A stretch of DNA of 39,120 bases from a virus. Position 1 is the stretch's first letter. The number at the start of each line of letters is the position of its first letter. Under the pieces are notes generated by a model. The model saw only the letters and a list, made by a program, of their open reading frames with translations. It was not told where the DNA came from and ran no database searches. Positions 1-39,120 of the stretch are shown here, in pieces. Location of the stretch: positions 1 through 39,120 of IMG/VR virus record IMGVR_UViG_3300024520_000201; one strand, 5' to 3'. Made by a program: the position numbers and the translations under genes.

Positions 1-145
1 ATAGCACCTTATCCCATGTCTTGCGACTAAAGAGCAGCTTCTCTACTTCTTTCTGTGTCAGACGCTTGCCACGCAACGCAGCACCCTGGTTGCGGATTGG
101 GTTGTTAGTCCACTCCTCGATTATGCGTATGCGTTGCGCATTCAA
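1..145. repeat. Left copy of terminal 145-bp overlap
   Basis: Bases 1-145 match bases 38976-39120 in the same orientation, with two mismatches (position 11 A versus G, position 129 A versus C). The repeat lies wholly inside the portal-MuF reading frame, which continues through it at both ends. This is what a circular or circularly permuted genome gives when linearised with a short overlap. A true packaged terminal repeat would not be expected to sit inside an essential gene and split it. The mismatches suggest population variants or sequencing error. Confidence 0.9.
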
Positions 146-1666
146 GACGTCTGACACAGCTCTACCCATACGACCGACAAAGCGCTGTTCAAATTTGATG
201 CCACGATACCAGGCAGCTTTAGCATCTTCAGGGTCAACATACTCTAGTGACTCTTCATCATCATCATCACGTAGTGTATAGCTGCCCCTTGAGCCTTCAT
301 CATCATCAAAGGAAAGGTCTTCCTGTGCTGTACCATCATAGGGTCCAAGACCAAGCTGCATGATGGGCAGGCTACCCCAAGGTGCGTCAGCTGGGTTGTC
401 CCCTCTATCTTCACGCACCTGCTGAACAGTACGCACTGCGTTAGTCAAGTCTTGTGCCTCACGCTTCAAGTCAAATTCCTTGTCAGGTGCAAGGTAGTCA
501 TCAAAGCGTGCAATCAGCATTGCGTCATACTCACTTGTGAAGTCACGAGTAAGTGTATGCGCAATCTGGTTGGTCATTGGCATCATGGTGTGCTTGTCAA
601 AGACGTAGTCTGTGGTATCAGCTGCTGACCTGTTGACATCAATGATGTCACCAAGCGTTGCCCTGCTGACACCATATGCCATCAACGTCTGGTCACGTGA
701 GGAGTCACGCAACTCCTTGGATGTCTCTACACCACCATGTGGTGACAGCTCTGTGATGTCAAAGCCTGAAGGCAAGAAGGCAGGCACACCAGTGAAGGCA
801 CCTGCCCTACCATCAAAGTCATTGCGCCAGCGTCGATAGAAAGCACGCTTTGCGCCTGATGATGGCTTCCTTGTACCAGGCTTTGCAGTTATGACAGTTC
901 TAGGTGTAGCATCATTCTGCCAATGACGGTTGAAGTGTTGTTCCATGTACCTGCTGGTGTCGTACTCAAGAGCCTGTGGACCAAGCACACCCATACCACT
1001 ATACAGTGTTGCTGGGTCAGGGTCCCAGAATCGGATAACATCTTCCCGGGGTAAGGGGTGCTCATGCCCGTCGCCATCCACCACCACGTACCCTGACACA
1101 ACCTCATGTGCATCAAAGACAGGGAAGGTGCTTCCTGGTGGCAATGGCCACAGCTCCTGACACCACCCAAGACCATCACGCAGCTTCTGCCAGTAGGCTG
1201 TACCTGTCTGCTGAAGGTGCCAAGCGGTCAACCACAGCAAGTCGCCACCACTAAACACATTATTAGGTTTCTCAAGAATCCTTGATGCAAGGTGCTCAGG
1301 CATGAACTCACTCTCTACCTTGCCACCTGCATTGACACTTTTGAGTGCTGCCATCACAGTCAGACCACGCAATCGCTTTGCGACTGCTCGCCCTGCTATA
1401 GCTGCCCAACCCTTGACGCCATCCTTTAACAACTTTGCGTCACTGGGTTGGTCACCAAGGGTGCCACGGTACATAGTCATACCGTTCATACCCTGACTGA
1501 AGAACACCACAGGGTCATTGGCAGTTGGCCGCTCATTGTCTGCCCTGACCTGCTGATCTTCCACTAAATCGTGTATGAAGCCCCTTGGCAATAGCAGCTG
1601 CTGCCCGCTGTTGCTCGGCTGGATATCGTCAACAAGTGACACTGACACAAAGCTGTCGTCATTCAT
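1..1666 (-). CDS. Portal protein fused to MuF-like domain (N-terminal part, runs off the left edge)
   Basis: This is an open frame from ATG at 1666 to base 1 with no stop. It starts inside the terminase stop (ATGA overlap). The first ~500 residues have HK97-family portal character: an N-terminal region naming the chain MNDDSFVSV, a Trp-rich wing (LLWLTAWHLQQTG), then LPREDVIRFWD, YMEQHFNRHWQND, AYGVSRATLGDI and a late acidic stretch (about residue 465-475). Portals form the dodecameric head vertex through which DNA enters and to which the tail attaches. At about residue 508 the frame enters the sequence that, at the right end (38425-39120), is a MuF-like minor head domain. Joined on the circle the protein would be about 738 residues. 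Portal-MuF fusions are known in other phages. The portal call rests on pattern and on its position after the large terminase. Confidence 0.85.
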   Translation of the reverse strand, partial: MNDDSFVSVSLVDDIQPSNSGQQLLLPRGFIHDLVEDQQVRADNERPTANDPVVFFSQGMNGMTMYRGTLGDQPSDAKLLKDGVKGWAAIAGRAVAKRLRGLTVMAALKSVNAGGKVESEFMPEHLASRILEKPNNVFSGGDLLWLTAWHLQQTGTAYWQKLRDGLGWCQELWPLPPGSTFPVFDAHEVVSGYVVVDGDGHEHPLPREDVIRFWDPDPATLYSGMGVLGPQALEYDTSRYMEQHFNRHWQNDATPRTVITAKPGTRKPSSGAKRAFYRRWRNDFDGRAGAFTGVPAFLPSGFDITELSPHGGVETSKELRDSSRDQTLMAYGVSRATLGDIIDVNRSAADTTDYVFDKHTMMPMTNQIAHTLTRDFTSEYDAMLIARFDDYLAPDKEFDLKREAQDLTNAVRTVQQVREDRGDNPADAPWGSLPIMQLGLGPYDGTAQEDLSFDDDEGSRGSYTLRDDDDEESLEYVDPEDAKAAWYRGIKFEQRFVGRMGRAVSDVLNAQRIRIIEEWTNNPIRNQGAALRGKRLTQKEVEKLLFSRKTWDKVL

Positions 1667-3057
1667 ATCCACGCTATATCCTCGTCACCTTCAAACTCTT
1701 CATCATAGTCAAAGTCATCTGACTCTGTCTCTACACCTGAAGATGTATTGCTTTGCTCGCCATACAGGTCATCAAATGACACTTCTATGTCTATACACAT
1801 ATCGTTGAATATAACGCTGGTCGCATCAACGTCATCATCATGTGCGCAGTCAGGTCCAAAGGAGTCAAGTACATCCATGAAAGGACCGTTCCACATGCCA
1901 CGCACTAGCTTGACGTTGCCTGCCCTTGCGTATGAGGCTAACGCTCTTGCGCGTAATGACTTATCACCTGACACAGGGATGCCTTCAACATCATACCCTA
2001 TCAGACGCTTGGTGACAGCTGCAACAAAGAGCTTGCCACTGCTACCCCCTTCCTGCTCCAACCGCTGGCGCACAGCTACACCATCAAGTTGCACTACAGA
2101 AACCATACGGTCCTCTGTGTCAGAAGGCTCTAACCTATAGCGCTCGACATGCTCAATGTATAACAACCTTGTGTTTAGGCATAAGGCTATGCGTGCACCG
2201 ATGGTCCAGTCAGGGTCTTTGCCTGGTTTGGGCATCGTAGCTGCGAAATCCCAACCCCTACCACGTATACACTCTATAGGGGCAGCATCCACAAGCTCAA
2301 AGTCTTGCTTTCTGAAGATAACACCACCTGGTTTCGCGTCCCAATCACCATCTAGCAACTGCTGCCTGGTGACAGGGTCAAGCTCATTCAGTGAGCTTTC
2401 ATACTCTTGCGCGTCAAGGTAGGGATTGTCTTTCAGCTTACCAGGTAGAAACACTCTTTGGCGTGGGTTGGATAGTGCGCCTGCCTTCAGTCCTGGTATA
2501 ACCAAGCGCTCTTTCACCCAGTCATGCCCTACACCACCAGGATTGGATGCGCTCCACACACGTATTGGTATCTGTACACCAATGAGCCTACGTGTACGGC
2601 TGTGAAGATATCGGTACATTGACTCATAGAACTGTGTCAGCTCATCAAAGCCAACGAATTGGTACTCTGCTGACTGATAGTCGTACTTGTTGTCTTCATG
2701 CTGCATGTGACCAAACTCTAGTGTTGCCCCACTAGGGAAGGTCCATTGGCTCTTTTCGCCATTCCAGCTTGCATCAGTATTGCGTAGCCAGTCATGAGAT
2801 CTTGGCAGCAATGAGCCTGCCTTGGATAGCTGCTTGAAGGTACGACGAAGCAGGAGAGCACTGTACCCAGGAATATCAACATACTGAAGAGCTGCCATAA
2901 GCAACCAATCTGTCTTGCCTGGTCCAGCAGCACCACCATATAGCACCTCACGATTGGGTAACAGCAAACCAGCTGCCTGCCGATCCGTTGGGGTGTGAGG
3001 TATGTACTTGGTGAGCCTAGGCGTAGTCAACGCTGTCAGCTCGGCTGCTGCGCTCAA
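1663..3057 (-). CDS. terL: Terminase large subunit
   Basis: This 464-residue ATP-driven DNA packaging motor and nuclease docks on the portal. Visible motifs: Walker A GGAAGPGKT at residues 41-49, Walker B FVGFDE at 134-139, the coupling-type motif SASNPGG near 169-175, and a C-terminal RNase H-like nuclease with Asp in RGWD (about 270) and CAHDDDVDA (about 404-411). Length and motif order are normal for the family. The start is a TTG at 3057 that overlaps the TGA stop of the small subunit. The next ATG is far inside, so translational coupling to terS is likely. The stop overlaps the portal start. The cos or pac packaging type cannot be told from this sequence. Confidence 0.95.
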   Translation of the reverse strand: MSAAAELTALTTPRLTKYIPHTPTDRQAAGLLLPNREVLYGGAAGPGKTDWLLMAALQYVDIPGYSALLLRRTFKQLSKAGSLLPRSHDWLRNTDASWNGEKSQWTFPSGATLEFGHMQHEDNKYDYQSAEYQFVGFDELTQFYESMYRYLHSRTRRLIGVQIPIRVWSASNPGGVGHDWVKERLVIPGLKAGALSNPRQRVFLPGKLKDNPYLDAQEYESSLNELDPVTRQQLLDGDWDAKPGGVIFRKQDFELVDAAPIECIRGRGWDFAATMPKPGKDPDWTIGARIALCLNTRLLYIEHVERYRLEPSDTEDRMVSVVQLDGVAVRQRLEQEGGSSGKLFVAAVTKRLIGYDVEGIPVSGDKSLRARALASYARAGNVKLVRGMWNGPFMDVLDSFGPDCAHDDDVDATSVIFNDMCIDIEVSFDDLYGEQSNTSSGVETESDDFDYDEEFEGDEDIAWI

Positions 3058-3704
3058 TCCTGTGTCGCCCCTTTATCGACTTCATCCAAAATGGCTTGCA
3101 CCCTTCTTGCCCTTTCAGTTGCGTCAATGATGTGTAGGTCTACTGGGGTTGCTTCACCTTCTGGTGTGATTGGTCCTGTGACGGTATGCGCAGTCTTCTC
3201 AACCCAATCAGGACTCAACCGCTTTGCTATTGCCAACCTCACCACGCTTAACGCTTTTGCGTGTGCAACACGAGCAGCACCAAATTGGCTGTCAGGCTTA
3301 ACATCTTCAAGGTCTTCCAACCCCTTGGATGCCATGTGGTCAGCTCGTGCCCTTCTAGCGTGCCACAATAAAGCGTGGAACTCTGCTTCCCTTGCTTCCC
3401 ACCTATAAAGTGTATACACGCTAGGCCAATTCGCCAGCTTACACAATGTGTGTATAGGTACCAGGGTTGTGGCTATAGCAAGAGCTATTTGCTCCCCAAC
3501 CTCTTGTGTGTAGATGGTACGACGTACGCCTGTCCCGGGGGTTGTCTCAAGTGATGGGTCTGCGTCTTCAGGCATGGTGAGCACATCAGGCGCATTGTCA
3601 GGCTCTCTGTGCTCAACGCTTTTTGTTGTAGTGTGCTTCTTGGCAGCACGCTTACGTGTAGCCTTCTTCTTTACGCTTTTTTGCGTTGATTTCTTGGCTG
3701 CCAT
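3054..3704 (-). CDS. terS: Terminase small subunit
   Basis: This 216-residue protein is the probable DNA-recognition subunit of the packaging motor. The N-terminus (about residues 1-30) is very Lys/Ala rich (KKSTQKSVKKKATRKRAAKK), like an H1 histone tail. Residues 65-110 are compatible with a helix-turn-helix (EQIALAIATTLVPIHTLCKL, then SVYTLYRWEAREAEF). The middle and C-terminal helices (ADHMASKGLEDLEDV, VVRLAIAKRLSPDWVEK) look like those of small terminases acting with phage large terminases. It is the first gene of the leftward late arm, directly upstream of terL. No strong Shine-Dalgarno precedes the ATG at 3704, unlike most genes here. The Lys-rich tail is longer than usual and may add nonspecific DNA binding (inference). 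Confidence 0.82.
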   Translation of the reverse strand: MAAKKSTQKSVKKKATRKRAAKKHTTTKSVEHREPDNAPDVLTMPEDADPSLETTPGTGVRRTIYTQEVGEQIALAIATTLVPIHTLCKLANWPSVYTLYRWEAREAEFHALLWHARRARADHMASKGLEDLEDVKPDSQFGAARVAHAKALSVVRLAIAKRLSPDWVEKTAHTVTGPITPEGEATPVDLHIIDATERARRVQAILDEVDKGATQD

Positions 3705-3771
3705 CTATAGGAATTGTTGCCGATCACCCCGGAAGCTTCATCACCTGCCAAGCGCATTTTCAAAACCCCTA

Positions 3772-4083
3772 CTGTTGCACTACTCATTCCCCTTGAGAAT
3801 CAGTCACTTATGGCTATATACATATACGCGACACTCAGAAATGTCTGTTACGTTTGTCAATCGGAGTAGTGTAACACCCCTTTCTTCTTCAACTTCGGGA
3901 CCTTATACGATTCTGAGAGCTGCTGTTACACTACTTTCTCGATTCATGCCGCTTGACCTGGGGAGTCGATGAAATTGGAAAATGTAGTGTAACAGTCTTA
4001 TATGGAAATGGGTCTAAGTACGCGGAATCATTGAGGAAAGTGCTGTTGCACTACTTCAAAGTGCCGTAACAGTGCCGTAACAG
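3772..4083. repeat. Seven-copy 13-bp repeat array (AGTAGTGTAACAG), alternating orientation
   Basis: Forward copies lie at 3865-3877, 3983-3995, 4060-4072 and 4071-4083. Reverse copies (CTGTTRCACTACT) lie at 3772-3784, 3923-3935 and 4043-4055. The last two forward copies are divergent (AGTGCCGTAACAG) and overlap in an 11-bp period. The centres of the second to fifth copies are 58, 60 and 60 bp apart and alternate in direction. The core TGYAACA is kept in the five better copies. A weaker match lies at 3845-3857 in reverse. Such arrays are typical of repressor or activator operators and of replication iterons; which one applies here is not shown. Confidence 0.85.
3793..3820 (+). promoter_or_regulatory. 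Candidate sigma70-like promoter reading rightward
   Basis: TTGAGA at 3793-3798 and TATATA at 3815-3820 are separated by 16 bp. This would read into the repeat array and towards the early genes. The first repeat (3772-3784) lies just upstream and the second (3865-3877) about 45 bp downstream, where a bound protein could block or help it. The match is good but not exact, the spacing is one base under optimal, and the start point is unverified. Confidence 0.4.
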
Positions 4084-4159
4084 TTGCCGACACACACTTT
4101 TCAACCTAGCATTTGGGGCTGTTGTACCATTATAACCCACTAGAAAGGAGAGTTTGATA

Positions 4160-4921
4160 ATGTCTAGCACACACAAAAGTGACACAAAAGCCAGTAGATG
4201 CCCCTGTCAACCACTTGTTATCCACAATTCCGACTGCAACCACTTGACACAGAACAGAGATATGCGTGTCGCGTCAGGGGAGGTGAACAGCTCAGACCCC
4301 TTGGTTGCCCTTCTCTACAGCCTCATGGCAAGTTACGTCACCAGCGGGCAGGTTGAGCGCTTGATGGATGAAGTCAAAACGGACGTAACTGCTTACCACT
4401 TTACCAACGGTTGGCTAGCTGAGCACGCAAAGCACATTGCACAACGGCTCAGGAGTCGTGACACAAATAAGTGGACCTGTCAGAATCCTGTTGACAGTGA
4501 TGGTCAGTGCATCAATGCCGTAGCCCCTACTGACGAGACCTTTGCAGAGGTAGTGACTGACAGGGTATCAGCAAGCGTTGCGGCCACTGCTCAGCAGGTG
4601 AAGGACGCAGCACGATACCGGACGCTTACAGACCCTCTACAGTCTTGGTGTGTGACCTGTACCAAGGTTGGTGGTCAAGCACCTGTCTTGAAGTATGCAA
4701 GCATAGCAGGTGACGGCTCACTGATGGCAGAGTTTGACACCCTTGATGAGCTGACTGATGCATTGGACGTGTGGAGTCAGGTGCCGTTGCCCACCCAATC
4801 AGAAGAGGTAGCCAACCCAACCTGTGGCAATGAGGATTGCAGGCACCTGGTGCAGCACCATAAGCAAGGTGGTGCGTGTGTCAGAACAGGTTGCAACTGC
4901 AAATGCTACATACCCTTCTAA
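4160..4921 (+). CDS. Early protein with C-terminal Cys/His cluster, unknown function
   Basis: First gene of the early arm, 253 residues. ATG 4160 is chosen because AAAGGAG lies at 4144-4150, about 9 bases upstream; the in-frame TTG at 4154 is too close. The N-terminus has a small Cys cluster (CPCQP, residues 14-18). The centre is predicted helical with no family I recognise. The last ~35 residues carry CGNEDCRH, then HH, CVRTGCNCKC and end YIPF, a pattern that probably binds zinc. Small zinc-binding proteins are common among early phage genes that act on host machinery. No specific target can be named. Confidence 0.75.
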   Translation: MSSTHKSDTKASRCPCQPLVIHNSDCNHLTQNRDMRVASGEVNSSDPLVALLYSLMASYVTSGQVERLMDEVKTDVTAYHFTNGWLAEHAKHIAQRLRSRDTNKWTCQNPVDSDGQCINAVAPTDETFAEVVTDRVSASVAATAQQVKDAARYRTLTDPLQSWCVTCTKVGGQAPVLKYASIAGDGSLMAEFDTLDELTDALDVWSQVPLPTQSEEVANPTCGNEDCRHLVQHHKQGGACVRTGCNCKCYIPF

Positions 4922-4939
4922 CACAAAGGAGTGACAACA

Positions 4940-5356
4940 ATGACAGACAATAGATACCCACTGACACCCAGTGAGTACCACGCTGCCACATGGGAGCTGC
5001 TTGACGCTTTCCCTTTGCTGTACCACACCAGCGGATACAGACCTGGTGACGCTGGCAAGCATGGTTGGCGCATGGCAGATGACTACGGCATACCCCTAGC
5101 AGAAGGGACTACCATAAAAGTGTATGACCCTTGGGACGTCGTACGCTATGCACGTGACAAGCTCATGCTTTGGGGTCTGTACCACAACAACAGGGGGTCA
5201 GTCGGCAGACATCTACACTTCCAAGGGTTGCCACCAAGGTGGGAAGGTGTGAAGGGTGAAGTACCAATGTGGTGGATTATCAAGTACGCCCCCCATCGTA
5301 TCCCTGCAACGCTGATTGGCAACGGACCAGCACAGGTCAAGCAAGGTGACGACTGA
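4940..5356 (+). CDS. Hypothetical early protein
   Basis: 138 residues. ATG 4940 is preferred over GTG 4931 because AAAGGAG (4925-4931) sits 8 bases before it. The protein is rich in Trp, Tyr and Pro with no membrane segment or Cys cluster: a globular cytoplasmic protein. Stretches such as YDPWDVVRYARDKLMLWGLY and MWWIIKYAPH look like packed amphipathic elements. I do not recognise a family. Its stop overlaps the next start (TGATG), so the two are probably co-translated. Confidence 0.7.
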   Translation: MTDNRYPLTPSEYHAATWELLDAFPLLYHTSGYRPGDAGKHGWRMADDYGIPLAEGTTIKVYDPWDVVRYARDKLMLWGLYHNNRGSVGRHLHFQGLPPRWEGVKGEVPMWWIIKYAPHRIPATLIGNGPAQVKQGDD

Positions 5357-5841
5357 TGGTTAAACTACTACGTGTTGGTGATGTCGTGCGCTTCAAGGGT
5401 GCTGTCTGCAAGCTCACTGTGCAGCAGTTTGGCTCTAACGCTTTCTTGGGTCATCGTCTGACGCCACAGGCAGGTGACAACAACAATGGTGAGCCTGTCA
5501 CAATGGAAGTACACCCCTTGCAGCTTTCCCACGTGTTGGGTGTTCATGCTATTAGCTGCTGCATGGGTGTGTGTAGTGATAATGCCCGCAACGTATGGTT
5601 GATGGATAAGTTGCGGGCACCACTGTGTACAGCACACTCAGGCGACGGATTGCAGCTACTGTCAATCTCTTGGGAGCACCTAATAAAGTGTACAAGTTGT
5701 GGTACAAGCCAAGTTGGTCCTGGTGAGAAAGATGAAGAGGGTTGGACGCTCTGTTACCTTTGCATGGATAGTGAAGAAGGTTTCAGAACAACAGACAGAC
5801 GTGTACCCCACGCAAGCTATGAGTACAGGCGCAATGACTGA
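5356..5841 (+). CDS. Zinc-binding hypothetical protein
   Basis: 161 residues, starting at an ATG that overlaps the previous stop by one base. The first ~70 residues are beta-rich (VGDVVRFKGAVCKLTV, then EPVTMEVHPLQLSHV), resembling a small SH3-like or OB-like barrel. Two Cys clusters follow: CCMGVC with a later LCTAHS, and a clearer zinc ribbon CTSCG ... LCYLC at about residues 116-140. Function unknown. The barrel-plus-ribbon layout fits a nucleic-acid or protein-binding role, but that is inference. Confidence 0.72.
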   Translation: MVKLLRVGDVVRFKGAVCKLTVQQFGSNAFLGHRLTPQAGDNNNGEPVTMEVHPLQLSHVLGVHAISCCMGVCSDNARNVWLMDKLRAPLCTAHSGDGLQLLSISWEHLIKCTSCGTSQVGPGEKDEEGWTLCYLCMDSEEGFRTTDRRVPHASYEYRRND

Positions 5842-5950
5842 GTACCTGGTACCAATCGCAATCTTGATAAACTCCATATTTGCTGTATTCATTGCAGCAG
5901 GTGGGTGGAGTAACAGAAAGGAGAGTCGTGACCACAGCAAGAAAGGGTAA
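5834..5950 (+). CDS. Small single-pass membrane peptide
   Basis: 38 residues from ATG 5834, overlapping the end of the previous gene by 8 bases, with a weak ACAGG site upstream; ATG 5819 is an alternative giving 43 residues. It is one hydrophobic helix (about residues 4-24, containing VPIAILINSIFAVFIAAGG) followed by a charged cytoplasmic tail rich in Lys, Arg and Asp. It could be a membrane-targeted early effector or a holin-like peptide. Support is the membrane helix, tight packing and overlaps at both ends; there is no family evidence. Confidence 0.55.
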   Translation: MTEYLVPIAILINSIFAVFIAAGGWSNRKESRDHSKKG

Positions 5951-6491
5951 GAAGAACAACAACAGCAACCCAAGAGCGCTGTTTGAAGCTGTACAGCGTG
6001 TTGAGGCTGAGAAGCAGCTTGAAGCAATGCTTGAGCTACGCAACCAGCTGATTGCGTCCAATGCGCGACAGAAGTTGGTGGTTGAGCGTTGGCGCATCTT
6101 GCAACCACGTGTTGAGGCATTCGAGCAGGCACGCATTGCCATGCACCCAGCACGCTTGCAGGACTCAAAGCACTGGTCAAAGAACCACAGCAGCAAGGAT
6201 GAGTGCGGCAACGTACTACACTGGGTATTGCGCTCAGAAGCTGACAAGTACCTTGCTGCACTGAGCGCACAGAACACCATACTAGCTGGCCTATTCACAG
6301 AATTGTGTTGGGCAGAGTTTGACGCCTGCATATCAGGGGAAGAGTGTGGGCATGATGACGTACATGGGTGTATGAAGGCAATAGCTGCCTTTCACCAGCA
6401 CCTAGGGGCGCAGTTGCGTGACGTCAAGATAGAAGACTTGCCGCACTGCCTGCTCAACCAATTGGAGGGTAAGACAGATGGCAACAGTTAG
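5928..6491 (+). CDS. Helical hypothetical protein
   Basis: 187 residues from GTG 5928, chosen because AGAAAGGAG (5915-5923) lies a few bases upstream; frames starting earlier lack a ribosome site. A basic Asn/Lys-rich N-terminus (KGKKNNNSN) leads into a long helical, probably coiled-coil segment (residues ~18-70, ALFEAVQRVEAEKQLEAMLE and on). A Cys/His-containing C-terminal part follows (CGN, ECGHDDVHGC). Function unknown. It overlaps the small membrane gene before it and the membrane protein after it. Confidence 0.72.
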   Translation: MTTARKGKKNNNSNPRALFEAVQRVEAEKQLEAMLELRNQLIASNARQKLVVERWRILQPRVEAFEQARIAMHPARLQDSKHWSKNHSSKDECGNVLHWVLRSEADKYLAALSAQNTILAGLFTELCWAEFDACISGEECGHDDVHGCMKAIAAFHQHLGAQLRDVKIEDLPHCLLNQLEGKTDGNS

Positions 6492-6738
6492 ATGTGTCAG
6501 GGTGCATGGCACCTACTACATTACCAACGCACCAAGGCGGAAACCAGGCATACCCATTGCTATACGTATCGCAGTAGCCTTGGTGCTACTGCTGGTGGGT
6601 GCTGGCTTCATTGCTCCCCTGGTCATACCCCTTGCCATAGAGACCACAGAGTTTCCTCACTTTGACGGACTAACTCTGATTGGTGTCATCATGATAGTCA
6701 GCGGTTGCGTACTGCTGGCCACTAAGGAGCGATACTAG
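6478..6738 (+). CDS. Two-pass membrane protein
   Basis: 86 residues, starting 14 bases inside the previous gene. A short basic N-terminus is followed by two hydrophobic helices, about residues 26-52 (containing IRIAVALVLLLVGAGFIA) and 64-82 (LTLIGVIMIVSGCVLLA), and a short charged end. Topology is probably N-in, C-in. Its place among early genes argues against a late lysis role; a superinfection-exclusion or membrane-remodelling role is possible but not shown. Confidence 0.7.
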   Translation: MATVRCVRVHGTYYITNAPRRKPGIPIAIRIAVALVLLLVGAGFIAPLVIPLAIETTEFPHFDGLTLIGVIMIVSGCVLLATKERY

Positions 6739-7041
6739 ATGGTGCACGTACCAAGACGCTACATATCAACCAGAGGCACGCTTGATGATGAGCTGTTGAA
6801 GGCTTGCCCTGACTGTGGCCACCCCTGGTTAGCTCACCAGACGTTGCAGGCATCAGGCAACAACGCCTCACTGTCACCTTGGCACTGGTGTGAATACAGC
6901 ATGAAGAAGGACGATGCTAACGAGCATGGCAGGGGTGGGACGTTGGCCAAAAGCTGTGGCTGCACCAACACGTTGGACGCGCTACGTGCTGCCAACGTCT
7001 GGGTAACGGCACCAGTCGAGAGTGAGCCACACAATGCCTAA
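6739..7041 (+). CDS. Small zinc-binding protein
   Basis: 100 residues, starting directly at the base after the previous stop. CPDCGHPWLAH at residues ~23-33 and a later WHWCEY ... SCGC at ~53-75 form a four-Cys, two-His set like that at the C-terminus of the first early gene (4160). The spacing suggests one zinc site built from separated halves. I do not recognise a named family. Probably a cytoplasmic regulator or adaptor (inference). Confidence 0.7.
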   Translation: MVHVPRRYISTRGTLDDELLKACPDCGHPWLAHQTLQASGNNASLSPWHWCEYSMKKDDANEHGRGGTLAKSCGCTNTLDALRAANVWVTAPVESEPHNA

Positions 7042-7435
7042 CACAGACAGTATGGGCAGGGTCATACGTGACACACAAGGTGACCGCTTTAGAGAGATGG
7101 GGCAGCGTCACCAGCTGCGTCAAGAGATGCTTGGACAGCACAGAAAAGAGTTAGGTATTGTCCTTCACTGCCAAGGGACTGACGAGCTGCCACCCCGGGG
7201 TGATGAGTTCTATTCTGCGATGATGCTGACCATTGACGATGAAGAGCAAGACTACCTGATTTCAAGACCACTGACGGTCAGAGGTCCTTGGGTGGTCACC
7301 AACTGCACAGGCACGCTGTACGGTATATTCCCTGAAGAGCTGCAAGCATCTGATTTCATTGACGAAGCTGTAGAGCAGGCAGGCATTACAGAAGGGGTTG
7401 AAGGGTGGGGGTGCTGCCGTATAGTCACGAGGTAA
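7034..7435 (+). CDS. Hypothetical protein
   Basis: 133 residues from ATG 7034, overlapping the previous gene by 8 bases; GTG 7022 would add four residues. The N-terminal ~45 residues are charged and helical (RDTQGDRFREMGQRHQLRQE). The rest is mixed alpha/beta (AMMLTIDDEEQDYLISRPL, GTLYGIFPEELQASDFIDEA) and ends near two adjacent Cys. No membrane segment. Function unknown. Confidence 0.65.
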   Translation: MPNTDSMGRVIRDTQGDRFREMGQRHQLRQEMLGQHRKELGIVLHCQGTDELPPRGDEFYSAMMLTIDDEEQDYLISRPLTVRGPWVVTNCTGTLYGIFPEELQASDFIDEAVEQAGITEGVEGWGCCRIVTR

Positions 7436-7475
7436 CAACCAGAAAGAAGAAAGATAGAAAGGAGAGTTAGACACA

Positions 7476-7916
7476 ATGATGAGTCTAAGCAACGGTCAGC
7501 TGTTTGCAATAGCTGAATGCGTTTCCAAAGATAGCAGTATGAGTGTGCCTGACTTTATCAAGTCAGGGCAGGGTGTAACCCTCAAGCGTCTTCAGAGGTA
7601 CTTGAATACGTTTGAACCAGCTTTTCTACTGGGGTCAGTTGAGAAGCATGGTGGTGATGACAATGAGTTGTTTCAAGAGTTGCAGCAGTACATGGTCAAT
7701 GCTGGTGTTGATGTACCTGATGAAGATGACAGGTCAGCTGCCATGAAGAACAGTGAAGCAGAGCACAAGCTACATGATGTTGTGTCTAAGCTTCCCAAGA
7801 AGAAGGCAGCCAAGAAGAAGGCAGCCAAGAAGAAAGGAGCAACGCGACGGGTTTTCAAGAAAGGTGAAGGCAAACGCCCTGACCTGCATTCTAGAAGTTG
7901 GCCAGAACCTTGGTGA
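7476..7916 (+). CDS. Protein with H1-like Lys/Ala tail
   Basis: 146 residues. ATG 7476 is preceded by AGAAAGGAGAG; ATG 7479 is equally possible. The first ~105 residues are helical and acidic (QLFAIAECVSKDSS, LQRYLNTFEPAFLLGS, DVPDEDD). From about residue 107 comes a Lys/Ala repeat tail (PKKKAAKKKAAKKKGATRR) like a bacterial H1-type histone, then a short basic end. It most likely binds DNA through the tail. The same tail type is found in the small terminase, the SSB-like protein and the protein at 13311. Confidence 0.72.
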   Translation: MMSLSNGQLFAIAECVSKDSSMSVPDFIKSGQGVTLKRLQRYLNTFEPAFLLGSVEKHGGDDNELFQELQQYMVNAGVDVPDEDDRSAAMKNSEAEHKLHDVVSKLPKKKAAKKKAAKKKGATRRVFKKGEGKRPDLHSRSWPEPW

Positions 7917-7946
7917 TAATAGAAAGAAGAAAGGAGAAACAAAACT

Positions 7947-8372
7947 GTGTTTAGCCATATGTCCAAAAAGATGTTTGAAGAACTGATGCTACGTGACCCT
8001 GACAACTATGGGACACCTGAGCCTGCACAAGGTGTACACTGTGAAGGGTTGTACGACAAACCAGGACCGATGACCGAGCTGCTTGGCTTGACCCTTCAAT
8101 GCTTGAAGAGTGATGAGACCAAAGGTGTGCTTGACAAGGTACCTACAGATGTGTGGATGAGGGCTACACAGATGTGTATAGCTGAGATGCTGTATTGGTG
8201 CTACCATTGGCACAAGCTGAAGGAAGCAGTTGACAGTGACTTGATTGAGGCTAGTAGGCTTTGCCCACGTTGCACGTACTCGCACCCCAGCTTGAAGGAA
8301 GACAGAGAATGCCTTGAGCGCTGTGAAGGTGTGGAAGACGAGGTCAGGGAAGAAGCGCTCAGAGGTACGTGA
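7947..8372 (+). CDS. Hypothetical protein with Cys pair
   Basis: 141 residues from GTG 7947, with AAAGGAG about 10 bases upstream (7930-7936); ATG 7959 is an alternative. It is helical, with MTELLGLTLQCLKSDET and AEMLYWCYHWHKLKEAV, then a CPRC pair (about residue 108) and two more Cys (REC, ERC) within 20 residues: a possible zinc site. The C-terminus is strongly acidic. Its overall shape resembles small phage proteins of unknown function. Confidence 0.65.
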   Translation: MFSHMSKKMFEELMLRDPDNYGTPEPAQGVHCEGLYDKPGPMTELLGLTLQCLKSDETKGVLDKVPTDVWMRATQMCIAEMLYWCYHWHKLKEAVDSDLIEASRLCPRCTYSHPSLKEDRECLERCEGVEDEVREEALRGT

Positions 8373-8386
8373 AAGGAGAAAGTGTC

Positions 8387-8725
8387 ATGACTGGTGTTGG
8401 ACGTGTGTATGTGCCTGTGATGCCTAGTCGGGTGAACTGTGCGCCTGCACTGGTCTTTGGGAAGGTGGTAGGACCCTTTGTCAGTCAGGGTGACGTGCAG
8501 CACCTGGGTGTGCTGCCTGCTCGCCCTGTGCTGGCAAAGCTGCGTCATGGTCTTGCCGACTTCACTGAAAACGATTGGCTGCTATTGCTGGGTGACCCTG
8601 TGCTGATAGCAGCAGCAACACTTTACGCGGTAGAGCACTTGCCGCACAACATAGCCTTGAAGGTTCTGAAGTGGGACCGACAAGAGAAAGTGTATTTGGA
8701 GGTACAGCTAGATGAGTTCCCCTAA
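8387..8725 (+). CDS. Hypothetical protein
   Basis: 112 residues from ATG 8387, with AAAGGAG (8373-8379) at normal spacing; the upstream GTG 8369 would place the ribosome site inside the gene. The protein starts with beta-like segments (GRVYVPVMPSRVNCAPALVF) and then a helical part (WLLLLGDPVLIAAATLYAVE) that is hydrophobic but probably not membrane-spanning, because it is followed by charged amphipathic sequence. Its end overlaps the next gene by 14 bases. No family recognised. Confidence 0.62.
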   Translation: MTGVGRVYVPVMPSRVNCAPALVFGKVVGPFVSQGDVQHLGVLPARPVLAKLRHGLADFTENDWLLLLGDPVLIAAATLYAVEHLPHNIALKVLKWDRQEKVYLEVQLDEFP

Positions 8726-9236
8726 GAAGGAAGAAGTACCAGGACTGAAAGAGCTGTCAGCTTTTGCTGCTGAGATGGATGAGCTTGAAGAGTCCATAGC
8801 AGTGACGGAAGCCAAGCTCAAAGAGCAACAAGCCAACCTGCTGAAGTTGATGACTGAGACCATACCTGAATTCATGGATGAAATTGAAATCGGGAAGGTG
8901 CAGCTCAAAGATGGTAGGTGGTGTGCTGTCTCACCCCTGTGTAGGGGACACATCAATGAAGACAACAAGGCCAAGGCTTTTGCTTGGCTACGGAAGCACA
9001 AGGAAGCTGACATCATCAAGACAACCCTAGCTGTTGACATGGGAAAGGACGTCACACTGGGTGCTACCAAGAAACAAGTCAAAGCCCTTCAGAAGCTTGG
9101 CTATACCTGCACTGCCAAGCAGGGTGTGCATGGTTCCACACTCAACAGGTGGGTCAGGGAGCGTATTGAAGGGGGACTGAAGATTGATAAGGACCTTTTT
9201 GGTGTATGGGAAGGACAGAAAGCAACCATCAAATAG
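8712..9236 (+). CDS. Coiled-coil protein of the replication module
   Basis: 174 residues. ATG 8712 has GGAGG about 9 bases upstream and overlaps the previous gene. Residues ~12-50 form a strong coiled coil (FAAEMDELEESIAVTEAKLK). The rest is a compact alpha/beta region with KVQLKDGRWCAVSPL, AFAWLRKHKEADIIKT and LNRWVRERIEGG. I have an impression of similar ~170-residue proteins beside ssDNA-binding genes in other phages, but cannot name a family. Its place just before the SSB-like gene suggests a DNA replication or recombination accessory. Confidence 0.68.
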   Translation: MSSPKKEEVPGLKELSAFAAEMDELEESIAVTEAKLKEQQANLLKLMTETIPEFMDEIEIGKVQLKDGRWCAVSPLCRGHINEDNKAKAFAWLRKHKEADIIKTTLAVDMGKDVTLGATKKQVKALQKLGYTCTAKQGVHGSTLNRWVRERIEGGLKIDKDLFGVWEGQKATIK

Positions 9237-9287
9237 AGGTCACCTACCACCTCAACACAACAAAGAGTAGGAAAGGAGTAACACAGC

Positions 9288-10226
9288 ATGGCAGCACGTA
9301 AGAAGAAGGCAGCAAGCAAGAAGAAGGCAGCGTCAAGGCGACGCCCTTCAACACAGCAAGAAGAGATGGCAGTAGCTACACAGCAAAGTGACATGGTGGT
9401 TGCTGAAGATATCGACGCAGCAATGCTTGAAGACATTGGGTCAGGGCATGAAGAGGTCAGCGGGGAAGACCTTGCAACACCCTTCCTGAACATCTTGCAG
9501 GCACAGTCACCCCAGTGCATGAAGGGCAGTGATGAGTACATTGACGGAGCTGAGCAGGGCTGCTTCATGGATAGCGTCAGCGAGCATGTGTATGATGGTG
9601 AAGAGGGTATCTTGGTTGTGCCCTGTCACTTCCAATCAAGGTGGATTGAATGGATTGGGCGCAAGCATGGTGGTGGTTTCGTCAGACAGTTTGACGTTGG
9701 CGAGCGTCCGTCAGGTACCAGACGTGGTGACATCTCTCTGTGTATTGATGATGAAGGGCAGATCTGGCATGGTGACCCAAAGGAAACACCAAGGCAGTAT
9801 GTCAGGACGCACCTTCAGTACCTGCTGCTTGTCAACTCTGACACACAGCTGATACGCCCTGTGATCTTCAGCGTGAAGAGCACTGGACTGACACCATCAT
9901 CCAAGTGGAATAGCAGTCTGCGTCAGATGGTGGTACCTGGTAAGGGTACACTTCCCCGTTTCAATAGCCTGTGGATGCTGTACAGCAAGTATCGCGACAA
10001 TGACCAAGGGTCCTGGTACAGCTTCCAAGTAGAGGTGGAGCGGCCACTACAACCCAGCACACAGCAGTGGGACGCTCAGGTGTATGCTGCTGCTCGTGAG
10101 TTCAAAGCAGCCGTTGTTGAGTCACGTGTGCAAGCCAACTTTGACCAGTCACGTGCTACGGAAGCTGCTGACACTGGTCAGGGTCAGGATAGCCAAGGGG
10201 GGCTGGACGAGGAAACACCCTTCTAG
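9288..10226 (+). CDS. Putative ssDNA-binding protein with acidic tail
   Basis: 312 residues, ATG 9288 after AAAGGAG. The N-terminus is a Lys/Arg/Ala tail (AARKKKAASKKKAASRRR, residues 2-19). A beta-rich central domain follows, with FLNILQAQSP, EEGILVVPCHFQSRWIEWIG, PVIFSVKSTGLTPSSKWNS and WYSFQVEVERPLQP. The end is acidic and disordered, finishing DEETPF. A C-terminal acidic tail closing in Pro-Phe is the hallmark of SSB proteins, where it recruits polymerase, primase and nucleases. Together with its place before the primase, an SSB function is the best inference. The central fold is not one I can align to classic OB SSBs. Confidence 0.62.
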   Translation: MAARKKKAASKKKAASRRRPSTQQEEMAVATQQSDMVVAEDIDAAMLEDIGSGHEEVSGEDLATPFLNILQAQSPQCMKGSDEYIDGAEQGCFMDSVSEHVYDGEEGILVVPCHFQSRWIEWIGRKHGGGFVRQFDVGERPSGTRRGDISLCIDDEGQIWHGDPKETPRQYVRTHLQYLLLVNSDTQLIRPVIFSVKSTGLTPSSKWNSSLRQMVVPGKGTLPRFNSLWMLYSKYRDNDQGSWYSFQVEVERPLQPSTQQWDAQVYAAAREFKAAVVESRVQANFDQSRATEAADTGQGQDSQGGLDEETPF

Positions 10227-10246
10227 GGTTCACATCACTGTGTAAG

Positions 10247-10299
10247 GAAGCAGGGCAGGGGTTTTATTACTGGGGGGTATGGGGTCCCTGCCCTGCTTC
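10247..10299 (+). promoter_or_regulatory. 14-bp hairpin with G-tract loop before the primase
   Basis: Arms GAAGCAGGGCAGGG (10247-10260) and CCCTGCCCTGCTTC (10286-10299) are perfect complements around a 25-nt loop that itself holds runs of six and four G. There is no T-run after it, so it is not a classic terminator. It lies between the SSB-like gene and the primase start and would hide an upstream ATG at 10279. Another six-G run (10305-10310) follows just before the GTG start. Translational control or partial attenuation is plausible, not shown. Confidence 0.75.
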
Positions 10300-10314
10300 A
10301 CCTTGGGGGGCGTA

Positions 10315-11838
10315 GTGAGCAGGAAGAAGGCAGACACAGCAGAGCATATGTGTGAGCTATTCGCTGGTTACATGGAAGCGTATGGTATATATGAAATAGA
10401 TGAGAGCACCAGGCGCAGCTCTGATGGTAAGGTCAAGGGTCAGGCGCGTACAGTACGTGACACAGTCACAGAGCTTCTATGGAAGCAGCACCTAGCAGGT
10501 GAGCTACCTATAGGCATCATCACCATCAATGAAGAAGACCAATGCCATTGGGGTTGTATAGATGTCGATGACTATTCAGTTGACCACAAGAAACTGTGTC
10601 AACTCATTAAAGCGTTAAAACTTCCTTTGACGGTTTGCAGGACCAAGAGTGGTGGCGCACACTGCTATGTGTTCTTCAAAGAACCTGTACCAGCATGGTT
10701 GGTGCAACAGAAGCTGACCAATTGGTCAGCAGTGCTTGGTCATGGGGGTAGTGAGATATTCCCCAAGCAGACAACCGTTGACCTTGAAGCTGATGACCTG
10801 GGTAGCTGGGTGAACATGCCCTACTACGACGCTGACAATACAATGCGTTATGCCTATGACTCTCAAGGCAACGCAATGGATGCTGAGCTATTCTTGAAAA
10901 AGGCTATACGTCTTGACCATGCAACCTTTGAGCACACTGAGCCAAAGAAGCTAGCCAAGGCACCCGCAAAGGATGATGACTTTCACGACGGTCCAGTGTG
11001 CTTTGAGATCATAACTACACAAGGGAAGGTATCTAGCGGCAAACGCAACAATGCTCTTGTATCCATAGCTGTGTACTGCAAGAAGAAGTGGCCAGACGAT
11101 TGGGCACAACACGTACACAGAATGAATACAGAGTATCTGCAACCACCTCTGCCTGCTGGTGAGGTTGGTGACATCATCAAGCATTGCAGCAGAAAAGACT
11201 ACTTTTATCTGTGTAAGCAAGAGCCGTTGCTGTCCCACTGCAACGGCTCACTGTGCAGGACTAGACCCTATGGGGTGGGTGATGGGGAAGACAAAACCAG
11301 CGTTGTCATCAGTGAGCTACGCAAACTTGATACAGACCCACCCATCTGGTATATGGACATCACTGATACAGGCACTGTATCCCTGACAACTGACCAGCTT
11401 GCTAGTGCAGCACTTTTCAAGAAAGCCTGCATGGAGCAATTGACAATATTTCCTGTAGTCAATGCCAAGCAATGGCAGACCCTGCTGGTTGATGTAATGG
11501 ACAGGGTTGTCTTGGTTGAGATCTCAGAAGAAGAGAAAGAGCACTCTGGTGTAGTGGGTGAGTTCTATCAGCACCTGGTTGACTTCTTCCAACGCGCTCA
11601 TGGTGAAGATGAAGAAGAGCTGTTACTCAGAAAAGTGTGGAAGCACAAGGGTCGCTTGATATTCCGTCTGCAAGACTTAATGGAACACCTAGCAACCAGA
11701 CGATTCAGCAAGTACACCAGACCAATGATATGTCAAGAGCTGAAGAGGTTTGGTGCCAAGATGGAAACACCTAAGCGTGTCAAGGGTGTAGTCACTCGCA
11801 CTTGGTCTATCCAAGACAATTGGGAGCAAACAGAATGA
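10315..11838 (+). CDS. Archaeo-eukaryotic-type primase (AEP)
   Basis: 507 residues from GTG 10315, just after a six-G run; ATG 10279 would start inside a hairpin and adds an odd leader. It makes RNA or DNA primers for the phage polymerase. Residues ~76-90 hold the metal-binding DVD pair (CIDVDDY), and ~112-120 the SGGAHCYVF histidine motif, with GSEIFPKQ shortly after: the AEP signature. Residues ~240-330 look like a PriCT-type C-terminal domain (KRNNALVSIAVYCKKKW, PPLPAGEV) followed by YFYLC ... HCNGSLC, a likely zinc site. A helical C-terminal part of ~170 residues follows. No helicase motif is fused; the helicase is the next gene (ATGA overlap). Confidence 0.85.
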   Translation: MSRKKADTAEHMCELFAGYMEAYGIYEIDESTRRSSDGKVKGQARTVRDTVTELLWKQHLAGELPIGIITINEEDQCHWGCIDVDDYSVDHKKLCQLIKALKLPLTVCRTKSGGAHCYVFFKEPVPAWLVQQKLTNWSAVLGHGGSEIFPKQTTVDLEADDLGSWVNMPYYDADNTMRYAYDSQGNAMDAELFLKKAIRLDHATFEHTEPKKLAKAPAKDDDFHDGPVCFEIITTQGKVSSGKRNNALVSIAVYCKKKWPDDWAQHVHRMNTEYLQPPLPAGEVGDIIKHCSRKDYFYLCKQEPLLSHCNGSLCRTRPYGVGDGEDKTSVVISELRKLDTDPPIWYMDITDTGTVSLTTDQLASAALFKKACMEQLTIFPVVNAKQWQTLLVDVMDRVVLVEISEEEKEHSGVVGEFYQHLVDFFQRAHGEDEEELLLRKVWKHKGRLIFRLQDLMEHLATRRFSKYTRPMICQELKRFGAKMETPKRVKGVVTRTWSIQDNWEQTE

Positions 11839-13262
11839 CCACCCAGGTGCACACCATCTATGGCCCACCTGGTACAGGCAAGACGCAACGCCTACTCACT
11901 CTTGTGCAGGATGAAACAACCAACAACACCAGCGGTCAGCACGTTGGCTACTTTGCCTTCACCAAGGCAGCAAGCAGAGAAGCCAAGGCACGCACCCACC
12001 TGACGCAAGCACCCTACTTCAGAACACTACACAGTTTATGCTTTGAAATGCTCGGCATGAATCGCAAGAGGGTACTTGGCAGCAGAGCACAGTACCAATT
12101 CCTTGAATCCTACGGTATACCCCTAAACATGACAGGTGAAAATACCGTAGGCACTGCCCGCACTCTCATGTACCACTATGACCAGTCACGTATACGTGGT
12201 CTGTCCATTGATGACTACTTCAACAGGACCAACCCACGTGACATAGAGTCGTGTGAGGTAGCTGTATTTGCTCGCATCTATAACAAATTTAAGTTGCAGC
12301 TAGGGTTGGTTGACTTCACTGACTTGCTACTCAACTATGTGAAGGACGCCAAGCGCTACTCAACCCCTGATCTTGACGTCATCTTTGTTGACGAAGCACA
12401 AGACCTATCACGCTTACAGTGGCAAGTGTTGGATAAGGTGCTGCACTTTGGTAGGGTGAAGCGTGCATACATAGCTGGTGATGATGACCAAGCTATCTAT
12501 GCGTGGGCAGGTGCAGACGCTGACAGCTTCACATCTCTCCCCGGGACAAGTGAGCTGTTGCAGCAGTCGCACAGGGTCCCAAAGGCAATGCACGCTGTAG
12601 CCAATCGCATCATACGTCAGGTGAAGCTACGCAAGCAGAAGCTGTGGCTACCTGTTGACAAGGAAGGTGCTGTCAAGATTGTGTCAAGCATTGAAGACAT
12701 TGACTTCAGCAAGGGTGAGTGGTTGGTACTGGCTAGGGAAAATAAAACACTTTGGTCAGCTCACCTGCACCTTGAGCGTGAAGGCATCCTGTACCGCAAC
12801 GACACCACACCAGTGCTGCCCCTTGGCACGCTTGAGGCTATTGAGGCATGGAAGCGTATACAGCAAGGACACCCCATCAGGGGTGACAGGCGACAGGTGC
12901 AGCTGTTGCAGACCAGGAAAATGCAGAAGGACCTGGTGAGCGCTCCCACCATGCCTGATTGGCCTACTGCCTTTGACAGGTTGACAGAAGCCAACGTAAC
13001 ATACCTACGTGTTGCAATACGTAAGGGGGAAGACACAGCGTACCCACGTGTGAGGCTGAGCAGCATACATGCAAGCAAGGGTGCTCAATGTGACAATGTT
13101 GTTGTGTATGAGCGGTTGGGGTATGGGTCAGCAATACATGAGATGTACACAGATGTGTCAGATACCCTTCATCGACTGTTCTACGTAGCAGTCACAAGAG
13201 CGGTCAAGAATTTATACATAGTGGATGCTCATGGCGAGCAGTTTCACTACCCAATAGTGTGA
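11835..13262 (+). CDS. SF1 (UvrD/Rep/Dda-type) DNA helicase
   Basis: 475 residues from ATG 11835, overlapping the primase stop. Motifs are complete and in order: I GPPGTGKT (10-17), Ia (FAFTKAASREA), II VIFVDEAQD (182-190), III AGDDDQAIYAWAGAD (214-228), IV SHRVPKAMH, V SSIHASKGA, VI FYVAVTRA near the end. It is a compact SF1A translocase, shorter than UvrD, close in size to T4 Dda. In this genome it is the best candidate for replicative or fork helicase, as no DnaB-like gene is present. A helper role alongside a host helicase is also possible. Confidence 0.92.
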   Translation: MTTQVHTIYGPPGTGKTQRLLTLVQDETTNNTSGQHVGYFAFTKAASREAKARTHLTQAPYFRTLHSLCFEMLGMNRKRVLGSRAQYQFLESYGIPLNMTGENTVGTARTLMYHYDQSRIRGLSIDDYFNRTNPRDIESCEVAVFARIYNKFKLQLGLVDFTDLLLNYVKDAKRYSTPDLDVIFVDEAQDLSRLQWQVLDKVLHFGRVKRAYIAGDDDQAIYAWAGADADSFTSLPGTSELLQQSHRVPKAMHAVANRIIRQVKLRKQKLWLPVDKEGAVKIVSSIEDIDFSKGEWLVLARENKTLWSAHLHLEREGILYRNDTTPVLPLGTLEAIEAWKRIQQGHPIRGDRRQVQLLQTRKMQKDLVSAPTMPDWPTAFDRLTEANVTYLRVAIRKGEDTAYPRVRLSSIHASKGAQCDNVVVYERLGYGSAIHEMYTDVSDTLHRLFYVAVTRAVKNLYIVDAHGEQFHYPIV

Positions 13263-13265
13263 CCA

Positions 13266-13298
13266 ATTGGGCAGGGTCACACTAATTCAAAGCCCAAT
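13266..13298 (+). other. Short intergenic inverted repeat
   Basis: ATTGGGC (13266-13272) and GCCCAAT (13292-13298) can pair around a 19-nt loop just after the helicase stop and before the H1-like gene. There is no T-run. A similar ATTGGG ... CCCAAT pair follows the last early gene at about 21395-21416. It may be a weak mRNA-end or processing hairpin; chance is not excluded. Confidence 0.35.
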
Positions 13299-13310
13299 GA
13301 GGTGTACCAA

Positions 13311-13814
13311 ATGAGTGAAGAGTCAACCTCTGCAACTGAGCAGACTGCTGAGCAGACTGCCAACGCTGCCAAGCAGAAGGCAGCAGCTGACACCAAGAAG
13401 AAGGCACCTGCCAAGAAGAAGGCACCTGCCAAGAAGGCAGCAGCTGACACACAAAAGACGTCAGCAAAGGCAGCCAAGAAGAAGGCACCTGCCAAGAAGA
13501 AGGCACCTGCCAAGAAGAAGGCACCTGCCAAGAAGAAGGCACCTGCCAAGAAGAAGGCACCTGCCAAGACCACCAGACGCGCTACTGGTCTGCATGGGTT
13601 GGATTGGGACCGTACCTTCATCACTGAGGTGGGTGAGAACACCAAGCGCAAAGGCTCAAAGGCACACGAGCTGCACGCACTATACAAGAAAGGGCGTAGC
13701 ATTGACCAGCTGCTTGAAGGTGGTTTCTCTCCTGGTGACATCATCGCTGACCTTGCTTCTGGTATGATTGAGATCAAACGTGTGTATCCTGGTGATGCAC
13801 CAAACAAAGCCTAG
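13311..13814 (+). CDS. H1-histone-like Lys/Ala/Pro protein
   Basis: 167 residues from ATG 13311, with TGAGGT about 7 bases upstream. The first ~90 residues are low complexity: Ala/Lys/Thr, then KKKAPA repeated seven times (two, then five tandem). This matches the C-terminal tails of histone H1 and bacterial HctB/AlgP-type proteins. The last ~75 residues are a separate small globular domain (GLHGLDWDRTFITEVGEN, AHELHALYKKGRSIDQLLEG, FSPGDIIADLASG). It probably binds and compacts DNA, or sits on replicating DNA, since it lies between helicase and polymerase genes. The gene ends at a hairpin terminator. Confidence 0.8.
   Translation: MSEESTSATEQTAEQTANAAKQKAAADTKKKAPAKKKAPAKKAAADTQKTSAKAAKKKAPAKKKAPAKKKAPAKKKAPAKKKAPAKTTRRATGLHGLDWDRTFITEVGENTKRKGSKAHELHALYKKGRSIDQLLEGGFSPGDIIADLASGMIEIKRVYPGDAPNKA
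13395..13565 (+). repeat. 18-bp coding minisatellite (KKKAPA)
   Basis: An 18-bp unit, AAGAAGAAGGCACCTGCC, encodes KKKAPA. It occurs twice in tandem at 13395-13430 and five times at 13476-13565, nearly identical at DNA level including third codon positions. The near-perfect identity points to recent expansion by slippage or recombination, so copy number is likely to differ between related phages. Confidence 0.9.
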
Positions 13815-13820
13815 AAGCTG

Positions 13821-13861
13821 AGAGCCGTACACCCTTGTATGTTAGGGGTGTACGGCTCTTT
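13821..13861 (+). terminator. Hairpin terminator after the H1-like gene
   Basis: AGAGCCGTACACCC (13821-13834) pairs with GGGTGTACGGCTCT (13846-13859), a 14-bp perfect stem with an 11-nt loop, followed by only three T residues. The short T-run suggests partial termination, which would lower expression of the polymerase block relative to the upstream genes. The next gene starts 13 bases past the stem. Confidence 0.75.
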
Positions 13862-13873
13862 GGGGGTCAACCT

Positions 13874-14197
13874 ATGTCCGTACTCTTTCATACGCTTTTT
13901 GGTGTGTGCTTTGCCTTGTGGGCAACCAAGTACATGCGCAACAGAAGCAAGCTCATTGGTCAGCTGCAAGCGTCAACTGAGCTGATACAGAAGACAAGTG
14001 CAGCACTGACAATGAAAACAGCGTCAATGCTGAAGTGCGTTGAAGCTGTTGACGTGCTGACCAAGACCAATGACGTACTCTTCAAAGTGTTAGCAGATAA
14101 CCCAGCAATGTTGCTTACAGCTGAAGAGCGTGTACAGCAAGCATTGGAAGAAAGGAGCAACCAAGGTGAGCAGGCACAACCTATTCAAGAAGCTTGA
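13874..14197 (+). CDS. Membrane-anchored coiled-coil protein
   Basis: 107 residues from ATG 13874, with a GGGGGT site 8 bases upstream; the longer frame from 13835 would include the terminator stem. One N-terminal hydrophobic helix (residues ~2-18, VLFHTLFGVCFALWATKY) is followed by basic residues, then a long helix rich in Thr/Ala/Leu (LIGQLQASTELIQKTSAALT) likely to form a coiled coil. It might tether replication to the membrane (inference only). The C-terminus overlaps the next gene by 32 bases. Confidence 0.65.
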   Translation: MSVLFHTLFGVCFALWATKYMRNRSKLIGQLQASTELIQKTSAALTMKTASMLKCVEAVDVLTKTNDVLFKVLADNPAMLLTAEERVQQALEERSNQGEQAQPIQEA

Positions 14198-14744
14198 CGC
14201 TGTCTTCATTGGTGGTGATGTACAACGCTGGCACAACAGGCGATACATGCAGGCACAGTCCGTAGCTCATCACAGCTGGCGCGTTGCTCAGATTGCAACG
14301 TACCTATACGACAGCAGCGTGCTTGATATACCATCAAATGTGTTGCTTGCTGCGCTTGACCATGACGTTGCAGAAGCTTGGACAGGTGACATCTCAGCAC
14401 CTGTCAAGAGTGCTGCCCCTAACATACGTGACCATGTTGAGCTACTGGCAACTGACTGGTTGCTGAGCAAGGGTCTGAGGGAAGACTACGCACTGACTGA
14501 CACAGAGAAGCTGTTCATACACTTGTGTGACAAGTTGGAAGCAATGCACTACTGCTGTGACATGCTCGCGCAAGGTAACCCCGGAGGTACCGTACCCTTC
14601 TGGGTTGTGAACAGCGTTGTTGAAGGCATTCTGCTCAGTGACCATGCACAAGGTGCTGAGTGGTTGGATAGAGCACAGGGCTTGGTGCAAGACCTTCAAT
14701 ACCACTGGTCACACTTTCTTCATGGTGAGTCACCACTGTCATGA
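14166..14744 (+). CDS. HD-domain phosphohydrolase (5'-deoxynucleotidase-like)
   Basis: 192 residues from GTG 14166, with AAAGGAG at 14152-14158. HHSWRVAQIA (35-44), LDHDVAEAWTGDI (64-76) and a later FIHLCDKLEA give the HD metal-binding pattern of the YfbR family, which removes phosphate from deoxynucleoside monophosphates. In a phage it would tune nucleotide pools during replication. It is next to the DNA polymerase (ATGA overlap). Substrate is not determinable here; other HD hydrolases cannot be fully excluded. Confidence 0.82.
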   Translation: MSRHNLFKKLDAVFIGGDVQRWHNRRYMQAQSVAHHSWRVAQIATYLYDSSVLDIPSNVLLAALDHDVAEAWTGDISAPVKSAAPNIRDHVELLATDWLLSKGLREDYALTDTEKLFIHLCDKLEAMHYCCDMLAQGNPGGTVPFWVVNSVVEGILLSDHAQGAEWLDRAQGLVQDLQYHWSHFLHGESPLS

Positions 14745-16651
14745 CAGCACAGCAACCACTACTGATGACAGCAACACCTGACACTAGCAAGTGGTTGCCA
14801 CCTGTCAGCTTTCCGCGACTGTGGGAAGCCAAGTCAGTCACCATTGATACTGAGACAAGGGACCCCAGGTTAGATACCTGGGGTCCTGCTTGGCACAAGA
14901 AAGAGTCAGACGCCTATATGGTGGGTGTGTCTGTTGAAGCTGACGGTTGGGTAGGTTACTACCCCCTTGCTCATGCCAACGGCAACAACATGGATAACAA
15001 AATTGTGTTACGTTGGTTGAGCAAGGTGCTCAAAGCTGACAACGAGAAAGTGTTTCACAATGCAAGCTATGATCTGGGGTGGTTGTCGCACAGTGGTCTA
15101 ACACAGATTGGTGGTACCATCTTTGACACAGCAGCAGCTGCACCACTGCTTGACGAGCACAGGCTTTCGTACTCCCTTGAGAACCTCTGCCAAGACTTCT
15201 TAGGACAGGGTAAGGTTGAGACGTGGCTACAGCAGCGTGCAAGAGAGCTTGGACTAGACCCCAAAGCAGACCTATGGCAGCTGCCACCACAGGACGTTGG
15301 CATGTACGCTGAAGGTGATGTCATACAGACACGAGCATTGGCTGAGCACTTGCGGCCACTGCTAGCAGAGCAAAACCTGACAGACCTTATGTCACTTGAG
15401 TGTAGGCTTATCCCTGGTCTGGTACGTACCAGGTTGAAAGGGGTGTGTGTAGATGTTGAAGCAGCTGAGCGCTTACGCCTGAAGCTTGGCAAAGATGCTG
15501 AGAAGCTTGCTCATGAACACAGAAAAGAGTTTGGCAAGTACACCAACCCTAACAGCAATGTTGAGATTGCTGCTGTCTGTCATCGCCTAGGTATCAGCCA
15601 CCCTTACACAAAAGAAGGTAATCCAAGCTTCGTCAAAGAGTGGCTAGAATCGCACAAGCACCCACTTTTCAAGTCAATACGCATGATGCGCCAGCTAGCA
15701 ACTATGCGTGGTCTGCTGAAGAGCATTGTATATGATTACAACTATAATGGTCGTATTCATTGCAGTCTGAACCAGCTGCGTGGTGACAAGGAAGGAAGCA
15801 TAAAGGGAACTGTGTCAGGCAGGTTCAGCAGCAGTCACCCCAACCTGCAACAGGTACCAGAGCGTGACCCCTTCTGGGGTCCGTTGTTCCGGTCACTCTT
15901 CATACCATCCAAGGGCAAGCGTTGGATTAGCGCTGACTATGCTGAGCAAGAGTACAGGCTCATTGTACACTTTGCGTTGTTGCTGCGCTTACCAGGTGCA
16001 AAGGAAGCAGCAGCAGCATATAGGGTAGCTGGTGCAAGCTTCCACCAGATGGTTGCTGACCTGCTTGGCAGACCAAAGGAAAGGAAACTGTGTAAGCAGC
16101 TCAACTTTGGTATGGCCTATGGTATGGGTGAAGGGTTGCTAGCTGCTAGCCTCGCTTTGACGCTTGAGGCAGCAAGACCACTGCTGACACTTTATCATGA
16201 TAAAGCACCCTTCATCAGAGATTTACGTGATGCCTGTAGCAACAGAGCTGAAGCAGCTGGGTACGTACACACAATATTGAAGAGACGTTGTCGCTTCCCA
16301 CTGTGGGAGCGTCGCACCTATGGCAAGGGTCAAGATGAAGTGTATGAGGCACCACTACCAAGGGAAGAAGCGCTCAAGAAGTGGGGCAACAGGGTCAGAC
16401 GAGCATGGTTACACAAAGCTATGAATAGGGTGATACAGGGTGGTGGTGCTGACATCACCAAGGCAAGCATGGCAGCGTGCTATGACGCCGGTATTGACCC
16501 ACTGCTGCAAGTGCATGATGAGCTTGACTTTGAGAGTGATAGCCCTGATGAATCAGACAAGGTCAAGGAAATCATGCAGGACACTGTACCCACTGACCCA
16601 CACATGGTGGTGGATGTAGGTATTGGTGACAATTGGGCGGAAGCTCACTAG
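14741..16651 (+). CDS. polA: DNA polymerase family A with 3'-5' exonuclease
   Basis: 636 residues. The exonuclease domain is intact: DTETRD (36-41), FHNASYDLGWL (105-115), YAEGDV (189-194). The polymerase domain has motif A SADYAEQEYRL (397-407, Asp399 and Glu404), motif B RKLCKQLNFGMAYG (448-461, with Arg448, Lys452, Phe456, Tyr460) and motif C VHDE (591-594). The residue matching E. coli Phe762 is Phe (456), not the Leu or Tyr seen in many marine phages. No 5'-nuclease domain. This is the replicative polymerase of the phage. It overlaps the nucleotidase gene before it. Confidence 0.97.
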   Translation: MTAQQPLLMTATPDTSKWLPPVSFPRLWEAKSVTIDTETRDPRLDTWGPAWHKKESDAYMVGVSVEADGWVGYYPLAHANGNNMDNKIVLRWLSKVLKADNEKVFHNASYDLGWLSHSGLTQIGGTIFDTAAAAPLLDEHRLSYSLENLCQDFLGQGKVETWLQQRARELGLDPKADLWQLPPQDVGMYAEGDVIQTRALAEHLRPLLAEQNLTDLMSLECRLIPGLVRTRLKGVCVDVEAAERLRLKLGKDAEKLAHEHRKEFGKYTNPNSNVEIAAVCHRLGISHPYTKEGNPSFVKEWLESHKHPLFKSIRMMRQLATMRGLLKSIVYDYNYNGRIHCSLNQLRGDKEGSIKGTVSGRFSSSHPNLQQVPERDPFWGPLFRSLFIPSKGKRWISADYAEQEYRLIVHFALLLRLPGAKEAAAAYRVAGASFHQMVADLLGRPKERKLCKQLNFGMAYGMGEGLLAASLALTLEAARPLLTLYHDKAPFIRDLRDACSNRAEAAGYVHTILKRRCRFPLWERRTYGKGQDEVYEAPLPREEALKKWGNRVRRAWLHKAMNRVIQGGGADITKASMAACYDAGIDPLLQVHDELDFESDSPDESDKVKEIMQDTVPTDPHMVVDVGIGDNWAEAH

Positions 16652-16664
16652 AAGGGGGAGCGTG

Positions 16665-17147
16665 GTGAAGTCAGAGAAAGATGCCTATCGACTGCTGAAG
16701 GAACACTTTTCAGGTATGTTCGCTGTACACCATACAAGGTTGGAGAATTGGGCAGGTACTGGTGTGCCTGACGTCAATTGGTGTTTCAGTGTACAGGGTG
16801 AAGGTGTTGAGGTCTGGACTGAGTTGAAGTTTATGAAGGGCTTTCAGTTCCGGTCAGAGTTGAAGGCAGCTCAGGCTATATGGTTGCGCAACCGTTGGCT
16901 TGCTGGTGGTCGTGCGTACCTGCTTGCTGTCCAACCACCTAACACATTTCTGTTGTGGGAGGGTCACAAGGCATCAAGGCTACGTGATGCTGACTCCCCT
17001 TTGAACGTGCCAACCGATGGCGTATACACAGGAGAGTATGCAGAGCTTGCGTTGGATATGCTCAACCACCAACCCCCTATAGTGCATCGTATCAGCATTG
17101 ACAGCTCAGCAGACAGCAAAGCTGAAACACTGTTCTGGGTAAGCTGA
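16665..17147 (+). CDS. VRR-NUC-like nuclease
   Basis: 160 residues from GTG 16665 with AGGGGGAG just upstream; GTG 16662 is an alternative. It shows the short PD-(D/E)XK layout of VRR-NUC proteins: GTGVPDVNW (31-39), then VEVWTELKF (48-56, Glu53-x-Lys55), then a Gln/Trp helix (AAQAIWLRNRWLAGG). Such nucleases cut branched or recombination DNA and often sit beside SNF2 helicases in phages, as here (next gene, 1-base overlap). A Holliday-junction or flap-processing role is likely; the exact substrate is unknown. Confidence 0.8.
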   Translation: MKSEKDAYRLLKEHFSGMFAVHHTRLENWAGTGVPDVNWCFSVQGEGVEVWTELKFMKGFQFRSELKAAQAIWLRNRWLAGGRAYLLAVQPPNTFLLWEGHKASRLRDADSPLNVPTDGVYTGEYAELALDMLNHQPPIVHRISIDSSADSKAETLFWVS

Positions 17148-18613
17148 TGAGCAGCTACCCATACAAGACTGAGCCAATGAAGCACCAGCGCTACATACTT
17201 GAGGGTATGTGGTTGCGCAGTGAAGTTGCCCTGCTTGCTGACATGGGGACAGGCAAAACCAAAATCATCCTTGACGAGGTGGGAGCGCTCCACCTGTACA
17301 GAAGTGGTGACACATACACAGATGGGTTGCTAGTCCTGTGTCCTAAGTCGCTTGTGTTCAATTGGCGTCAAGAGCTGTTGACGCACATGAGTGACACTGT
17401 GTCATATCGCTTTGCTTCTTGGACCAGCACACCAAACAAGAGTGAAGCCAAAGCACTGAAAGCTGTATCAGTAGCTGACCCCAATGAGGCAACGCTACAC
17501 ATACTTATCATGAACATTGAAGCCTTGAGGGAAAGGGGCAACAAAGCAGAGAAGCTTGCAGAAGCCTTCTTGAAGTCACACAAGTGTGTGATGATAGTAG
17601 ATGAAAGTACCTTTATCAAGAACCCTCAAGCCAAACGTACCAAGGCAGCGATACGCCTAGGCACCCTTGCACACACCAGGCGCATCTTGACAGGTACAGC
17701 AGTCGAGCAAAGCCCACTTGATGCCTGGTCTCAATTTCAGTTCCTACGTGCTGGCATCTTGGGTCATGACACCTTCACTGCCTTCAAAGGGTGCTACGCA
17801 ATTCAGCGTGACATGGAAGTTGGGCCTAAACGCTTCAAGATCGTAGTTGGATACCAGAGGCTTGAGCAGCTGTCAGCACGCATTGCAGAACACAGCTTTG
17901 TGATAAAGAAGAGCCAATGTCTAGACCTCCCACCCAAGGTGTACAAGACAGTGCTTGTACCTCTGACACCCGAACAACGCAGAGTGTATAAGCTCATGGA
18001 GAGTGAAGCACTGCTTGAGCTTGGTGGTGGAGCGCTCGCCACAGCACCTGAGATGATAACCAGGTTTCTCAGGCTTCATCAGATATGCAACGGTCACATG
18101 CTGGATGATGATGGCAAAGATGTGTACTTCAAGACAGACAGACTGAAGGTACTGACCGATACAATCCTTCCCGGGGTGAGTGGTTCTGCTGTCATCTGGG
18201 GACACTTTGTAGAGCCGTTGCGGTTGGTTGCTGATGCTATCGGTATGAAGTATGACCATGAGCAGGTGGCAATGTTTACTGGTGATGTGACCAAGGGCAA
18301 GCGTGCTCAGCTGGTTGCCTGTTTCCAAGACCCCACGCACCCATTACGCTTCTTGGTGGCAAACAAAACAGCTGCCTTTGGTCTGACGCTCACAGCAGCT
18401 GACCATATGATTTATTACACCAACCAGTGGTCACCTGATGTCAGAATACAGAGTGAAGACAGAGCACATAGGAAGGGACAGGATAAGAGCGTCACTTACA
18501 TTGACATGATTGCACCTGACACAATAGAAATGGTGATAGCTCAAGCGCTCAAGAAGAAGGCTTCCGTTGCCAAGGTGGTCATGTCAGATGGGTTGAGGGG
18601 TATGAAGCTATGA
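17147..18613 (+). CDS. SNF2-type SF2 helicase/translocase
   Basis: 488 residues with a complete SF2 set: I LLADMGTGKTKI (30-41), Ia LVLCPKSLVFNW, II MIVDESTFIKN (DEST in place of DEAH), III RRILTGTAVEQSPLDAW, IV SAVIWGHF, V FGLTLTAADHMIYYTNQWSP, VI QSEDRAHRKGQ. It is the small stand-alone SNF2 form common in phages, likely a dsDNA translocase that moves proteins or remodels recombination or replication forks with the nuclease encoded just before it. Confidence 0.92.
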   Translation: MSSYPYKTEPMKHQRYILEGMWLRSEVALLADMGTGKTKIILDEVGALHLYRSGDTYTDGLLVLCPKSLVFNWRQELLTHMSDTVSYRFASWTSTPNKSEAKALKAVSVADPNEATLHILIMNIEALRERGNKAEKLAEAFLKSHKCVMIVDESTFIKNPQAKRTKAAIRLGTLAHTRRILTGTAVEQSPLDAWSQFQFLRAGILGHDTFTAFKGCYAIQRDMEVGPKRFKIVVGYQRLEQLSARIAEHSFVIKKSQCLDLPPKVYKTVLVPLTPEQRRVYKLMESEALLELGGGALATAPEMITRFLRLHQICNGHMLDDDGKDVYFKTDRLKVLTDTILPGVSGSAVIWGHFVEPLRLVADAIGMKYDHEQVAMFTGDVTKGKRAQLVACFQDPTHPLRFLVANKTAAFGLTLTAADHMIYYTNQWSPDVRIQSEDRAHRKGQDKSVTYIDMIAPDTIEMVIAQALKKKASVAKVVMSDGLRGMKL

Positions 18614-18930
18614 GGTGCCATGAGTGTGAAACCCAGATGACTAAGAAATACAGGCGACCACGCAGTTTCAAGTGGGTCTGCCCTGCCTGTGGTTGGTACT
18701 TTCCTGAGTGGGGTCTATTCCTTGACCCTGTACCATTCAAGAGAAGAGGTCTGCCACCAAGACCACCCCTACCTGCTCCACCTAGGCCCCTGTCCACACG
18801 TGATGGACAGCTGCCACCAGGACCACCCAACCACCTGGTGCGCTCACCTGGTACGCCTGGTGCGCTCCTGGTGGTCCTGGGGCCGCTCCTGGGTGCTGTG
18901 GTTGGCTTCCTGCTTGGGTACCTGCTCTAG
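18610..18930 (+). CDS. Zinc ribbon with Pro-rich linker and C-terminal membrane anchor
   Basis: 106 residues, ATGA overlap with the helicase. CHEC (3-6) and CPAC (24-27) form a zinc ribbon; a long Pro/Arg/Gly linker follows (RGLPPRPPLPAPPRP and on); the last ~25 residues are a hydrophobic helix (ALLVVLGPLLGAVVGFLLGYLL). The protein would sit tail-anchored in the inner membrane with a cytoplasmic zinc ribbon. I do not know a family with this layout. It ends at a hairpin terminator. Confidence 0.72.
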   Translation: MRCHECETQMTKKYRRPRSFKWVCPACGWYFPEWGLFLDPVPFKRRGLPPRPPLPAPPRPLSTRDGQLPPGPPNHLVRSPGTPGALLVVLGPLLGAVVGFLLGYLL

Positions 18931-18931
18931 C

Positions 18932-18961
18932 CCTGCAACCCCCTGCCATTGCAGGCGTTTT
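18932..18961 (+). terminator. Hairpin terminator closing the replication block
   Basis: CCTGCAA (18932-18938) pairs with TTGCAGG (18949-18955) with a 10-nt loop, then CGTTTTGC. The stem begins within the first bases after the stop of the membrane zinc-ribbon gene. It is followed by a good promoter at 18980, which together suggest a transcription unit boundary. Confidence 0.6.
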
Positions 18962-18979
18962 GCTATCTATACGCAATAG

Positions 18980-19008
18980 TTGATACGGCTCTATATAGTC
19001 GGTACAAT
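18980..19008 (+). promoter_or_regulatory. Sigma70-like promoter for the second small-gene block
   Basis: TTGATA at 18980-18985, exactly 17 bp, then TACAAT at 19003-19008: five of six consensus bases in each box at optimal spacing. Transcription would begin near 19015, about 50 bases before the ATG at 19065, in an otherwise AT-rich gap of 134 bases. This would give the block at 19065-21395 its own expression. Confidence 0.72.
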
Positions 19009-19064
19009 TTGGTTTGGTTGTGTTTAGTTCTTTAACAGTTTCATTGAGAAAGGGGGTTGCAGGG

Positions 19065-19346
19065 ATGGCAGACAGGAAATCAAAACGGATCGCAGTATCA
19101 GGGCATGGTAAAGCTGCCTTCAACTCTGCTGATTTTTGGGCACACTCAGCAAGGGAGCACAGGCGCAACGCATCAACACACGTACGTACAGCTATGGGTT
19201 ACATCAGGCTTCATGGTTTCCGTCACCCGATGGCTACCACGTTTGCTCGGCACGCTGGCGAGCAGTACAAGTATGCACTTGAGAGTGACGCAAGTTTGCG
19301 TCACCAACAGGCGCGGTTTTGGCGTTTGACACTTTCAGACAACTAG
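19065..19346 (+). CDS. Small basic protein
   Basis: 93 residues from ATG 19065, with AGAAAGGGGG at 19048-19057; the frame open from 19014 lacks a site and would start near the transcription start. It is His/Arg/Lys rich (DRKSKRIAVSGHGKAAF, REHRRNASTHVRTAMGYIR) and likely binds nucleic acid or an acidic partner. No family recognised. First gene after the promoter at 18980, so probably made in quantity. Confidence 0.68.
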   Translation: MADRKSKRIAVSGHGKAAFNSADFWAHSAREHRRNASTHVRTAMGYIRLHGFRHPMATTFARHAGEQYKYALESDASLRHQQARFWRLTLSDN

Positions 19347-19373
19347 AAAGGACATACAACAATGAGTATCAAG
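19343..19373 (+). repeat. Start cassette copy 1
   Basis: CTAGAAAGGA, nine variable bases, then ATGAGTATCAAGG. It contains the stop of the upstream gene (TAG), the ribosome site (AAAGGA) and the first four codons (Met-Ser-Ile-Lys) of the gene at 19362. Two further copies occur at 20466 and 20691. Confidence 0.85.
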
Positions 19374-19754
19374 GCAACGACTACAGCGCAATGTATCGCA
19401 ATGGTGTGTCATGCTCATCACGTGGCAATGACAGCAAAGGACTCAACTGACGCAAGCAGGTTGGTGACCAAGGCAGTGACCAAGCTGAGCCTTGAGGCAA
19501 TTGAGTGTACGCTGCCACATGGTGCAACCGTCAAGGTTGAGAACAGCAGCAGGGGCCGACTTGTGTTGAAGCTGCCTGCCAAGGTGCCTGCTGGCTTCAT
19601 ACGTATCAACATTGCACCCACCTTTGATGGGTTTGATGCTGACGCGCCAATGCTCCCCAAGCATGAGCTGAGCAGGGAATACGCTGCTCAGCTCTCAAGG
19701 CATGTGACGTCAGTCTGTGTAGCGCTGGCATCCAACTTCAGCAAGAAGGGGTAA
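19362..19754 (+). CDS. Hypothetical protein starting MSIK
   Basis: 130 residues, starting in the first start-cassette copy. Helical N-terminal part (AQCIAMVCHAHHVAMTAKD, ASRLVTKAVTKLSLEAIE), then beta-like VKVENSSRGRLVLKLPAKV and GFIRINIAPTFDGF. No Cys cluster of zinc type, no membrane helix. Function unknown. Confidence 0.68.
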   Translation: MSIKATTTAQCIAMVCHAHHVAMTAKDSTDASRLVTKAVTKLSLEAIECTLPHGATVKVENSSRGRLVLKLPAKVPAGFIRINIAPTFDGFDADAPMLPKHELSREYAAQLSRHVTSVCVALASNFSKKG

Positions 19755-19759
19755 CCAGT

Positions 19760-20260
19760 ATGTGTAGGAAATCTGACACCAAGTTGTTTCTGCAAGCAAG
19801 TGACTTGCTTTTGCATTTCGCCATGCCTGTAGAAGACGACAAGAAGCGTGAAGCGTTGCAGGTCTCGTTGGCATTGCGTGACTTGGCAGTAGCTGAAGAA
19901 GGGCAACACAGGACAGTTGCACAGGCTATTGCTGATAGTTCTGCTGCACTGCGCAAGCTTGAGCACAGCACACCCAGTGACAAGCTCAGCAGGCTCACCC
20001 TGACTGATGAGCTTGCACGTCTGCAACGACAGCTGCCCAATGACGTCAGGTTCGATTGGAAGCGCACAACGGTCAGGGCTATTGCCTTGTGGGTTGAGTC
20101 AGTCAGTGAGCACCCACTGCTCATCTTTGTGTACCCCCTACACACAGCAGGTACCTATGACCTGCGAGCTGACGACCGAGCCAACGCAATCATGTTTAAC
20201 CAGAGTCTGCTGCTTGCTGAGATCTACAACGCTCTGTCAGCGCTTGAGGTGGAAGCATGA
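19760..20260 (+). CDS. Hypothetical protein
   Basis: 166 residues, ATG 19760 after AAGGGG. Mostly helical (LFLQASDLLLHFAMPVEDD, EALQVSLALRDLAVAEEG, LTDELARLQRQLPNDV), then a hydrophobic beta-like stretch (HPLLIFVYPLHTAGTY) and a final helix. No recognised motif. It overlaps the next gene (ATGA). Confidence 0.66.
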   Translation: MCRKSDTKLFLQASDLLLHFAMPVEDDKKREALQVSLALRDLAVAEEGQHRTVAQAIADSSAALRKLEHSTPSDKLSRLTLTDELARLQRQLPNDVRFDWKRTTVRAIALWVESVSEHPLLIFVYPLHTAGTYDLRADDRANAIMFNQSLLLAEIYNALSALEVEA

Positions 20261-20469
20261 CTCAGAAGGACTCAACACAGTTCAGTGATGAGCTGAGGCA
20301 TCACCAATGCACTGGCTACACCTGGTGGGAGTTTGATGCACAAGGCATTGAGTTGTGCAGGGTGTGTGATGAGTGCAAGGAAGCCAAGCTGTCTAGGTAC
20401 CGCCCTGAGATCTTGTCAGGGTATACACAGGCAGATGTTGACGAGCCAATCGAACCTGAAGACTACTAG
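20257..20469 (+). CDS. Small Cys-rich protein
   Basis: 70 residues. The segment ELCRVCDECKEAKLSRYRPE holds three Cys in a CxxCxxC arrangement, with a further Cys and His upstream (HHQC): a likely single zinc site. The acidic end (DVDEPIEPED) follows. I associate this sequence style with a family of short proteins in environmental phages and bacteria but cannot name it. Function unknown. Confidence 0.7.
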   Translation: MTQKDSTQFSDELRHHQCTGYTWWEFDAQGIELCRVCDECKEAKLSRYRPEILSGYTQADVDEPIEPEDY

Positions 20470-20497
20470 AAAGGATAAGGGACAATGAGTATCAAGG
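20466..20497 (+). repeat. Start cassette copy 2
   Basis: CTAGAAAGGA, nine bases, ATGAGTATCAAGG, in the same arrangement as copy 1: stop of the gene at 20257, ribosome site, and Met-Ser-Ile-Lys start of the gene at 20485. Confidence 0.85.
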
Positions 20498-20694
20498 AAG
20501 AGACAAAGCTTGAAGAGCCATTGCTGCATGAGCTGAGTGGTGGAGTAGCCAAGGACTACTGCACCAACTGCAAGAGTGACAACCCTGACGTTGGCTACGT
20601 CGAAGGTGGTACACGTGAGGCGGATGCTGAGGAATGGTGCGACTGCTGCTTTCGTTCTGTTGTCATGACCAAGTCATGGGATGATGAAGTCTAG
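20485..20694 (+). CDS. Small zinc-binding protein starting MSIK
   Basis: 69 residues, begins in the second start cassette. CTNC (about 26-29) and CDCC (about 52-55) give a four-Cys zinc ribbon separated by a Gly/Glu loop. Acidic overall. Function unknown; one of several zinc proteins in the early arm. Confidence 0.68.
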   Translation: MSIKEETKLEEPLLHELSGGVAKDYCTNCKSDNPDVGYVEGGTREADAEEWCDCCFRSVVMTKSWDDEV

Positions 20695-20721
20695 AAAGGA
20701 GAATGACCAGTGAGTATCAAG
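20691..20721 (+). repeat. Start cassette copy 3
   Basis: CTAGAAAGGA, nine bases, then GTGAGTATCAAG: stop of the gene at 20485, ribosome site and Met-Ser-Ile-Lys start of the gene at 20710. It differs from copies 1 and 2 by GTG in place of ATG and by the base after AAG. Confidence 0.85.
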
Positions 20722-20895
20722 CCCATCAGAGTCACAATACGGTTTACCACTTGGGATGAGTACAGGGTTACAGCCCCTGATAAGCGTGAAGAGTCTGCGT
20801 ACTACACACCTGACAAGGAAGATGCAGAACAGACAGCACGTGCAATGTACGCACCTGCTGAAATCACCATCAAGCATAGAAGGGACCAACCATGA
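20710..20895 (+). CDS. Small protein starting MSIK
   Basis: 61 residues from GTG 20710. Beta-type start (KPIRVTIRFTTWDEYRVTAP), then a charged helix (YTPDKEDAEQTARAMYA) and a beta-like end. Compact, soluble, no Cys. Overlaps the next gene by 4 bases. Function unknown. Confidence 0.62.
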   Translation: MSIKPIRVTIRFTTWDEYRVTAPDKREESAYYTPDKEDAEQTARAMYAPAEITIKHRRDQP

Positions 20896-21395
20896 TGTAT
20901 GAAGACAGACTAGAAGCAGTCAACTACGCCAATGACTCAAGAGTCAGGGCACTGGATGACCCTAGACACAAGTATGTGGTTGATGAAGACAAGATGACTG
21001 TGACAGTACGTTGGGACGACTGGGAAGCTGACCCTGATGGCAACGAGTGCATAGAGCATGAGGCAACCTTCCCTGCACACGCTGTTGTGTGTAACGTCTG
21101 TGATGGCAAGGGTAGTCACGTTGCTCCTGGTATCGACTCCAACGGACTCACAGCAGATGACTTCTATGATGACCCTGACTTTGCTGAGGGGTACCACAGG
21201 GGTGCCTACAACCAGACGTGCAACCTTTGCAAGGGCAAGCGTGTGACCTTTGAGCCTGACCATGACGCAATAATGTGTGGTGAGCCTGTACGCAAGGAGC
21301 TGTACCTTTCTTGGTGTAAGGATGCTGAGCAGGCAGCTCAAGACGCAGCCTACGCTCATGCTGAGCACATGGCAGAGGTCAGGGCAGGGTGCTAA
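20892..21395 (+). CDS. DnaJ-type zinc-finger protein
   Basis: 167 residues. Two Cys pairs of the DnaJ central type occur: CNVCDGKGSHV (about residue 67-77) and CNLCKGKRV (about 111-119), separated by a Gly/Asp/Tyr linker (GLTADDFYDDPDFAEGYHRG). The N-terminal ~60 residues are a beta-rich acidic domain. Similar proteins with CxxCxGxG, an Asp-rich linker and a second CxxCxG are frequent in phage accessory regions as far as I recall; their function is not known to me. No J-domain, so it is not a DnaJ chaperone. Last gene of the early arm. Confidence 0.72.
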   Translation: MMYEDRLEAVNYANDSRVRALDDPRHKYVVDEDKMTVTVRWDDWEADPDGNECIEHEATFPAHAVVCNVCDGKGSHVAPGIDSNGLTADDFYDDPDFAEGYHRGAYNQTCNLCKGKRVTFEPDHDAIMCGEPVRKELYLSWCKDAEQAAQDAAYAHAEHMAEVRAGC

Positions 21396-21424
21396 TTGGG
21401 GGATAAACCACCCAATCTGAGATA

Positions 21425-21457
21425 GGCTCTCAGACGCTCAGAACGGCTCTCAGACGC
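21425..21457. repeat. Short direct repeat before the convergent terminator
   Basis: GGCTCTCAGACGC occurs at 21425-21437 and 21445-21457 (20-bp period). It lies in the 220-base gap between the converging arms (21396-21615), which has no gene. The gap also holds a CTGTGAG/CTCACAG hairpin at 21550-21567 and the main terminator. Confidence 0.7.
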
Positions 21458-21489
21458 GAGCGCCCCTGCTGACGCTGTGAGCACGCACA

Positions 21490-21523
21490 AAAGACCCCCA
21501 GGTACACGTACCTGGGGGTCTTT
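21490..21523. terminator. Bidirectional terminator between converging arms
   Basis: AAAGACCCCCAGGTAC (21490-21505) and GTACCTGGGGGTCTTT (21508-21523) form a perfect 16-bp inverted repeat with two central bases; in RNA the loop opens to about six. Each strand reads into a T-run (or A-run) with a GC-rich stem, so it can stop RNA polymerase from both sides. It is placed exactly where early (plus) and late (minus) transcripts meet. Confidence 0.92.
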
Positions 21524-21615
21524 GCCTGCCCTGAGTCGTCTGAGCGCCCCTGTGAGGTAGCTCACAGCTAGGTCCCGCCTGGTGGCACCTCAACCAGAGG
21601 TGTAGTGAAATACCG

Positions 21616-22197
21616 TCAGGTACCTACAGGACCCTGGTCAATGTCAGGGGTCAGCTGGTCAGGGGTCCACCAGCGCTCAACTCGGATACCCATAGCATCG
21701 ACATAATCAACCTGACACTGTGTCGTATGGTTTCTGTAGTGAGCGATACCCACCACTTCACCTGACCCCTTTTCGGATACACGTACAGGTATACCAAGCC
21801 CAATATATTCAATGTTCAATGGTCTTCCTTCCATGTAGTAGGGGTGGGGGTGCATGGGGTAGTACATGGTAACACTACCAGGCGTCAGCAGTTCAGGGTT
21901 TGCCTGGTAGTGGTCAATGAGCGCACGACAGATAGCAATGGGTTTCTCAATTGCCTCACGTGCCAGCAAGCGCTTGGCAGGGTCAGCGATCAGCGATAGC
22001 CCTGCTTCATGTGTGCCAGACGCTACTGCAATCTCATGAGCAGCAACTGAGCTACGGCATAGCTCAAGAGCTGCACCACGTGCCTTGGCTGTCTTCTCTG
22101 GTGACAGTGCTGCACAGCTGAGCTGTACGCAAAGGAAGAACAGCACACCAAGCAATGCTGGTAACTCAAGTGACATGACACAACGCAGATACTTCAT
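21616..22197 (-). CDS. Exported or membrane-anchored protein, candidate lysis accessory
   Basis: 193 residues from ATG 22197, with AAAGGAG just upstream (22202-22208); the frame opens earlier without a site. The N-terminus is a signal peptide or membrane anchor (ELPALLGVLFFLCVQLSCAAL). Cys in LSCAA is near a lipobox but not canonical. A helical part with two Cys follows, then a beta domain (GIPVRVSEKGSGEVVGIAHY, CQVDYVDAMGIRVERWW) that looks SH3-like. Last gene of the late arm. A periplasmic structural or spanin-like role is possible; no enzyme motif is seen. Confidence 0.62.
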   Translation of the reverse strand: MKYLRCVMSLELPALLGVLFFLCVQLSCAALSPEKTAKARGAALELCRSSVAAHEIAVASGTHEAGLSLIADPAKRLLAREAIEKPIAICRALIDHYQANPELLTPGSVTMYYPMHPHPYYMEGRPLNIEYIGLGIPVRVSEKGSGEVVGIAHYRNHTTQCQVDYVDAMGIRVERWWTPDQLTPDIDQGPVGT

Positions 22198-22207
22198 GAT
22201 GCTCCTT

Positions 22208-22558
22208 TCATTGGGGTTGCTTCTCAAGTAGCACATTAACCCTGTCCACCTGACGCTCAACCTTGCGCAAGCGCTCAAGCATTGGGGTGATGGTGGTGAT
22301 TTTCAAGTTAGTGTCATACGCTGCCTGGTCGCCACCTGTCCAGCGGTCACGCGTACGACGCTCAATGTCTGTCATCCTGTCACCAAGCTTCTGGTCAACG
22401 GACATCAACGACTCTTCAAGACGTGCAATGCCTTGAAACATGAAGAGCTGACACGTTTGTGTGGTCACCAGCATTGCGCCACACACCAACAGACCACCAA
22501 GGATTGGCCACGACTGAGCCAGCTGCGCAACGGTTACAGGGTCACTCTTAGGTGTCAC
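22208..22558 (-). CDS. Single-pass membrane protein with coiled coil (holin or spanin candidate)
   Basis: 116 residues from GTG 22558, overlapping the previous stop (GTGA). A hydrophobic helix (residues ~16-42, SWPILGGLLVCGAMLVTTQT) is followed by a long charged helix (IARLEESLMSVDQKLGDRMT, then MLERLRKVERQVDRVNVLLE). This is the layout of inner-membrane spanins and some holins. Its place after the tail genes and before a signal-peptide protein makes a lysis role plausible. There is no direct evidence. Confidence 0.6.
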   Translation of the reverse strand: MTPKSDPVTVAQLAQSWPILGGLLVCGAMLVTTQTCQLFMFQGIARLEESLMSVDQKLGDRMTDIERRTRDRWTGGDQAAYDTNLKITTITPMLERLRKVERQVDRVNVLLEKQPQ

Positions 22559-23118
22559 GCTGATGCCTTCAGTACAGAAGCGTCAAAGGTTGCCATGATT
22601 TCACCATCCATCACGATATCGACTCCAACATCTTGGTCTTGCACCAGATCAGCATATGCCTCAAGCAGAAGGAAGTTGCCAGCGTAACCCCACAGATCCC
22701 TGTTGTTCACGGCAGGGGTCGCACCAACCAGTGTCATAGTCACAGGGCTGCCAATCCTTGCACGTATCAACGTACCTGCTAAGACAGCCTCATCAGGTGA
22801 GCGGTCAGACAAGCACTGTACCTGGTTGCCAGCTGTATTGACACCTGTAACTGTCTGAGTTGATACAGTACCAAGAGCATTGTACACACTCAGTACATCC
22901 CCACTGGCAAAGCCAATGACAGAATCAACTGTCAGTACATTGCCACCAGTACCTGAACCAGATGTCAGTATGGCGCTTGCCACCTTGCTTAACACATAAG
23001 CGTACCCTGTCATACTGTCCAGCACCAAGGGCACTGCCCTGTCAGTCATGTCAAGCGGACCAAGTAGCTCAATCCTGTTGGTTCTTCCCCATGTGAACAC
23101 GTGCCTACTAGCTGACAT
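22555..23118 (-). CDS. Tail-associated structural protein
   Basis: 187 residues, ATG 23118, overlapping the fibre gene by 11 bases. Beta-rich and Gly/Thr/Val-rich (NVLTVDSVIGFASGDVLSVY, TQTVTGVNTAGNQVQCLSD, GTLIRARIGSPVTMTLVGAT), typical of phage tail tip and fibre domains. The VDSVIGFASGD motif resembles the VADASRFPSSG segment in the hub protein at 25482. A probable fibre partner or receptor-binding accessory. Confidence 0.58.
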   Translation of the reverse strand: MSASRHVFTWGRTNRIELLGPLDMTDRAVPLVLDSMTGYAYVLSKVASAILTSGSGTGGNVLTVDSVIGFASGDVLSVYNALGTVSTQTVTGVNTAGNQVQCLSDRSPDEAVLAGTLIRARIGSPVTMTLVGATPAVNNRDLWGYAGNFLLLEAYADLVQDQDVGVDIVMDGEIMATFDASVLKASA

Positions 23119-24763
23119 TGCTGATACTCCTCACACTAACACCACTGATTGTTGTCACCCGTCGCACCCCTGAAGATGTAACGTCATAGACTGTACGCGA
23201 GTTTGCGTTAGCTGCTTCCTTCACAGGTCTCACCCCTGAGTCAGCTGCTTCAGCTGAACGTCGATAGCCCCTAGCTGACAAAACGTCATAGACTGTACGT
23301 ACTCCTGAGCTTGCTTCAACCCTCTGAGGTCTAACGGAAGCCTTCCCGGGGTGGAGTGTGGGACGTACGCTCACAGCTGCAATGCTGCTGACCTCACGTA
23401 CGCCTGAGCTGCTTGCATCACTAACAACTCTGAGTGTACTGCTGTCACCATCACTAGCCTCACGTACCCTGACACCAGCGTGCTCATAGTTGTCAGGAAG
23501 GTCAAAGGACACTGTGAGCCTTGGTGCCAGTATCACAGCAGCCCAGTACCCACCAAAGTCAAAGGCAGCTATGCCGTTGTCATCAATGGTGAAGGCTATA
23601 CGCTGAAGACCAGCAGCAGGGTCATACAACACTGAGTCATGTAACCAATTCTCAATGTGACTGCCAAGGGGTAGTGAATAATCAGGGCTGAAAGAGCTGT
23701 CACCAAAGATGCTTGCTTGGTTCTGTACCCACGCCTTAGCTGACATGGTGTACTTTGAGCTATCATAGATGCGTGCAGGTATAGCTTCTGTGTATAGCTG
23801 CCCTGTGATGTATGGTAGGTCACTTCCGTATGAGTAAAGCTTGCCAGAGAGTGCCTGACCTTCACCAACTGACTCATAACTAGGTGCTGAACCCCACAGA
23901 CCAGGTGACGCGTCATACACGTCTGACCTGTTCATTGTTGCACCAACGTATGGGTCACTGCTGATAGCTTCTAGCCCACATAGTTTCAAGTAATACCAGA
24001 TATTATGGTCAGGTATCCAGTCGTTGTTGAAGTAGAAAGATGTGAAACCTGGTATTGGTTGGCCAGCAGCAGGGTACGTAATAAATGGTAAGTCATCATA
24101 AGCTATTGGTATGGATGTTGATAACGACTCACCTACTGGTACACCAAAGTAGTCCTGTACATCAACAGCATACAGCTCAAGCCAAAGCAGGTGACCAGGA
24201 CGCACAGCAGTTACAGGACCCATTGTACTTGTCCTGAATAGCTGAAGCCATACAACATCTAGGGGCGCAGTGTGTGGACCATTGATACACCACACTGTTG
24301 TACCAATACAGGTGCGTGTAATCTCTTCACCAAATGTTGTGTTGTCGATGGTGCCTATAGCTGTGATAGTTGACCATGGTACTGTGTTACTGAAGGCAGC
24401 GCTACGCAAAGCCTTCTGCCTGGTGTGCAAGCTCAGGCTTCTAGCAGGCTTTGCCCAATGCGAGTCAGCGTTGTGCGCCAGCATTGCAAATGCGATTGGT
24501 TGACCACCTGCACGATTGTACGCAGAATAGAGTGTCACCTTTGCTTCTACGTTTGTTGCTGTGCGTGGTATATTCAAGTCAAAGGTCACAAAGGATGAGT
24601 ACCTTTGGTTGTCGTCTTCTACTGGTGGACCCTTGATGCCATTTCCAACATGCAGCGTGGTCAATGGGTTGGTCACGTCATCATGGTGTCGGTACGCACG
24701 ACGATAACCAGAGCTGTTACCTTCATTGCTTGCTACATACTCTTGTGTGACTCTATGTGTCAT
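23108..24763 (-). CDS. Tail fibre/adhesin with 11-residue Arg repeats
   Basis: 551 residues. The N-terminal ~200 residues carry a beta-sandwich-like region (YSSFVTFDLNIPRTATNVEA). The centre is Tyr/Trp/Pro rich (WIPDHNIWYYLKL, YGSDLPYITGQLYTEAIPAR) as in receptor-binding proteins. The last ~120 residues are a repeat in which Arg recurs every 11 residues, typically SGVRxV followed by about five varied residues. It would form a regular beta or fibrous shaft. It lies after the hub genes and is probably the host-recognition fibre; the receptor is unknown. The start overlaps the previous gene (ATGA). Confidence 0.72.
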   Translation of the reverse strand: MTHRVTQEYVASNEGNSSGYRRAYRHHDDVTNPLTTLHVGNGIKGPPVEDDNQRYSSFVTFDLNIPRTATNVEAKVTLYSAYNRAGGQPIAFAMLAHNADSHWAKPARSLSLHTRQKALRSAAFSNTVPWSTITAIGTIDNTTFGEEITRTCIGTTVWCINGPHTAPLDVVWLQLFRTSTMGPVTAVRPGHLLWLELYAVDVQDYFGVPVGESLSTSIPIAYDDLPFITYPAAGQPIPGFTSFYFNNDWIPDHNIWYYLKLCGLEAISSDPYVGATMNRSDVYDASPGLWGSAPSYESVGEGQALSGKLYSYGSDLPYITGQLYTEAIPARIYDSSKYTMSAKAWVQNQASIFGDSSFSPDYSLPLGSHIENWLHDSVLYDPAAGLQRIAFTIDDNGIAAFDFGGYWAAVILAPRLTVSFDLPDNYEHAGVRVREASDGDSSTLRVVSDASSSGVREVSSIAAVSVRPTLHPGKASVRPQRVEASSGVRTVYDVLSARGYRRSAEAADSGVRPVKEAANANSRTVYDVTSSGVRRVTTISGVSVRSISNVS

Positions 24764-25485
24764 TGCGGTTGTACACTCTCAGGTATTGCTAGTCTTTCCA
24801 TTCTCTCTGAAAGCAGACGCTCTTTGTTGGTGCGTGCGCTTGGTCTTTGAGTGTATTCCCTGTGTATCTGTGTTAGGTCACCATGCTCAGTCGTGCGCAG
24901 CACCTTGTCATGCAGCGTGCTCAGCATCTTCAGTGAGAAGTTGGTATCCCACCTGTGAGCAGACGAGGTGCCTTCACCAGGGAACATGAACCTGTCAACC
25001 ACCACACGCACACCAGACACGCTAACAAGGTCCTGTGTCATGATGTGCCTGAGTATGCGTGCAATCTTTCTCACATCAGGGATACCGGGGGCAAAGGCTA
25101 CTGAACCCTCAACCAACGTGCTGCTATACACAGTTGGGGTATAAGTCCACAGCATCAGACCACCAACAAAACCCTCACCTTCTTTGACGCACAACAGTGT
25201 ATGAGAACCATTCACAAAAGCATCATCAGGGTGTACATCGTACCACTTGGTGCGAAAGTTGATGAAGCTTTGACCACCCCTGTCAACAGCATACCACTCA
25301 GCTGCTATACGTCTTTGCAGCTCAGGCTCATTACACAGCTGTATGTTGTTGCTCCTTCCTGACCTTAGCAGCACCCAGTCAAAGCCTGAGTACCACGCTG
25401 CTATAGCTCTGGTCTTTGACTTGTCACCAAGGGACTCATAGTCCATCAACCTCATGTCACCAACACTAAATGGTTTCAGCATCAC
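24760..25485 (-). CDS. Baseplate or tail-tip accessory protein, unknown
   Basis: 241 residues from GTG 25485 (ATG 25482 also possible, and has GAGGTG upstream). Mixed alpha/beta with IAAWYSGFDWVLLRSGRSNN, EGFVGGLMLWTYTPTVYSST, VSVSGVRVVVDRFMF and a basic helical end. The central part vaguely suggests a GNAT-like fold, but no acetyl-CoA motif is clear. Position between hub and fibre indicates a virion protein. I do not recognise a family. Confidence 0.55.
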   Translation of the reverse strand: MMLKPFSVGDMRLMDYESLGDKSKTRAIAAWYSGFDWVLLRSGRSNNIQLCNEPELQRRIAAEWYAVDRGGQSFINFRTKWYDVHPDDAFVNGSHTLLCVKEGEGFVGGLMLWTYTPTVYSSTLVEGSVAFAPGIPDVRKIARILRHIMTQDLVSVSGVRVVVDRFMFPGEGTSSAHRWDTNFSLKMLSTLHDKVLRTTEHGDLTQIHREYTQRPSARTNKERLLSERMERLAIPESVQPQ

Positions 25486-28400
25486 AGCACCTCAATACCT
25501 GTGACGTCAGCTAGACCAGTGGCAAAGCTTCTCTTGACCTTCAGTATGCGTAGTTTCTTTGCAGCTGGCCACCAAGGCAGCTGCACCATACGTATGTCAC
25601 CAATCTGTAGTGTGTAAGCTTCTGACCAAGGAAGTGAGAACATCTCAGCAATAGCTGCGTCATGTCGTAGTGACTCACTGATGTAGAATCCACCAACATT
25701 GTCAACCATGTCATCACCAGTAACCACTGACATATACACACCAGAGTGTGGCAACCTTCCTGTTGCCTCTTCAACAGCGTCAACCTCTGCTGTGGTGATG
25801 CCTGCAAAGTCGGCTGTATCAGCATCGGCTGCCTGCATACCCTTGTACAGCTCTTCTGTACTTCTAGCTGACGTTGACACCTGAAGCGCTTTGTTGATGT
25901 TGTAGAAGAACCTCCAAGCAGTATAAACATTTTTAATGTCACGTGTATTGGATACAGCTTTTGTCCACCTGGTCAGAGCGTCACCGTTAAGTGTGTAACC
26001 ATATGCACCATCAGCTGTCTTAGTTGCCACCAACCAGCGGTATTCAGTGCCCGTTGCTGTCTCTACACGTACAAGCTGTGAGCGTGACTCAAATAGAACT
26101 CTGCTCAGTGCCTGCTCAAAGGTTGCACCTATATCTGACTCTACATAACCAAGCTGTGTACCAGACCAAGCTGAGTTGGTGAAGCGTATACCCATAAAAC
26201 CACTTGAAGAGTCAACCTGGAAAAACTCACTAGGGTCATACTCATCAGAAGCTGTCTCATGCGCAAAACCCATAACCATACGCGCACCATCCCATGTAGG
26301 GGATGTACTTACTATCTCCCACTCATCAATATCACCTACCCACGCTAATGGTGACCCTTGACTATATGTTGTGTATGGTCCACCAGCTGTTGACTCTGTA
26401 CCTACTATCTGTCCTTTTGTATTATCAGGCTTTACAGCAACTATGTGCATGTGTGCATCATTTGACCCTGAGTGGTTGTCACCATCCCAATAAAATTCAC
26501 CATACGTCTGGTAGTGTGTGACTGCTACTGCAGGTAAGGACCCTGCAGAGAAGTAACATATAAGTATGTCACGCGTACCAGGGGCTACACCAGTCTCTGA
26601 ATGCATCTTGTATACTGGTGGCGTCTCTGCTGCATTGACACTTCTGTCATACTCACCTAGGAAGGGTGTTAGCTCATTCATCTCACCAGGTGCTGTTTCA
26701 CCACTCACCACAAAAGTTGCCCAGTCAATGTTGTCAGGAGAGAAGGCAATACCACTGCTGAGAGGTGTGAACTCTGACTCAGCATTAGACCAGCTTGCCT
26801 CATCTATAACAGAAGAGGGTAGCCCTGCTCGCTCCACAAGCATGTGTCGGATGATGTCTTGTGGTTGGTCAAGTAGGAAGCCATAGCCTGCTGAGTATGT
26901 GTTGTCGGGTGCAGTGTACCCACCACCGTTGCACATCACACGTATACCATCACCATGCAGTGTACGTGTTGAGCTTGACACGTCTATGGTACGTGTTACG
27001 TCTTTCTTAAACTCAAACTCAATCTGTACTGCGCCTGTCCAATCACCAGTGGCCCACGCTATGTCACCAAAACCGACAGTGCCGCTGTCGCAAGCCATAT
27101 ACAGAAACACATGAAAGCCAGTCCAAAAAGATGCTGTCATTTTGAAATCGTCCTGCGTGACATCACCTGTTGTAGTGTACCATGCTGTCTTGGCTTGGTC
27201 GTTGTGTGTCGAGTTACCAGCAGTCTCAGACAGGGTTATCACTGTTGTCGGGTCGGTTGGGCCACCAGAACTAGTAGGACTACCATGAATTCTAGCGCGT
27301 AAGTACATCGTAGCTGTAGGGTGGTCATTAAACAAAGTCGCGTTGACTATTAGACGCCACCTAGAGATCAGGTTTGTGTCATCAAGAGATGTAGTCGATG
27401 GCCAATATACACAATACCCACCAGTCTCAGCAGCGTCAAAATCAACATGCTGTTCTATCATCCAATTGCGTGTAGGGTCTAACTCAACTGTTATGCCTTC
27501 TGTACTGGCGTCAGAATCTGATGGGGCAGCGTGGTAGCCCTCACCAGTGCCGTTGGAAATAACAGAAGACCACGTAGGTACACTGACAACTGTTGTTGGC
27601 GTAGTCTGTGCCTCTACTTCTGGTTGCGGAAATTCCAACTGATTGTAGAAGCTATCCATATCCGCCGCAGAAATGCGTATACTTGTCCATGTGACAGCAG
27701 ACCCATCAGGCTTACGCAACTCTGAGCCAGTATCTGCAAGGTCAATATCGTAGTAATTAGCCTTAACCTGTTTACCATCTGCTGGGTTGATGACATACAC
27801 ATAATCTACTGAGTCCATAGGGTGTCCAGCGACGGCAAACACAGACTCACGTATTTCTGTTACCAGGTCACCTACCCTATGTGCGGCAGCGTCTGTACCA
27901 GCTTCGCCTCGGTTCGTTGACGAGAAACCCAGGTAGCCCTCGTCACCAGCAGCTGCACCCAAAACAGTGTATGATACCTGCTCATTACCAATACGTACAG
28001 TACCCGACGATGGGAAGCGACTAGCGTCTGCCACGTACACAGTACCAGTAGATGTAAGAGTGCGTGACACAGTTGATACAGCACCAACAGCAGCGTTATG
28101 GCACTGAATACCATTAGCATACCCATAAACCTGATTGGCTCTTAGGCCATAATCCCGGGGGTCTGCGTCTGCGTCTGCCATGATTGCGTCTGATGTTGCT
28201 GGCTTCACTGACTCAGCTGTCAGCTCAAATGTGTCACTGATGTTGCCAGCGTTGGTGATACGTCCGCGAAACTGCACAGTGTGGTCATCGCCTGTCAAAT
28301 TCCATGCCATGTAGTGCTCAGAATAGGCTAGGGGTAGCTCAGCAATCTCAATGTCAGCACCCAGCAACTGCTCTTGCTGCAAGCTGTCATATAAAAGTGT

Positions 28401-28712
28401 ATCTGTACCATCACGTGGGGTGTTGGCAAACAGCACTGTCACTTCATCCGTCAGGGCTATAGCGTTGCGCCCTGGTACGGTCAGGTGTGATAGCTCTTGC
28501 TTGAATGGGCTGATACCTGTGATGTGGGCAGCAAAATACTTCTGTGTAGCTGTCGCACCATAATCATATGACAGGTCATGTGTGGCAAGGTAGTGTACGT
28601 TGTCAACAGTACCAAGCAACCTGTCTGTATATGTAGTGATGATACATAGCAACACAGATTGCAATAACCGCTTTTCTATGATCTCTTGGGTCTTGGCAGG
28701 GAGGGTTATCAC
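25482..28712 (-). CDS. Tail hub/tip protein
   Basis: 1076 residues, the largest gene. The N-terminal ~200 residues look like a baseplate hub start (HYLATHDLSYDYGATATQKY, HYMAWNLTGDDHTVQFRGRI). Near 215-285 there is a beta insertion (DASRFPSSGTVRIGNEQVSY, GFSSTNRGEAGTDAAAHRVG) of a kind seen in tail tip proteins. The centre has large beta-rich blocks that may bind sugar (Trp-rich). The C-terminal ~150 residues (LQIGDIRMVQLPWW, KLRILKVKRSFATGLADVTG) recall the end of gpJ-like hub proteins. Likely role: cap the tail and carry fibres. Confidence 0.72.
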   Translation of the reverse strand: MITLPAKTQEIIEKRLLQSVLLCIITTYTDRLLGTVDNVHYLATHDLSYDYGATATQKYFAAHITGISPFKQELSHLTVPGRNAIALTDEVTVLFANTPRDGTDTLLYDSLQQEQLLGADIEIAELPLAYSEHYMAWNLTGDDHTVQFRGRITNAGNISDTFELTAESVKPATSDAIMADADADPRDYGLRANQVYGYANGIQCHNAAVGAVSTVSRTLTSTGTVYVADASRFPSSGTVRIGNEQVSYTVLGAAAGDEGYLGFSSTNRGEAGTDAAAHRVGDLVTEIRESVFAVAGHPMDSVDYVYVINPADGKQVKANYYDIDLADTGSELRKPDGSAVTWTSIRISAADMDSFYNQLEFPQPEVEAQTTPTTVVSVPTWSSVISNGTGEGYHAAPSDSDASTEGITVELDPTRNWMIEQHVDFDAAETGGYCVYWPSTTSLDDTNLISRWRLIVNATLFNDHPTATMYLRARIHGSPTSSGGPTDPTTVITLSETAGNSTHNDQAKTAWYTTTGDVTQDDFKMTASFWTGFHVFLYMACDSGTVGFGDIAWATGDWTGAVQIEFEFKKDVTRTIDVSSSTRTLHGDGIRVMCNGGGYTAPDNTYSAGYGFLLDQPQDIIRHMLVERAGLPSSVIDEASWSNAESEFTPLSSGIAFSPDNIDWATFVVSGETAPGEMNELTPFLGEYDRSVNAAETPPVYKMHSETGVAPGTRDILICYFSAGSLPAVAVTHYQTYGEFYWDGDNHSGSNDAHMHIVAVKPDNTKGQIVGTESTAGGPYTTYSQGSPLAWVGDIDEWEIVSTSPTWDGARMVMGFAHETASDEYDPSEFFQVDSSSGFMGIRFTNSAWSGTQLGYVESDIGATFEQALSRVLFESRSQLVRVETATGTEYRWLVATKTADGAYGYTLNGDALTRWTKAVSNTRDIKNVYTAWRFFYNINKALQVSTSARSTEELYKGMQAADADTADFAGITTAEVDAVEEATGRLPHSGVYMSVVTGDDMVDNVGGFYISESLRHDAAIAEMFSLPWSEAYTLQIGDIRMVQLPWWPAAKKLRILKVKRSFATGLADVTGIEVL

Positions 28713-30046
28713 GTAGTGACCTCTACCATTGAAAGTGTTACGTCAAAGACTGGACCAGTAGCATTACTGGGTACATCATTTGACTGTGTCTTCCTGTAAC
28801 CATTGAGTGGCACCTCAACCAGCACAGGTAGCTTGGTCTTGTCAATCAGTCGCAGACCTGACAACAAGAGACCATCACCTGAGTTGTCAGCTTGGTACAC
28901 AATGTCTGCACGATACAGTCGCTGATGGTCCCAACCACCACCACCACCTGCCATTGGTGTATCAAGGTCAATCTGGCAGCGTATCCACTCATTAGCTCTT
29001 GGCTCATCCACAAGAGCACTGCCGATGTAGTAGACAGAATAACCATCAATCTCTGGTGAGTAGCAACGCAAGTACAGGTCACCACCAGCAGCCAACCATG
29101 TGGTTGGGTTGAACAGACGCACATCTATCTGTAACACACTGTTGCGTGCGTCAACACCTTCAGCACCACCAGTGCGGATATGTGCTTCAGCGCCACCAGC
29201 ACCACCTGCTGACAACCCAACCACATCATCAGCGTCTGGTGCTGGTCCTGGGTGTACAAAAGCTGAGCAGTTGCCGTTGGTCGTGACATTTGCTGTTGTG
29301 CTCAGTGCATCAAGTGACACATTTGCGTCACCACTGTCAGGGTGCTCATACCAGAAAGGTGCAGCACCATAGCCAACGTGCCGCATCAGCTCATCATACA
29401 GTCTGAGGTCAGCACCTGTGATGTTGTGGTGGAGTAGACCAAAGTTTCTACGTGGTGGACCATCTATACGGTTGTACGTTGAGCCATCATACATTGGTGT
29501 ACGCTTCATCGTGGGCAGCATGTTGTCTGGCCAATTGCTGGCAACACCTGTTGATGTCTGTACGACGTTGGTCCACCAAAGCTCACCCAGGTTGAAGGGC
29601 AGACCTGAGCTTGATGAAGCGTATTCATAGTTAAACTGTTGCGCGTACCAATTGGCCGCTATGTCTTCAAGGTCAATGACAAACGGAAATTTGCCTGAGC
29701 TGACAGCAAACGCGTCAATAGCATCACTGCTTGACCTACCAACAACAGTTGGTGTCACAGTGTCAAGCTCAAAGTGGAAGGTACGGTCAAACACCACATT
29801 GTGACCAGGTGGGATGATGATACTGGTCAGCTTGGTCCTGTCCTGTGCTGGGTTGTTGGGTTGGTCAATACGGAATACGCCACGTGCAGCAGGGGCCACC
29901 TCAGGTTGACTTGCCTGCAACCCTGCCCTGTAGTCCCACATACGTGTACGTGGTGCTGTGAATGCTGGTGACGTATCACCATGTACACCACTGTCGCCAA
30001 TCAGTGCAAGTTGGTGTAGGTACCTGAATCTAGGATTGCGATACAT
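28709..30046 (-). CDS. Distal tail/baseplate protein
   Basis: 445 residues, ATG 30046 two bases after the tape measure stop. Beta-rich with Trp and Tyr in loops (ELWWTNVVQTSTGVASNWPD, LYDELMRHVGYGAAPFWYEH, YLRCYSPEIDGYSVYYIG). A Gly-rich linker (LSAGGAGGAEAHIRTGG) is near residue 275. Position directly after the tape measure and before the hub is that of a distal tail protein; the fold cannot be proven here. It overlaps the hub gene (ATGA). Confidence 0.65.
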   Translation of the reverse strand: MYRNPRFRYLHQLALIGDSGVHGDTSPAFTAPRTRMWDYRAGLQASQPEVAPAARGVFRIDQPNNPAQDRTKLTSIIIPPGHNVVFDRTFHFELDTVTPTVVGRSSSDAIDAFAVSSGKFPFVIDLEDIAANWYAQQFNYEYASSSSGLPFNLGELWWTNVVQTSTGVASNWPDNMLPTMKRTPMYDGSTYNRIDGPPRRNFGLLHHNITGADLRLYDELMRHVGYGAAPFWYEHPDSGDANVSLDALSTTANVTTNGNCSAFVHPGPAPDADDVVGLSAGGAGGAEAHIRTGGAEGVDARNSVLQIDVRLFNPTTWLAAGGDLYLRCYSPEIDGYSVYYIGSALVDEPRANEWIRCQIDLDTPMAGGGGGWDHQRLYRADIVYQADNSGDGLLLSGLRLIDKTKLPVLVEVPLNGYRKTQSNDVPSNATGPVFDVTLSMVEVTT

Positions 30047-30048
30047 CT

Positions 30049-31620
30049 CTATAGCTCCGAATAACCGTCAACCAAGCGTGACCCACCATTGGGTAGCTCA
30101 AGCACTCTTCCACCTTGTACGATCTTGCCACCCTGGTCAATTGCTTCCTGTACAGCAGCTGACCTACCACTTGTGCGCTCAGTAGCCTCAAAGTCACCTC
30201 GTGGGTTGTATATAGCTGCCTGAGAAGCAGCAGCAACGTACCGCAAGGTTGCTGCTGTTGTGCCAGCTGTGGCAGCTGTCAGCTCGTTGTAGCTTGCAGC
30301 TGCTGCCCTGTTAGAGGTAGCGACCCTGTCAGTTGCGTCTGCTGTACCATTAATCTGGTGTGTCAACGCAATATTGCGTTTGGTCACCTCAGCTTCAATA
30401 CGGTCAAGGTCAATCAACTCAATTGTCATGTTGTGGAAGCGCTCACGTGCACGCTCAAGTGTCTCGTTATTCTCTAGTATCTCATCATTCAAGTCAGCAA
30501 CCGTCTTGATGCCGAGGTCACGTACATCACCATAAAATGCGTCAGTGTCTTCCTTCGCGCGCCTAGTGGCAGCTGCAAGCTCATCCATAGCAGCAGCTTC
30601 AGCCAAGACCTCTTCAGCAAACTTCTTCCTGATTGCTTCGTCTTTGGCTTCATTGACCTGGTCTAACCTTTCTTTCTGTATGCGTAGATACTCAGCGTTG
30701 GTACCCAGTGCAATACCCAACCAGTCAACGCTATCAGTGAGCTTGTCAGTCTTGTCACCTGTCGTTGTCAGGTCTTGCGCAATCAGCACAACACCTAACT
30801 TGAATTCATCCCAACGAAGTTTCAAGGTCTCGATTGTGTTAGCTAGACTCTTTCCTGCGTCACCTTCTTTGTTGATTGCGTCAATGGTCAACTCTGCAAC
30901 AGTAGTGCGTTGCTTCATTATGGCTATTACTGCTTCATTCTCTGTCTTCAATGCACCAATGGACTCAGACAGGTCACCTTGTGCATTCTCCATCTGCTTC
31001 AATACACCAATATACGTCTGTGCCTCATTGGCAGCAAAACCAGAATACTTCTCAGCAATCAGGTCAATAGCGTCACCGTTTTTTATTTGCTCAGCTGTCA
31101 GGCTACGTATTCTTGAGTCGAAATTGGCTATATCAGCAATTGAACCACCCATCGACCGACCAAGACGCCTGATAGACTCTTCAAAGCTGATGCCTGCACC
31201 CTTGCTGAAGTCAAGAGCAGCTTCTGTCAACTCCTTTGCCTTTGCTGCGTTGTTGGTGAAGGACAGTGCAAGGGCAACCATCTCTAGGTTGGTCTCGTCA
31301 CCAGACGTTGTAACTGACTGAAGGGCTGAAGCCCAATCTTCCATCTGCTTAACAGCTTCTGGTGTATCGTCACCAATCCGTTTCAGCTGTACATCAACCT
31401 TGGCTATCGCTGCTTCTTGTACACCTGCCATCTCAGCAGCTGCGTCAAAGGCAGTCACCAACTTTGAGATGGCAGCAACAGCAGCACCTATTGCAGCGAC
31501 GAAGCCCAACGCAACATACTTACCCAAAGATGTGAGGCTACCTTGGACCTTCCCCACCTTCTTAGAGGCTTCGTCTTTGCCAGTAATCTTTACTCTGGCT
31601 TCTGCTTCATTGCGTGCCAC
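30049..31620 (-). CDS. Tape measure protein (short)
   Basis: 523 residues from GTG 31620, with GAGGAG upstream. The N-terminus carries a hydrophobic, Ala/Gly-rich segment (LGKYVALGFVAAIGAAVAAI, residues ~32-51) then TMP-like helices (DAAAEMAGVQEAAIAKVDVQ, FTNNAAKAKELTEAALDFSK, FEESIRRLGRSMGGSIADIA). The rest is long alpha-helical, with Glu/Lys/Ala coiled coils. By the usual ~1.5 Angstrom per residue, tail length would be about 80 nm (estimate from family knowledge). No murein hydrolase domain is seen. Confidence 0.85.
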   Translation of the reverse strand: MARNEAEARVKITGKDEASKKVGKVQGSLTSLGKYVALGFVAAIGAAVAAISKLVTAFDAAAEMAGVQEAAIAKVDVQLKRIGDDTPEAVKQMEDWASALQSVTTSGDETNLEMVALALSFTNNAAKAKELTEAALDFSKGAGISFEESIRRLGRSMGGSIADIANFDSRIRSLTAEQIKNGDAIDLIAEKYSGFAANEAQTYIGVLKQMENAQGDLSESIGALKTENEAVIAIMKQRTTVAELTIDAINKEGDAGKSLANTIETLKLRWDEFKLGVVLIAQDLTTTGDKTDKLTDSVDWLGIALGTNAEYLRIQKERLDQVNEAKDEAIRKKFAEEVLAEAAAMDELAAATRRAKEDTDAFYGDVRDLGIKTVADLNDEILENNETLERARERFHNMTIELIDLDRIEAEVTKRNIALTHQINGTADATDRVATSNRAAAASYNELTAATAGTTAATLRYVAAASQAAIYNPRGDFEATERTSGRSAAVQEAIDQGGKIVQGGRVLELPNGGSRLVDGYSEL

Positions 31621-31671
31621 TGTGACAACTCCTCACGTATGTGTAAGGTGTAAACTACACTGCGTCAGCTA

Positions 31672-32721
31672 TCATTGAAACTCTGCAAGGAACTCATCAG
31701 CACCACCAGCACCACCAACACCAGTGCAGTGGGACTCAAGGATACACACAGTTGCGATACCAACCTTGTCATACTTGGTCTTGGTCACCTGAAGTTGGTT
31801 GCAGGTAAACTTGATTGAGTTGAGCTGTGCAGCAGGTGCAGTGACAGGACCAATGGTCCAGACAGCATTGGCAGACGGAGCACCAATCAGCTCTTGGTAC
31901 TCAAAGTCTGAGTCTGACGTACTCATGTACACAGTTCCGTTGCACCTGACCCTACGCTCATCCTGCACCCAACGCAGACCTGTCGCCTGGTTGCTGTCTG
32001 ACACAGAATTGACAACGTTGTCAATCACCAATGACATGGTCATGAAACCACGCAGCTGACCCCAGGTATACGCAGCAGCTTGTACCACAGGTGCGCTCAG
32101 TGACGCTTGGAACCCATAGTCATACGTGGTTGCAGTCAACCCATTCTCAATAGCAGCCAAACTGCCGACCCTGAAAGATGCCTTAGCAATGATGATGCTT
32201 CCACCAGTCTGCTCAAGTGTCAGACTCGCTAGCACGCAATCCATGTATGTGTAGCTCATGTCGAAATTCCAGAGCTTCACAGTTCCGTATGTTGTACCGA
32301 GTGCAGGTATGTACTGGTACTTGGGGCTGGTACCGTTGGACCCTGCAAGACCTGACATCAGCAGAAGCGCATGAATCCCGGGATCAGGTTTGGCTTGACC
32401 TGCTGATGGTGTGCTCGTGACACCATTTCCTTTCAGCTGCCAAGAGATCTCAAAGCCTTCAACATTGACCTTCACAAATGTGTCAGGGAGTACAGTGAAT
32501 GAACCAGGCTCAACAGGGTTTTCGCGTGCATCCCTGACATGGTCAGGAAACGCGATACCTGTCTTGCCTGTACCTGATTCTGCATCACCAAGCACAAGAC
32601 CATTAGTCTCATCCAACGCGCCACCACCACCAAGGGCAAGGTCACGTATTGTTGTGTTGATTGCGCCTAGGTCACTTTGCTCACCAACCGCAACCGCACC
32701 AATGAAAGTTACATCCGCCAT
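31672..32721 (-). CDS. Major tail (tube) protein
   Basis: 349 residues, ATG 32721 after AAGGAG. Beta-rich, Gly/Thr/Ser-rich: FTVLPDTFVKVNVEGFEISW, VKLWNFDMSYTYMDCVLASL, IIIAKASFRVGSLAAI, GFMTMSLVIDNVVNSV, as in phage tube proteins with two beta domains. Position between the tail terminator-type genes and tape measure is standard for the tube. There is only a 51-bp gap to the tape measure and no gene between, so no tail chaperone is encoded there. Confidence 0.8.
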   Translation of the reverse strand: MADVTFIGAVAVGEQSDLGAINTTIRDLALGGGGALDETNGLVLGDAESGTGKTGIAFPDHVRDARENPVEPGSFTVLPDTFVKVNVEGFEISWQLKGNGVTSTPSAGQAKPDPGIHALLLMSGLAGSNGTSPKYQYIPALGTTYGTVKLWNFDMSYTYMDCVLASLTLEQTGGSIIIAKASFRVGSLAAIENGLTATTYDYGFQASLSAPVVQAAAYTWGQLRGFMTMSLVIDNVVNSVSDSNQATGLRWVQDERRVRCNGTVYMSTSDSDFEYQELIGAPSANAVWTIGPVTAPAAQLNSIKFTCNQLQVTKTKYDKVGIATVCILESHCTGVGGAGGADEFLAEFQ

Positions 32722-32734
32722 CTGTTCTTACTCC

Positions 32735-33172
32735 TTATGGTGTGATTGCAAAGGTTGCAAGCACTGAATAGCTTATGACATTACCTTCCCTGGTGACGTC
32801 ATCATTGACTAGCAGCTGGTAGGCATCGTCAGCGTTGTTGTACATGCTGCCTATATTCAACCTCCACCAGTCTTTATCAAGTAGCGAGGCTTGAGCGGTC
32901 AGCATCACACCTTCAGTGTATGTGCGCTCATCCATAGCGTCTGACAACCGATAGTGTGCCTTCACTTCAACAGACACAACAGGGTACGTGACATTGCTTC
33001 CTGTTTGCGCCTGCTCATACTGAAACACCAATTGGTAATAGACCAGGTCAGCAGTAGTGAGCTGTGACAGCTCGTCTGACAGGTCTACTTCAAGCTGACG
33101 TGCAATAGGCCAACCAAAGGAAGCATTGAGCGCTATTCTCAGCTCACCAAGTACATTTAGAAGTGTAGACAT
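32735..33172 (-). CDS. Tail completion/head-tail joining protein
   Basis: 145 residues. Starts with helices (LLNVLGELRIALNASFGWPI), then beta segments with Val/Tyr (LVYYQLVFQYEQAQTGS, TYPVVSVEVKAHYRLSDA) and an acidic loop before a beta end (VISYSVLATFAITP). Its place between the terminator-type gene and the tube gene fits a tail completion or tube-initiator role. Family not certain. Confidence 0.6.
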   Translation of the reverse strand: MSTLLNVLGELRIALNASFGWPIARQLEVDLSDELSQLTTADLVYYQLVFQYEQAQTGSNVTYPVVSVEVKAHYRLSDAMDERTYTEGVMLTAQASLLDKDWWRLNIGSMYNNADDAYQLLVNDDVTREGNVISYSVLATFAITP

Positions 33173-33173
33173 C

Positions 33174-33587
33174 CTATGTCGTCCTTACGGCTGCCAAGCT
33201 CATCCTTGCAAGCGTCCTGGTCTCTTGCATTTCGTCAACCACCCAATCTTGTGTGTATAGGTCTTCAGTGACACCAGACAGCGTAGTATCAGCTTCCGTA
33301 GCGTCGATGATATCTGAGACCTCTTGCCGCATATCCTCATGAGCTGTTGGGCTGTCTGTGCTTTGTGGGGTACGTACTAGAAAGATTGTGTAGCCAACTG
33401 CCTTTCTGAGCTGCTTGTGTGGCAGACGCTCCCCAGCACCTTCAGGGTTGAAGATCATAGCAAGGGGGTAGTCACGTATCGTCAAGCTGTTCAAAGATGT
33501 GTAATGCTTCTGAACAGTGTAGGTGCTCGGCAATGTAGCTACCAGCAACGCGTGGATTGAGTCCAATGTGTCTTGTACCATACTCAT
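33174..33587 (-). CDS. Tail terminator-like protein
   Basis: 137 residues from ATG 33587 with AGGGTGA upstream; TTG 33593 would add two residues. It begins with a helix (VQDTLDSIHALLVATLPST), then beta pieces (VQKHYTSLNSLTIRDYPLAM, VGYTIFLVRTP) and helices (AHEDMRQEVSDIIDATEAD): the alpha/beta layout of tail terminators that cap the tube below the head. Inferred from size, order and fold pattern. Confidence 0.6.
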   Translation of the reverse strand: MSMVQDTLDSIHALLVATLPSTYTVQKHYTSLNSLTIRDYPLAMIFNPEGAGERLPHKQLRKAVGYTIFLVRTPQSTDSPTAHEDMRQEVSDIIDATEADTTLSGVTEDLYTQDWVVDEMQETRTLARMSLAAVRTT

Positions 33588-33589
33588 AA

Positions 33590-34006
33590 TCAAGTCACCC
33601 TGCTCATCTCTTCTTCAAGCACCCTTTTTGCTATGCCACCAAATTTCTTCATGGTGTGGTCAACAGCAGGTTGCAGGAACTGACGCATACCAAATTCATG
33701 CACCCTTGCGTATTCAACGTCAGTGCCAACATACACAATTGCCTTTTGCAGGTCATCGTAGTTGGGCATGATGCTTCCACCCAACTGACCTGTACGCCAT
33801 GTCAGACGACGTGGCAGCACAGGCGCGTCAATGCCTCTGCCCCTGTCAATTTCAACCTCTGACGCTTGCTTCTGTACCTTGAGCGCATACCGCGTCAGTG
33901 ACTTCTGCCATATCCTGTCATTGAGTGCAGGGGACACACTCTTGAGCAAGCGTCTGACCTTTGCAAGCTCTTTCTTCTTGACGTGTATGGCAATTGCAAC
34001 AGGCAC
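33590..34006 (-). CDS. HK97 gp10-like head-tail/tail protein
   Basis: 138 residues from GTG 34006 overlapping the previous stop (TAGTG). Contains the signature of HK97 gp10-type proteins: RTGQLGGSIMP (about 71-81) and then YVGTDVEYARVHEFGMRQFLQPA (about 92-114), with charged helices before it. Known family members act in tail assembly at the head-tail joint. Length is typical. Confidence 0.85.
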   Translation of the reverse strand: MPVAIAIHVKKKELAKVRRLLKSVSPALNDRIWQKSLTRYALKVQKQASEVEIDRGRGIDAPVLPRRLTWRTGQLGGSIMPNYDDLQKAIVYVGTDVEYARVHEFGMRQFLQPAVDHTMKKFGGIAKRVLEEEMSRVT

Positions 34007-34569
34007 TACAGTACCTCTTCTGGTATATAGCGCTCAATTGTAGCGAGCATGACAGGTAGCCAATCGTGCTTGGTGTACCCTGTAGAGTCACCACCACCAG
34101 GGTCACTGCCTGACTTGCCAAGTCGGTCACCACCAGAGTGTGTCTGCTTGTACTCAAAGGCACACTGTGCTGTGACGTCCCATACAAGGTCAAGGGGGAT
34201 AGCAGCTTCATCAAAGCCTGTCTGATAGGTGACCAGCACCCTGCCCTTTGCCCACGGTACGCGGTACCCATCAGTCATGCGATATATACACGCTGGTGCG
34301 TCAGTCAACCAGTCAGCAGATGTCAACACTGTGTCACCTTCAGTGATGCCATTGACTTGGAGTATGGGGAAATGGTCCAGCACGATTGCATCAGTATCGA
34401 CAGCAACCTCAATGACCTCAGTGAAGCTCTGAAGTGTCACACCCTGACTGATGGCATGGATAACACGCTGTGACACACCAGCAACGATCAGACCCAAAAG
34501 TGCGTCATCTTCTGTGTCTGTCTTCTCAAGGTACTTCTTCACGTTGTCGATTGAGGTGATGTTGCCCAT
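34006..34569 (-). CDS. Head-tail connector (gp6-like)
   Basis: 187 residues, ATG 34569 after AGGAGAG. The N-terminus reads like the head-tail adaptor family: SIDNVKKYLEKTDTEDDALL, GLIVAGVSQRVIHAIS, with later FPILQVNGI, GRVLVTYQTGFDEAAIPLDL (about 126-145) and an acidic Gly-rich C-terminal loop. Such connectors close the portal and bind the tail. The order capsid, connector, gp10-like, terminator, tube matches HK97-type genomes. Confidence 0.8.
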   Translation of the reverse strand: MGNITSIDNVKKYLEKTDTEDDALLGLIVAGVSQRVIHAISQGVTLQSFTEVIEVAVDTDAIVLDHFPILQVNGITEGDTVLTSADWLTDAPACIYRMTDGYRVPWAKGRVLVTYQTGFDEAAIPLDLVWDVTAQCAFEYKQTHSGGDRLGKSGSDPGGGDSTGYTKHDWLPVMLATIERYIPEEVL

Positions 34570-34575
34570 TGCTGG

Positions 34576-35001
34576 TCACTCTCCTGTGTTGGTCTCTTCT
34601 TCCGACCCTTCTTCTTCAGGTTCTGCGTTGATGAGCATACGCAGATTGATTGCACCTGCTTCGTCAATCAGCTCATTGGCAAGAAGGTTGCTGATACACA
34701 CTTCAGCAAAGCGCTCAATCTCACCAGGCTTCAAGTCACTGTGCAGATCAAAGATGACCTCAAGTTGGTCACACAGGTCTGCCCTGTCAGCAACCGTTGG
34801 GTTGTTGCGAAATGCACTGCAAGCAGTACCAAAACGCATCAACACTGTATTGGGTACCTCATACACAGGTGCCAGACGTCCGTTGGACTCCAAACCACGC
34901 AGAATTGACTCAACCTTCTGCGCACGACCAGGCACTGTACCGTCATCGGTGTTCAGCAGACCCATTACTGTGTTGTACTTCGCCCTGTCTTCAGTGTTCA
35001 C
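34576..35001 (-). CDS. Hypothetical head-region protein
   Basis: 141 residues from GTG 35001, with AAGGAGG about 10 bases upstream, inside the end of the preceding gene. Helical (AQKVESILRGLESNGRLAP, DRADLCDQLEVIFDLHSDLK, IERFAEVCISNLLANELIDE) with a strongly acidic tail (NAEPEEEGSEEETNTGE). It may be a capsid-linked or assembly accessory; no motif names it. Confidence 0.62.
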   Translation of the reverse strand: MNTEDRAKYNTVMGLLNTDDGTVPGRAQKVESILRGLESNGRLAPVYEVPNTVLMRFGTACSAFRNNPTVADRADLCDQLEVIFDLHSDLKPGEIERFAEVCISNLLANELIDEAGAINLRMLINAEPEEEGSEEETNTGE

Positions 35002-35004
35002 TGG

Positions 35005-35211
35005 TCAATCCCTCCTTGTCAGGCTTCCGTCACGTTGGAAACCTTGTCTGTGGCCCCTGTCACTATAGAGTGTGATAGCCTTGGCTGCTGCTACCTTACA
35101 CTCAGCTGTGCCAGATGACCTAGCCTGCTCGGCTGTTTTACCGCAAGTATTACACTTGATGCTGCGTCCGTACATCAAGCTGATTTCAGAATTAAAACTA
35201 CACTTACTCAT
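35005..35211 (-). CDS. Small Cys-containing protein
   Basis: 68 residues, ATG 35211 after GAAGGG. CNTCGKTAEQARS with a further Cys near residue 4 and one after (AECKVAAAK) gives a possible zinc knuckle. Basic C-terminus (DRGHRQGFQRDGSLTRRD). It lies right after the capsid gene and a stable hairpin. Might be a capsid-decoration or DNA-binding accessory (inference). Confidence 0.55.
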   Translation of the reverse strand: MSKCSFNSEISLMYGRSIKCNTCGKTAEQARSSGTAECKVAAAKAITLYSDRGHRQGFQRDGSLTRRD

Positions 35212-35228
35212 GTTGTACCCTTCTGACT

Positions 35229-35270
35229 GGTGCAGCAGCAGTGACCACCCCTGCTCTCTGCTGCTGCACC
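35229..35270 (-). other. 13-bp hairpin downstream of the capsid gene
   Basis: GGTGCAGCAGCAG (35229-35241) and CTGCTGCTGCACC (35258-35270) are perfect complements around 16 bases, in the 104-base gap after the capsid stop (minus strand). There is no T-run. A processing or mRNA-protecting hairpin that raises capsid mRNA yield relative to downstream genes is likely; partial termination is also possible. Confidence 0.75.
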
Positions 35271-35315
35271 TTCACCAAGTATGCTGCACGTCACACACTC
35301 GGCTGTGTCGCCAGA

Positions 35316-36740
35316 TCAGCTGATGGTGCCGACAGACTTCCTGAAGGCAGCAGTGTTGATTACCCCACTATCACGACGCTCAACAAACTTCCACTGCACC
35401 TGGTCTTTCTTGAAGACGTCATCAGCTTCCGTTGTCACCTCAACCCGAATCCCACCATCCTTGATGACAGCGAAACCCTCACTCAGCAACCCAATGTAGA
35501 TGTTGTCGGCCGTAATGGGCAGCTCAATGTAGGGATAGCCTTCAACCACGTTTGCAGCACCAGCAGCGTCATTGAGCGTTGTCACAGCAGCGTCAGCAGG
35601 TGAGTACAGGGGCCGATTGTTACCATCCACCAGCTTGGCAAGAATTGCAGTAACAGCAGCGTTGCCCATCCAAGTCAACCCACCACCATCACGATACTCA
35701 GAAGGCAGTGCAAGTTGCATGTCAACGAGCATGGGACGCGTCAACGCACCAGTAACACCAGCCACTGTAGCGATGGTCGCCTGAGCAATGGCAAGCTTGT
35801 GATTCACACCAGTACCATCACCCGTCTGTGCTGACTGAGCTTCCATGTACACAGACAGCTTTCGAGCTGCCTGGTTACTCAGAATTGTGCTCAGTGAGAA
35901 AGCTGCTGAAATGTCGTCAAGCAGCTCCTTGGAAGACCTGACAAGACGTCCTGCCTTCTTCTTGGACAGAATGATCTCACTGAAGGTGCTGTCCGTTTCT
36001 GTCAAGTCAGCATTCTCTGCTGTACCCGTAACGGCACCAACTGCATTCTCCTGTACAATCGTCAGTGTCAGCGCAGTTGACGTGAGTGACATGGCACGCG
36101 GCGCAATGCGCTCGCGCGCATCACGCTTGAGCACAATCAGGTCACTCAGAGGTGTCGGCACCATCGACCCACCAGCAGCAGCCGTTGCACCACCCAGAGC
36201 ACGAGCAACGTACTCGTTGTCACGATGCTTGCCCTTGAGCAGACGCAGAATTGGGTCAGCGTCCCTGATGGTGAGCAGCGTAGCTGAGTCCTTCTCAACC
36301 AACGCCTTCATGTGACGCCATGTGTTCACGTCACCTTCTGGTGTACGTATGGCACGCTCTGACTCAGGCAGCGTACGATACTGAGCTTCCCACCCCGGGA
36401 TCGCTCGCAACGCTGAACCGTATGAGACGTTGTCACGTGTGTACATGGGGATATCAACCCCCTTGTCACGCGTATTTGTGTCACCACCAGCACCACCAGC
36501 AGACAACCTGCTACGGTCAACGTGGTCACCACCTTCACCAGTACGCTGCAAACCATCCAGCACACCAGCAAGAGCAGCAGCCGTTGCACGTGCCTGTACG
36601 TCTGCAAACTCCTCAGACGTCATGTCAGCAACACGCTTGGGTGTCTCAGCACCCACAGCCCTGTGTAGCTTGTCATCAAGCTCAGTGTGGTCGATTTCCA
36701 CCTCTGAACCATCAGACCTCAGAATTACTTTGATCTTCAT
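35316..36740 (-). CDS. Major capsid protein (HK97 fold)
   Basis: 474 residues, ATG 36740 overlapping the protease stop. The N-terminal ~100 residues look like a removable scaffold (delta-type) domain: KVILRSDGSEVEIDH, then MTSEEFADVQARATAAALAG, then a Gly-rich linker. The mature part has HK97-type features: GGSMVPTPLSDLIVLKRDAR, AENADLTETDSTFSEIILSK, a later TGDGTGVNHKLA and YPYIELPI ... VIKDGGIRVEVTTEADDVF. The residues before the first beta segment are where a protease cut would fall. Makes the icosahedral shell. The C-terminal end of the neighbouring protease resembles this N-terminal domain (see findings). Confidence 0.92.
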   Translation of the reverse strand: MKIKVILRSDGSEVEIDHTELDDKLHRAVGAETPKRVADMTSEEFADVQARATAAALAGVLDGLQRTGEGGDHVDRSRLSAGGAGGDTNTRDKGVDIPMYTRDNVSYGSALRAIPGWEAQYRTLPESERAIRTPEGDVNTWRHMKALVEKDSATLLTIRDADPILRLLKGKHRDNEYVARALGGATAAAGGSMVPTPLSDLIVLKRDARERIAPRAMSLTSTALTLTIVQENAVGAVTGTAENADLTETDSTFSEIILSKKKAGRLVRSSKELLDDISAAFSLSTILSNQAARKLSVYMEAQSAQTGDGTGVNHKLAIAQATIATVAGVTGALTRPMLVDMQLALPSEYRDGGGLTWMGNAAVTAILAKLVDGNNRPLYSPADAAVTTLNDAAGAANVVEGYPYIELPITADNIYIGLLSEGFAVIKDGGIRVEVTTEADDVFKKDQVQWKFVERRDSGVINTAAFRKSVGTIS

Positions 36741-37822
36741 CGTCTGGGTATCCTTCCAATGCGTTGTGCTAGCACAGCATCTACAGCACTGCGTGTTGCT
36801 GCTGCTTGCACACGTGTGAAGTCTTCAACAGTCATACCACCAACTGTGTTGCTCATGTGCTCTTGCGAGCGTTGCTGTCCTTTCGGATCAGGCTCAGGCT
36901 CTGTGTGCTCTTGCGAGCGTTGGTTGTCGGCTGCCTCACGGCAGAGTGCCATAGCAGTCCGTAGCTCTTCTAGGCTTTCGCCCTTGAGTGCTAGCAAAGC
37001 TGCCACAGGTATGTGTAGCGTCCTTTCATTTCCGTCAGCATCATTGAACGTGACACTACGTAGTTTCTGTCCCTTGAGCGTGCCTGCAAGCAGGTTTGCC
37101 AAGTCAGCGTCTTCTGCACCGAGGTTGCGTACACCTTCTAGGCTTTCCTCGACTGCTGCGAAAGCTTCAGCAATGCCCCCCATGCCATACTCATCACGCT
37201 CACACGCTTGTGCAAGCGCTCGCATGAACACTCTGCTGTGTGAGCTGAGATCGTTGCTCCTGAGTGACAGAGCTTTAGGGTCAGCACCAAGGGCAACAAT
37301 GCTACCCTCTTCACTTGCTGACCTTTTGTGTAGGTGACCCCAGTGGCGAGCATCACTCTGACCTACCTTGGCTGAGTCAACGTATGCCCAATGACTTGAA
37401 GGCAACTCAGTTCTGCGTATGGTCTCGATTGGTCGCCAACGTAGCGACATACCACGCAAGTCACGTGCCTTGACGAGTCCGTAGATATCGCGCCTGATCT
37501 CACCAAGGATGCTGTCACCATCCATGTTGACGCGACCTTCAACCAGTAGCAGCTGCTCTGACCCCCTGGTTTCCTTGTGAGGCTTGACGATACTCCCCAT
37601 CAAAGGATTGAGCAACACGCTTCTGTGTCCGAACAGCATCGGCATACGTGCAGGCGTCTTGTTGCCTGCAATCTCAAGTATGTGTCCGTCAGCGGCTTCA
37701 CCTTGCGTTGCGAGCACAGCAGGAAACACACCATCAGCATCATCGCTTGACACTTCCCTGATACACTCAGGCATGGCACGCTCAAAGAACTCACCAACCT
37801 TCCCACGTTCTTCATCACCCAT
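36737..37822 (-). CDS. Prohead protease (S78-like) with capsid-like C-terminal module
   Basis: 361 residues from ATG 37822, with AGGGAG about 9 bases upstream; the longer frame (37894) overlaps the preceding gene. The N-terminal domain has the HK97-protease layout: beta start, then MLFGHRSVLLNPLMGSIV (His), EGRVNMDGDSILGEIRRDIY, and DLRGMSLRWRPIE with the probable catalytic Ser. The middle ~120 residues are linker. The last ~110 residues hold FNDADGNERTLHIP, then two in-frame copies of QRSQEH, then MTVEDFTRVQAAATRSAVDA. Cuts scaffold or capsid and is placed just before the capsid gene. Confidence 0.82.
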   Translation of the reverse strand: MGDEERGKVGEFFERAMPECIREVSSDDADGVFPAVLATQGEAADGHILEIAGNKTPARMPMLFGHRSVLLNPLMGSIVKPHKETRGSEQLLLVEGRVNMDGDSILGEIRRDIYGLVKARDLRGMSLRWRPIETIRRTELPSSHWAYVDSAKVGQSDARHWGHLHKRSASEEGSIVALGADPKALSLRSNDLSSHSRVFMRALAQACERDEYGMGGIAEAFAAVEESLEGVRNLGAEDADLANLLAGTLKGQKLRSVTFNDADGNERTLHIPVAALLALKGESLEELRTAMALCREAADNQRSQEHTEPEPDPKGQQRSQEHMSNTVGGMTVEDFTRVQAAATRSAVDAVLAQRIGRIPRR

Positions 37823-37844
37823 GTTGCTTGACTCCCTTGTGTGT

Positions 37845-38420
37845 CTAGCGGCCGTATTGCGTTGAGCCGTAAATCTGCCCACGACCACTACCAACAGAGG
37901 TCAGTGGTGGCAGCAGCATGGTTATACCAGACGTCACAACGGTTGCTGACTGAGACGTATTGATTTTGTGTCGGCACCTTGGAAGATCGTTGACGGTTAA
38001 ACCATTGGTCCTGAAAGCATCAGCAGGAAACACACTTGTGTGCCACAGCATACCAGCACCAGCATCAGCTGGCTCAGCAAGACCAATCGCCAACGTCTGC
38101 ATTGCTGGCCACGTAAACCAATTTGCGCCATTGTCGCGCGACCACTCAAGATCATATGTGTAGTTGGCAGAGCTTGCAATCTCCATTGTCAAGCTTGACA
38201 CAACCCTGCACACGCCTTCCATGCTCTGAGCAGAAGGGTACGCAGCAGGTGCCATCATCTGCGGCTCAACAAAGATTGCAGCAGCAGCTGATGGGCCAAC
38301 CTTTAGCACACGCTTTGCTGTGTAGAAGTCAGCACCAACAAAAGTGATTGAGTCAACCAACGCTGCGACAGGCACGTCAGACATGAAGTCAAATGAAAAG
38401 CGCTCATTCGGGTACAGCAT
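37845..38420 (-). CDS. Head structural or accessory protein, unknown
   Basis: 191 residues, ATG 38420 just after the MuF stop. Beta-rich with Ser/Ala/Thr (VDSITFVGADFYTAKRVLKV, SLTMEIASSANYTYDLEWSR, WFTWPAMQTLAIGLAEPAD). No Cys pattern or membrane helix. Located between the portal-MuF gene and the protease. It could be a head decoration or accessory protein; family not recognised. Confidence 0.62.
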   Translation of the reverse strand: MLYPNERFSFDFMSDVPVAALVDSITFVGADFYTAKRVLKVGPSAAAAIFVEPQMMAPAAYPSAQSMEGVCRVVSSLTMEIASSANYTYDLEWSRDNGANWFTWPAMQTLAIGLAEPADAGAGMLWHTSVFPADAFRTNGLTVNDLPRCRHKINTSQSATVVTSGITMLLPPLTSVGSGRGQIYGSTQYGR

Positions 38421-38424
38421 TGTG

Positions 38425-39120
38425 TTACTCTCCTTTGATGATAGGCGTCATGAAACACCTACAGTTCATACGGTTTTTAGCTGACAGTGTTGGGTCTAGT
38501 GGTGCAATACACCTTTCGTTGTCGTCCAACACAAAATCGTTGTCAAGGGGTTGCTCTTGCCCCCCGATGTCGTGTGAGTCACGTACTTGCTCATCATTGG
38601 CATCATTCCAGCGCTTGCCGCTGACCTCACCACTTGCTGCCCATCCACGTATCTGAGCATTCTGCATGACGCTACGTGTTTCTGTGCGGGCAATGCGTCT
38701 TGCTCTGACTCTGCCAAATGATTTCATCTTGCTGATTTCACGTGCTGTCTTGCTAATGCTGTCACCACTGATGACGCTGTCACCTATGATCTTGGTGAGC
38801 TTGCGCAGTGTACGTTTGTTTATCTCACCTACCAACTTTATTGTGTGACGCTCAGTGATACGCTCAATGAGTGCTGAGCTGACCTCTACACCTACTTCAC
38901 CTGATATCACCTGGTCAAGCGCTTCCTGAGCACTGACGATGAATGAGCGCTGTACTTCAGGCAACAGCTTGTCATATAGCACCTTGTCCCATGTCTTGCG
39001 ACTAAAGAGCAGCTTCTCTACTTCTTTCTGTGTCAGACGCTTGCCACGCAACGCAGCACCCTGGTTGCGGATTGGGTTGTTAGTCCACTCCTCGATTATG
39101 CGTCTGCGTTGCGCATTCAA
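38425..39120 (-). CDS. Portal-MuF fusion, C-terminal MuF-like part (continues past the right edge)
   Basis: 231 residues in this copy, open at the right edge; the TTG there is not a start because the frame continues upstream on the circle (see the left-end CDS). The MuF signature is clear: RRIARTETRSVMQNAQIRGW (about 137-156), KRWNDANDEQVRDSHD (about 164-179), then NRMNCRCFM near the end. The N-terminal helices (QRSFIVSAQEALDQVISG and on) link it to the portal. MuF domains are minor head proteins linked to the portal and injected DNA. There is no extra toxin domain after NCRC. Confidence 0.87.
   Translation of the reverse strand: MNAQRRRIIEEWTNNPIRNQGAALRGKRLTQKEVEKLLFSRKTWDKVLYDKLLPEVQRSFIVSAQEALDQVISGEVGVEVSSALIERITERHTIKLVGEINKRTLRKLTKIIGDSVISGDSISKTAREISKMKSFGRVRARRIARTETRSVMQNAQIRGWAASGEVSGKRWNDANDEQVRDSHDIGGQEQPLDNDFVLDDNERCIAPLDPTLSAKNRMNCRCFMTPIIKGE
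38976..39120. repeat. Right copy of the 145-bp terminal overlap
   Basis: Same orientation and 143 of 145 bases identical to 1-145. Mismatches are at 38986 (G here, A at 11) and 39104 (C here, A at 129). The second changes one residue (Ile in the left copy, Arg in the right copy) in the portal-MuF sequence; the first is silent. Confidence 0.9.

Follow-up and report, generated by a model that had tools for sequence, protein, structure and literature searches.

In satellite phage P4, the alpha protein, an AEP primase protein, acts on short iterons at ori and crr, and in plasmid RSF1010 the RepB′ primase starts at specific sites in oriV, one per strand. The origins of PICIs have a candidate melting site flanked by two sets of short iterons, are tied to a primase/initiator and lie directly on the 3′ side of the gene for that initiator; the origin of EcCICFT073 has been shown to drive plasmid replication (PMC6092414). 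The NrS-1 PrimPol recognises and starts at TTTGGTTA, which has a GGTTA core (PMC8718748) and is present in two copies in the NrS-1 genome, one per strand, as the proposed origin (PMC8718748, PMC7102993).

Here, we analysed the virus record IMGVR_UViG_3300024520_000201, the whole of which (39,120 bp) is called the window below. Judged from sequence, an array of short repeats at its early/late junction is likely, at a probability of roughly 0.6, to be the phage replication origin or its core, the iterons being used by the primase and the replisome. Like the PICI pri-rep-ori, the window has short iterons, a possible if weak melting site and a tie to a primase, but the PICI initiator is a primase-helicase fusion, whereas the window encodes a primase without a fused helicase and its array stands 6.2 kb off, at the early/late junction. 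NrS-1 likewise pairs an AEP enzyme with a short motif, and the core of TTTGGTTA is similar to that of the window repeats; the window core, however, is TGTTRC in 8–9 copies, the window primase has no DUF5906 helicase part, and a motif search did not find TTTGGTTA in the window. In its predicted fold, the window primase matches RepB′, but RSF1010, unlike the window, has separate RepC iterons and two ssi hairpins. Lambda O and plasmid Rep origins are, as in our reading, built of repeated initiator sites, but their iterons are longer and mostly direct and their initiators lack primase activity.

Genome organization of the window

The contig ends (positions 1–145 and 38975–39120) share a 145-bp overlap that differs at two positions, representing two population variants, and a portal/MuF-type gene region runs across their joint. 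The genome therefore closes on itself, and is complete and either circular or permuted. Its late arm lies on the minus strand and is led by the gene for the terminase small subunit TerS (Sf6_terminase, PF20901; 3054–3704), followed by terL, while the early/replication arm (4160–21395) is on the plus strand. The intergenic region between them (3705–4159, 455 bp) exceeds every other non-coding stretch of the genome in length and is its one divergent gap according to the ORF map and gap list; it contains the array, and the start points of both arms must lie within it or be read through by it. GC skew turns at the array, where gene direction turns too. In relatives whose genes all lie on a single strand the skew is monotonic or flat, with no turn at the arrays, and we discarded it there as an uninformative origin test.

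The only convergent gap (21396–21615, 220 bp) probably is the terminator region for both arms and holds several near-copies of GGCGCTCAGA-like decamers. Within the early arm, the gene at 13302–13814, with a DNA repeat of ~18 bp, encodes a Lys/Ala/Pro-rich product with tandem KKKAPAK repeats that resembles a histone H1 tail. A nucleotide search of phage records returned no close relatives of the window, nor did the viral contigs searched contain one, and the product of the first early gene (4160–4921), the gp34-like protein and the family A DNA polymerase (PolA) had no or merely distant matches in viral contigs.

Iterons between the two arms

At up to one mismatch, AGTAGTGTAACAG occurs five times in the 39,120 bp, every time inside 3705–4159, where base composition predicts 0.045 matches genome-wide. 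These copies are AGTAGTGCAACAG (3772–3784, minus strand), AGTAGTGTAACAC (3865–3877, plus), the sole exact copy AGTAGTGTAACAG (3923–3935, minus), TGTAGTGTAACAG (3983–3995, plus) and AGTAGTGCAACAG again (4043–4055, minus). An earlier note on this DNA had counted seven copies of the 13-mer between the two arms; the location in the divergent gap holds for all of them, the number only for these five, as the two at 4060 and 4071 differ at three positions. It had passed over a partial iteron, ACAAACGTAACAG (3845–3857, minus), with the core CGTAACAG at 3845–3852. Match positions bear out its description of four copies from 3865 to 4055 that strictly alternate in orientation, with centres (3871 to 4049) at steps of 58, 60 and 60 bp, and of the last two copies as an exact 11-bp tandem (TGCCGTAACAG, 4060–4083, plus), a form usual in related arrays. 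That a step of about 60 bp is not expected of random sites was also borne out: when five sites were placed at random in simulations, such regular spacing in four consecutive sites had a P of ~0.001, and of 0.00015 when alternation was added.

With three mismatches allowed the 13-mer is at background (19 found genome-wide against 17.3 expected), which makes the core rather than the 13-mer the meaningful unit. Accordingly, the tandem copies, which have only (C)GTAACAG / CGTAACAG in common with it, count because of their place and exact 11-bp tandem and not because of likeness to the 13-mer. The core GYAACA, a form of GNAAC that reads TGTTRC on the other strand, occurs nine times in the 455-bp gap, where 0.9 copies are expected, so that clustered copies of a short motif occur in non-coding DNA beyond chance, as in iteron origins. 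Among short stretches of the gap, TATATACATATA at 3815–3826 has the highest AT content and is a possible unwinding element, if a weak one (AT 0.60 over 60 bp, a modest value).

The regular alternating spacing and the position exactly at the start of both operons would also suit an operator array, on which a phage or host transcription factor would set the early/late switch of the divergent operons, possibly by looping. A scan of 3600–4300 for sigma-70 promoters alone found none, over the sites or elsewhere in this interval, and no regulator was recognised among the early genes of the window, in agreement with the earlier note, which had seen no gene for a known repressor.

The primase and genes conserved with it

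The AEP primase of the window (PF22548-like; 10279–11838, plus strand) is present in every array phage compared. It contains the AEP catalytic domain (PF22548, E 1e-13), matches the CAPP sequence profile (E 4e-13) and has a weak PriCT_1 match at residues 249–302 (E 0.05), as a possible helical-bundle (HBD/PriCT) domain of the NrS-1 type, in a part for which a medium-quality model gives helices (240–305); a domain search found no DUF5906 helicase part. This AlphaFold2 model, built from 17 aligned relatives (pLDDT 75, pTM 0.48), was matched by Foldseek to CAPP Prim-Pol (E 2e-11), to the RSF1010 RepB′ primase (3h20, E 2.6e-4) and more weakly to NrS-1 N300 (E 0.02). Relatives of the primase numbered 25 among 50,697 phage records and at least 80 among viral contigs; bacterial and archaeal genome contigs gave no match.

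The early genes, TerS and TerL of the window were compared with 15 genomes of phages encoding such primases. The common set comprises the Pam3 gp34-like protein (9288–10226), the primase, a UvrD-type helicase (11835–13262), PolA (14741–16651) and an SNF2-type (phrog_62) helicase (17147–18613), all encoded on the plus strand in the window. No repressor or regulator and no TerS is common to the array phages of this comparison, and the shared part other than TerS is therefore replication machinery. The small zinc or HTH-like proteins that had been put forward as binders are not common to the other array phages either.

Arrays in relatives chosen by their primase

Relatives were chosen solely for primase homology, and their non-coding gaps were scanned for repeats. 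Clustered copies of ACGTAACC lie at the terS/early junction of L079, L016 and L019, and of GTAGCGGT at that of L039 and L040. Clear AT tracts are present in L039, L040 and L079, and GTAGCGGT arrays stand on both sides of the tract in L039 (1077–1193) and L040 (1007–1120). Directly upstream of the primase gene, the 8-bp iteron GAGCAACC is repeated in Acinetobacter phage SH-Ab 15497 (L096), GGTAACA in JeffCo (L102), TGGAACG in PSA28, VLCpiS6a, PMBT28 and K21lambda1, and TGGAACC in Kokobel2. All of these arrays share GNAAC except those of L039 and L040, which deviate from it. No clear GNAAC array was detected in the primase relatives L095, L098, L101 and L105; upstream of its terS, L101 (phage 023Pt_psg01) has AGCGAGC repeated in steps of 4 bp (15363–15586), possibly a different iteron type.

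A second array is present elsewhere in SH-Ab 15497, PSA28, VLCpiS6a and Kokobel2, and in each of them both arrays are at operon starts. The two of SH-Ab 15497, before the primase gene (20850–21075) and before terS (42990–43260), consist of the same GAGCAACC and recall P4 ori plus crr, where iterons also lie in two places, a likeness of layout alone. Two arrays in one-strand relatives, each at an operon start (20.9 kb and 43.0–43.2 kb in SH-Ab 15497), are what an operator array would lead one to expect. No regulator gene is common to the array phages in the 15-genome comparison, however, and regulation alone leaves unexplained both the tie to AEP primases and PrimPols and the location of arrays 3′ of PrimPol genes described below. 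We therefore regard an operator array as unlikely, although an operator function could exist alongside an origin.

Arrays found by motif in viral contigs

Threefold CGTAACC and threefold GTAACAG each had at least 120 matches in viral contigs where ~2 are expected (an estimate for uniform base composition), counts that are not independent since many of the matches are related fragments. Among the matches listed, 103 of CGTAACC and 57 of GTAACAG lie outside long ORFs. Tandem periods of 8–11 bp dominate in these 160 related arrays, and an inverted GTTAC occurs within 200 bp in 111 of the 160, compared with a fraction of 0.18 expected from random pieces. No exact window-type array was found in viral contigs. 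The wrapping or looping of DNA at 60-bp steps that had been suggested is thus not supported as a feature of such arrays in general, since the relatives have 8–11-bp tandems and inverted copies, and the 60-bp step, real in the window, is probably specific to its lineage. A lack of the motif or its spacing in related genomes, which the earlier note had named as grounds for refutation, has a mixed outcome: the core and its placement do recur, while the exact 13-mer and its spacing are absent elsewhere. We found no description of these arrays in the literature.

Whole records were then searched for primases, again among the matches listed. The window-family primase was encoded in 9 of the 48 CGTAACC records with a strong and in one with a weak match, and in 2 of 49 GTAACAG records. 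PF19263, the PrimPol helicase domain, was found in 19 of the 48 and 19 of the 49, respectively (16 of the latter over the curated cut-off), and ties the arrays to a primase subfamily other than that of the window. Some of the 48 CGTAACC records have the pattern in coding repeats, which would solely dilute the association. Altogether, ~49 of the 97 array records listed encode a window-type AEP primase or an NrS-1-like PrimPol, compared with 1 of 49 control records with the same pattern inside a coding ORF (window-family primase 0/49, PF19263 1/49); many of the array records with neither primase, about half of the total, are fragments. The CGTAACC-class records of ~20 kb or more (L119, L147, L165, L175, L180, L202 and L215) have a window-type primase, with the exception of L120 (19.2 kb), which may be a fragment. 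Beside their CGTAACC arrays, 25 marine contigs (L113, L117, L120 and ~22 others) have a gene for a small cysteine-rich protein (DYYNxSKPK...KRKCFRCGKEK).

At 14 loci among the matches listed, the array lies immediately 3′ of a PrimPol gene, at a median distance of 55 bp. These array-adjacent PrimPols carry DUF5906 with PriCT-2 or the NrS-1 HBD, the latter in one protein. Iterons directly 3′ of pri-rep, as in PICIs, are thus found at the 14 PrimPol loci and not in the window, where the 6.2 kb between array and primase gene also means that the iterons are not beside the gene of the proposed initiator. The PrimPol loci bear on the idea that the origin is opened by DnaA or a comparable host initiator, or by a different phage protein such as the gp34-like protein or a helicase, and that the primase is only recruited. 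The gp34-like protein and the helicases are conserved as widely as the primase, and the only DnaA-box consensus of the genome, TTATCCACA, is at 4218–4226, 135 bp from the array. A single box is at chance level genome-wide (1.4 expected), though, and was rejected as an origin signal, and iterons beside PrimPol genes in phages with a GC content of 0.3–0.7 argue for a phage-encoded binder, which leaves this alternative very improbable.

The commonest neighbour of the CGTAACC arrays is terS, within 500 bp of 63 of the 103 listed. TerS wraps DNA on repeated sites in other phages, and the array could in principle be a pac site where TerS binds the repeats and packaging starts, which predicts the same neighbourhood. 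In the window, terS, the first gene of the late arm, starts 68 bp from the array, and the genome closes on itself as that of a permuted headful phage would. The site does not co-vary with the TerS family, however. Phage L247 shares the window motif (GTGTAACAG), has GGTGTAACAG iterons beside terS and encodes a primase 38% identical to that of the window (E 2e-116), whereas its TerS has no similarity to the window TerS. Arrays also stand beside primase genes with terS elsewhere (L096, L097, L099 and L100) and, as noted, 3′ of PrimPol genes. TerS was set aside as the binder despite its adjacency because it is not conserved with the iteron, and we hold a pac site to be quite improbable.

A proposed replication origin

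The tie between GNAAC arrays and AEP primases or PrimPols is reciprocal, being found both when relatives are chosen by primase and when arrays are chosen by motif. Since the window repeats belong to a widespread class tied to phage AEP primases, an origin is their most likely function, rather than a simple gene switch. The earlier note had left the choice between an early/late switch and a replication origin open, and the recurrence of the core in distant phages, whose genes in common with the window are mainly those of replication, together with the enrichment of AEP primases and PrimPols favours the origin.

We infer that the array is an origin, bound by the primase, at which melting and priming take place. 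Replication proteins of the phage itself, most likely the AEP primase, would recognise the GYAACA-core iterons that the early/late junction carries on its two strands, and the primase would assemble at the array. It would prime both strands at the point of opening, and the phage helicases and PolA would then take over. The alternating orientation of the copies fits the priming of both strands.

Conclusions

A tentative extension, to which we give less than even odds, is that phage AEP primases of different families, stand-alone and NrS-1-like enzymes alike, have a recognition code in common, the GNAAC (GTTNC) iteron. With the same reserve, the primases of virulent phages and the PrimPols of prophages and satellites may start replication at arrays with the same core. 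To our knowledge, hardly any environmental phage has a known replication origin, and a shared GNAAC code would make origins readable straight from sequence in very many uncultured phages. Should GNAAC arrays prove to be the cis sites on which AEP primases act, origins would be predictable from sequence for many phages, marine ones among them, a large and biochemically unstudied primase family would gain testable substrates, and the template motif of the NrS-1 PrimPol would be connected with natural origin arrays.

Follow-up and report, generated by a model that had tools for sequence, protein, structure and literature searches.

In phage lambda, the element shared by the protease and its assembly partner is a nested gene that yields a separate scaffold, gpNu3. 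In the herpesviruses, a segment common to the protease precursor and the scaffold (UL26/UL26.5) leads to the protease being built into the scaffold (PMC12474303). The scaffold domains of HK97 and D3 form coiled-coil towers in prohead I, which contains about 60-90 copies of the protease (PMC10275583, PMC12749128). A comparison of fusions lists lambda as scaffold-protease and HK97 as capsid-scaffold, and fused protease-capsid genes are present in Arthrobacter phages (PMC5513430). For SPN3US, a C-terminal propeptide has been proposed to target the protease to the prohead (PMC7411985). A scaffold-type protease C-terminus (lambda, herpesviruses) and an N-terminal scaffold on the capsid protein (HK97) are thus already known, and no report of both placements in one phage with matching sequence was found in the open-access literature searched. 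In that same literature, the manner in which an HK97-type protease, at tens of copies to hundreds of capsid subunits, enters the procapsid is unsettled.

The window analyzed here, that is, the whole 39,120-base stretch of a virus record, has a 145-base repeat with 2 mismatches at its ends (1-145 and 38976-39120), which indicates that the genome is probably complete or nearly so, circular or terminally redundant, and cut inside the portal gene. The portal and MuF reading frames form a single portal-MuF fusion gene split by the record ends, likewise in the related locus L037. On the minus strand, the head genes run in the order TerS, TerL, portal-MuF fusion, a 191-aa protein, protease, and capsid, and the capsid gene is followed by a 141-aa protein and then by connector-type proteins. 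The genes of concern are as follows.

37845 to 38420, minus strand: 191-aa protein between portal-MuF and protease, a candidate head protein (no match in Pfam or PHROG)
36737 to 37822, minus strand: head-maturation protease gene, 361 aa from the probable ATG at 37822, in a reading frame open from 37894
35316 to 36740, minus strand: major capsid protein gene, 474 aa (Phage_capsid PF05065, E 1.6e-28; HK97 fold by Foldseek)

The sequence-only reading had noted a likeness between the end of the protease and the start of the capsid protein in adjacent genes, and both sequences were located where it had placed them, in reading frames (protease 37894-36737, capsid 36740-35316) whose stop and start overlap by 4 bases (ATGA); the same or a similarly tight junction is seen in most relatives.

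Elsewhere in the genome, TerL (1663-3057) has as its closest cultured-virus relatives the methanogen viruses psiM2 and psiM100 (43%), in which no relative of the window protease or capsid was detected; by these sequences the genome is a mosaic. An AEP-TOTE type primase domain (E 1e-13, 10279-11838) adjoins the gene of a UvrD-like helicase (11802-13262); a DNA polymerase of family A (14741-16651) and an SNF2 helicase (17147-18613) lie farther along, and positions 9288-10226 strongly match a Pam3 phage gp34-like protein (E 2e-51).

Among cultured phages, protein searches gave no close relative of either the capsid or the protease, and direct searches with the window protease, capsid, and portal returned nothing close. 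Relatives were therefore reached stepwise, from a TerL search to L037, in which related portal, protease, and capsid genes occur in unchanged order, and from there by a protease alignment that retrieved 27 and later 52 IMG/VR loci, or about 50 metagenomic relatives. Scanning viral sequences with the capsid alignment brought in no further relative. Removal of duplicates left 24 non-redundant adjacent protease/capsid pairs. L210 is the nearest relative, with 38% identity in the protease and about 53-55% in the capsid, followed by L212 (capsid about 45%).

The window protease itself matched no family in Pfam or PHROG. Several of its homologues in the same gene position match head-maturation protease PHROGs (phrog_80, 1e-9; phrog_3244, 4e-4), and the best value of the relatives against Pfam S78 is 0.08. 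His66 and Ser126 are invariant in 30 of 30 aligned proteases and, by analogy with S78/herpes-type prohead proteases, are the putative catalytic pair. A Foldseek search with the protease model gave a best E of 0.19, with no protease among the 50 matches listed. The capsid protein, when searched in the same manner, matched the HK97-fold capsids of D3, HK97, and GTA at E values of about 1e-17 (8e-18).

In the AlphaFold model of the protease, a confidently predicted catalytic domain is followed by a helical region that includes a beta hairpin, then by a disordered linker (305-330) and the tail helix (332-355). The capsid model shows a hairpin at residues 2-17, a helix at 42-68, and disorder over 65-111, ahead of the HK97-fold body. 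A helical extension is thus predicted ahead of the mature capsid domain, the Pfam domain starting at residue 190. The parts referred to below are these.

37445 to 37627, minus strand: span between the putative catalytic His66 and Ser126, both invariant in 30 of 30 homologues
37007 to 37063, minus strand: protease beta hairpin, aa 254-272 (modelled strands 254-260 and 266-272), the "DG beta segment" of the sequence-only reading
36833 to 36910, minus strand: disordered linker before the protease tail, aa 305-330 (pLDDT below 50)
36764 to 36847, minus strand: protease copy of the shared module (aa about 326-353), the tail helix at the C-terminus, modelled at 332-355; from alignment, profiles, and AlphaFold
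36690 to 36737, minus strand: capsid N-terminal beta hairpin, aa 2-17 (modelled strands 2-6 and 13-17)
36537 to 36635, minus strand: capsid copy of the shared module (aa about 36-68), the scaffold-like helix near the N-terminus, modelled at 42-68; from alignment, profiles, and AlphaFold
36408 to 36548, minus strand: disordered linker after the capsid module, aa 65-111 (pLDDT below 50)

Structure prediction, which the sequence-only reading had proposed for both proteins, places a helix beside a disordered linker in each; both modules are thus predicted to be tethered helices, at moderate confidence (helix pLDDT about 60-73). The amphipathic moment of the window protease tail is ordinary (z 0.2).

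The two helices are alike in sequence. Aligned as VGGMTVEDFTRVQAAATRSAVDAVL--AQRIG (protease) and VADMTSEEFADVQARATAAALAGVLDGLQRTG (capsid), they share 12 of 22 residues in an ungapped core, so that the estimate of about half of 25 positions made from the letters was correct for the helix. The evidence from the two sequences by themselves is modest: BLASTP of protease against capsid gives an E value of 0.70, and the real score was reached by 13 of 1000 whole-protein shuffles and by 1 of 2000 shuffles of the C-terminus against the N-terminus. What these tests leave modest is settled by the profiles of relatives, which place the relation above chance. With a capsid-only profile built from L210 and L212, the window protease tail was the sole significant match outside capsids (E 1.3e-4), and the L210 capsid module alone also matches this tail (E 2.7e-5). 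The window-clade capsid profile found the window and L210 protease tails as its best matches outside its own input capsids (E 5e-6 and 0.04). In the opposite direction, the window-clade protease profile matches the window, L210, and L212 capsids (E 6e-5, 1.4e-3, and 6e-3); a protease profile made without the window was too weak to match capsids. Profile–profile comparison by hhalign gave a probability of 93% and E 3.6e-7 for the window-clade protease and capsid profiles, and E 2.5e-4 for those of L211/L214, with whole-family profiles at only E 0.013 (controls 0.18-0.57) and a probability of 3%. Thus, the profile comparison in related phages suggested by the sequence-only reading yields a match above chance, and the helical segments of the protease tail and capsid N-terminus are, by sequence comparison, related beyond chance. 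Furthermore, the window tail scores higher on the L210 capsid (z 11) than on its own (z 8.5), showing the module to be a property of the clade and not a private coincidence of one genome. A scaffold-like element related to an assembly protein is hence present at the protease C-terminus, its partner being the capsid's own N-terminus, and no reading frame with a third copy of the module was found in the window or the clade loci.

Whether each protease matches its own capsid was measured by local alignment of the last 60 protease residues against the first 110 residues of each capsid, scored against shuffles. Own pairs averaged a z of 1.56 against 0.37 for non-matching pairs (24 pairs), with a permutation p of 5e-5 that takes the pairs as exchangeable and ignores kinship among the phages, L211 and L214 being notably close. 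Three control regions gave no such signal: p was 0.69 for an upstream protease region, and 0.12 and 0.38 for two other capsid regions. With a shorter tail, p was 0.0009 for all pairs, 0.004 without the window, and 0.018 without the window clade. Most of the signal is contributed by two clades that differ in module sequence, window/L210/L212 and L211/L214, and when both were left out the test was not significant (p 0.31). Individually, 5 of the 24 pairs reached BH q<0.05 (the window, L211, L214, L210, and L191, the last lying outside both strong clades); the L212 pair, within the window clade, did not show a significant pairwise match (p 0.38). The protease tails and capsid N-termini of HK97 and D3 show no similarity (z 0.4 and -0.2), and 13 other HK97-type pairs mostly gave no signal, with three at z 2.2-2.8. 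The result without the two strong clades, together with the null result for HK97 and D3, indicates that the match is not a general rule for HK97-type heads, and such a general feature was rejected.

The sequence-only reading had described a two-part module, in which a beta segment accompanied the helix; the helix was borne out by identities and profiles, and the beta half was rejected. In the register in which they were printed, FNDADGNERTLHIP (protease) and VILRSDGSEVEIDH (capsid) have 0 of 14 positions identical, a wider alignment scores no better than the average shuffle (z -0.1, p 0.54), and beta-segment similarity over the 24 pairs is absent (p 0.58). The two hairpins are alike in outline and unlike in sequence. 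The capsid hairpin sequence resembles that of the L210, L212, and L186 capsids; segments apparently homologous to the protease hairpin occur, as judged by eye, in the L193, L211, and L217 proteases, whose capsids are without the capsid hairpin.

We consider it fairly probable that the protease ends in a recruitment tail of ~30 residues, which mimics the scaffold (delta) helix at the N-terminus of its own capsid, joins the bundles of that helix, and so enters the procapsid. From three observations (the sequence relationship of the helices, its recurrence in a second clade, and the adjacency of the genes) and from the modelled helix-plus-linker anatomy, we infer bundling, recruitment, and cleavage as follows. 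The tail would be a helix on a flexible linker, matched in sequence to the delta helix of its own capsid. The delta segments of such capsids would bundle within the assembling shell, and the tail would enter those bundles, whereby a minority of protease subunits would be carried into the procapsid. On completion of the shell, the protease would remove the capsid delta segment and probably its own tail too. Putative entry into delta bundles, with the binding, packaging, and cleavage that it would imply, is the simplest way to account for helices that are matched and yet specific to a clade; the recurrence of a matched module with a different sequence in L211/L214 fits recruitment through the capsid's own scaffold helix.

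The main rival is that the shared stretch is a substrate signal, a docking or cleavage sequence common to both proteins, with the protease cutting itself and the capsid at one motif. Several module matches do extend into a Gly-basic motif (GRISR and GEVDR), those of L210, L211, and L214 in register (e.g. LGRISR/GVGEVDR); basic P1 residues are known in phi12-type heads (PMC8569155), and a glycine near the protease end is almost invariant in the protease alignment. However, the basic motif lies downstream of the matched helix, the conserved part is a helix of ~25 residues, which exceeds the cleavage motifs generally known for prohead proteases, and the helices of the two clades are mutually unmatched despite homologous protease domains. 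A substrate signal is thus held to be unlikely.

Alternatively, the tail and the capsid helix could bind to one another, or both to a third partner such as the portal, their likeness having arisen by convergence rather than homology. Consistent with this, all tails resemble short helices, the modules cluster by phage clade and not by protein, the whole-family profile match is weak, and many pairs are without similarity. However, the residue-specific identity (M-T-x-E-x-F and V-Q-A-x-A-T; R-E-T-x-E-x-x-V) far exceeds that of composition-matched shuffles and non-matching capsids, and a common third partner need not by itself demand such identity; convergence is accordingly given a rather small probability. 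As for a chance likeness of alanine-rich helices, for which the two-sequence BLASTP value speaks, its reproduction in independent relatives and the permutation and region controls stand against it, and the profile that leaves the window out disfavors it, making it highly improbable. Recruitment by a capsid-mimicking tail is retained as the preferred reading.

With respect to the origin of the module, the sequence-only reading had proposed duplication of a scaffold (delta) module. The shared helix stands and has a counterpart of different sequence in L211/L214, but neither a recent duplication nor a recent gene conversion is likely: codons are identical at 5 of the 12 conserved residues, with 5.1 expected from codon usage and only 12 codons comparable. 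This small comparison suggests that the sharing is old and maintained by selection. A tree built from the modules splits the two clades with full support, and no bootstrap tree (0%) unites the protease copies, the modules being too short for the tree to date the duplication and the clade split being its sole supported feature. This grouping by phage clade and not by protein implies either that the copies are coupled in evolution, having changed together after a single duplication, or that matched modules arose more than once. No cross-clade profile match was found between the window-clade and L211/L214 modules, and the modules of the two clades may therefore be non-homologous. Within phrog_617 (626 positions, a PHROG named major head protein), the proteases of relatives match positions 23-168 and the window capsid (35433-36185) matches positions 343-584; phrog_617 is evidently a protease-capsid fusion family, and one can conceive of an ancestor in which a single scaffold segment was shared. 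We propose only tentatively a head architecture between the lambda type (scaffold on the protease) and the HK97 type (scaffold on the capsid), in which both proteins carry scaffold helix copies that change together, helices unrelated across clades yet matched within a phage, and which may descend from a split protease-scaffold-capsid fusion gene.

If true, a tail that copies the capsid scaffold helix would be a testable answer to the question of protease entry, since it names the signal and predicts the partner, and tail swaps between phages would be predicted to swap packaging specificity. Cargo could also be loaded into phage shells by means of such a tail, used as a short tag. The recruitment reading, moreover, connects the lambda, HK97, and fused protease-capsid arrangements.

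The window resembles HK97 and D3 in the gene order portal-protease-capsid, an N-terminal scaffold element on an HK97-fold capsid, and a separate protease, but HK97 and D3 lack the tail–capsid similarity; the window capsid helix has ~27 residues whereas the HK97 tower comprises residues 2-66, and the D3 protease is annotated as ClpP-like, unlike that of the window. SPN3US likewise has a C-terminal protease extension with a proposed role in prohead targeting, but is a giant myovirus, and the part of its report considered here does not mention likeness of the protease propeptide to a capsid propeptide. The fused protease-capsid proteins (Arthrobacter AM/AU/AN phages; phrog_617 and phrog_4523) are linked to the window through the matches of relatives' proteases and the window capsid to parts of phrog_617, whereas the window has two proteins, a 4-base gene overlap, and a helix on each. 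As in UL26/UL26.5, the protease shares a segment with its assembly partner; in herpesviruses, however, the sequence is identical by way of overlapping genes, and the scaffold is distinct from the capsid protein. As in lambda gpC/gpNu3, a scaffold-type element lies on the protease C-terminus and would recruit the protease, but the second copy in the window is the capsid's own N-terminus, with no room for a scaffold gene between protease and capsid. By analogy with lambda C/Nu3 and herpes UL26/UL26.5, the arrangement in the window would follow a variant of their principle in which each of the two proteins retains the scaffold element.
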